From a virus, in the IMG/VR virus record IMGVR_UViG_3300020185_003175, positions 1-27,780 of that record: a stretch of 27,780 nt of DNA; one strand, written 5' to 3'. This document shows positions 1-27,780 of this stretch, one piece after another. Each line of letters starts with the position of its first letter. Positions within the stretch are counted from its first letter, which is position 1. The notes under the pieces are model-generated. The model was not told where the DNA came from. It did not search any database and was given only the letters and a program-made list of their open reading frames with translations. Position numbers and translations under genes: made by a program.

Positions 1-423
1 CTCACTACCAAATATACGACCAATAGTTTCTTTGTATTGTGCAAACGCATCGAATACAGCAAGTCCACCTATTTGTCCTGCTTGTAGCATGTACATGTTA
101 TTAAATGCAACGTCAAATGGATCAAAGTTTGTTCCGCCGCCGCTGTTAGTACCGATGCCACGTCTATACAATCTTTTTACATCAATAACTTCATCTGGCA
201 ATGTGTATTTTGTAACACCTGCCTGTGTTTGTATAAAAATAACTGCTTCTTCGACTGAACCTGAACTAAGTTGTCTGTATTTTGCGATTGCTTTATTAAT
301 TGCAACGTCATAATGATCTCTGTCTAATTCGACATCAACCATACCATCTGCAAGACGCAACCCTATCTCGTTGATAAGTTCGTCTCGGTTGTTGTAACCT
401 ATTTGATCTATTTTGGTAGCCAT
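1..423 (-). CDS. gp13-like neck/virion structural protein (partial, C-terminus beyond window)
   Basis: The reading frame starts at ATG 423 and runs leftwards off the window, giving 141 codons. Its first 60 residues (ELINEIGLRLADGMVDVELD, then a helix with KAIAKYRQ) resemble the N-terminus of T4 gp13 as I remember it ([20 protein letters not shown]). gp13 is the neck protein that, with gp14, closes the filled head and accepts the tail. The family call is moderate because marine T4-like phages carry several related structural proteins and only part is visible. There is no Shine-Dalgarno sequence; a GATAAATA late promoter lies exactly 5 nt before the ATG. The gene is on the opposite strand from gp14 and gp15 at 7242-9672, which is unusual for a neck operon, so it may be a paralogue. 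Confidence 0.6.
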   Translation of the reverse strand, partial: MATKIDQIGYNNRDELINEIGLRLADGMVDVELDRDHYDVAINKAIAKYRQLSSGSVEEAVIFIQTQAGVTKYTLPDEVIDVKRLYRRGIGTNSGGGTNFDPFDVAFNNMYMLQAGQIGGLAVFDAFAQYKETIGRIFGSE

Positions 424-428
424 ACTAC

Positions 429-436
429 TATTTATC
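429..436 (-). promoter_or_regulatory. T4-type late promoter motif GATAAATA
   Basis: Read on the minus strand this is GATAAATA, matching the NATAAATA late promoter of T4-like phages. It is followed by GTAGT and then the ATG at 423. If the motif occupies -13 to -6 as in T4, transcription would begin at the A of the start codon. Confidence 0.65.
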
Positions 437-447
437 TTTTATGGTAT

Positions 448-1608
448 CTAGAATGCTCTAAGTATGATTGTAGTATCGTTTAACCTGCCGTTCATTTTAG
501 TAGGTGTAGTTTTAACTTCCTCAAATGCTTTTGAAAACTTAGTTTTTGCTTTGCCAGTCCAATTATTAATTTGTTCTATTGGTTTACGCAAAGTTTTTTG
601 TATACTTAACTCTTCGTCGAAGTCTTGTAGTGTAGTTCCTTTAACCATTAGCCCTGCTCCTTCTCTACCCCACCCTTTAGGGTCCTTATTCTTCGCGTGA
701 TACACGCCAATCTTCCGGGACTTAGTATTGTATACCCAAAGTTCATTAGCGTATACGACATCTGTGGGCGTTATAGATGCTATTCCTAATGTGCCATCGG
801 CTATTTGGAACTTTAACTTCTTAACAATCACATCTTTGCTTCTTGCTTTGGGCTTTCTGGTCTTCCTGGTTGCTTTACCTGTTAAGATTATAGCATCACA
901 GGCATTTAATATTTTTTCAAAGTACTGTACATATTCCTTTTTCATTTTCTTACTCATGAAACTGTATGCTTCAGTTAGTTGCTCACAGGTTCCTGCTAAA
1001 CTTTCAACTGCTTCTGCGTGACATGGTGTATACTGATCCTTAACTAGTTTTGCATGTGCTGGTTTGATTACTCCGCCACCATAAATTTTCATATCCTTCT
1101 CTGGATCGAATGTCTTTAGGTCAAATTTTTCACCAACTACAAAGTTATCTAAAACTTCGTCCCAATTACCACACAAATCTGTAATTTGCTCTAACATACG
1201 TTGCTGTATACTAATCTTAGGTTTAGCATCTGCTTTCTTTTCTTCTGCTTTTTCAATAATTGCCTCTGCCTTATCTTCTAGAGCAGGTATTTTTTCCATC
1301 AAATGAGATTTAATGTCCGGGTGCATATATCCTGTCTTGGACCAGATGTAAGTATGCTTGGCAAAAGTGCTAAACCAAACATCAGGAACACGTTTTAGTT
1401 TTTTAATTAATTTACTATCAAGCCCACTGTCTTTTTCTAGCCATGTAAAAATTGTTGCGCCGGCTTTTTTATCTGGTACTTCATAATGAACAAAATATTC
1501 GAAGTTGCGATACAGTTTAAGTTTCTTTTCATCGTCTTCAAGTAGGTTTATATCCGACCACTTAGGTTCGGGCATTAAGTAAACGTTTTTTGCTTTTCTT
1601 TTAGCCAT
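448..1608 (-). CDS. hypothetical phage protein, 386 aa
   Basis: I do not recognise a family with a known function. The 386-residue protein is highly charged, starts with a basic MAKRKAKN segment, and has a Lys/Glu/Ala-rich probable coiled linker at about residues 112-132. It has no signal peptide or membrane segment, so it is probably cytoplasmic or a virion component. A very basic patch (KATRKTRKPKARSK) near residue 245 could contact nucleic acid, but this is only inference. A TTGACA-17-TATACT promoter lies upstream at 1646-1674, which suggests host-type sigma70 and early expression, unlike its neighbour at 1-423. The Shine-Dalgarno is weak (GAG). Confidence 0.8.
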   Translation of the reverse strand: MAKRKAKNVYLMPEPKWSDINLLEDDEKKLKLYRNFEYFVHYEVPDKKAGATIFTWLEKDSGLDSKLIKKLKRVPDVWFSTFAKHTYIWSKTGYMHPDIKSHLMEKIPALEDKAEAIIEKAEEKKADAKPKISIQQRMLEQITDLCGNWDEVLDNFVVGEKFDLKTFDPEKDMKIYGGGVIKPAHAKLVKDQYTPCHAEAVESLAGTCEQLTEAYSFMSKKMKKEYVQYFEKILNACDAIILTGKATRKTRKPKARSKDVIVKKLKFQIADGTLGIASITPTDVVYANELWVYNTKSRKIGVYHAKNKDPKGWGREGAGLMVKGTTLQDFDEELSIQKTLRKPIEQINNWTGKAKTKFSKAFEEVKTTPTKMNGRLNDTTIILRAF

Positions 1609-1645
1609 ATTCTCAATCTTATTTTAAAGGTTACAATTGGTAGTT

Positions 1646-1674
1646 AGTATAACTTCAAATAATTCTGCTGTCAA
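1646..1674 (-). promoter_or_regulatory. sigma70-type promoter
   Basis: On the minus strand TTGACA (1674-1669) is followed after exactly 17 nt by TATACT (1651-1646). This is one mismatch from the bacterial housekeeping consensus. It points at the 386-aa gene starting at 1608, with an expected leader of about 30 nt. Early or constitutive transcription by unmodified host polymerase is inferred. Confidence 0.7.
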
Positions 1675-1710
1675 CTGGTAATTTTTGAGCTCAAACGATA
1701 AAAAACGGAG

Positions 1711-2133
1711 TTATAGTGCTTTTGCTGTTAACCCAATGGTTGCTTGTGATACTCTGATAGCATCTTTATAGGTAACGCATTCATAGAATAGGTGTGAACG
1801 CTTTTTTGTAATTAATTCGGCTGTGTAAGTAAGTGTATCTCCAGGAAAAATTGGCTGTCTAAACTTTACTTTGTCTATGCTAGTAACAAAAGTGACTATC
1901 TTACTAAGGTCAACTTCACCAAACTGTTCTTTTGCTGTTGCAAGTGCATGTAGTCCTGCTGTCTGGTTCATTCCCTCTATAACATAAACTCCGGGCCACA
2001 CTTTGATGTGAGGGAAGTGTCCTTCGAGTACTGGGTGGTCCAATGGTATAGTGTATTTTGCTTTTACACTTTTACCTGGACCAATTGTATGACTGTCAAT
2101 CAACAGTATAGGGTGTGCATGAGGTAGATTCAT
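1711..2133 (-). CDS. FabZ-like 3-hydroxyacyl-ACP dehydratase (hot-dog fold)
   Basis: The 140-aa protein has the length and layout of FabZ, which removes water from 3-hydroxyacyl-ACP in type II fatty acid synthesis. The N-terminal LPHAHPILLID matches the FabZ LPHRxPFLLVD signature. GHFP carries the catalytic His (H39), and VIEGMNQTAG carries the catalytic Glu (E53). The 14-residue His-Glu spacing equals that of E. coli FabZ (His54, Glu68). FRQPIFPGDTL matches the FKRPVVPGDQ strand. It starts 4 nt after the second radical-SAM gene, so it is probably in the same transcript. A dehydratase acting on another acyl thioester, with the substrate made by the neighbouring enzymes, is possible. The catalytic residues are intact, so activity is likely. 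Confidence 0.85.
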   Translation of the reverse strand: MNLPHAHPILLIDSHTIGPGKSVKAKYTIPLDHPVLEGHFPHIKVWPGVYVIEGMNQTAGLHALATAKEQFGEVDLSKIVTFVTSIDKVKFRQPIFPGDTLTYTAELITKKRSHLFYECVTYKDAIRVSQATIGLTAKAL

Positions 2134-2137
2134 ATAA

Positions 2138-3970
2138 CTATATATCCTGTGTGAGTAATAATTCTGTATATTTCATGAACTTCATTGCTTGTATCTCTGC
2201 TAATTTTTTAGTGTCTTCAGCATTACCCTGATGAAATTCTTTTGATGCCCACTTGATATCTTCACTAACAGTGGGCCAATGTAATCCTTGTGCTACCAGC
2301 TCTACTATCCCTATAGTATCTAATATCGATGTCATGCCATTATCCTTGTACGGCTTCATACCTTTACGTCTAAAATAGTTTATCACCATGCGTTCACACA
2401 TGTCTAATGACACGCCATTCCTATTTGTCCATGTATTAAACACACCATTGTGGAATTCACCGCTCATCGTGTATCCGTGCTTTTTGTAATTCCTTGAAAA
2501 TTCACTAGTTCCACGTGCTGATATATCTTTACTTGCCATTTCTTCGGGTGCAATATGTAAAACTCTCAGTGTAGGTCGGTCTATAGGAAATTCTTCGCTA
2601 CTTAAAATTTCAAATGTCTCTTGTATGCTTTCTACTGTATCGCTTGGTAGTCCTAATATAAAACCAGAGCCTGTTACTATCTTATCCCAACCGTGATTGT
2701 CTTTTAAATCTCGTAAAAAACTTAATTGTATAGAAGGGTTTAGTCCCTTCCCAATATCTTTTGCACTTTCAGGGTTAGTTGTCTCAACACCAAATTCTGC
2801 ACGTTTTAATCCCATCTCTAGAAGTAATTGTGATTGGGGTGTGTCTTGATTACGATTAACATACAGCATATCCAATCTTAAATAGCAAGAAAAAGTAATT
2901 TTAAAAGGCAGACTTGTAATAATTTCATGTAAGTAAACCATTTTCTCATGGTCATCATTAAATGTATCTTCTACAAACCAATAATCTGATATACCGTGCT
3001 TTTCATAGTTCTCTAAAAATTCTTCTCGTATAGATTCTGCAGATTTATAGTATGTACCTTTTTCTTTACCAGTCAATTCAAAATGGCAGAACGAACATTT
3101 GAAAATACAACCCCTTGCTGACTCTAGCGGAACTATCTCTCCCGGTATTAGTATATCAGAATCAATATATTTCATTGTACTATGCTTCATTTCTATTTTG
3201 CTAAGTATATCTATCTTATATGGGTGGGTTGTATGCACAGGCATATTGTCTGCTGTGTTAGATTTAATCTCATCTAACATATCAGGCATAGTCACATCGC
3301 CCCAACCTACATTGATATAGTCAACATTCTTCAGCGTGACATCTTCTCTGGCTCTAGAACCTCCCTTTACAAACTTCACATTAGGATTAATACTTTTTAC
3401 ATAACTTGTAAAAGCATCATCTATCTCTTCACCGTGCATTAAAAATCCATTGTATGCATATAACGGGTCATCAAACATTTTATTCAAATCTTTTATGCCT
3501 TCCAAAGGTAATACAGGCATTTCGTTAGGTAACATGTTGAGCATCCATGGATAACGCATGTAAAAAGAATTAGAAATACCTATAGCAAGAGTATTTTCTC
3601 CTACATATTTGTCTGCAATGCGTTTTAACGTTTCTAAATCATAAAAACTTTGGTAATCTACTACTTGTACTGTGTATCCACGTAATCTACACTCGTGTGC
3701 AATTTTATATGCACCTAATGTTTTTAAATATAACGAATTACACTTACTTTGTGAGTGATGTATGGGGAGTGGATCGTAGTCTGGGTCTGATTTTTTGGTC
3801 ATCAACGACTCAGATACTTGTGGGTCTGTTTCTTGCCCGGTATTAATTTGCATCTTACTCATAAGAATGTTATAATTCTGTGCGTTATATAAACCTGCAG
3901 GATCTGTAAGTATAATAAAATCCACTGGAGTGTGATTAACTTCAAAATCTTTAAACGGATTAATCTTCAT
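2138..3970 (-). CDS. radical SAM protein with B12-binding-like N-terminal domain (paralogue 2)
   Basis: This 610-aa radical SAM enzyme has its [4Fe-4S] cluster motif as CIFKCSFC (Cys288, Cys292, Cys295) after ESARG, the usual context in the B12-binding radical SAM superfamily. Downstream segments EFGVETTNPESAKDIGKG and GFILGLPSDTVESIQE are typical of that group. The N-terminal region (LGAYKIAHECRLRGYTVQVVDYQ split over residues 86-108) looks like the Rossmann-like cobalamin domain, but I see no DxHxxG cobalamin-ligand motif. It overlaps the upstream paralogue by 11 nt and the two align along their whole length. The substrate is unknown; a methyl transfer, C-C bond or ring rearrangement is possible. 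Electrons for SAM cleavage could come through the reductase at 5841-6584. Confidence 0.85.
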   Translation of the reverse strand: MKINPFKDFEVNHTPVDFIILTDPAGLYNAQNYNILMSKMQINTGQETDPQVSESLMTKKSDPDYDPLPIHHSQSKCNSLYLKTLGAYKIAHECRLRGYTVQVVDYQSFYDLETLKRIADKYVGENTLAIGISNSFYMRYPWMLNMLPNEMPVLPLEGIKDLNKMFDDPLYAYNGFLMHGEEIDDAFTSYVKSINPNVKFVKGGSRAREDVTLKNVDYINVGWGDVTMPDMLDEIKSNTADNMPVHTTHPYKIDILSKIEMKHSTMKYIDSDILIPGEIVPLESARGCIFKCSFCHFELTGKEKGTYYKSAESIREEFLENYEKHGISDYWFVEDTFNDDHEKMVYLHEIITSLPFKITFSCYLRLDMLYVNRNQDTPQSQLLLEMGLKRAEFGVETTNPESAKDIGKGLNPSIQLSFLRDLKDNHGWDKIVTGSGFILGLPSDTVESIQETFEILSSEEFPIDRPTLRVLHIAPEEMASKDISARGTSEFSRNYKKHGYTMSGEFHNGVFNTWTNRNGVSLDMCERMVINYFRRKGMKPYKDNGMTSILDTIGIVELVAQGLHWPTVSEDIKWASKEFHQGNAEDTKKLAEIQAMKFMKYTELLLTQDI

Positions 3971-5828
3971 CGTCTAAGTCCTGCGTAAGTAATAATTCTG
4001 TATATTTCAAGAACCGTTGTGCTGATAGCATCGATAATTTCTTAGTATGCTCTGTGTTAGACTGATCATATTCCAAATAATCAAATTTTATGTCTGAATT
4101 AATAGTGGGCCAATGTAATCCTTGTGCTACTAGCTCTGCAACACCGACTGTACTTAAAACTTTCATTGACATCTGGTGGGCTCTTTTTGTTTTGTAGGGT
4201 TTGAACTGTTTTCGTCTAAAATAATTTTCTAACATCTTTTCGCACATTTGATAAGTTACTCCGTGTCGATTAGTCCAATTATGAAACATGTCTTCGGGCA
4301 TTTCGGATGGATCGGCCAATGTGTATCCATGTTCTTTCCAGTTTTTTGAGAACTCACTTAGGCCTCTTTCTTCAATTTCTTTATCATATGCGTCTTCTGG
4401 TCTAATAAGCAATGCTCTTAAAGTCGGGCGATCAATTGGGAAATCTGGCCTACTCATTATATTAAACATTTCTTGAATACTTTCTTTTGTGTCACTCGGT
4501 AAGCCTAATATAAACCCTGAACCAATTAAAACATTATCCCAACCATGATTATCTTTTAAGTCACGCAGGAAATCCAATTGTATAAGCGGGTTTAACCCTT
4601 TACCAACGTCTTTTGCACTTTCTGGATTAGTAGTTTCTATACCGAACTCCACTCTCTTTAGTCCCATTTCCAGTAACAGTTGGTGTTGTGGTACGTCTTT
4701 ATTTCTATGCACATACAATAAATCCAATCTTAAATAACAAGAAAATGTAATTTTAAAAGGTAAGCTCGTAATAATTTTATGTAAGTTTATTATTTTATCA
4801 GGATCGTCATTAAATGTATCTTCCACAAACCAATAATCTGTTACGCCATGTTTTTCGTAATTATGTATAAACTCTGATGCAATACTTTCATTAGATTTAA
4901 AATATGTACCTTTTTCTTTGCCTACTAATTCTAAACTGCAAAAAGAACACTTAAATATACAACCCCTTGCTGTCTCTAGTGCTATTACTTCACCAGGAAA
5001 CAAAATATCCGACTTAGCATATCGCATAGTGCTGTGTTGCATTTCTATTTTGCTAAGTAAATCTAACTTATAAGGATGAGTAGTATGGATTGGCATGTTG
5101 TCTGCTGTACCAGATTTAATCTCATCTAACATATCAGGCATGGTCACATCTCCCCAACCCACATTAATGTAATCAACATTACGAAGCTCAACATCTTCCC
5201 TAGCTCTTGTTCCGCCCTTTACAAATTTTACATTAGGATTAATTCTACGCACATATTCAACGAATGCATCGTCAATTTCCTTACCGTGTGTTAGGAAACC
5301 GGAGTATGGAATAAAAGGATCATCAAACACTTCACCTTCATCTTGTATTCCTTCTAAAGGCAATACAGGCATTTCTTTTGTTACCATGTTTAGCATCCAT
5401 GGGTAACGCATGTAAAACGAGACAGATATACCAATTGCTAGTGTGTTCTCACCAACATACTTGTCTACAATGCGTTTTAATGTTTCTAAGTCGTACAAAC
5501 TTTGATAGTCTACAACTTGTACCGAGTATCCACGTAATCTACACTCATGTGCAACTTTATATGCTCCTAGTGTTCTAAGATGTAGTGAGTTAGTACTGCC
5601 TCTTGAATGATGTATTACACCAGGAGAAAAATATGGGTTTTCTTTTTCAATCAGTAGTTCCTGTGATACCTCCGGGTCTTTAAGATAACCCGGCGCCAGT
5701 GGGATACTATGCGTCATCATAGTATAATTATGTGCGTTATACAGTCCATATGGATCTGTGAGTATAATAAAATCTACTGGAGTGTGTTTTGTAACTTCGA
5801 AATCTTTAAAAGGATTTATTTTTTGCAT
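3960..5828 (-). CDS. radical SAM protein with B12-binding-like N-terminal domain (paralogue 1)
   Basis: This 622-aa protein has cluster motif CIFKCSFC at Cys290, Cys294 and Cys297, preceded by LETARG and followed by FGIETTNPESAKDVGKG and GFILGLPSDTKESIQE. It is a full-length paralogue of the next gene (shared blocks include HECRLRGY, VVDYQS, RAREDV, INVGWGDVTMPDMLDEIK and the C-terminal KYTELLLTQD). Differences concentrate in residues 35-75 and in the C-terminal third, so the copies probably act on different substrates or at successive steps. The ATG has only a weak Shine-Dalgarno (AGG, too close) and a GATAAATA motif ends 5 nt before it. The motif overlaps the stop codon of the reductase gene, so late transcription can begin here independently of that gene. 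Confidence 0.85.
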   Translation of the reverse strand: MQKINPFKDFEVTKHTPVDFIILTDPYGLYNAHNYTMMTHSIPLAPGYLKDPEVSQELLIEKENPYFSPGVIHHSRGSTNSLHLRTLGAYKVAHECRLRGYSVQVVDYQSLYDLETLKRIVDKYVGENTLAIGISVSFYMRYPWMLNMVTKEMPVLPLEGIQDEGEVFDDPFIPYSGFLTHGKEIDDAFVEYVRRINPNVKFVKGGTRAREDVELRNVDYINVGWGDVTMPDMLDEIKSGTADNMPIHTTHPYKLDLLSKIEMQHSTMRYAKSDILFPGEVIALETARGCIFKCSFCSLELVGKEKGTYFKSNESIASEFIHNYEKHGVTDYWFVEDTFNDDPDKIINLHKIITSLPFKITFSCYLRLDLLYVHRNKDVPQHQLLLEMGLKRVEFGIETTNPESAKDVGKGLNPLIQLDFLRDLKDNHGWDNVLIGSGFILGLPSDTKESIQEMFNIMSRPDFPIDRPTLRALLIRPEDAYDKEIEERGLSEFSKNWKEHGYTLADPSEMPEDMFHNWTNRHGVTYQMCEKMLENYFRRKQFKPYKTKRAHQMSMKVLSTVGVAELVAQGLHWPTINSDIKFDYLEYDQSNTEHTKKLSMLSAQRFLKYTELLLTQDLDDED

Positions 5829-5833
5829 ACCTG

Positions 5834-5841
5834 TATTTATC
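5834..5841 (-). promoter_or_regulatory. T4-type late promoter motif GATAAATA
   Basis: GATAAATA on the minus strand, overlapping the TAG stop of the reductase gene and 5 nt (CAGGT) before the ATG at 5828. It would allow late expression of the radical-SAM pair and FabZ without the upstream genes, and it predicts a transcript starting at the start codon. Confidence 0.55.
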
Positions 5842-6584
5842 TAGTCTACAAAGGCTCGTTCTAAGACAAAATCATTTGGCTCTCCTAAGTTTCCCTCTAT
5901 AAATCCTTTATCTTCAAAATAATCTCTGCATTCGTAATTCATTTCAGGACCGCCACATACCATAACTCTATCAGTTGCTTTGTTGAATCCGCCATTAGTA
6001 AACTCTTCTATGTGTTCCCAGAATCTACCTTTACGGACATAATCTTCTTGAGTACAAGTATCATAATAGGTTAATGAAAACTCAGGTGTATCCTTTAATG
6101 TTTCAACTGCTAATTGTATTTCTGTTTGATAAGTGTGTTCATCGTGTGTCCGTGTAGTGTGTACCAGTATCACATTATTAAATTTACTGTATGTATCTGG
6201 GTCTCTAATAATACTCATGAACGGTGCAAGACCTGTGCCTGTGGACAGCAAATATAAATTATCTGCTTCAGTTAAATTATCAATCGTTAACGTGCCCGTA
6301 GACTTAGGCATGACTAATACATCGTCTCCAACTTTTAAATGCTGTAGACGACTTGTTAGAGGTCCGTCTGGTACCTTGATACTGAGGAACTCTAGTTCAT
6401 CTTCATAGTTTGCACTTGCAATACTGTATGCTCTAAGTAATGGTCTGCCGCCTTCTTCTTCTGAAGGCAACCCAATCATAGCGAACTCTCCGTTTATAAA
6501 ACGAAAACTTCTATTGCGGGTGGTTTTAAAACTGAATGTCTTGTCTGTCCAATGGTGGACCCAAGTAACTTTTTCTGTATGCAT
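5841..6584 (-). CDS. ferredoxin/flavodoxin-NADP(+) reductase
   Basis: A 247-aa FAD enzyme of the bacterial Fpr type, which moves electrons between NADPH and ferredoxin or flavodoxin. RAYSIAS at residues 51-57 is the FAD-binding RxYS motif, GTGLAPFMS at 116-124 binds the nicotinamide nucleotide, and VMVCGGPEM is the C-terminal pyrophosphate-binding segment. The terminal LERAFVD resembles the end of alphaproteobacterial Fpr proteins as I remember them, hinting at host lineage. The Shine-Dalgarno AAGGAAG is strong and lies directly after the tRNA-Ala, so the gene is probably on the tRNA transcript from the promoter at 7184-7212. Its position before two radical-SAM enzymes suggests that it feeds their clusters with electrons (inference). 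No ferredoxin or flavodoxin gene is visible, so a host carrier would be needed. Confidence 0.9.
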   Translation of the reverse strand: MHTEKVTWVHHWTDKTFSFKTTRNRSFRFINGEFAMIGLPSEEEGGRPLLRAYSIASANYEDELEFLSIKVPDGPLTSRLQHLKVGDDVLVMPKSTGTLTIDNLTEADNLYLLSTGTGLAPFMSIIRDPDTYSKFNNVILVHTTRTHDEHTYQTEIQLAVETLKDTPEFSLTYYDTCTQEDYVRKGRFWEHIEEFTNGGFNKATDRVMVCGGPEMNYECRDYFEDKGFIEGNLGEPNDFVLERAFVD

Positions 6585-6599
6585 CTTCTTCCTTTAGAG

Positions 6600-6675
6600 T
6601 GGTGGAGACAGAGGGAATCGAACCCACGACCTTCTGGTTGCAAACCAGACGCTCTCCCTACTGAGCTATGCCCCC
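6600..6675 (-). tRNA. tRNA-Ala (UGC)
   Basis: Minus-strand cloverleaf of 76 nt. The acceptor stem is GGGGGCA paired with TGTCTCC (with G-U pairs), and CCA is encoded. The anticodon stem TCTGG/CCAGA closes the loop TTTGCAA with anticodon TGC, and the T arm contains GGTTCGATTCC. It is third in the tRNA cluster. Confidence 0.95.
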
Positions 6676-6682
6676 GAACCGT

Positions 6683-6904
6683 TTATCTTTCGCTTAATGC
6701 TTTAATATTAGCACTGATTCTAGCACTGTTCTTAGCAATATTGTCACTTAGTTGTTTCGCATTCTTCTGAATGTTTGCACTAATTTGTTCTGCGTTTCTC
6801 ATTACGTTGTCACCAACGTCTTCGAACCAAAACTTATTTGCTGGTGCTTTTTTTGTAACTTTTTTTGCTACTTTTTTTGTTGCCTTTATTTTTTCTTTAA
6901 CCAT
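6683..6904 (-). CDS. small lysine-rich protein with 11-residue repeats
   Basis: A 73-aa protein lying between two tRNA genes. The start is supported by AGGAAG 8 nt upstream. The first 21 residues are a basic, histone-tail-like tract (KATKKVAKKVTKKAP). After KFWFEDVGDNVMR the rest is three tandem 11-mers, NAEQISANIQK, NAKQLSDNIAK and NSARISANIKA, which should form an amphipathic helix. An 11-residue period fits a right-handed coiled coil or a surface-lying helix. I do not recognise a family. DNA or RNA binding by the basic tail with self-association by the helix is a guess. Confidence 0.75.
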   Translation of the reverse strand: MVKEKIKATKKVAKKVTKKAPANKFWFEDVGDNVMRNAEQISANIQKNAKQLSDNIAKNSARISANIKALSER

Positions 6905-6955
6905 CTTATGTACTTCCTGTTACATTCGTAACAATGCCTACGAACTGTTCGTAGT

Positions 6956-7030
6956 TGGAGCGGGTAGTCGGAATCGAACCGACATCCAAACGTTGGCAAC
7001 GTCTTGTAATAACCGTTATACTATACTCGC
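6956..7030 (-). tRNA. tRNA-Gly (GCC)
   Basis: Minus-strand cloverleaf of 75 nt. Anticodon stem AGACG/CGTTT closes the loop TTGCCAA, anticodon GCC. The T arm has GTCGGTTCGATTCCGAC, and CCA is encoded after discriminator T. The acceptor stem GCGAGTA/TACCCGC has one A-C mismatch at the fourth pair, which may lower stability or may reflect divergence. Confidence 0.9.
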
Positions 7031-7081
7031 AAATTACTTGTGTATATTTACCACTTAGAGTTTTGTGGTGTTCTGAAATAG

Positions 7082-7171
7082 TGGCGGAGAGTGAGGGATT
7101 CGAACCCTCGATACAGTTACCCATATACCTCCTTAGCAGGGAGGCGCTTTCGACCACTCAGCCAACTCTCC
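7082..7171 (-). tRNA. tRNA-Ser (GCU)
   Basis: Minus-strand cloverleaf of 90 nt with the long variable arm of class II tRNAs. The acceptor stem GGAGAGT/ACTCTCC is perfect, the anticodon loop is CTGCTAA with anticodon GCT, the T arm has GAGGGTTCGAATCCCTC, and CCA is encoded after discriminator G. It is the first gene after the promoter at 7184-7212. Confidence 0.95.
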
Positions 7172-7183
7172 GTTTCGTTTTGT

Positions 7184-7212
7184 ATTATAATAGTTATCAA
7201 GGAAATTGTCAA
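7184..7212 (-). promoter_or_regulatory. consensus sigma70 promoter of the tRNA cluster
   Basis: On the minus strand TTGACA (7212-7207), exactly 17 nt, then TATAAT (7189-7184): a perfect match to the bacterial consensus in both hexamers and spacing. The start site would fall a few nucleotides before the tRNA-Ser 5' end at 7171. Strong early expression of the tRNAs, and possibly of the 73-aa protein and the reductase downstream, is expected. Confidence 0.85.
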
Positions 7213-7226
7213 GAACTTCCTAAAGT

Positions 7227-7234
7227 GATAAATA
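7227..7234 (+). promoter_or_regulatory. T4-type late promoter motif GATAAATA for gp14-gp15
   Basis: GATAAATA on the plus strand, 7 nt (CTACATT) before the gp14 ATG, with no Shine-Dalgarno between them. It lies 15 nt from the -35 box of the divergent tRNA promoter, so early and late transcription start back to back here. Confidence 0.75.
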
Positions 7235-7241
7235 CTACATT

Positions 7242-8273
7242 ATGCCAAGATTAAGTTTATGGAACAAAAATAAAGGAAACGATTACGACTTTATAGATAG
7301 AGTTGTAGCCGAGTCTGTCAACGCTGGTGGAACTGGAGTTTATGTACATAAGTATATAGGCACATACCAAGATGACACCACGCAAGGTCACGGAAACGAT
7401 GACGAGTTATATATCCAGGATGTTGTATTCCTTGAGAACAGAGACAGGAAATACGACACAGACATATACGAACTACGTGGTTCATACACCATAGCAGACC
7501 CCGATTTTGACTTAACCCAGTTTGGTTTATTTGTAAATAACGATTCGTTGTTTATGACTTTCCATATGAACACATGTGCTAACATGTTGGGCAGACGTTT
7601 AATGGCAGGAGATGTTTTAGAGTTACCACATTTAAGAGATGATTTATTATTAGGTGGTGGTGAAGCAGTTAATAGATTTTTTGTAGTAAGTGATGCTGGA
7701 CGACCAGCAGAAGGTTACGATCCTAGATGGTGGCCTCACTTGTGGAGAGTTAAACTTAAAAATATTACAGACAGTCCAGAATACAGAGATATTCTTGGTA
7801 CTGGTGAACAGGCTGATGACCTTAGAAATGTTCTAAGTACATACAGTACTGAAATAGCAATATCAGATAAAGTAATAGAACTAGCAAATGCTGAAGTACA
7901 ATACGATGCAGGATACTATGAGGGCGGTCATTTATATGTAGATGAAAACTCACAGGATAAACCGGGCGTGTACTTCCCAGGTGATGGTGCTCCGCCTAAT
8001 GGTATTTCAATAGTGGGCAGTGGCGATGCAATGCCACTTGACGCAAACGATGGAGAATACTACTTGAGAACAGACTTCACTCCAAACAGACTATTCAAGA
8101 AGCAAGGCAGTAGGTGGATTAAGATAAGCGATGACAACAAACGTGTCTGGAGTGCCGCCAATAAAATACTCACATCATTCGTTAATAATGATAATATAAC
8201 TACTAACACAGACGGAACTACTCAATCAGAAAAAACTAATATGAGTAAGGCTGTGAAACCTAAGGCAGATTAA
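7242..8273 (+). CDS. 14: T4-like gp14 neck protein
   Basis: This 343-aa protein begins PRLSLWNKNKGNDYDFIDRV, followed by a GGTGVYVHKYIG segment, an N-terminus I associate with gp14 neck proteins of T4-like marine phages. gp14 works with gp13 at the head-tail junction. It is longer than T4 gp14 (256 aa). The C-terminal part contains a short DGEYYLRTDFTPNRLFKKQG segment, a 'label plus value' type module common in marine phage structural proteins, followed by a Ser/Thr/Asn/Lys-rich tail. gp15 begins 1 nt after its stop, which matches the 14-15 order of T4. Transcription is expected from the late promoter at 7227. Confidence 0.8.
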   Translation: MPRLSLWNKNKGNDYDFIDRVVAESVNAGGTGVYVHKYIGTYQDDTTQGHGNDDELYIQDVVFLENRDRKYDTDIYELRGSYTIADPDFDLTQFGLFVNNDSLFMTFHMNTCANMLGRRLMAGDVLELPHLRDDLLLGGGEAVNRFFVVSDAGRPAEGYDPRWWPHLWRVKLKNITDSPEYRDILGTGEQADDLRNVLSTYSTEIAISDKVIELANAEVQYDAGYYEGGHLYVDENSQDKPGVYFPGDGAPPNGISIVGSGDAMPLDANDGEYYLRTDFTPNRLFKKQGSRWIKISDDNKRVWSAANKILTSFVNNDNITTNTDGTTQSEKTNMSKAVKPKAD

Positions 8274-8274
8274 T

Positions 8275-9672
8275 ATGGATTATTTCTATGACGCACAGTT
8301 AAGAAGATACTTACTACAGTTCATGAGAATATTCAGTGGCTTTCAGGTTGCAGAAGGTGTACGCAACGGAACCACAAATTACAATAAAGTACCTGTTAGA
8401 TATGCAGACATGCAACGTATGGTTGCACACATACTAACAAAAGGTTCAGAGAATATGGTTAACAGCACACCGTTTTTGTCTTGTAACGTTACAAGTTTAC
8501 TTGTTGCTAGAGATAGAACACAAGACCCAATGCTTGTTAGCAAAGTACAAGTTGCTGAAAGACAATTCGACACCGGTAGTGCAACATATGGTTCAGAACA
8601 ATTTCCAGGCAACTTGTATTCAACAGACAGATATATGCCTGTGCCTTACAACTTAACAATGAACGTTGATGTATGGAGTGGTAACACAGATCAAAAACTA
8701 CAATTACTAGAACAAATTTTAATTTTATTTAATCCTAGTATACAACTACAGCAAGGAGATAATCCGTTAGACTGGACAAGTTTATACGAAGTAGAGTTAA
8801 CAGACATACAGTGGAGTAACAGAAGTGTACCTGCAGGCGTTGACGAAACGATTGATGTTGCTACATTGACCTTTATACTTCCCATATGGCTAAGTCCGCC
8901 TGCGAAAGTTAAAAGACAAAAAATTATTAATACTATTATAACAAATATTTATGATACAGGTAGTATCGGTGATTTAGAATACGACGACGACCTATATGAC
9001 TTCTTTAGATCATTGGAGTCGGACTTTGAATTACATACAATATCGCCCAATAACTACGAAGTTGAACTTGTTGGTGCCGAGGCAAAGTTATACAAAGACG
9101 GTGGCAGTGCAGAAGCAAATTGGAACGACTTACTAGAAGTTCTGTCTCCACAAGGCTCAGGTACAGCAAATGCAAATATAAGCATAGACGATATACCGCT
9201 AACAACAGCAAGTACATTACAACTTAACATATCAAATAATGTAGACAACGAAACTACATTAATAACAGGCTTAGTATCTAGAAATAGTTTAGACTCGTCT
9301 AAACTAGTATTCAATCTAGACGTAGATACTTTACCTTCAACAACACTAACAGACGTAACAAGAATTGTTGATGCTTCTAAAAACTATCCAGGTGACGGTA
9401 CACTAGATGCTGTGGCTACTGGGCAACGTTATTTGCTCACATCTGAAATACAGGGAAATCAATGGGGCATTACGGCAAACACAAACGACATTATCGAATA
9501 TAACGGCACAGGATGGGTAATATCATTTAATGCTTCTACATCACTTAATCAAGAAAGTATTCAATATGTTAAAAACTTATACACAAACAAACAATACAAA
9601 TGGGAAAACGTCCAATGGACAAGCACATACGAAGGGAAGTACAACCCAGGGTTCTGGCGTCTAAACGTTTAG
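8275..9672 (+). CDS. 15: T4-like gp15 tail sheath stabiliser and completion protein
   Basis: The 465-aa protein starts DYFYDAQLRRYLLQFMRIFS, which aligns with the T4 gp15 N-terminus (YFYNSSFRRYATLMGDLFS). It continues with a VPVRYADMQRMVAHIL block matching the T4 VPITYASKEHFMMKL block, and LTFILPIWLSPPAKVKR near residue 200 matches the gp15 WSLTFEVNGWMYPP region. gp15 caps the tail tube and sheath and joins the tail to the neck. T4 gp15 is 272 aa; here about 190 extra C-terminal residues follow the core, including TNDIIEYNGTGWVISF, an adhesin-like or decoration-like module. The extra region may add a domain that projects from the neck (inference). Confidence 0.85.
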   Translation: MDYFYDAQLRRYLLQFMRIFSGFQVAEGVRNGTTNYNKVPVRYADMQRMVAHILTKGSENMVNSTPFLSCNVTSLLVARDRTQDPMLVSKVQVAERQFDTGSATYGSEQFPGNLYSTDRYMPVPYNLTMNVDVWSGNTDQKLQLLEQILILFNPSIQLQQGDNPLDWTSLYEVELTDIQWSNRSVPAGVDETIDVATLTFILPIWLSPPAKVKRQKIINTIITNIYDTGSIGDLEYDDDLYDFFRSLESDFELHTISPNNYEVELVGAEAKLYKDGGSAEANWNDLLEVLSPQGSGTANANISIDDIPLTTASTLQLNISNNVDNETTLITGLVSRNSLDSSKLVFNLDVDTLPSTTLTDVTRIVDASKNYPGDGTLDAVATGQRYLLTSEIQGNQWGITANTNDIIEYNGTGWVISFNASTSLNQESIQYVKNLYTNKQYKWENVQWTSTYEGKYNPGFWRLNV

Positions 9673-9704
9673 ACAGCGAAAGCATACTTACTAAACTTAA
9701 CCCT

Positions 9705-10151
9705 ATGACCAACTTATCAAGACACAACGGAGTAAGTGCCGCCGGTGTTTTGTTTCTATCAAAGTCTACTGGCAGGTGTTTATTCCAATTACGCAATTCA
9801 GATAAGAAAGGAAAACATACTTGGGGGTTTTGGGGTGGCATGATGGATCCAGGTGAGACTACATACGACACCATACAACGTGAACTTAACGAAGAAATAG
9901 GTATTATTCCAGAACTAAAAAAGTTAAATCCCATTGATGTATACCAAAGTAAAGATAAAAACTTTATGTACTATAGTTTTGTGTACTTAGTTGACGATGA
10001 GTTTATTCCAACACTTAACGATGAAAGCGCCGGGTATGCTTGGGTAGACATTGGACAGTGGCCTAAGCCTTTACACTTTGGTGCAAAAATTACACTAGCC
10101 AGAAACAAAGGCATTAATAAACTACATACTATCCTAAACCTCAATTCCTGA
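9705..10151 (+). CDS. Nudix hydrolase
   Basis: The Nudix box GX5EX7REUXEEXGU is complete: G-MMDPG-E-TTYDTIQ-RELNEEIGI, so Mg2+-dependent hydrolysis of a nucleoside diphosphate linked to another group is expected. The substrate cannot be told; nucleotide sanitation or NAD/ADP-ribose turnover are common phage uses. The frame is open back to ATG 9600, inside the 3' end of gp15. I prefer ATG 9705 (148 aa) because the fold starts just after it (GVSAAGVLFL) and the upstream 35 residues are encoded mostly by DNA that codes for gp15. Neither start has a good Shine-Dalgarno, so translation is probably coupled to gp15. Confidence 0.85.
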   Translation: MTNLSRHNGVSAAGVLFLSKSTGRCLFQLRNSDKKGKHTWGFWGGMMDPGETTYDTIQRELNEEIGIIPELKKLNPIDVYQSKDKNFMYYSFVYLVDDEFIPTLNDESAGYAWVDIGQWPKPLHFGAKITLARNKGINKLHTILNLNS

Positions 10152-10162
10152 TAAGTACTAGC

Positions 10163-10789
10163 ATGTCAAAAGATATTATAAATTTTGATTCTATACGTTT
10201 GACTACTGAACTTAATAAGTTTAAACTACACAAAACTATCCCAAACACATTTTTAGACGGAACGTTCTCGATACTAGATTTAAAGGAGAACTACAATGAT
10301 TTTTCTGCTAAACACAAAAAACTAGCAGATAGATTAATGAAAGTGTATGATGTAGAAATCAGAGATAGTGTAGACGGCTTAGAAAAAAGTATGTTAAACG
10401 AGTATAGAGGATTTGTTAAGAACCAACATTGTAGAGAAGAATGGTGGGTGTATCCTGCTGTGATGCAAAAATACAGAGTAAATATAAATCCTGTTAGAGC
10501 TGTGTATTACGAAACTAAAGAGATGATTAAAAAGTTTAACAGTCACAGTGTACATCACGGATGGTTATATGATATGATTACTGAGAACGAATGGCATCAA
10601 CGTGTAATGAAAGCGATACTGTCTGACAGGAAACGTGTAGATAAAATTATAAACTTCTATTTGCCACTGTACGAGTCTGCTGGCTTAGAATCTCCTATAG
10701 AGTTAAAACATTTGCAAACATTACGTTCTGATTTGCTTGACTATGCAAATTTATTTACTACTGTTAGGAATTGGTCTCCGGACGACTAA
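10163..10789 (+). CDS. hypothetical protein, 208 aa
   Basis: I do not recognise this protein. It is predicted to be mostly helical and soluble, without signal peptide or membrane segment. Aromatic and basic clusters (REEWWVYPAVMQKYR, HHGWLYDMITENEWHQR) stand out. It starts 11 nt after the Nudix gene on the gp14-gp15 transcript, so it may be a late structural or assembly protein, but that rests only on position. Its stop codon abuts the stop of the convergent cyclase gene with no intervening bases, and no terminator is visible between them. Confidence 0.75.
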   Translation: MSKDIINFDSIRLTTELNKFKLHKTIPNTFLDGTFSILDLKENYNDFSAKHKKLADRLMKVYDVEIRDSVDGLEKSMLNEYRGFVKNQHCREEWWVYPAVMQKYRVNINPVRAVYYETKEMIKKFNSHSVHHGWLYDMITENEWHQRVMKAILSDRKRVDKIINFYLPLYESAGLESPIELKHLQTLRSDLLDYANLFTTVRNWSPDD

Positions 10790-12847
10790 TTATTTACTTG
10801 TGGCTATAAAAACGCCATCCCAATCTTTAGGAAGTTTTTGTGTTTTTTGAAATTCACAACGTTCAATCCACATATCATAATAACCTTTCATCTTACCCTC
10901 AAAAGCATCATGTAGTTGTTCACATAATTTAATTGCTTTATCGAAGTTTTGTTTACGATATTGCATGTGCATATCTTCATGCATCTGTTTGGCTTTTGCA
11001 TACTTGCCTACTTTAACATCAAGTACAGTGTATATTTCAATGCCCACAGTCTTTCCTTTTACTGCTAGGTCATCTACTTTTAGATAAAAGAATTTATTCT
11101 TTGTGTGCTTGTAAGTGTCTCCTCCCACTAACAACAAGCACCCATATTCCTTACACTTACTTTCTATTCTTGCCGCAGTACTAACTGCGTCTCCGAGTAT
11201 GTCATATGAATGTCTGGCAGTGGAGCCCATCTCCCCAATATAACCGAGCCCAGTATTAATACCAGCACCCATACCAACTGGCGGTCTGCCTTCTTTAACA
11301 ATTTTATCATTGAATTCCTCTACTGCTCTAAGCATTAGTATTCCTGTTTTTACAGCACTTGCAGGATGATCTGGATCGTCCATTGGTGCATTATGTATGT
11401 GCATACTTGCATCGCCGATATACTTAATAACCATTCCGTCTGCATCAAGTATAGGCTGTGTAATGGCATCCATGTAGCCATTCATTATTTTTGTTAGTCC
11501 CTGAACATCATCACCAAAACTTTCTCCTAGTGGGGTGAAGCCACGCAAATCTGAGAAGCATATACTAACTTCTTTTTTCATACCTTGTTTAATTAGTTCT
11601 GGATTTTCTTGTAACATACGCACTACTGTAGGTGAGGCGTAACCGGCAAATTGTTTTTGTATTTCTGCTCGTAGTTTAAACTGTACCCAGAAGTTATTAA
11701 AACTTGCCTGTGTGAATATTAAGAATGTTGCTATTGCAGGAAATGTTGCATCAAATAAAACTAAGTTTGCTGTATAAGAATGTACACTATAATATACAAT
11801 TCCGCCTATAATAGTAACTGTAGTTACTAGTCCTGCCCATACGGGCAACTTATATATTGCTAGAGCAACTAATACCATGCTCAACAACGCACACAGAAGC
11901 TCGTACACAGCACTTAATTCATTCCTAGTAATGTTACTACCGTCTATAAAGTTTTGTAGCATATGAGCTTGTATAAACTGTGGGTAAACGTTGCCGCCCG
12001 GAGTGGGAACCGGATTAGCAACGCCTTCAGCACTTACTCCCACTATTACGAACTTTCCACCTAAGTCAGGTAGTTCACTCGCTGTTACATACTCGTGTTC
12101 TTCGAAAGTATTATTAAATCTTATGTAAGCAGAACCTCTAGCAGATGTAACAATCGGATCAAATGGAGGCACTGCAAATTCCTTTATACCTATTTCACTA
12201 GTCTTTAAAATATAACTAGGCTTACCTGTGTAAGCTCTTAACATCTCTATAGCAAAACTAGGATATATCTTTCCCTCTACTCCTATTGCTAGTGGGTAAG
12301 TTCTTGTTTGGTTATCTGGTTGAGGCTCTGTTGCTACTACCCCTATACCTGCGGCTACACTTTCTAGTGGCTCAATATTCGTTACGAGATTCGGCCATGT
12401 CAGCAAGTAATTGGTAGCGGGTACTGGGCCTATTGTTGCTGTACCAATGTGCGGACCTGAACTCCTTGTCCCTTTTCCAGATGGGGTCTGGGACAAAATT
12501 ATGCCGTTGTCCGACATCCAACTTTGTAAAACTGCGTCCCCGCCAAATCGGTCTTGCTCTGGAAACATGATCGTTAAACCAATCATTCCAGCGTTTTTGT
12601 TCCTCAGATCCGATATCAGTTGTGCTATGTTCTGTCTTGGCCATGCCCATTGTCCCCATGTGTCTAAACTTTTTTCGCCAATGTTTATTACTACAACTTC
12701 ATTACTGTGTTTCTTTTCGTCTAGTTGTTGTAATGCATCGAATGTTTGGCTACGCAAACTTTGTAATGGTGTAGGATCGGCAACTCGTAGTGTTGTCAGT
12801 AGTAATATAGATATTGCTACGGCCCAGCCGCTTAGTAACCATTTCAT
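10790..12847 (-). CDS. membrane CHASE2-domain class III adenylate cyclase
   Basis: The ATG start at 12847 gives 685 aa; a TTG 15 nt upstream is in frame but lies in the promoter motif. Order of parts: one membrane helix (residues 5-22), an extracytoplasmic CHASE2 sensor (about 25-305, with VVVINIGEKSL and WPRQNIAQLI typical of CHASE2), three membrane helices (about 312-382), and a cytoplasmic class III cyclase (about 425-600). The metal-binding aspartates are in FSDLRGFT (D433) and YIGDAS (D479). Lys475 in IKYIGDA and Asp549 in YDILGD are the pair that selects adenine, so ATP to cAMP is expected. The usual transition-state Asn in GDxVNxAAR is Ser here (GDAVSTAAR, S556) while the Arg (R560) is kept, so activity may be altered. 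Transcription is by its own late promoter at 12853. Confidence 0.9.
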   Translation of the reverse strand: MKWLLSGWAVAISILLLTTLRVADPTPLQSLRSQTFDALQQLDEKKHSNEVVVINIGEKSLDTWGQWAWPRQNIAQLISDLRNKNAGMIGLTIMFPEQDRFGGDAVLQSWMSDNGIILSQTPSGKGTRSSGPHIGTATIGPVPATNYLLTWPNLVTNIEPLESVAAGIGVVATEPQPDNQTRTYPLAIGVEGKIYPSFAIEMLRAYTGKPSYILKTSEIGIKEFAVPPFDPIVTSARGSAYIRFNNTFEEHEYVTASELPDLGGKFVIVGVSAEGVANPVPTPGGNVYPQFIQAHMLQNFIDGSNITRNELSAVYELLCALLSMVLVALAIYKLPVWAGLVTTVTIIGGIVYYSVHSYTANLVLFDATFPAIATFLIFTQASFNNFWVQFKLRAEIQKQFAGYASPTVVRMLQENPELIKQGMKKEVSICFSDLRGFTPLGESFGDDVQGLTKIMNGYMDAITQPILDADGMVIKYIGDASMHIHNAPMDDPDHPASAVKTGILMLRAVEEFNDKIVKEGRPPVGMGAGINTGLGYIGEMGSTARHSYDILGDAVSTAARIESKCKEYGCLLLVGGDTYKHTKNKFFYLKVDDLAVKGKTVGIEIYTVLDVKVGKYAKAKQMHEDMHMQYRKQNFDKAIKLCEQLHDAFEGKMKGYYDMWIERCEFQKTQKLPKDWDGVFIATSK

Positions 12848-12852
12848 TAATA

Positions 12853-12860
12853 TATTTATC
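12853..12860 (-). promoter_or_regulatory. T4-type late promoter motif GATAAATA for the cyclase
   Basis: GATAAATA on the minus strand, then TATTA, then ATG 12847, again exactly 5 nt and again with no Shine-Dalgarno. It directly follows the T-run of the upstream terminator, so the cyclase is an independent late transcription unit. Confidence 0.75.
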
Positions 12861-12888
12861 AAAAAAAAAGCACACCGTAGTGTGCTTT
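12861..12888 (-). terminator. rho-independent terminator of the curli-like operon
   Basis: On the minus strand GCACAC-TACG-GTGTGC forms a 6-bp stem closed by a UACG tetraloop (UNCG type), extended by AAA/TTT and followed by nine T. It lies 3 nt after the stop of the frameshift reading frame (12891) and ends the operon begun at 18696. Confidence 0.9.
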
Positions 12889-12890
12889 CT

Positions 12891-13285
12891 TTATTCGCAT
12901 TCCTTAGGGTTTTTTGAACAGTACTTCATGATACTTTTAACTAAAAATTTCATGTCTTGTTCTGAAATTTCTTCATCTGCCTTCCTAGACGATGAAGATG
13001 TTACTTTCCCTCAGGTTTTTCTTCTTTTTGCAATTCGTCGGTTTGTTTATCAATTTCTGTAGAAACAGTATCAATTACGCCTCCAGCCGCCGTAGCCGCT
13101 GTTGCTGTAATACTAGATACATCTGTTAAAACTGCTTGACTTACTGTCGAAACAGCATTAACGGATCCATCTACTACGCCTGTTGTAAACTCTTTACCGC
13201 CTTCAATAACTGCGCCAACTGATGCACATGAAGGTAAGAAAAGAACAAAACCGAGGAATGCTGTTATAGATAAAAATCTAGTCAT
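12891..13285 (-). CDS. small lipoprotein; zero-frame 94 aa (stop at 13001) or 131 aa by candidate -1 frameshift
   Basis: The zero-frame product (13285-13001, 94 aa) has a lipoprotein signal peptide ending LPSC, Cys20 being the lipid-bearing residue. The mature part is rich in Ala, Val, Ser and Thr (VGAVIEGGKEFTTGVVDGSV), resembling small outer-membrane lipoproteins, and has a charged tail. A strong Shine-Dalgarno AGGAGA lies 5 nt upstream. The zero frame ends GAG GGA AAG TAA. GGGAAAG is a classical -1 slippery heptamer; slipping there enters a frame of 37 more residues (VTSSSSRK through SKNPKECE) ending at TAA 12891. A perfect 8-bp hairpin follows 5 nt after the heptamer. The extension is acidic then basic with two Cys. 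Function is unknown; a spanin-like or curli-accessory lipoprotein is possible. Confidence 0.75.
12970..13010 (-). promoter_or_regulatory. candidate -1 programmed ribosomal frameshift signal
   Basis: Minus strand: slippery GGGAAAG (13010-13004) in zero frame G GGA AAG, directly followed by the TAA stop (13003-13001). After a 5-nt spacer (TAACA) comes the stem TCTTCATC (12998-12991), a 13-nt loop and GATGAAGA (12977-12970). The heptamer is the one I remember from the lambda G-GT frameshift. All three standard parts are present with usual spacing. Confidence 0.65.
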
Positions 13286-13330
13286 AACATTCTCCTGTTT
13301 AATGTAAAGTGAATATCTCTTTACAGTGTT

Positions 13331-13338
13331 TATTTATG
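13331..13338 (-). promoter_or_regulatory. T4-type late promoter motif CATAAATA for the lipoprotein
   Basis: CATAAATA on the minus strand, 45 nt before the lipoprotein ATG at 13285. Here the leader is long enough to hold the AGGAGA Shine-Dalgarno, in contrast to the genes whose promoter touches the ATG. It would give extra late expression of the last gene of the operon. Confidence 0.5.
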
Positions 13339-13372
13339 CAAAATCATCGGCGTAGTTCAATGATTTATGTTC

Positions 13373-13489
13373 TTAGATTAGAAGTAATCCTATTGCAAAA
13401 CCTATGTTTAAGCCTATAGAACAAACTAATATAAAATCCTTATTAAATGAGTAAGGTACTAGTTCTACTATTTCTCTATTGTGTGACAT
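13373..13489 (-). CDS. 38-aa membrane peptide
   Basis: A short reading frame starting at ATG 13489 with AGGAA 6 nt upstream, the Shine-Dalgarno overlapping the stop codon of the curlin-like gene (13497). The product starts MSHNREIVELVPYSFNKDF and ends in one hydrophobic helix (ILVCSIGLNIGFAIGLLLI). A single-pass inner-membrane peptide is likely. It may be a lysis-related or regulatory peptide. Support comes from the ribosome site and from filling the gap in a tightly packed operon. Confidence 0.6.
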   Translation of the reverse strand: MSHNREIVELVPYSFNKDFILVCSIGLNIGFAIGLLLI

Positions 13490-13496
13490 ATTATTC

Positions 13497-14561
13497 CTAG
13501 TTGCTTCCGTTCACTGTTATTGAACACCCTGCTGTGTTATAGCACACACCAGTGATACTGTAACTGCCTGCTGATGATGTCATATTTTGTTGTAAGTTAA
13601 GTGTGTAAGCACCAGTACCATATGTTAAATCAATCGCCGCTGTTGCGGCATTACCGCCTCGTTGAGTAACATCAACACTATGTCCGTCACCATCTAAAAC
13701 GACATCTGCCCATTTAACACCACCGTTACCTCGTTGATATAAATCCACAGTATTACTATCTCCGGCTATTTCTATAAAGCCATCGTGTCCTGCTTTGCCC
13801 ATTTGTATATGCTCTACACTATTACTGTCACCACTAATAATATTTACTAAATGGTGTCCTGCACCACCACTACTTCTGTTTGTGTCTGTTTGATAACTTG
13901 CTAATGTGTTATTATCTCCAGTAACTGTCCAGTATGCTTCGTGGTCGCCTACTTCATCAGAATCAGTTGTGCCGTCTGAATGTTTGCCTTGCCATATTCT
14001 GAGATCATTATTATCTGAACCTGAACCCATAATAGCAAAAATATAATTGTTATCCTGCCCGGCACCTTGGAAAGCATCGATACTATTATTAGTACCAGCA
14101 TTATTAAGTACTTCGAGGTAAGCATAATGATCATCGCCTGCTTGCCAAAGTTGTATTTCATTATTAGTGTGAAGGTTGGAGCCACCTGCTTCTAACCAAG
14201 CATAATTGTCATCACCCATTATCTCTGCTTTGAGTTGACCATAGTTACCATGGTTATCTAAAAATAATTTGTTGTTATCACCTTCTACATAGCCATCTGT
14301 TATTTGATTACTACCACTAGTCCACAAACCTAAAAGATTATTGTTGCCTCTTTGTTGTAGGCTTACTGTATTTGTAGCACCATTAAGATAGGCGTTACCT
14401 ATTGCATTGTTTAAAGAACCAACTTTATTTCCGTATCCTTCTTGTAATATATCTAGTGTTAGATTATCGCCTGTTTGGTCTATATAGACTTGGTTATCTT
14501 GTGCATATACTTGTTCTGTAAGTATACACATAGTAAGTATTAATAATATTTTTTTATTCAT
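13497..14561 (-). CDS. curlin-like secreted amyloid-repeat protein 2
   Basis: A 354-aa protein with a signal peptide (MNKKILLILTMCILTEQVYA, cleavage after YA). The mature part is rich in Asn, Gly, Asp and Gln and made of imperfect curlin-type repeats in which alternating hydrophobics are followed by DNN, GDNN or GNNN turns, for example IDQTGDNLTL, VSLQQRGNNN, VEGDNNKLFL, SGDSNSVEHIQMGKAG and AGDSNTVDLYQRGNGG. These match the S-x5-Q-x-G-x-x-N-x5-Q pattern of CsgA/CsgB units. Its start overlaps the FecR-domain stop by 8 nt. With CsgG and CsgF upstream it is a probable type VIII secretion substrate. A Cys pair near the C-terminus (VCYNTAGC) could form a disulfide. Longer than E. coli CsgA (151 aa). 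Confidence 0.85.
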   Translation of the reverse strand: MNKKILLILTMCILTEQVYAQDNQVYIDQTGDNLTLDILQEGYGNKVGSLNNAIGNAYLNGATNTVSLQQRGNNNLLGLWTSGSNQITDGYVEGDNNKLFLDNHGNYGQLKAEIMGDDNYAWLEAGGSNLHTNNEIQLWQAGDDHYAYLEVLNNAGTNNSIDAFQGAGQDNNYIFAIMGSGSDNNDLRIWQGKHSDGTTDSDEVGDHEAYWTVTGDNNTLASYQTDTNRSSGGAGHHLVNIISGDSNSVEHIQMGKAGHDGFIEIAGDSNTVDLYQRGNGGVKWADVVLDGDGHSVDVTQRGGNAATAAIDLTYGTGAYTLNLQQNMTSSAGSYSITGVCYNTAGCSITVNGSN

Positions 14562-15729
14562 TTTGTGTTATGCTTATGTATATGCCGTCACAACTGTTTA
14601 GGCATATCAAGTCCTCTCCGTTATCTTCGTCAAATATTTCAACTCTTGCTGTTGATCCTTTTTCTAATTTAATACCAATAGTGTTTGATATTTGTCTTAA
14701 TAAAAATATTTTTCCATCGTATTCTGCAAAACTGTTAAACTGTGTGTTTGGGTCATTACCAAATCTTGTTCCTATCAGTCTGTCAGTGCCATCTCCGGAA
14801 CCGTCCAATTCGTTACCCAACGAATCAATATTATCTTCTAATATGTTCAGCAAGTCTTTTAAAAATTCAACATCTAAAAAGTTTATGTCCAACTCTGTAA
14901 ATTCATAATTGTCTTTTGTGTTGTCATCTAGACTTTCAATCTCTAATGCATCTGCATCAAGTCCATCAAAGTCTAATAATCCTGCATCGCCTTGTAGTTC
15001 TTGTACTTGTTCCTCTTTTGCTTCAGTAATTTGTTCTGGCTCGCTTACAATGAACATATTGTCTATCTGATTTAAATCTAAATTAACCAGTACAACAGGC
15101 GTTGTAGGTATAGTCTCAAATGTACTAACCATTACTGCTTGGTAGGCTTCTGTTAGTACTTGAGTACCTCCGTCATTTGTAACTGTTATACTTCCGCTTG
15201 GCGCACAGCCTTCTTCTAATTTAACTTTGTCTGTGCAATTCTCATCTGGTAATAATATTACCAAACTTCTACCCAGTTCATCTACTGTGGTAGTAAAATC
15301 TGTTCCCCTAATACCAATACTGGCTGTGGGGGTTTGTATTTGTATATTTTCCCTAGGTACTAAACCTAATCCTCCTGTGGCAAATCTTGCTGTACCTGAT
15401 ACAAAATTTAAAGCCATTTTGCTCTTACTAGGATTCGGATCATACACATATTCATTTATAACCATATAAGTGTGTTCGGTCAAACTTACTAATGTGTCGT
15501 CAACAAATTTAATTTTTAATCTGCCGTTTTTTGTTTCTACTTCATCCATACTGGCTATACTTTCATCTAAAACTGCTGGTATGTTTTCTCTGTCTCGTTG
15601 TATCTGTGCTATAGTACCAGACTGTTCAAGCACTCCGCCGATTGACTCAGCGGAGGCTTGCACATTGAATGTTGCTATTAGCAATAATGCTAATAACTTA
15701 GTCTGTCTGTTTAATACTAACTGATGCAT
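14554..15729 (-). CDS. secreted FecR-domain protein
   Basis: From ATG 15729 the product is 391 aa (a GTG two codons upstream, 15735, is in frame). A signal peptide ends about residue 28 (NVQASAES). A FecR domain follows at about residues 50-175, with LKIKFVDDTLVSLTEHTYM, FVSGTARFATGG and the diagnostic IQTPTASIGIRGTDF. The domain is beta-rich and periplasmic in sigma/anti-sigma systems; FecR proteins without a membrane helix, as here, occur next to surface amyloid or adhesin genes. The rest is acidic (many DLD/LDAD/ELDI runs) and ends with a small beta module (GSTARVEIFDEDNGEDLICL). It overlaps the curlin-like gene 1 by 32 nt. A periplasmic accessory or surface-attached partner of the amyloid proteins is inferred. 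Confidence 0.8.
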   Translation of the reverse strand: MHQLVLNRQTKLLALLLIATFNVQASAESIGGVLEQSGTIAQIQRDRENIPAVLDESIASMDEVETKNGRLKIKFVDDTLVSLTEHTYMVINEYVYDPNPSKSKMALNFVSGTARFATGGLGLVPRENIQIQTPTASIGIRGTDFTTTVDELGRSLVILLPDENCTDKVKLEEGCAPSGSITVTNDGGTQVLTEAYQAVMVSTFETIPTTPVVLVNLDLNQIDNMFIVSEPEQITEAKEEQVQELQGDAGLLDFDGLDADALEIESLDDNTKDNYEFTELDINFLDVEFLKDLLNILEDNIDSLGNELDGSGDGTDRLIGTRFGNDPNTQFNSFAEYDGKIFLLRQISNTIGIKLEKGSTARVEIFDEDNGEDLICLNSCDGIYISITQNE

Positions 15730-16501
15730 TTTCACTGTCTATTTCTAAATTTATAACACCATTACATGCCGGTGTGCATGTTGTTGTCATATTTTGTATA
15801 AATTGAAAATCGCCATCGCTACCATCTAATTCTACAGTTAACAAGTGTGCATCATTTCCATTTTGCAATGTTGCAAACTTATTGTCGTCACCTGTAATAT
15901 CAAAGTTCCAAGTATTGTAACTAGAATCAATAATTATTCCTGCCATAGTTTGTGTACCAGTACCGTTATTGGCTGTGCCTGCGGCCCAGACCTTACTGTT
16001 TGTAAAACTAGTCGAAAAATCGTTTCTAGATCCTAATATGGTTAAATCCATATTAGAACTTTCGGCTGTAGCGTTTCCGCCTATATCAATATCAAAAATA
16101 TTATCGTCGCCGGTAATATTCGAAAGGATATCAGTATAGTCACCACTTCCTGTAGCGCCGATATTCATATCCCAGATATTGTTATTACCTTGAAAGTAAA
16201 AATCTAATACACTAGAACCTGATCCATCGAGCACCCATGATCCGAACATTTCGTTTAGGTTACCGTCTTGGATTAGATCAACAATTAAACTACTACCGGT
16301 TAGAGTTAAATCAGTAGACTGACTCGTGTCACCGGACAAACTATTACCATAGCCTGCCTGTAGAATTGTTAACGTTAAGTTGTCTCCAACTTGATCGATC
16401 AATACTTCATTATCCGCAGATGCTAGATCCATTGATAATATCCCTGTTATAGCGAAGACGGTTAATATTGTGTTTTTTAAAGAAAAACTTTTAGTCTTCA
16501 T
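15698..16501 (-). CDS. curlin-like secreted amyloid-repeat protein 1
   Basis: A 267-aa protein with a signal peptide (cleavage about ASA-DNEV, residue 29/30) and GGAG Shine-Dalgarno. The mature N-terminus DNEVLIDQVGDNLTLTILQ is nearly the same as that of the other curlin-like protein (DNQVYIDQTGDNLTLDILQ), showing common descent. Repeats have the hydrophobic strand and DDN/NN turn pattern (IQDGNLNEMFG, FQGNNNIWDMNI, ITGDDNIFDIDI, ITGDDNKFATLQ). A C-terminal Cys pair (CTPAC) is followed by a final strand. One of the two proteins could nucleate and the other form the bulk fibre, as CsgB and CsgA do (inference). CsgG lies 26 nt upstream. Confidence 0.85.
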   Translation of the reverse strand: MKTKSFSLKNTILTVFAITGILSMDLASADNEVLIDQVGDNLTLTILQAGYGNSLSGDTSQSTDLTLTGSSLIVDLIQDGNLNEMFGSWVLDGSGSSVLDFYFQGNNNIWDMNIGATGSGDYTDILSNITGDDNIFDIDIGGNATAESSNMDLTILGSRNDFSTSFTNSKVWAAGTANNGTGTQTMAGIIIDSSYNTWNFDITGDDNKFATLQNGNDAHLLTVELDGSDGDFQFIQNMTTTCTPACNGVINLEIDSENASVSIKQTD

Positions 16502-16527
16502 AACTTACTCCATATATGGTTTATTTT

Positions 16528-17520
16528 TTAAGAGTCTTTTTTGTAAAAAATTTGTTTTACAATTGACTCATCATTCTCAAATTCAGATTTTGCGTCACTC
16601 ATGGGCTCAGCTATTTTATCGGATACTTTTAACCAATAAGCCTGTTCCTGTTCAGCAACTTGTTCATCCCAATTTTCAGGATAAACAATCTTCCAAAATC
16701 CTCGTTCGTCGCCTTGTTCTACTAGAGCTAAAACGGAGGCTTCAATCGCTGACCGAACTCCCCATGTTACACTCTCGTTCTCTGTCAAACCGCTTTCTAT
16801 TTCGAGCAATTTAGTGTCCATGTCAAGGAACTTGAACACATCGCCGGCTTGCCCGACACTTAGAATGGTTTTGTATGTCTGTACGTTTAGTATCACTTCC
16901 CCAGTTAATGTACTAACTGCTCTTAATGATACCACTACACTATCTCTTCGATATTGGTTAGTTGTCCCAATACCCAAGTATCTTGCACCTGAGCCACCTG
17001 TTTCTATATTAGAGTCGTAACCAACGACGCCGCCTTCTAATATCATCCCAGCAAATAATAATGGCTGTACTTGTTGTGCTGGCTGATCTTTATTCGCATA
17101 CGATTCTCTTGTACTACGAATAATTTGCCTTTCTCGCACTAAGTTATCTAAACCGAATCCTCTTTCAACAACACGAAACCAAGTTCCTTTAGGATCTTTA
17201 CCGGCTCCTGCCGCCTTGAGAGCATCGATTAATAAGTCTTTTGCACCTTGGGTAACTGCGGTACTAAAACTAGCCGCCCCATCGGAACTCAATCTTTGTC
17301 CTGTTAAGTCGTCAAACTTATACACTGCCACTACTGGCATTGTTTCTGCTGGAGGAAGATAACGCAACTTTCTATAAGTAGGTAATTCTACTTGTTGCGG
17401 TTCCTCCACACATTCTAAAAAATTTGTATTGCATATTTCATCACCAGGAATGGCAATGCTGGCGCAACCAGAAGTTAGCAATAATGCCGCTAAGGCAAAA
17501 GTCAAACTAAAGTATTTCAT
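16528..17520 (-). CDS. csgG: CsgG, curli-type outer-membrane secretion channel
   Basis: A 330-aa protein that aligns along nearly its whole length with E. coli CsgG (277 aa). The lipobox LTSGC gives lipidated Cys19. VAVYKFDDLTGQ matches the E. coli VSVYNIQDETGQ. SFSTAVTQGA covers the pore constriction, where Phe is kept (F85), the Asn is Ser (S84), and the Tyr is not conserved with one extra residue in the loop, so the pore throat is probably altered. VVGYDSNIETGGSGARYLGI and the following strands match the transmembrane beta-hairpins; VFKFLDMDTKLLEIESG and the RGFWKI C-terminus also match. It forms a nonameric pore in known members. The start codon overlaps the csgF stop (TAATG). The C-terminal 40 residues are extra. 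Confidence 0.95.
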   Translation of the reverse strand: MKYFSLTFALAALLLTSGCASIAIPGDEICNTNFLECVEEPQQVELPTYRKLRYLPPAETMPVVAVYKFDDLTGQRLSSDGAASFSTAVTQGAKDLLIDALKAAGAGKDPKGTWFRVVERGFGLDNLVRERQIIRSTRESYANKDQPAQQVQPLLFAGMILEGGVVGYDSNIETGGSGARYLGIGTTNQYRRDSVVVSLRAVSTLTGEVILNVQTYKTILSVGQAGDVFKFLDMDTKLLEIESGLTENESVTWGVRSAIEASVLALVEQGDERGFWKIVYPENWDEQVAEQEQAYWLKVSDKIAEPMSDAKSEFENDESIVKQIFYKKDS

Positions 17521-18026
17521 TATCCGCCGCCAATGCTTCCGATACCAATCGGTATCTCAATTTCAGTTACAGACCCGTCCGGATCTACAATAGTTAATCT
17601 CATAACTTCTAACCCATCTTCGTTTAATACAATTTGGTATGAAACGTTGTTACCTTCAATAGTAAAATCACCTGAATCTGAACCTGTACATTCTACTACA
17701 GTGGCTGGATCACAGAACATACTGTCTACTAATCCTTTTGATATCTGTGCGTATATTCTGCTTTCTAAATTTCTGATAAATTTGTTTATTGTGCTGTTAG
17801 ACTCTTCACGTTCAGCCGCCTTGAGTGCTGACTCTATGTCATCTCTGATTTTATCTTTACGACTTTTTTCCTGATTTTCAATCGTTAGGTAATGAGCTCC
17901 TGTGCCTATTCCGCTGAAACTAGGAGATTTAAATTTATGTACTAGTTGGTCTGCTTGTGCCGGAACAACAACACATGCCATTAACCATACTACTAATGCA
18001 ATTTTTGTTCCACTATCTATTTTCAT
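17520..18026 (-). CDS. csgF: CsgF-like curli assembly factor
   Basis: A 168-aa protein with a signal peptide ending PAQA (residue 25). The mature N-terminus LVHKFKSPSFSGIGTGAHYL matches the CsgF segment FQFRNPNFGG...NGAFLL, which inserts into the CsgG pore and couples secretion to nucleation. The middle part (RNLESRIYAQISKGLVDSM) matches the FTQAIQSQILGGLL helix, and a C-terminal beta region matches the DRKTGQTSTIQV strands, here ending in IGIGSIGGG. Two Cys in the middle (MFCDPATVVECTG) are not usual for CsgF and may make a disulfide. Coupled to csgG (TAATG) and to the upstream gene (ATGA). Confidence 0.88.
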   Translation of the reverse strand: MKIDSGTKIALVVWLMACVVVPAQADQLVHKFKSPSFSGIGTGAHYLTIENQEKSRKDKIRDDIESALKAAEREESNSTINKFIRNLESRIYAQISKGLVDSMFCDPATVVECTGSDSGDFTIEGNNVSYQIVLNEDGLEVMRLTIVDPDGSVTEIEIPIGIGSIGGG

Positions 18027-18322
18027 TTATTAACTTCCTGTTTTTTTATTTCTTCTAATGCTTCTTTTTCTTCTGCGTCTTCCAATACGGCTTGTCTTGC
18101 CCTGTATTCTAAAACAACATTTACTTTTTGTTGTAATCTAATCATGTCTTGGTCAAGCATTCTAGTTTGATCAATAACTCTGATTAGTGCCATGTGCATT
18201 TGTCCTAATGCTGGCTTAATTTCTGTGCCGATAAATTTCCATACATAAAAAATAAAATATCCTAACCCAACTGTGGCGACTACTGGGTAGCCGTGGTCTG
18301 AAACAAGTTGTGCTATATCCAT
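18023..18322 (-). CDS. small holin-like membrane protein 2
   Basis: A 99-aa protein with one N-terminal membrane helix (YPVVATVGLGYFIFYVWKFI, residues 12-31) followed by a charged helix that can form a coiled coil and a Glu/Lys-rich tail. It resembles the gene before it (G-x-P-[IV]-x-x-x-[VI]-x-[ML]-G-[FY]-F-I-F), so the two are paralogues. Size and layout recall BhlA/UviB-type holin-like proteins, but I cannot confirm membership. Strong Shine-Dalgarno AGGAGAG. The start overlaps the previous stop (TAATG) and the stop overlaps csgF (ATGA). Confidence 0.75.
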   Translation of the reverse strand: MDIAQLVSDHGYPVVATVGLGYFIFYVWKFIGTEIKPALGQMHMALIRVIDQTRMLDQDMIRLQQKVNVVLEYRARQAVLEDAEEKEALEEIKKQEVNK

Positions 18323-18618
18323 TAGTCTCTCCTAACATCTAACTTGCCATCCTCTACAAAGTTTTCTGCTCTCGCAACTCTATCGATATCTGGTCTGAGG
18401 TCTAATGCACTGCTTACAAGCAAATCAATTTTTATCATTTCATTACTCATTGTTCTTGCTCTGTTTTCTAAACTATTACAAAACATCGTGAGTGTTTCGA
18501 TTTGACCGACTATGCCGGCAAGCATCTGTTTGATTATGAGAAATATAAAAAATCCCATGGTGATGGAACCAGCAATGGGTAGGCCTACTTCGCCAATTAA
18601 TTTGAAAATGTCTTCCAT
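18322..18618 (-). CDS. small holin-like membrane protein 1
   Basis: A 98-aa protein, first gene of the curli-like operon. It has one membrane helix (GLPIAGSITMGFFIFLIIKQ, residues 12-31), then an amphipathic helix (QIETLTMFCNSLENRARTM) and a charged C-terminus. It is a paralogue of the next gene. The pair could form a mixed membrane assembly: a holin and antiholin, or an inner-membrane platform serving the CsgG pore. Both are inference from size and position. The leader runs 70 nt back to the late promoter at 18689, with a modest Shine-Dalgarno (AGGTG). Confidence 0.75.
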   Translation of the reverse strand: MEDIFKLIGEVGLPIAGSITMGFFIFLIIKQMLAGIVGQIETLTMFCNSLENRARTMSNEMIKIDLLVSSALDLRPDIDRVARAENFVEDGKLDVRRD

Positions 18619-18688
18619 CTACTACACCTGTTTGTTTTATTGTTTTTATGCAGTGTGTGATGTGTTGTATGTATAATTTATGTAAATG

Positions 18689-18696
18689 TATTTATC
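18689..18696 (-). promoter_or_regulatory. T4-type late promoter motif GATAAATA of the curli-like operon
   Basis: GATAAATA on the minus strand, 70 nt before the first gene (18618). No other promoter is evident between here and 13338, and the eight gene junctions overlap or are very short, so the operon is most likely read as one late transcript. Confidence 0.65.
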
Positions 18697-18755
18697 GTTT
18701 TTGAAAGGTTTTATTTGGGCAGACACTAGATTTTAATGTAAATTATTAATAATTG

Positions 18756-18763
18756 TATAAATA
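18756..18763 (+). promoter_or_regulatory. T4-type late promoter TATAAATA (perfect)
   Basis: TATAAATA on the plus strand, identical to the T4 late consensus. It is divergent from the curli-operon promoter 60 bp away. The expected start site is near 18769, giving a leader of about 105 nt to the 43-aa gene at 18874. Confidence 0.75.
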
Positions 18764-18809
18764 CTTCTGTAACACAACTGTAACATAGAGTTTGATTAGT
18801 TGTAACAAT

Positions 18810-18850
18810 CCTCATTAGAGGTGGGGTTACCCCAAACATGTTTTACATGT
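18810..18850 (+). promoter_or_regulatory. three consecutive hairpins in the leader of the 43-aa gene
   Basis: CCTC-ATTA-GAGG (18810-18821), GGGG-TTA-CCCC (18823-18833) and ACATG-TTTTA-CATGT (18836-18850) follow each other almost without gaps, ending 11 nt before the AAGGAG ribosome site (18862-18867). They may protect the 5' end or control translation; which is not visible from sequence. Confidence 0.6.
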
Positions 18851-18873
18851 GTGTACATACAAAGGAGAATATT

Positions 18874-19005
18874 ATGGCGAAACCATTAGGTATAGTAGCC
18901 AGATTAACTCGTCCATTACGCGACACGGCATCTGACTACTTCGAAAAATTTGACTCATTAATGAAATCTGGTAATATGGAAAACATATTGTCTAACGTTT
19001 TATAA
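18874..19005 (+). CDS. 43-aa basic/amphipathic late protein
   Basis: ATG 18874 follows a very strong Shine-Dalgarno (AAAGGAGA, 7 nt before). The 43-aa product starts MAKPLGIVARLTRPLRD, continues DYFEKFDSLMKSGN and ends NILSNVL. It is basic at the N-terminus and amphipathic, with no signal peptide or clear membrane helix. The gene is a complete unit of its own: late promoter, structured leader, strong ribosome site and terminator. This suggests very high late expression, as for a small virion, decoration or scaffold component (inference). I do not recognise a family. Confidence 0.75.
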   Translation: MAKPLGIVARLTRPLRDTASDYFEKFDSLMKSGNMENILSNVL

Positions 19006-19016
19006 TTTAGTTGACA

Positions 19017-19048
19017 TAAAAAAAGGGGCAATTAAATGCCCCTTTTTT
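19017..19048 (+). terminator. bidirectional rho-independent terminator
   Basis: AAAAGGGGCA-ATTAAA-TGCCCCTTTT with runs of A before and T after. The stem is about 10 bp with a 6-nt loop. It ends the 43-aa gene on the plus strand, and its mirror form can end the fibre gene (stop at 19089) on the minus strand. Confidence 0.92.
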
Positions 19049-19088
19049 GTGTGCAACTAAGCACGATCCCTAAGGTAGTAAGGATTCT

Positions 19089-22000
19089 TTACATCATGTT
19101 AACTAAAACTTCAATAACACCTTCACCTGCTTCGTTTGAACCAACTGCTTTACCAATGATTCTACCTGCCTGTGCATTGTTATCTGCTTTAGCATGACCT
19201 TTAACACTTGAACTTACAAGCAAGTCACCTTTAGCAACTGGACCAGTAACCTTAGTTGGTACTCTTCCTGTTAATGCTACATACTGACCGTCTGCATCTG
19301 AGTTCATCATGTATGCTGGGTCTGTACTAATGACACCTGCTACTGAATGATGAGCTTCATGTTCACATGCTGTTATTTCTTTCTCTCCGCCGAAACATAC
19401 AACTGTTCCTGCTTCTAGTTCTTCATCGCTTTCATATTTCTCAGCCAAATCCGCAAACTTTGCCGAACTTGCTGTTCCTTGGAAAGTTACTGCGTATACT
19501 TCATTATATCTTAATGAACCTGATCCTAAGTCAATTGAGTTATCTGCACTTGGGGTAATTGTACCACTATGCGAATCTGCCGCATCGCTTCTCATGAAAC
19601 TTGAACTATTAATTCCGTCTAATGTATCTGCATCTACATTCAATGCGTCTACATAAGAATTAGTAACTCTTGCGTCAATAAGTGTGTTAACTCTTGCACT
19701 TGTATGATATTGGTTTGAGCCTTCTGATAAATCACTAGTACTAAACGCACCCATGTTCACTGACATAGTTGCACCACTAATACTTAAACCTGTGCCTGCA
19801 TCTAACCAATTCATAGCAGATGAACTGTCGTCCCAGAACATCATTCTGTCGTCGTTTGGATCTGTTAACCCTTCAATGCCTAAGTGGCTTAATGCTAGTG
19901 AAACACTTCCACTTGATCCACCACCTGTTAAACCAGTACTAGCAGTAACACCTGTGATGTCACCAACGTTAGTTGTCCAACCACCATAGTTACCTAAGTC
20001 ATTACTAAAGTCGCTTAGTGTGATTTCGCTAATAAGTTTTCTACTTTGTACACCTGAATCTAATATTACTAGTTCGTCAGATGAACCAACAACTGCCGCT
20101 GTCATATCTGGAAGTTCTGTAAGGTCAACATTCAATGTAACTGACCCTGAAGTTCCGCCGCCGTCTAACAATGTACCTGCTACAACGGCTTCAATATCAC
20201 CTGCGTCATTAGTGAAACTAATTACACCAGTTGAGTTATCATATGATAAATCACCACCTGCACTAAGTAAACCTCTTACATACGAGTCGCTTAGTTCTAT
20301 TGTAGGTGTGCCACTTGTGCCGCCGCCTGTTAAACCGCTTCCTGCTGTTACACCTGTTAAGTAACCAGTATCTGTAAGTGAAATTTCACCAGTACTATCA
20401 TCATATGTAATACCTGTTCCACCGCTTATTAGTCCTAAAACGTGTGAATCACTTAATGCTAATGTAACTGCACCAGTAGTACCACCGCCTGTTAAACCAT
20501 TTCCAGCAGATACGCTTTCAATATCACCGGCATCATTAGTGAAACTAAACACACCATCACTATAAGATAGGTCACCGCCTGCACTAAATAATCCTTTAAT
20601 GTAACTAGGGCTAACTGCTAATGTAATATCACCAGTAGTACCGCCGCCTGTTAGACCTGTTCCTGCTGTAACACTTTCTATATCACCCGCATCGTTAACA
20701 AAAGTGATTACACCAGTACTGGAATTATAAGATAAGTCGCCAGCAACACTAATTGCCGCTCTTGCTCTTGCATCTGTATAATAAACATTGGTCGAACCTT
20801 CGCTTAAATCATCTGTATCAGCTGATGCCATTTTGCTATCCCAACGTGCTGTTGTATAGTATAAATTAGTACCTTCTAATAAGTCTGTTGTTGTTTCTGC
20901 AATCTTAGTATATGCACTACCGTCTGTAGTAAATTCCCACTGATCGCTTGTTTCGTTCCACTGAAGATTTACATCTGCACTAGTACCTCTATCAACTGTG
21001 ATTCCAGCATTTTCTGTTGGAGCACCCGAAGTACCATAGTTTAATGTAATAATATTATCTTCTAAATAAAGTGTTTCTGTATTAACAGTAGTTTGTGTTC
21101 CGTTAATAGTTAAGTTACCGTTAAATATTGCATCAGCACTGAATGTTTTCGCACCAGCAATTGTTTGAGCGCCAGTTGTTCTTACAACTGTAGCATCAAC
21201 TTCAATTGTGCTTGAATTGTTATCAATACCGTCACCGCCAGTAATATATGATGTACCGTCTACATACGTTTTGTTTGTAGCATCGCCGGATACTGCTGGA
21301 GTACCTACGTTATTAATGTAGTTACTACTTGCATTGACGTTACTTGATAACTGTAATCCGCCTGTGCCGCCTAGTGTTTTAGAAGCATCAAACAACATGC
21401 TCGATTGTGCGTTAATTACGCCAGTTCCTGCCGCGTTTAATTCAACATCACCTGAGCCAGACGTCTTAACTGCAACGTTCTGATCTTCATCTGCACTAAT
21501 TGTAATTGTACCTGCGTCATCTTCTAATACTTTCTGTCCGTTAACATATAAAGAACCTGGACCAACATAAATGTCTTTCCACATCATTGTTGTAGAACCC
21601 AAATCGTATGTTACGTTTGCTGTTGGTATTAAGTTGCCTGCCATGTTTTCATAGTCTAAAGCAACAGTAACGTTACCAGTGGCTCCGCCGCCTGTTAAAC
21701 CGCTTCCTGCTGTTACACCTGAGATGAGATCTTCATCTGTTAATGCAATAACACCTGTGCCTTCTGTATATGTAATACCTGCTCCACCACTAACAGAAGC
21801 TCTTGCTCTAGCATCGGTGTAGTATAAGTTACTTGAACCTTCTGCTACGTCATCTGTTTCAACTGCGTCAACGTATGCTTTAATTGATTCTGAACTTGAA
21901 ATTGTTGTTGCTGTGGCTGTGCCCATCGAATCATCATCGATCAATGCACTACCACTTATCCCAGTGTTTAAAACTGGACTAGTAAGTGTTTTGTTTGTTA

Positions 22001-22289
22001 AGGTTTGAGTATCAGTTAATGTTGCAACAACTGTGTTGTCGATATTAATTGTAGCGTCACCGCTAGTAGTACCACCAGATAAACCTGTACCTGCTACTAC
22101 ACTTGTAATATCTCCGTCACCGAATGCTGAAAGTTCTGAATACTTTGCTAACCTATGTCCGCCGCTTGTTGAGCCGTCGTGGACAATAACGGTAGATAAA
22201 TCTGTATCGACAGTAATCTCACCAACCAAACCTGTAAAATTTGCAGTTTGGGAAGTGTTACCTCGTCTCCATTGAATTGCTGTGGCCAT
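19089..22289 (-). CDS. tail-fibre-like structural protein with Mtd-type N-terminus, 1066 aa
   Basis: The N-terminus IQWRRGNTSQTANFTGLVGE followed by ITVDTDLSTVIVHDGSTSGGHRLAK is the phage fibre N-terminal module seen in the major tropism determinant family. The body has seven copies of an AGxGLTGGGTTGxxTL-type repeat and four of LSEGTNLYYTDARARA, both common in marine phage fibres and expected to form elongated beta trimers. The C-terminal 200 residues (from VDALNVDADTLDG) are shared with the next gene and include NSIDLGSGSLRYNEVYAVTF, a FADLAEKYESDEELEAGTVV strand and a GRVPTKVTGPVAKGDLL beta domain, probably a trimerisation or self-cleaving cap. A clear Shine-Dalgarno AGGAAG supports the start. 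Receptor binding or virion decoration is expected. Confidence 0.85.
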   Translation of the reverse strand: MATAIQWRRGNTSQTANFTGLVGEITVDTDLSTVIVHDGSTSGGHRLAKYSELSAFGDGDITSVVAGTGLSGGTTSGDATINIDNTVVATLTDTQTLTNKTLTSPVLNTGISGSALIDDDSMGTATATTISSSESIKAYVDAVETDDVAEGSSNLYYTDARARASVSGGAGITYTEGTGVIALTDEDLISGVTAGSGLTGGGATGNVTVALDYENMAGNLIPTANVTYDLGSTTMMWKDIYVGPGSLYVNGQKVLEDDAGTITISADEDQNVAVKTSGSGDVELNAAGTGVINAQSSMLFDASKTLGGTGGLQLSSNVNASSNYINNVGTPAVSGDATNKTYVDGTSYITGGDGIDNNSSTIEVDATVVRTTGAQTIAGAKTFSADAIFNGNLTINGTQTTVNTETLYLEDNIITLNYGTSGAPTENAGITVDRGTSADVNLQWNETSDQWEFTTDGSAYTKIAETTTDLLEGTNLYYTTARWDSKMASADTDDLSEGSTNVYYTDARARAAISVAGDLSYNSSTGVITFVNDAGDIESVTAGTGLTGGGTTGDITLAVSPSYIKGLFSAGGDLSYSDGVFSFTNDAGDIESVSAGNGLTGGGTTGAVTLALSDSHVLGLISGGTGITYDDSTGEISLTDTGYLTGVTAGSGLTGGGTSGTPTIELSDSYVRGLLSAGGDLSYDNSTGVISFTNDAGDIEAVVAGTLLDGGGTSGSVTLNVDLTELPDMTAAVVGSSDELVILDSGVQSRKLISEITLSDFSNDLGNYGGWTTNVGDITGVTASTGLTGGGSSGSVSLALSHLGIEGLTDPNDDRMMFWDDSSSAMNWLDAGTGLSISGATMSVNMGAFSTSDLSEGSNQYHTSARVNTLIDARVTNSYVDALNVDADTLDGINSSSFMRSDAADSHSGTITPSADNSIDLGSGSLRYNEVYAVTFQGTASSAKFADLAEKYESDEELEAGTVVCFGGEKEITACEHEAHHSVAGVISTDPAYMMNSDADGQYVALTGRVPTKVTGPVAKGDLLVSSSVKGHAKADNNAQAGRIIGKAVGSNEAGEGVIEVLVNMM

Positions 22290-22374
22290 TGTATTCTTCC
22301 TATTTTTTATGTTCTACGTTTATGTAGTCTAGACAGTCCGTCGAAAGTCTAGTCATAAAGTAAGGCTCCCGCCT

Positions 22375-22396
22375 TATTTATAAACAGTATTTATCG
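22375..22396 (-). promoter_or_regulatory. tandem late promoters TATAAATA and GATAAATA
   Basis: On the minus strand GATAAATA (22396-22389) and perfect TATAAATA (22382-22375) are 14 bp apart. They precede the fibre gene at 22289 by about 86-100 nt. Immediately after the second motif the leader can form AAGGC-GGGA-GCCTT with a GNRA-type loop. No terminator separates this from the upstream fibre gene. Confidence 0.7.
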
Positions 22397-22426
22397 AGAA
22401 ACTAAGAATTGTGAGTGTTTGAAACC

Positions 22427-25400
22427 TTAAACAACTATTTCAACAACACCTTCGCCGTGTGTTAAGTTTTCAGAAATAGCCTTACCAACAATACTTGCCG
22501 CTGGAGTTTGATATCCTCTGAACGGAGCCGCTTTGGCTAATCCTTTTTTGCCACTTGCTATGAGTACGTCACCTTTTCTAACTGGGCCAATTACTTTACA
22601 AGGAACTCTTCCTCTTAGAGCAACTGCTACAACAGTGTCTCCTTCAAGTTGTGCGTTCATTAAGTATGCTGGGTCTGTTGAAACAACGCCTGCTACTGCT
22701 GGTGTACCTTCTTTGGTAACTGCCGTAACTTCATTTGCTCCGCCAAATTCTACAACTGTTCCTGGTGCATAAGATTCATCTGCAACATATCTTTCTGCCA
22801 AATCCGCAAATTGTGCCTGACTTGCCGTACCTTGGAATGTTACTGCATGTACTTCGTTGTATCTCAATGAACCGCTACCTAAGTCAATTGAATTATCTGT
22901 GCTTGGAGTAATTGTACCACTGTGTGAGTCATTAGCATCACTTCTCATGAAACTTGTGCTGTTGACTCCGTCTAATGTATCTGCATCAACGTTTAACGCA
23001 TCTACAAAACTTTTTGTAACTCTAGTATCTATGGCACTGTTTGCTCTTGTCGTAGTATAATATAAGTTAGTATTTTCTGTTAAGTCAGCAGTACTAAAGT
23101 CGCCCATATCAACTGATATACTATCAGCCGCTACGTTAATACCAGTGCCTGCGCCAACATTTAATGTTCTAGTAGCAGTTAAATCTCCGCCACCAGTTAA
23201 ACCTGAGCCTGCTGTAATATCAACACTACTGTGATTAATATGCTCGTTTGCTACAAATCCACTTAAACTGTCATGTTGTATTTCACTTTCGACTGCTTGG
23301 AAGGCTCCTGTTGAACTATTGTAATCAACACCGTTACTTGAACTGAATAACCCTCTTATTGTAGCATCACTTCTGTCTGAGTCTGTAAAACTAATTACAC
23401 CTGTACTATTGTCGTAACTAATATCGCCACTAGCACTAATTAATGCTCTAATGTCTGCGTTACCAACTGCTATAGCATCTGCTGTTACATCTATACCGTA
23501 TCCGGCAACTGCATTAAGTGTTACTGATCCTGCAACGCCACCGCCAGTTAAACCGTCACCGGCTATCACACCTGTGATTGTTCCACCAATTGTGGTTACA
23601 TCAGCAAAGGTTAAGTTACCGGCTCCGTCTGTGGTAAGTACTTCGTTAGCACTACCGTCTGTGGTCGGTAAATCATAATTGCCTGCAATACTTAATGCAT
23701 CTATTTGTGTGCTACCAGTTAATGTTTTATTGCCTGCTATAGTCTGATTTCCTGATGTTCTAACTAAATCCGATGCCGCACTTACTCTAGCATCTGCTCT
23801 TGCATCTGTATAGTATAAATTAGTACCTTCTGAAATATGTGCTGTGGTACTTGGTATGCTAAACACACCTGTGCCTTCCACGTATCCTGCAGTGCCAAGT
23901 GTTGCACTTACCGACGCTCTGGCTCTTGCATCTGTATAATATAAGTTTGTGCCTTCTGATAAATCACTTGTTGACTTAGCAGTAAATCCTGCGTCTACTC
24001 TAGCATCTGCTCTAGCATTTGTAAAGTATAAGTTTGTATTTTCTGTAATATCACTTGTATCGAACTCTGTAAAGTCTAGTGCTATATCGTTTGCATTAGC
24101 AGTAATACCTGTGCCGCCCACAACGTTAAGTGTAAGGTCTCCTGCACTTCCGCCGCCTGTCATACCAGCGCCTGCTACAACGGCTGTGACATCGCCTGTA
24201 TCATTTGCATCAATTGTAAATGAGTTTGCAACATCATCATATGTTACCGTTATGTTACTGCCGCCTACTACAAAGCCACTACCTATTCTATCTTCTAGTG
24301 CTTCGTTAAAGTCGCTAACTTGTGATGCTGTAATATTAATTGCTTGTTGTTGTGCCGCTGTTATTTGTCCTTGTGCATTAACAGTGAATGTTGGTGTTTG
24401 TGAAGCAGTACCGTATGTACCAATTGTAACACCTGTATTTGTTATTGCTATGTCATTTGCGTTTACAGTAATGCCTGTACCTGCGCCAATGTCTAACGTT
24501 ACGTCACCTGATGTGCCGCCTGTGATTAAACCTGCGCCTGCTACAACACTTGTAACATCGCCGTCTAAGTCTGCATCTAAAGTTAATGTGCCGGCAGTAT
24601 CATCATATGTTGCTGTGATGTTCGCTCCGCCTACAATTAATGCTCCTACTCTGTCATCTACTCTTTCGTTAGTAAAGTATAAGTTGTTGCCTTCTGAAAT
24701 ATCTGTTGTTGTCAAAGATTGGCTTATAGCACCAGTTGTACTATTATAATTTACATTACCTGAGCCACTTATTAATCCTTTAACATACGAATCGTCTGTT
24801 GATATTGTAATTATATCCGAACTATTAGAACCAGCGTTTGCTAAGTTTATACCGTTGCCGCCGGATAGTTGCTTCAAGTAATATGTTGATCCGCTTAATG
24901 CTTGTGATAGCGGCTGGTCGCCTGTGCCATCACCTGGGTGTATTGTACCTGTAGATGTTGATGAAAGTTCAATAACCCTATTGTTCTGTACACCTTTTAA
25001 TTTGTTATCATTTCTATCGTAAAATATTGTGCCGTTTACTAGTAAGTCGTCCGGTGTATGTCTAGGTCCTACCTGTATTGCTCCATCAACTGTGAGTCTT
25101 TCTAACGGTCTCGATCCAGTAGTAAATGTACTACCATCACCTGAATTATTTGCTTGGTCTGTTTCAGTTGACTTGTCGTACACATTTGTGTATAATGATA
25201 CATTAGCGAAGTCACCCACAAACTTAGTGGTCTTGCCCCAGTTCTGGAAATGTGCTCTTGACACACCTATTTCTGTATTAGCATATCCTGAAACTGCATT
25301 AATGTTACCTGTTGCTTCTGCTCCTAAGTAAGTATCTACAGAGTCATTGCTACCTGTTAACACAAATACGTTCGAGCCTGAGAAGCTCATTGTGGATTCT

Positions 25401-27780
25401 ACACCCGGTGTTCCCAATTGGCCTTTAAAGTGGAATTGCTGTACGTTAGACGAGAATGCCTGAGAAGAGGCAAATGTCGCATCTGGTGACTTAACATGGA
25501 AAATACTAGATTGTGACGTAAGTGTGCCAGGTCCTTGCTTTCTGCCTTCTGTTTCACTGCCATCTATACCTCTACTTAATGTCAGTCCACCGTGTACAGT
25601 TAAGTTACCTTGTCTTTTTTGGTTATCTGCTGTTGCGTTTGAATCTATATATCCAACTAAACTTGCTGATCCTGTTGCTGAACCATTAAAACTACTAGGC
25701 ACAGTAAATGTAGTTGAGTCTACTACAGTTGCTATAAACGTTCCGTGCGTTGCTGAATCACTAGTATTGCTAATTGTGTAAGACTCGCCTGTTGTAACTC
25801 TAGAGGCTACAGGTGTTACAATAGTAGTAGTTGTACCATCACCCGTTAATGTGCTTATTTTTCCGCTTACAGTTTGCTCACCTTCGTGTAGTACTGCATA
25901 TGGATTTCCATACTTGATCGTGTTAAGGAAAAGATTCTGTGTATCATCTAAGTTGCTAAATGATACTTCGTTGTTTGCTAAAGCCGGGTTGGCTAAACCG
26001 CTGTACTCTGCACTAACTATTTGTCCATTAGCAAGTTTGGTACCCAAGTTAAACGAATAAGAAGCACCAATTGTAAAGTCTTTATCTACTTTTTCATCGT
26101 CTGCATAACTTTGCAAATTAGTATTTGCTGTGTCGACGTAAGTTTGCATATTAGTATTTGCTGTGTCGACGTAAGTTTGCATATCGGCATTTGATGTATC
26201 AACATAATTCTTTGTGGCTCCGTCTTGTGCCGCGGTTGGATCTACTAAACTTATAATTTTATTTGTGCCTAAATCTAGGTCACCTGTCATTGCAACGTTA
26301 CCTTGCTTGAATATAGCATTGGCATTTGTTGCCGCTATACTGGCTGTTAGTACGTTACCAATGTTATTATCATCTATTAATGCATTTGCAATTTCACCTA
26401 AAGTATCTAATGCCGCTGGTGCATCACCTAACACTGTTGCAATTCTGTTTTCAACATATTGTGTTGTTGCAACTTTAGTTGTTGTATCGCTGTTTGCTTG
26501 AGTTGTTGCTGTTACTGTTGCTCCTGTTAAGTCAACAGTGCTTGTTGCTATAACGGCTCCGCTAAATGTTTTGTCGCCTGTAATCGTTTCTGTTCCAGCA
26601 ATATGTACTACGGTGGGATCTGTAACTGTTGCGCCTGATAAATCAACTGCGCCAGTAAATGTCTTATCACCAGTAAATGTTTCTGTGCCGCCTAAGTGTG
26701 CAACGTTGGCGTCTGTTACTGTGGCGCCACTAAAGTTTACATTACCAGTAAATGTATAATCTGCTGTTAAAGTATCACTTCTATCTGTAGTAACAACATC
26801 TGCTGTTACGTCTAAGACACCGCTTGTTTCTGTTACATAGGTACCGTTTTGAAGATATCCACTTATACCTGCATCAAAATCGTTTACTTGCGTATGAGGT
26901 ATAGATATAGTTACATCTGCCGCCGCTGTTAATTGTCCTTGTGGGTTTACTGTAAAGGTTGGTATTGCTGTTGCACTTCCATAACTTGCGGCTGTAACCG
27001 ATGTATCTGTAATATTAAACACACCTGTTGTACTGTTGTAAGTTAGTCCTGTTGTAGCACTAACATTACTTCTAGCATCTGTAACAAAATCAGTGATCTG
27101 GTTTGTTTCTATCAATATTGATACATTAGACGCACTAGTTAATCTACCTTGCTGGTCTACCACAAACTGTGGTATCATGCTTGGTTGTCCGTATGTGCCG
27201 CCAGTAACAGTTGTGTCGCCTAATTCTAAAATAACTGCGGCATTTTCGCTACCACTGTTTGTTACTACTAATCTACCGTTGCCCGAATCTGCTACTGTGG
27301 CAACATAGTTACCCGTTGTATCTGTGCCAAGTATCACTGAATCGTCTCTGTACCCAGTAGTAGCAATGGTTATTGTTTGATTTGTTTGTCCGTCAAATGT
27401 GATTGAACCGTTACCAACAACATCACCTGACATCACAACTTCTATTGTTCTTGCAACGTTCAATTTGTCTGCAATCGTTGAGATTCCGCTCCATCTAGAA
27501 GCAGTAAGTGTATTAGCACCTGTAAAAGTTATTTGTTTGTCAACCGGTATTGTTAAGTCTTCAGCAAAGTCTGTGCTACCTGTTACAATTAAGTCTTCGT
27601 TAATTGTGAGGTTACTTAAAGTAGTATTACCTGTTATATCTGCTGTGCCACCAATTGTGACATTGTTTGAGAGGTTGAACTCTGTTGCGTTAACATTTAC
27701 ATCTTCTGTAATTCCAGGATAGCCGAGTGTTACTGCATTAGTAGTGTATGACAATCTAACATTACTAACATCTGAATTAA
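22427..27780 (-). CDS. giant tail-fibre-like structural protein (partial, N-terminus beyond window)
   Basis: The frame is open to the right edge: before the TTG at 27754 it continues upstream as NSDVSNVR without a stop, so the gene is cut by the window and at least 1783 residues are visible. The N-terminal part has repeated FTGDKTFTGAVDLSGATVTD units. A 33-bp DNA repeat lies at 26118-26183. A distinct middle region (about 24970-25880) includes LERLTVDGAIQVGP and LLVNGTIFYDRNDNKLKGV. Four GLTGGG-type and five LYYTDARA-type repeats follow. The last 195 residues (VDALNVDADTLDGVN onward) match the C-terminus of the neighbouring fibre protein. A very long late structural protein, probably tail or head fibre. 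Confidence 0.85.
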   Translation of the reverse strand, partial: NSDVSNVRLSYTTNAVTLGYPGITEDVNVNATEFNLSNNVTIGGTADITGNTTLSNLTINEDLIVTGSTDFAEDLTIPVDKQITFTGANTLTASRWSGISTIADKLNVARTIEVVMSGDVVGNGSITFDGQTNQTITIATTGYRDDSVILGTDTTGNYVATVADSGNGRLVVTNSGSENAAVILELGDTTVTGGTYGQPSMIPQFVVDQQGRLTSASNVSILIETNQITDFVTDARSNVSATTGLTYNSTTGVFNITDTSVTAASYGSATAIPTFTVNPQGQLTAAADVTISIPHTQVNDFDAGISGYLQNGTYVTETSGVLDVTADVVTTDRSDTLTADYTFTGNVNFSGATVTDANVAHLGGTETFTGDKTFTGAVDLSGATVTDPTVVHIAGTETITGDKTFSGAVIATSTVDLTGATVTATTQANSDTTTKVATTQYVENRIATVLGDAPAALDTLGEIANALIDDNNIGNVLTASIAATNANAIFKQGNVAMTGDLDLGTNKIISLVDPTAAQDGATKNYVDTSNADMQTYVDTANTNMQTYVDTANTNLQSYADDEKVDKDFTIGASYSFNLGTKLANGQIVSAEYSGLANPALANNEVSFSNLDDTQNLFLNTIKYGNPYAVLHEGEQTVSGKISTLTGDGTTTTIVTPVASRVTTGESYTISNTSDSATHGTFIATVVDSTTFTVPSSFNGSATGSASLVGYIDSNATADNQKRQGNLTVHGGLTLSRGIDGSETEGRKQGPGTLTSQSSIFHVKSPDATFASSQAFSSNVQQFHFKGQLGTPGVESTMSFSGSNVFVLTGSNDSVDTYLGAEATGNINAVSGYANTEIGVSRAHFQNWGKTTKFVGDFANVSLYTNVYDKSTETDQANNSGDGSTFTTGSRPLERLTVDGAIQVGPRHTPDDLLVNGTIFYDRNDNKLKGVQNNRVIELSSTSTGTIHPGDGTGDQPLSQALSGSTYYLKQLSGGNGINLANAGSNSSDIITISTDDSYVKGLISGSGNVNYNSTTGAISQSLTTTDISEGNNLYFTNERVDDRVGALIVGGANITATYDDTAGTLTLDADLDGDVTSVVAGAGLITGGTSGDVTLDIGAGTGITVNANDIAITNTGVTIGTYGTASQTPTFTVNAQGQITAAQQQAINITASQVSDFNEALEDRIGSGFVVGGSNITVTYDDVANSFTIDANDTGDVTAVVAGAGMTGGGSAGDLTLNVVGGTGITANANDIALDFTEFDTSDITENTNLYFTNARADARVDAGFTAKSTSDLSEGTNLYYTDARARASVSATLGTAGYVEGTGVFSIPSTTAHISEGTNLYYTDARADARVSAASDLVRTSGNQTIAGNKTLTGSTQIDALSIAGNYDLPTTDGSANEVLTTDGAGNLTFADVTTIGGTITGVIAGDGLTGGGVAGSVTLNAVAGYGIDVTADAIAVGNADIRALISASGDISYDNSTGVISFTDSDRSDATIRGLFSSSNGVDYNSSTGAFQAVESEIQHDSLSGFVANEHINHSSVDITAGSGLTGGGDLTATRTLNVGAGTGINVAADSISVDMGDFSTADLTENTNLYYTTTRANSAIDTRVTKSFVDALNVDADTLDGVNSTSFMRSDANDSHSGTITPSTDNSIDLGSGSLRYNEVHAVTFQGTASQAQFADLAERYVADESYAPGTVVEFGGANEVTAVTKEGTPAVAGVVSTDPAYLMNAQLEGDTVVAVALRGRVPCKVIGPVRKGDVLIASGKKGLAKAAPFRGYQTPAASIVGKAISENLTHGEGVVEIVV
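26118..26183 (-). repeat. perfect 33-bp tandem duplication inside fibre gene
   Basis: Two identical 33-bp units (26118-26150 and 26151-26183) encode the 11-residue repeat TNMQTYVDTAN, with a degenerate unit on each side (ADMQTYVDTSN-like and TNLQSYADDE). Identity at the DNA level points to recent slippage; an 11-residue period fits a coiled-coil stalk. Confidence 0.85.

Follow-up and report, generated by a model that had tools for sequence, protein, structure and literature searches.

A phage gene cassette with FNR and FabZ ends and radical-SAM genes between them: a candidate acyl-chain-modifying module

We analysed a 27,780 nt stretch of viral DNA (IMG/VR record IMGVR_UViG_3300020185_003175), here called the window, which contains a cassette of four intact, codirectional minus-strand ORFs (Table 1). 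FNR is separated by a 12 nt gap from rSAM1, which overlaps rSAM2 by 11 nt, and a further gap of 4 nt precedes FabZ, confirming an earlier note made from the letters of the window that described four consecutive genes spaced by no more than 12 nt. The cassette occupies an insertion slot, and the gene anchoring its downstream side, Hyp386, is present at 44 viral loci. Pfam and other profile checks of the window found no KS or ACP in the cassette, and no release, export or ligase gene was found in it. The carrier is a marine giant-phage relative.

Table 1. Cassette genes and flanking features in the window
Feature	Position	Strand	Placement	Basis
FNR, Fpr-type ferredoxin/flavodoxin-NADP reductase, 247 aa	5841..6584	-	first cassette gene	PF00175, PF00970
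rSAM1, radical-SAM protein, cobalamin-type architecture (predicted), 622 aa	3960..5828	-		PF04055; AlphaFold2 model
rSAM2, rSAM1 paralogue, 610 aa	2138..3970	-		PF04055; alignment
FabZ-type 3-hydroxyacyl-ACP dehydratase, 140 aa	1711..2133	-	last cassette gene	PF07977
tRNA-Ala(TGC)	6600..6675	-	immediately upstream of cassette	
tRNA-Gly	6956-7030		next after tRNA-Ala(TGC)	
tRNA-Ser	7082-7171		beyond tRNA-Gly	
Hyp386, conserved phage protein	448..1608	-	downstream anchor of insertion slot	phrog_11903
Virion structural protein	7242..8273	+	upstream anchor of insertion slot	phrog_11591; layouts of relatives

Both Pfam domains of FNR exceed the cut-off, and its nearest PDB chain is a ferredoxin-NADP reductase, 6rr3_A (E = 5e-71). 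Although FNR scores below the cut-off of the NCBIfam equivalog PRK10926 (117.4 vs 390 bits), its FAD and NAD(P) domains and the closest solved Fpr identify it, at the level of sequence, as a bacterial Fpr ferredoxin-NADP reductase. FabZ matches PF07977, the FabA-like hot-dog domain, with 65.1 bits against a cut-off of 23, and solved FabZ chains with an E value of 3e-19. It falls below two NCBIfam equivalog cut-offs (90.4 vs 155.15 and 93.7 vs 113) and is, as judged from these comparisons, a divergent FabZ. When the window FabZ was aligned with solved FabZ, the catalytic His and Glu that had been described as intact were found at positions 39 and 53, and both are invariant in 19/19 cassette FabZ.

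The two radical-SAM proteins are 71% identical. That both are full-length paralogues with an intact CxxxCxxC motif, as the earlier note had it, also holds: the motif reads CIFKCSFC in each (residues 290-297 in rSAM1) and occurs in 60/60 listed representatives of the family, and PF04055 scores 54.0 and 47.4 bits (cut-off 29.5). This motif and the PF04055 match assign rSAM1 and rSAM2 to the radical SAM superfamily. The B12-binding domain PF02310 is below cut-off in rSAM1 (25.6 vs 32.1 bits) and not listed for rSAM2. The top NCBIfam family for both proteins is TIGR04072 (rSAM_ladder_B12, lipid biosynthesis B12/rSAM), with scores of 66.8 and 67.6 bits that do not reach the cut-off of 360; scores for this family ranged from 64 to 82 bits, with a maximum of 101 among relatives (L333). 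HpnJ (TIGR03471) is likewise not reached (57.3 and 55.7 bits; cut-off 577.6). RiPP, MCR and P-methyltransferase families are also among the matches, and the P-methyltransferase family TIGR04479 outscores TIGR04072 for 4/6 non-cassette family members.

An AlphaFold2 model of rSAM1 (pLDDT 80.2, pTM 0.86) predicts an N-terminal Rossmann domain fused to a radical-SAM barrel. This is a cobalamin-type architecture; the earlier note had proposed structure prediction as a check for a cobalamin pocket. The best fold matches are TsrM and OxsB (Z 16.5), and TsrM, OxsB, AprD4 and CysS together span Z 15.8-16.5. The likeness to these enzymes and to TokK extends over both domains, across most of residues 17-597, and includes CxxxCxxC, but identity to the cobalamin-dependent enzymes is 12-15% in the best six alignments. 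MiaB/RimO, which share the Rossmann and barrel layout, score close to the cobalamin enzymes (Z about 15-16), so cobalamin use by rSAM1 and rSAM2 is putative. In methylthiotransferases, a TRAM domain and a further triad of conserved cysteines are required. Only the three CxxxCxxC cysteines of the six in rSAM1 are at least 90% conserved (28 alignment rows), and the Pfam scan listed no TRAM domain for either protein, so a MiaB/RimO-type methylthiotransferase was rejected as the best reading and is kept as a less probable one.

In 24 distinct viral genotypes, the window included, the cassette opens with FNR and closes with FabZ, and any gene enclosed by the two on that strand is an rSAM gene. Two genotypes have no rSAM gene in this position, while 14 have one, 7 have two and 1 has three. 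The two end genes are constant and the rSAM set is exchangeable. The final rSAM gene ahead of FabZ is rSAM2 in L002, L003 and L005, and L005 pairs rSAM genes from two distant lineages. This pairing and the range of zero to three rSAM genes would be compatible with the earlier note's proposal, still speculative, that the two enzymes act on different steps. In the 5 of 8 comparisons that yielded values, dN/dS (the ratio of the printed dN and dS) is about 0.05 to 0.16, which points to purifying selection on the cassette genes compared. These low ratios, and the same ends in 24 genotypes, argue that the cassette is not a chance grouping. A small ORF that immediately precedes FNR in L018, L023 and L120 was considered as an ACP and rejected; in L024 its DxSL-like stretch, examined by eye, has T for S.

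The earlier note had joined the four genes in one pathway, against which it would have counted their independent occurrence in related phages. FNR, at least one rSAM gene and FabZ occur together in 22/24 genotypes, and the genes are found apart in a minority: FNR-FabZ stands without rSAM in 2/24, FNR without rSAM or FabZ at L247-L250 and FabZ alone at L198, and at L253 FNR or FabZ lies apart from the other cassette genes. FNR and FabZ are also absent around rSAM family members in most other viral loci viewed. These cases would fit two modules sharing one slot, with FNR and FabZ as a metabolic booster of redox and fatty-acid flux and rSAM as independent cargo with another target. We consider this unlikely, as the rSAM genes of the 22 genotypes sit exactly between FNR and FabZ, often with overlapping ends, FNR lies near rSAM at L256 and near a desaturase at L253, and rSAM relatives associate with acyl-chain genes by themselves.

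The rSAM family was found at 486 viral loci. A scan of cellular contigs returned 24 rSAM relatives. Three have E values no higher than 2e-40, whereas the fourth is already at 1e-13; two of these three close cellular-labelled matches (L134 and L135) are on short MAG contigs that are viral-looking or beyond judgement. The family thus appears almost purely viral. Profiles and queries detected no FabZ, FNR, desaturase, KS or ACP near the 24 relatives. A host-derived operon was rejected on the three close relatives in this one scan and on the absence of acyl or FNR neighbours. When 50,697 phage records were searched with tblastn, rSAM1 and the L047 rSAM returned zero matches; FabZ matches include Listeria, Enterococcus, Staphylococcus and Salmonella records, which we take to be host DNA.

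We examined 40 non-cassette loci from the 486-locus set, a sample that includes near-duplicate records. A desaturase-type ORF adjoins rSAM in 10/40 and is within the fetched stretch in 16/40. PF00487 exceeded the cut-off in 5/6 desaturase-type neighbour proteins scanned, and fatty-acid desaturase was the commonest Pfam family among scanned neighbour proteins (6/44; L119 is not an rSAM neighbour). L069 has rSAM beside KS, two ACPs, FabZ, AcpS, an SDR and three desaturases. G007 includes an ACP, an AcpS-like ORF and five desaturases, with virion genes in the same record, and G012 has FNR-FabZ with no family rSAM in the slot and three desaturases and KS in the record. The desaturase, KS, ACP, FabZ and AcpS neighbours of relatives in other large phages favour acyl-chain modification over a chance gene group. 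The acyl-chain theme of the earlier note is supported beside relatives but not in the cassette records, all fragments, where desaturase (PF00487) and KS were each found in 0/9 rSAM-bearing records searched and ACP in none of four (rSAM-bearing G001, G002 and G004, and also G003).

Desaturase and family rSAM are both missing from 10/10 cultured large relatives used as controls. The record-level association of rSAM and desaturase gave p 0.0008 with these controls, but was non-significant against environmental controls only (p 0.10); the table leaves out G032, which has desaturases and was not searched for rSAM, and G017, which has a weak rSAM and FabZ alone. Proximity of rSAM and desaturase over seven records gave a Fisher-combined p of 0.0008, which is biased because records were partly chosen after desaturases had been seen, and a contrast within the Hyp386 clade (0/9 vs 4/5, p 0.005) is confounded by phylogeny.

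We conclude, with moderate confidence, that this phage-encoded cassette serves as an acyl-chain-modifying module or pathway in the infected cell. FNR would supply the radical-SAM enzymes with electrons from NADPH, using a flavodoxin or ferredoxin of the host as carrier, and these enzymes would attack unactivated acyl carbons of a chain that is bound to the host's acyl carrier protein or is part of a lipid. FabZ would dehydrate the 3-hydroxyacyl-ACP of the altered chain, leading to elongation or release. C-methylation, giving methyl branches, is a tentative best guess for the chemistry, with ring or C-C bond formation as the alternative; branching would loosen membrane packing, as desaturation does. 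This reading draws on the occurrence of the cassette in 24 genotypes (22 with rSAM), the purifying selection, the fold matches including CysS, the pantetheinylated substrates that the CysS and TokK structure entries hold according to their titles, and TIGR04072 as top family, albeit far below cut-off. The desaturase neighbours of rSAM relatives, the contents of L069, G007 and G012, and the desaturase-free and rSAM-free cultured controls also argue for it. Against it stand the two genotypes without rSAM, the nine cassette records without desaturase or KS, the search of 11 phage records in which no flavodoxin or ferredoxin reached the cut-off, the low TIGR04072 scores and higher TIGR04479 scores in 4/6, the MiaB/RimO Z of 15-16, and the p of 0.10 with environmental controls only.

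The product could instead be a diffusible small molecule and not a membrane lipid, for instance an acyl compound that is polyyne-like or has a signalling or antimicrobial role. Desaturase arrays with KS, AcpS and ACP occur in other phages (L353 holds nine desaturase ORFs, and L337 holds KS and five desaturases). The KS of L069 and L353 resemble AmcF of cispentacin synthesis, and AmcE is a match for FabZ from both the window and L069, all below cut-off. As no release, export or ligase gene was found in the window cassette, which also has no KS or ACP of its own, this appears improbable, more so than two modules in one slot. That rSAM modifies a host or phage protein, tRNA or nucleotide, like B12-rSAM enzymes or MiaB/RimO, with FabZ incidental, would suit the MiaB and RimO folds, the RiPP, MCR and P-methyltransferase matches and the tail and neck genes near rSAM in L031-L037 and L067, but is very unlikely given the cysteine conservation, the lack of a TRAM match and the rank of desaturase as the commonest family among scanned neighbours.

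A wider form of the acyl-chain reading, which we regard as possible but hold less firmly than the module itself, is that acyl-chain factories are encoded by large aquatic phages themselves, built from interchangeable parts: the near-viral rSAM, FNR, FabZ, KS, ACP, AcpS and desaturase arrays. Such factories would make acyl chains foreign to the host during infection, and the window cassette would be a streamlined form relying on host ACP and elongation enzymes. That phage genes alter host acyl chains is already accepted, and in the portions of the literature drawn on here phage lipid genes are mostly single desaturases or orphan ACPs. If the acyl-chain reading is correct, phages remodel acyl chains through dedicated multi-enzyme modules, and membrane fluidity, assembly, lysis or superinfection could be affected. 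The near-viral enzyme family may have new chemistry, and the question of whether phages make their own lipids becomes testable by expressing some four genes in E. coli.

Cyanophages reportedly encode lipid desaturases, as described by Roitman et al. in 2018. Lake Baikal Nitrospirota viruses encode an acyl-CoA desaturase, according to the part of PMC7678222 used here. The same Pfam desaturase family adjoins relatives of the rSAM family, whereas the window cassette consists of radical-SAM, FNR and FabZ genes and no desaturase was found in it. In the anammox and Desulfotalea ladderane/polyunsaturated-hydrocarbon clusters, rSAM proteins lie among fatty-acid synthesis genes including FabZ (PMC2649909, in part). 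The top TIGR04072 match of the window proteins recalls these clusters, as does the phage locus L069, not the window, in joining rSAM with KS, ACP and FabZ. However, the TIGR04072 scores are far under the cut-off, and compared with the clusters as that part of the source presents them, the window cassette is viral, has FNR and is without KS, ACP or a phytoene-desaturase-like gene. Pelagibacter phage HTVC008M and Methylophilales phage Melnitz, both without the rSAM family and without desaturase, have the same neighbourhood of curli (CsgF, CsgG), curlin-repeat and CHASE2-cyclase genes.

The earlier note proposed that genes for a ferredoxin/flavodoxin-NADP reductase (FNR), two radical-SAM proteins (rSAM1 and rSAM2) and FabZ form one pathway that acts on an acyl chain or makes a small molecule. 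Its positions for the four ORFs were exact, and all lie on the minus strand (see table), with a 12 nt gap between FNR and rSAM1, an 11 nt overlap between rSAM1 and rSAM2, and a 4 nt gap between rSAM2 and FabZ. Pfam matches above cut-off were returned for all four: FNR has the NAD- and FAD-binding domains of a reductase, rSAM1 and rSAM2 each have Radical_SAM, and FabZ has a FabA-like domain. The nearest PDB entries are bacterial Fpr enzymes for FNR (E 5e-71) and solved FabZ for FabZ (E 3e-19); neither protein attained the NCBIfam equivalog cut-off for Fpr or FabZ.

Viral relatives were gathered from five starts (rSAM1, the rSAM alignment, FabZ, FNR and Hyp386, a conserved phage protein). Wherever both anchors were visible, the cassette was flanked by Hyp386 on one side and by the structural gene at 7242 on the other. 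Clustering loci with FNR and FabZ proteins >97% identical reduced 121 redundant loci to 24 genotypes, including the window. In these 24, FNR is followed by FabZ with nothing but rSAM genes between them on that strand: none in 2 genotypes, one in 14, two in 7 and three in 1. In another 22 FNR loci the sequence did not extend as far as a FabZ, most of them ending at a contig end; in L247–L250 and L253, FNR is genuinely beside other neighbours. The proposed co-occurrence held for the FNR and FabZ ends in 24 genotypes and for rSAM in most, but not for the two genotypes without rSAM or for L247–L250 and L253. In a sister clade that has Hyp386 and a more distant neck gene, the cassette was present in 0 of the 11 loci showing both anchors (L100, L101, L107, L108, L111, L112, L119, L122, L123, L129 and L130); in some sister-clade loci, such as L100, a sugar epimerase/dehydratase occupies the slot, along with a B12-type rSAM that differs from those of the cassette.

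In the tree, cassette rSAM proteins fall in a single clade (support 98/100; 24 rows, 2 of them non-cassette) with two deep branches. Locus L005 holds one rSAM from each branch: its rSAM4 is approximately 30–32% identical to the window proteins, and the other is 95% identical to rSAM2. The simplest reading is that rSAM genes have been swapped within the slot. Purifying selection was found in all five comparisons that could be computed; for FNR, the comparison made with the window was against L005.

The AlphaFold2 model of rSAM1 (pLDDT 80, pTM 0.86; alignment of 28 rows) matched TsrM, OxsB, TokK, AprD4, MgmA and CysS in Foldseek, with a VIA-align Z of 16.5 to TsrM/OxsB. However, MiaB and RimO, which have the same two-domain layout, scored Z 15–16, and the fold is therefore no proof of cobalamin use. 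Structure prediction had been suggested as a way to look for a cobalamin pocket; the best fold matches of the model are cobalamin-type enzymes. The best NCBIfam match was TIGR04072, 'lipid biosynthesis B12-binding/radical SAM protein', at 67–68 bits vs a cut-off of 360. A pattern-based scan found the family at 486 viral loci; a collection of 84,980 cellular species gave no more than 24 relatives, and the strength of the match falls off steeply below the top three. A tblastn search of cultured phage records with rSAM1 and the rSAM of L047, another viral locus, returned zero matches. By sequence, this appears to be a viral family.

Among 40 non-cassette rSAM loci of other large phages (own profile, near-duplicates included), an ORF of the fatty-acid desaturase type adjoins rSAM in 10 and lies within the fetched stretch in 16. 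PF00487 was above cut-off for 5/6 such ORFs in one Pfam scan and for two more in another, and nine invariant histidines are kept by 15/15 aligned desaturases. L069 comes from a record of 46,964 bases that also carries viral RNR and virion-like genes; in this locus rSAM is convergent to a KS-ACP-FabZ run, and another ACP, AcpS, SDR and three desaturases lie close by. By eye, IscA/IscU-like ORFs come after this set. Four phage KS sequences keep Cys, His and His at C150, H287 and H322, the positions of the KS triad. In the 355 kb record G007, rSAM is accompanied by ACP, an AcpS-like ORF and five desaturases. Among the best 80 viral desaturase loci, 13 have a family rSAM within approximately 6 kb and 33 have more than one desaturase. 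Three viral contigs carry desaturase arrays reminiscent of bacterial polyyne clusters: L353 (nine desaturases along with KS, ACP, AcpS and one Rieske-like ORF), L337 (five desaturases and KS, adjoining proteins that by eye look tail-like) and L333 (a family rSAM and five desaturases).

A desaturase was present in 9/12 rSAM-bearing non-cassette records vs 1/15 without rSAM (p 0.0008; p 0.10 with environmental controls alone). Ten cultured large phages, picked by tail, cyclase or Hyp386 similarity, had neither a desaturase nor a family rSAM; in eight FNR-selected environmental records, desaturases were found in three, rSAM in three and both in two. Desaturases were found in 0/9 rSAM-bearing cassette records, which are incomplete. 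Two records whose slot holds FNR-FabZ but lacks rSAM each have a KS as well as desaturases, three in G012 and two in G013; G016, also without rSAM in the slot, has zero desaturases in 17.7 kb. A single desaturase is present in each of G009 and G010, which belong to the sister clade. The distribution is consistent with chains being altered by either rSAM or a desaturase, but it is confounded by phylogeny and by incomplete records. In L105 and L120, a putative diiron protein sits at the position that a desaturase takes in sister-clade phages.

B12-type rSAM enzymes require reducing power, which host flavodoxin or ferredoxin can relay from an Fpr-type FNR. In 11 phage records no flavodoxin or ferredoxin carrier scored above cut-off, so the carrier would be the host's, and electrons would pass from FNR through it to the rSAM enzymes. 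FabZ would set the substrate class, 3-hydroxyacyl-ACP, provided its ancestral activity is kept. We therefore lean slightly towards the cassette modifying an acyl chain, which would be held on host ACP. The candidate reaction is methylation, the commonest among cobalamin rSAM enzymes according to PMC13142503; the main alternative would be ring formation, proposed for ladderanes in PMC2649909 and PMC13142503.

Phage desaturases (PMC7678222) and acyl carrier proteins (PMC7760394, PMC5463345) were published as single genes. Searches of the open-licence PMC literature turned up neither a cassette that joins FNR, radical-SAM and FabZ genes nor any phage in which this rSAM family lies next to KS, ACP and desaturases. 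We rate the cassette as belonging with lipid-related auxiliary metabolic genes, an already known kind.

The window is a viral record 27,780 bases long. The nearest relatives of its tail-sheath-stabiliser gene, at 37–38% identity, belong to jumbo phages, PA5oct and Phosso among them, and the layout of the curli-type and CHASE2-cyclase genes is the same in Melnitz and HTVC008M.

Positions of the cassette, its anchors and other features in the window and in related viral loci (L handles)
Feature	Position	Remark
Hyp386	window 448-1608	anchor
FabZ	window 1711-2133	
rSAM2	window 2138-3970	
rSAM1	window 3960-5828	
FNR	window 5841-6584	
Virion structural gene	window 7242-8273	anchor
CHASE2 adenylate/guanylate cyclase	window 10790-12862	adjoins curli-type set
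Curli-type set	window 13497-18618	CsgG, CsgF, FecR-domain, curlin-repeat proteins
Two large tail-fibre-like proteins	window 19089-27754	minus strand; common PF18338 and phrog_697 stretches
KS, two ACPs, FabZ, AcpS, SDR, three desaturases, B12-type rSAM	L069:2923-15098	within 13 kb
Sugar epimerase/dehydratase, different B12-type rSAM	L100:6927-9714	
AurF or aldehyde-decarbonylase-like diiron protein	L105:20129-21167; L120:14748-15654	below Pfam cut-offs
Isocitrate-lyase-type gene, related phage	L125:755-2068	Pfam ICL
Isocitrate-lyase-type genes, related phages	L018:5925-7133; L245:4373-5587; L252:2535-3740	by eye
nxt278 family	L002:11493-12329 and paralogues	1-5 paralogues per locus; by eye like 2OG-Fe(II) oxygenases; no Pfam match

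Follow-up and report, generated by a model that had tools for sequence, protein, structure and literature searches.

The window, by which we mean the whole 27,780-nt stretch of viral DNA analysed (IMG/VR record IMGVR_UViG_3300020185_003175), carries a curli-type gene cassette, all parts of which lie on the minus strand. The genes follow in the order TM1, TM2, CsgF, CsgG, curlin 1, FecR, curlin 2 and CHASE2 cyclase, with a 38-aa ORF and a lipoprotein gene between the last two. The first-pass annotation had placed the cassette at 12861–18696. Its gene content holds, but the lower limit does not; the true limit is 10790, since the CHASE2-adenylate cyclase had been missed. The type VIII secretion (curli) identity is upheld by profile matches to CsgG, CsgF and the curlin repeat.

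The gene at 16528–17520 encodes the outer-membrane pore homologue CsgG (PF03783, E 1.4e-43), with the lipobox LLLTSGC. It matches the CsgG structures of the PDB (3x2r/6l7a) at E 3e-44, and this comparison shows that the whole pore domain is kept. The gene at 17520–18026 encodes a CsgF homologue, which covers the full PF10614 profile (E 5.4e-13) and has a signal peptide and an FKSPSFSG segment at the N-terminus. A sequence search of the PDB with CsgF gave no match. Both genes thus fall in the families to which they had been assigned. Profiles of CsgE and CsgC found nothing credible in the window, in a 340-kb relative, or in the phages Melnitz and HTVC008M, in agreement with the earlier remark that neither is recognisable. 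The CsgE gene is likewise absent from the published pelagiphage modules (PMC9599517), and its absence therefore alters the subtype of the system, not its kind.

Two curlin-type secreted proteins had been annotated. Curlin 2 (13497–14561) is clear, with a PF07012 match at E 5.8e-10. Curlin 1 (15698–16501) is weak when taken alone (E 0.024 against the curlin repeat profile) and is supported through its orthologues, 21 of 30 of which match Curlin_rpt at E <= 1, the best at 9e-6. Both proteins also gather in one iterative profile. In the predicted model of curlin 1 (pLDDT 74), short beta strands recur along the chain; a fold search of the PDB with this model found nothing significant, and the CsgA fibril came up at no better than E 1.8. 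Curlin 1 is the more conserved subunit, with a dN/dS of about 0.08 in a single pair with its nearest relative at high dS. Curlin 2 is the fastest-evolving gene of the cassette at every distance, with a median identity of 71% where CsgG is 90–100% identical. Such divergence is expected of an exposed fibre and counts for a fibre function.

The gene at 14554–15735 encodes a secreted FecR-domain protein (PF04773, E 3.3e-10; phrog_37870), as had been proposed. The gene at 10790–12847 encodes an adenylate/guanylate cyclase with a CHASE2 domain (CHASE2, E 2e-37; Guanylate_cyc, E 2e-15), the catalytic domain of which matches catalytic-domain structures in the PDB at E 2e-22. Alignment favours the ATG at 12847 as its start, the TTG at 12862 being less likely. 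Class III cyclases have two metal-binding Asp residues and an N-x-x-x-R motif with the catalytic Asn. In the cyclase type of the window both Asp residues are kept, but a Ser stands in place of the catalytic Asn (VSTAAR), which makes the predicted cyclase activity uncertain. Among phage cyclases the CHASE2 sensor stays with its lineage, and the catalytic domains have been swapped between lineages.

The pairing of FecR with CHASE2 recurs in alphaproteobacteria. Of 30 CHASE2 genes sampled in one bacterial order, only 7 had a FecR gene beside them, though the profile used could overlook divergent FecR proteins. One alphaproteobacterial chromosome (L174) carries CsgF, CsgG, curlin, FecR and the CHASE2 cyclase in a row; it is the only bacterial curli operon in which this pair was found. 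The CHASE2 cyclase CyaD1 of S. meliloti is encoded near the FecR gene SMc02177, as in the window, though with no curli link; it is the phage cyclases whose catalytic domains move between lineages. Removal of CHASE2 from CyaD1 gives constitutive cAMP, and the FecR gene is dispensable for signal perception (PMC5498481). The recurrence in alphaproteobacteria, the L174 row and CyaD1 count for a signalling pair. A rival proposal makes the module an uptake or permeability device, in which nutrients or cofactors would enter the infected cell through an ungated CsgG pore and FecR would be a sensor linked to iron (PMC7029224, PMC9599517). The lack of a CsgE gate would suit such a device. However, FecR here has a CHASE2 cyclase as its partner instead of a sigma factor and a TonB receptor, and two conserved curlins and CsgF would be left unexplained; we regard this explanation as quite improbable.

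TM1 (18322–18618; phrog_18771) is a 98-aa protein with a single transmembrane segment and a coiled coil. Its C-terminus carries a conserved D-R-D motif with invariant D94, R96 and D98, and its model is one long helix (pLDDT 77). TM2 (18023–18322) is a 99-aa paralogue (profile–profile probability 98.7). The two are apparently the proteins published as 'histidine kinases' or 'HK' (PMC9599517). No HisKA or HATPase kinase domain was matched in Pfam at E <= 1 by any of 32 members. With a length of 98 or 99 aa, no kinase match and one long predicted helix in TM1, a histidine kinase identity is unsupported, and the published label of these small genes looks wrong. The first-pass annotation had called the pair holin-like. 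Two small single-TM proteins are indeed present, but they match no holin family and, among resolvable loci, are seen only with this cassette, so that a holin identity is unsupported as well. The pair accompanies CsgF and CsgG in every one of the 63 viral loci that could be resolved, and bacterial curli loci are without it.

Late expression, as had been proposed, is upheld by promoter-like sites before TM1, the lipoprotein gene and the cyclase. The GATAAATA element lies 5' of the cassette at 18689–18696 and again at 12853–12860, 5 nt before the cyclase ATG; the lipoprotein gene has the site ATAAATA at 13331–13337. In the window, 9 of 10 ATAAATA sites are within 110 nt 5' of a gene on the same strand (P 0.0005), among them those at 18689–18695, 13331–13337 and 12853–12859. 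The enrichment is in position alone, the raw count not being raised, and the sites are read as putative T4-type late promoters. A scan for sigma-70 promoters gave counts no higher than in shuffles. The strong terminator noted earlier corresponds to a terminator-like stem at 12867–12888 followed by nine T, running to about 12860, which closes the unit from TM1 to the lipoprotein gene. The lipoprotein itself (13001–13285; 94 aa, FLPSC) is a prediction, and its gene is found in about half of the resolvable loci (15/34). The 38-aa ORF (13373–13489), a predicted membrane peptide, is present as annotated but is a doubtful cassette member. It has few recognisable relatives: it gave seven profile matches, and among window-like loci only L017 and L020 have a comparable ORF in the corresponding position.

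Conservation of the cassette was surveyed in 34 distinct CsgG loci that could be resolved. All 34 have TM1, TM2, CsgF, FecR and at least one curlin; 33 have two curlins and 30 the cyclase. Except for curlin 2, the cassette genes show dN/dS values of 0.02–0.22, indicating purifying selection, in one pairwise comparison at high dS with the closest relative. The cassette is thus a strictly co-conserved unit, now found in a further, jumbo-phage lineage.

The first-pass annotation had suggested that the full arrangement may be new. It is not: PMC9599517 described the identical order in 2022, the records of the cultured phages HTVC008M and Melnitz annotate it, and CsgF and CsgG in phages had been reported before (PMC7029224). 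The pelagiphage module of HTVC008M and HTVC023P-type podophages (PMC9599517, PMC7029224) has one or two 'HK' genes followed by CsgF, CsgG, curlin, FecR, curlin and adenylate cyclase, and the window agrees with this order, with small membrane proteins in the 'HK' position. It differs in adding the lipoprotein gene and the terminator before the cyclase. CsgG of the window is about 48% identical to that of HTVC008M, and the window phage is by lineage a jumbo myophage. With the curli operons of bacteria (E. coli csgBAC/csgDEFG and alphaproteobacterial csgF-csgG-curlin) the window shares CsgG, CsgF and the curlin repeats; in contrast to them, it is without CsgE and CsgC and has the phage-specific TM1 and TM2.

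The order is also shared with Methylophilales phage Melnitz (PMC9004378; MZ577097). The two cyclases agree in catalytic-domain type (84% identity), but the CHASE2 sensor of Melnitz is only 34% and its CsgG 43% identical. For Melnitz a role of CsgG and CsgF in lysis or its timing was proposed (PMC9004378); the two small membrane proteins would then be holins, and curlins and FecR would be passengers. The late promoter before the cassette and the small, single-TM, coiled-coil TM1 and TM2 are compatible with this. The Melnitz paper states that csgA and csgB are lacking (PMC9004378), yet two proteins with curlin repeats and a FecR protein are annotated in the record of that phage, which puts the argument for a lysis pore at odds with the annotation. 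Practically all resolvable loci moreover keep both curlins and FecR, the dN/dS of curlin 1 is about 0.08, and TM1 and TM2 were found with this cassette only and not as general phage lysis genes. A lysis device is therefore improbable, and the conserved curlins likewise disfavour the earlier suggestion of CsgG as a lysis pore.

What can be read from the sequence is a pore with its extracellular partner and two secreted curlins, together with FecR in the periplasm, a membrane-bound cyclase whose CHASE2 sensor is periplasmic, and a pair of paralogous proteins of the inner membrane. Of a type VIII module, the pore, CsgF and curlin-repeat subunits are present and CsgE is absent. The cassette is probably a complete, rewired type VIII secretion module that acts late in infection with its own cAMP signalling. 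The curlins would pass through Sec and then the CsgG–CsgF pore to form fibres at the surface of the infected cell. FecR would act with the CHASE2 cyclase as a transmembrane pair converting the state of the periplasm or of secretion into a cyclic-nucleotide signal. TM1 and TM2 may act on the curlin pathway at the inner membrane, perhaps partly replacing CsgE. The fibre coat probably alters the infected-cell surface, which may serve superinfection block or adhesion. The co-occurrence of all parts, the purifying selection and the intact pore domain support fibre secretion. Against it stand the lack of CsgE, the weakness of curlin 1 alone, the Ser in the cyclase, the dispensable FecR of S. meliloti, the absence of clumping in Melnitz cultures and the FecR count of 7/30.

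Superinfection block and sibling capture are both already published speculation. In the latter the same fibres would hold progeny or sibling cells together and not protect the infected cell (PMC7029224). However, no clumping was observed in Melnitz cultures (PMC9004378), and late expression would leave little time for aggregation; we consider sibling capture rather unlikely.

The phage curli cassette was previously known but unexplained, and TM1/TM2 and its cAMP-signalling part were poorly described. A concrete sensor–cyclase pair can now be named; the literature on a histidine kinase or FecR with phage CHASE2 gave nothing beyond PMC9599517. More tentatively, TM1 and TM2 could be an invention of phages that type VIII secretion here requires, as a substitute gate or control device at the inner membrane. 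With the FecR/CHASE2 pair, the catalytic domain of which is swapped between phages, they would then make a self-regulating amyloid-secretion module that has spread across several families of marine phages, including jumbo phages.

Sequence comparison places the source phage in a jumbo marine myophage lineage. One relative is a 340-kb contig, and the tail gene of the window is closest to those of jumbo phages. A pelagimyophage origin is ruled out by this tail gene, by the finding that no cultured phage matches the window closely in DNA, and by there being only a remote match in HTVC008M and Melnitz. A chimera of bacterial and phage DNA, which the first-pass annotation had raised, is also ruled out, for independent contigs carry this cassette together with one and the same structural gene of phages. 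A Pelagibacter-labelled MAG, possibly through mis-binning, contains a related CsgG contig together with a contig carrying a 39%-identical tail gene.

The curli-type (type VIII secretion, T8SS) cassette of the window is real and of a kind already described, here in a jumbo-phage lineage and with a corrected annotation. All of the genes named in the first-pass annotation are present where it placed them. Pfam profiles assign 16528–17520 to the CsgG family (E 1.4e-43) and 17520–18026 to the CsgF family (E 5.4e-13), two placements whose failure the first-pass annotation had named as refuting it, and detect a FecR domain in 14554–15735 (3.3e-10); the CsgG pore domain aligns with E. coli CsgG in a PDB search. 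Two curlin-type secreted proteins had been proposed. Curlin 2 (13497–14561) is confirmed at 5.8e-10, and curlin 1 (15698–16501) matches weakly (0.024), with support added by its orthologues, 21 of 30 of which hit the curlin-repeat profile with E ≤ 1 (8.6e-6 for the strongest), and by an iterative profile in which both curlins fall together. The predicted structure of curlin 1 is a succession of short beta strands, with no significant match among solved structures. The cassette had been delimited one gene short, since a CHASE2-adenylate cyclase recognized by Pfam lies beyond, at 10790–12847 on the minus strand.

A 2020 paper described CsgF and CsgG with their neighbours in pelagimyophages (PMC7029224), and one of 2022 the full gene order including curlins, FecR and adenylate cyclase (PMC9599517). 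A T4-like virus tied to marine Bacteroidetes also has a curli gene set (PMC7198788). The records of the cultured phages HTVC008M and Melnitz hold the same eight genes, so the earlier suggestion that the full arrangement may be new does not hold. The Melnitz paper states that csgA and csgB are missing (PMC9004378), contrary to which two curlin-repeat proteins are annotated in the Melnitz record. The evolutionary pattern, with the sensor kept, the catalytic domain exchanged and the second curlin evolving fast, was not found in the published accounts consulted.

No cultured phage matches the window closely at the DNA level. Its tail-sheath-completion-like protein is nearest to those of jumbo phages of roughly 280–490 kb (PA5oct-like, Atu_ph07, SCTP-2), and is encoded at 50–85% identity on 17 contigs with related cassettes, contigs of 217 kb and 340 kb among them; its counterpart in HTVC008M and Melnitz is only a distant one. 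The lineage lies outside the published carriers (Kyanoviridae-type, podovirus).

The genes are conserved as a unit. In surveys limited to the best 80 matches of each scan, whose loci are related and not independent events, the small membrane proteins TM1 (18322–18618) and TM2 (18023–18322), CsgF, FecR and at least one curlin each occur in 34/34 distinct CsgG loci that have sufficient flanking sequence, two curlins in 33, the cyclase in 30 and the lipoprotein (13001–13285) in 15; a search from TM1 found CsgF and CsgG in all 63 loci that extend 1.5 kb or more downstream. Against the related locus L002, a single relative at high dS, dN/dS is 0.02–0.12 for TM1, TM2, CsgF, CsgG, curlin 1, FecR and the cyclase, 0.22 for the lipoprotein and 0.46 for curlin 2. 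A comparison of 87 loci puts curlin 2 lowest in conservation at all distances.

TM1 (98 aa) and TM2 (99 aa) are paralogues (profile-profile probability 98.7), each with a coiled coil and a single transmembrane helix; the TM1 model consists of one long helix. They had been called holin-like, and 0/32 members match a holin family. In PMC9599517 they most likely figure as the "HK" genes, which have the same position in one or two copies, sequence identity being compared through HTVC008M only. No kinase family is matched either (0/32 members). Neither was found at E 1e-3 in the bacterial curli loci L178–L247, and the MAG contigs that carry them (L168–L173, L175–L177, L184) have the phage-type layout; TM1 and TM2 look like a phage-specific component. 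L170, L171 and other loci in Bacteroidetes-, Rhodobacteraceae- and Pelagibacter-labelled MAGs have the phage-type cassette with TM1/TM2 on contigs binned as bacterial, and are therefore probably phage contigs.

The cyclase catalytic domain is of at least three types. The window shares 77% identity with the related locus L016 in the CHASE2 part and 41% in the catalytic part, whereas with Melnitz the values are 34% and 84%. From this discordance, and from the presence of types 1 and 3 both in the jumbo clade and in other phages, it follows that lineages have exchanged the catalytic domain and kept their sensor. In type 1, Ser replaces the catalytic Asn, so its activity is not assured.

A bacterial counterpart, L174 (Hyphomonas sp. 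TMED17, 9471–15494), is a chromosomal alphaproteobacterial operon of CsgF, CsgG, curlin, FecR and CHASE2 cyclase on a 705-kb contig, where metabolic and TonB-receptor genes border it; TM1/TM2 were not found in it. It qualifies the published statement that places FecR and cyclase outside bacterial T8SS operons, and plausibly represents a donor-type arrangement, possibly a relative of the donor. In the bacterial order including L174, such FecR genes often adjoin a CHASE2 or cyclase gene (8 of 20 short loci), and a neighbouring FecR gene could be detected for 7 of 30 CHASE2 genes. In S. meliloti, CyaD1 without CHASE2 gives constitutive cAMP, and the FecR gene SMc02177, in the same chromosomal region, is dispensable for plant-signal perception (PMC5498481).

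With composition, order, co-conservation, selection and late-promoter positions observed, a path can be proposed. CsgE, as noted before, is not found by profile search, and curlin fibres would be secreted through CsgG-CsgF without it, with FecR-CHASE2 signalling and TM1/TM2 working on the same path; the surface of the infected cell would be altered. A lysis role was put forward for Melnitz (PMC9004378), but a CsgG/CsgF lysis pore leaves two conserved curlins unexplained, and an uptake function, also considered, leaves the curlins and CsgF unexplained. Such fibres may block superinfection or capture siblings, although no clumping was observed with cultured Melnitz (PMC9004378).

By count, the window is not rich in ATAAATA, but 9 of the 10 sites closely precede a gene on their own strand (circular-shift P 0.0005), and none of the other motifs made by rearranging its letters is so placed at more than 25% of sites. 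This placement supports late expression and agrees with the late promoter previously proposed ahead of the cassette genes. Between the lipoprotein gene and the cyclase, a stem-loop with nine T on the minus strand is followed by a GATAAATA site 5 nt ahead of the cyclase ATG, so the cyclase is probably a separate late transcript. In jumbo-lineage loci, which are akin so that the counts are not independent, GATAAATA ends exactly 5 nt before ATG at 15/70 sites and exactly 10 nt before at 14/70; the corresponding counts for control motifs are 4 and 0 of 82. Such spacing sites in the window are 429–435, 5834–5840 and 12853–12859 (minus strand) and 7228–7234 (plus strand). If T4 spacing holds, the 5-nt group would yield leaderless late mRNAs.

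Elsewhere in the window, 2138–5828 (minus strand) encodes two similar neighbouring proteins (610 and 622 aa) that carry the CxxxCxxC motif characteristic of radical SAM enzymes, next to a ferredoxin-reductase-like protein (5841–6584), all of these domains being named by sequence reading; 2138–3970 and 5841–6584, the two searched, have no PHROG match. A CsgG 40% identical to that of the window occurs at 247–948 of INPHARED OR851715.1, a 1,499-bp record titled "Salmonella phage S.Kent 1-2-1", which seems likely to be a fragment or contaminant.

Follow-up and report, generated by a model that had tools for sequence, protein, structure and literature searches.

The locus described here raises the question of whether a small lipoprotein gene of a T4-like virus is translated into one protein or into two. 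The window, i.e., the whole stretch of DNA that was analysed, is IMG/VR virus record G000 (27,780 bases), which carries T4-like tail genes (gp15) and a curli cluster. An earlier note on this DNA had claimed that the zero frame of the lipoprotein gene ends G GGA AAG TAA, with GGGAAAG adjoining the stop, that a 5-nt spacer is followed by an 8-bp stem with a 13-nt loop, and that the -1 frame is open for 37 residues, ending 3 nt before the terminator. All these elements were confirmed in the minus-strand ORF at 13285-13001, whose last codons are GAG GGA AAG TAA, and immediately downstream of it (Table 1).

Table 1. Features of the lipoprotein gene and of its putative frameshift site in the window.
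Feature	Position	Strand	Detail	Evidence
Zero-frame lipoprotein, 94 aa	13001..13285	-	Lipobox LPSC, Cys20
Shine-Dalgarno AGGAG of the lipoprotein	13292..13296	-		Sequence
T4-type late-promoter-like element CATAAATA	13331..13338	-	53 nt upstream of start codon
Slippery heptamer G_GGA_AAG	13004..13010	-	X_XXY_YYZ register	Sequence and relatives
Zero-frame stop TAA	13001..13003	-	Abuts the heptamer	Sequence
Putative stimulator hairpin, 8-bp stem TCTTCATC/GATGAAGA	12970..12998	-	5-nt spacer TAACA; arms TCTTCATC 12998-12991 and GATGAAGA 12977-12970, 13-nt loop between	Folding; kept in L003, L036 and L006
-1 frame tail, 37 codons and stop	12891..13004	-	Translation VTSSSSRKADEEISEQDMKFLVKSIMKYCSKNPKECE; TAA stop 12893-12891, 3 nt ahead of the terminator hairpin	Sequence; pN/pS
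Conserved tail end DMKFLVKSIMKYCSKNPKECE	12894..12956	-	Helix-NP turn-helix, two Cys	Alignment; AlphaFold2
Predicted tail peptides			YCSKNPKECE, LLEAMMLYCSEFPQK
Intrinsic terminator AAGCACAC-TACG-GTGTGCTT, then T run	12861..12887	-	Hairpin 12887-12868	Sequence

The features that define a -1 programmed ribosomal frameshift signal were found together at this site: a slippery heptamer in the X_XXY_YYZ register of the zero frame, a potentially stimulatory RNA structure 5 nt downstream (within the usual 5-9 nt), and a peptide under selection in the -1 frame. The 66 nt containing the hairpin fold at -16.5 kcal/mol versus -7.5 kcal/mol for shuffled sequences (z -4.15, 0/200 shuffles), and RNAfold also predicted partial pairing within the 13-nt loop, giving a longer bulged stem. 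The heptamer of the bacteriophage lambda G/GT genes is likewise GGGAAAG. When 64 heptamers were combined with stimulators in E. coli, the highest efficiencies were those of CCCAAAG, GGGAAAG and AAAAAAG (PMC4066793). Judging from sequence comparison, we assign a probability of about 0.93 to a programmed -1 frameshift that extends the lipoprotein into a second form. The two forms may be made in a fixed ratio, as the earlier note had proposed.

Relatives were collected from viral contigs in seven protein scans and in one search by DNA pattern, which was directed at the tail motif alone and was blind to the heptamer. Removal of duplicates reduced 322 loci to 100 distinct sequences from viral metagenome contigs, the window among them. 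At 60% zero-frame identity these formed 14 clusters and, therefore, the census is not a single lineage counted repeatedly. A heptamer in the slippery register was present in 97 of the 100, either A_AAA_AAG (80; 53 at -7 and 27 at -10 from the zero-frame stop) or G_GGA_AAG (17, all at -7), and in these 97 it ended 0 or 1 codon ahead of the stop. In all 97 heptamer-bearing relatives the -1 frame continued as an open tail, 31-71 codons long with a median of 39, compared with a median of 9 open codons in the +1 frame at the same sites. Heptamer and -1 frame, whose joint retention among homologous loci the earlier note had proposed to check, were thus kept together in these 97. The -1 tail was closed by the motif YC..xP..C in 95 of the 100 distinct relatives; a further one, L283, has FC instead of YC. 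Across 17 representative tails, C, N, P, E and C were invariant. When the search started from the tail, without use of the heptamer, it led to the lipoprotein and the heptamer in all complete cases except L220 and L246. Since the whole arrangement recurs in 97/100 distinct relatives it is not a product of chance, and its conservation in nearly all of the 100 makes it very probable that two protein forms are made on purpose. No match to the fused protein was obtained among the cultured phages in INPHARED, and no cellular relative was found in the GTDB contigs scanned.

Frame breaks at runs of G or A are generally common, and an ordinary frameshift mutation or an assembly error could have split a once-fused gene. 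We give practically no credence to this explanation. A reading error, which the earlier note had named as a possible refutation, is excluded for this record because an identical contig, L002, came from another metagenome and a further one, L003, has the same site at 98% identity. In addition, the same split was present in 97 of the 100 relatives, and no plain in-frame fusion was found among them.

Judged by pN/pS, purifying selection acts on the tails solely in the -1 frame. In five clades the values were 0.25, 0.29, 0.26, 0.34 and 0.27 in this frame versus 0.67-3.99 in the two other frames, where stop codons occurred throughout; for the window-type tail, 0.27 in the -1 frame compares with 3.99 and 1.17. 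A pN/pS comparison with the zero-frame body was set aside, since the stretches in question had been paired with no alignment across indels. These data bear on the proposal that frameshifting is real but mainly regulatory, with ribosomes that have shifted reaching the terminator and so affecting read-through or message life, and with the tail peptide being of minor importance. The tail does end at or inside the terminator in several clades, as would suit such a role. However, the selection on its amino acids, its almost invariant end motif, its prediction as a confident helical hairpin and the fact that it is still selected in another frame in L253 and L254 all argue against this proposal, which we consider quite improbable.

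Codon choice at the site was also compared with that of the same genes. The last slippery codon was AAG in 97/97 cases versus 85 of the 436 Lys codons elsewhere, and the Pro codon preceding A_AAA_AAG was CCA in 44/44 versus 29/104 elsewhere, both counts being drawn from related sequences that are not independent events. On a 64-sequence tree, the forks of which are weakly resolved, the heptamer class (sequence and position) changed about nine times, and GGGAAAG and AAAAAAG interchanged between relatives that were 82-85% alike in the zero frame. The slippery sequence appears to have been switched several times, the tail being retained throughout. Neither the keeping of a heptamer nor the swapping of two equally slippery sequences would have any reason if the tail were a separate small ORF, translated by re-initiation after the lipoprotein stop. 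The stop and the tail do overlap closely, like coupled genes, and an in-frame ATG, GTG or TTG at least 8 codons before the motif was present in 37 of the 97 tails, 16 of them with a Shine-Dalgarno-like 4-mer. However, the other 60 tails have no possible start at least 8 codons ahead of the motif, and L006 has ATT where the window tail has its ATG (at D-M-K). Re-initiation is, on this evidence, very unlikely.

As regards the structure downstream of the heptamer, the type of stem differs between clades. In the A_AAA_AAG GAC TAA clade the stem starts 6 nt past the heptamer, with 91.9% of cells paired; three of its pairs changed on both sides, no slid version exceeded 58%, and its covariation score was reached by 0/500 shuffles. 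At the level of the alignment these compensatory changes are clear. In the clade with the longest tails the closing stem has 11 bp, starts 6 nt past the heptamer and seems to enclose a three-way junction. With the loop cut out for the count this stem is 99.3% paired, but its covariation is thin, as both sides have changed in only one pair. Over the 97 sites, the 88 nt downstream had a mean z of -2.3 and the 88 nt upstream one of -1.0, so the upstream region also folds somewhat better than shuffles, which counts against the frameshift explanation. With respect to an upstream Shine-Dalgarno stimulator, AGGAG-like sequences were seen by eye in some relatives; the element is absent from the window and is not conserved.

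The retention of the downstream stems at frameshift spacing argues as well against transcriptional slippage, in which RNA polymerase would slip on the A run and yield mRNAs with the tail in frame. The AAAAAAG sites carry 6 or 7 A in a run, which speaks for this mechanism, but known runs are longer (A >7, cited in PMC3711429) and 17 of the 97 sites, that of the window among them, are GGGAAAG with just three consecutive A. Slippage of the polymerase is thus highly improbable, and a shift by the ribosome is the preferred reading.

The earlier note had counted as a refutation any relative that keeps the lipoprotein while losing the heptamer or the -1 frame. Such cases amounted to 3 of the 100: L021, which is without both, and L253 and L254 (the same contigs as L220 and L246), where the tail has moved. 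In L021, T_AAA_CAG replaces A_AAA_AAG and the terminator comes immediately in place of the tail; heptamer and tail were lost together. In L253 and L254 the zero frame ends GAA GAA AAG AAG TAG; no canonical heptamer is present, the tail lies in the +1/-2 frame, and their tails differ by 6.0 synonymous changes per 31.8 sites and 5.0 nonsynonymous changes per 145.2. Since they keep a selected tail without the canonical heptamer, the tail must be reached there in another way; our guess is that tRNA-Lys slips by -2, from AAG to AAA, which would give the frame of the tail. Finally, L185, L187 and L189 have the same lipoprotein and GGGAAAG site followed by an unrelated 41-residue -1 tail, also with two Cys, in what is an apparent tail swap.

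The curli cluster of the window (18026-10790, minus strand) comprises CsgF, CsgG, two curlin-repeat proteins, a FecR protein and a CHASE2 adenylate cyclase. Its CsgF-CsgG-curlin-FecR-curlin-cyclase order is the same as that of HTVC008M, Melnitz and uncultured pelagiphage curli (PMC9599517, PMC7029224, PMC9004378), and those papers mention neither the lipoprotein nor a frameshift. Upstream of csgF, at 18618-18023 (minus strand), the window encodes two small proteins (98 and 99 aa) in both of which a single N-terminal membrane helix is recognisable by eye; this pair, possibly holin-like, is kept in Melnitz and HTVC008M.

In the window and many relatives the lipoprotein gene separates the second curlin gene from that of the CHASE2 cyclase, and in other marine myophages it follows a DNA polymerase, major capsid or gp32-like gene (gene names by eye). 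Melnitz and HTVC008M have the curli cluster, from which the lipoprotein is absent. A role confined to curli was considered and rejected, as many relatives adjoin the three latter genes; likewise, a search for membership of the curli (T8SS) system gave no Csg match and many relatives lie far from curli genes. An ATAAATA core was present 20-110 nt upstream of the gene in 74/91 relatives versus 6.4 expected, and in 50/59 versus 5.2 expected in a shuffle-based count. This core is not enriched across the window as a whole, and the proposal of a late promoter is based on its position upstream of the gene in relatives. A terminator frequently follows the gene in relatives. The scattered locations, together with the gene's own promoter core and terminator, indicate a late, mostly single-gene cassette rather than a curli component, and the gene behaves, in these sequences, as a roaming cassette with a T4-type late promoter. 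The operon of which the earlier note had spoken was not upheld: the gene carries a late-promoter-like element and a terminator of its own, and is often alone, distant from the curli cluster. The comparison of relatives, then, documents at the sequence level the register of the heptamer, selected coding in the -1 frame, a downstream structure that is kept, and independence from curli genes; we infer ribosomal slippage and its efficiency, lipidation, outer-membrane placing, the disulfide and the use of the protein.

The zero-frame product has the signal of a bacterial lipoprotein (LPSC, VGC or QGC) with a Cys that is invariant in the alignments by eye, and lipidation is predicted. After Cys20, the translation and AlphaFold2 give a long Ala/Val/Thr-rich helix and then a charged linker. 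Body and tail were folded separately with AlphaFold2: the body was predicted, at low confidence (pLDDT 61), as one long helix, and the tail as two helices, a long one followed by a short one, joined by an NP turn, its last 20 residues reaching pLDDT 93-96. Because two Cys flank the turn of this model, a disulfide at the tail tip would be likely in the periplasm. When compared with o-spanins, the lipoprotein and the late promoter fit; the neighbours vary from locus to locus, and no i-spanin partner was identified.

According to the mechanism that we propose, a late-expressed cassette of marine T4-like phages would yield two forms of an envelope lipoprotein. Translation would mostly terminate just past the heptamer, giving the short form, a lipid-anchored long helix. 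Some ribosomes would slip by -1 on G_GGA_AAG (A_AAA_AAG in most relatives), aided by a hairpin or junction 5-7 nt downstream, and would append the tail, with its helical hairpin of two cysteines at the end. The likeliest use would be a mixed array in the infected cell's envelope, in which plain helical lipoproteins outnumber copies with a binding tip, as gpG outnumbers gpGT. We advance this specific role, a mixed array with a binding-tip minority, only tentatively. Late expression would point toward lysis, virion release or superinfection blocking, all three of which fit. It is possible, if rather doubtful, that these genes constitute a widespread family of phage lipoproteins whose disulfide-tipped share of envelope-anchored helices is set by frameshifting, with a dosage like that of lambda G/GT, in the control of lysis or superinfection, from a free-standing cassette, one branch having apparently switched to -2/+1 while keeping the tip.

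Several known systems are comparable. In lambda G/GT, -1 frameshifting leads to an excess of short copies over those that bear a C-terminal extension (PMC5009743). The lipoprotein gene is alike in frame direction, logic and heptamer. However, it has a lipobox, lies outside the tail-gene order and has a clear downstream stem. Moreover, it matched no family of tail chaperones: Pfam gave no hit, the PHROG hits were weak and of unassigned function, and the gene is found in curli clusters or varied places instead of before a tape measure gene. The dnaX gene of E. coli uses A_AAA_AAG, as do most relatives, also with a downstream hairpin (PMC3711429); there, frameshifting yields the shorter product and is stimulated by a Shine-Dalgarno upstream, whereas in the lipoprotein gene the product is longer. 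Among the stimulators of IS911/IS3 type, that of IS911 is described as a three-way junction that a long-range stem closes (PMC5009743), to which the stimulator of one lipoprotein clade looks similar, but the gene is unrelated to the lipoprotein, and sequence and branch lengths differ. Gene 10 of T7/T3 and the coat and tail proteins of a Listeria phage also provide two products sharing the N-terminus (PMC5009743); those are virion proteins, unlike the product studied here, which has a lipoprotein signal.

No description of frameshifting in a phage lipoprotein was found in the open-licence papers searched. Frameshifting by -1 is itself known, and its use in a lipoprotein gene appears to be undescribed. 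The well-studied cases in phages are mostly tail chaperones and virion proteins, whereas the lipoprotein represents a non-tail gene family, present in many marine metagenomes and with very strong comparative support. As ordinary gene calling would list the short form only, the tail domain stays hidden. The natural variants (GGGAAAG or AAAAAAG, two stop distances, several stem types) offer a set of sites for the requirements of bacterial frameshifting, and the lipoprotein gives a concrete handle on the unexplained envelope biology of marine T4-like phages.

Other features of the window were also recorded. On the plus strand, a Nudix-like ORF (9600-10151) overlaps by 73 nt the end of the gp15 tail-sheath stabiliser gene (8275-9672). 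On the minus strand, three tRNA genes (Ala, Gly and Ser) are located at 6600-7171, and two adjacent paralogues with a radical-SAM-like CxxxCxxC, alike over most of their length, at 5828-2138. Two long, repeat-rich, fibre-like proteins are encoded at 22289-19089 and 27754-22427, also on the minus strand, and share a nearly identical C-terminal domain (DSHSGTITPS.DNSIDLGSGSLRYNEV.AVTFQGTAS).
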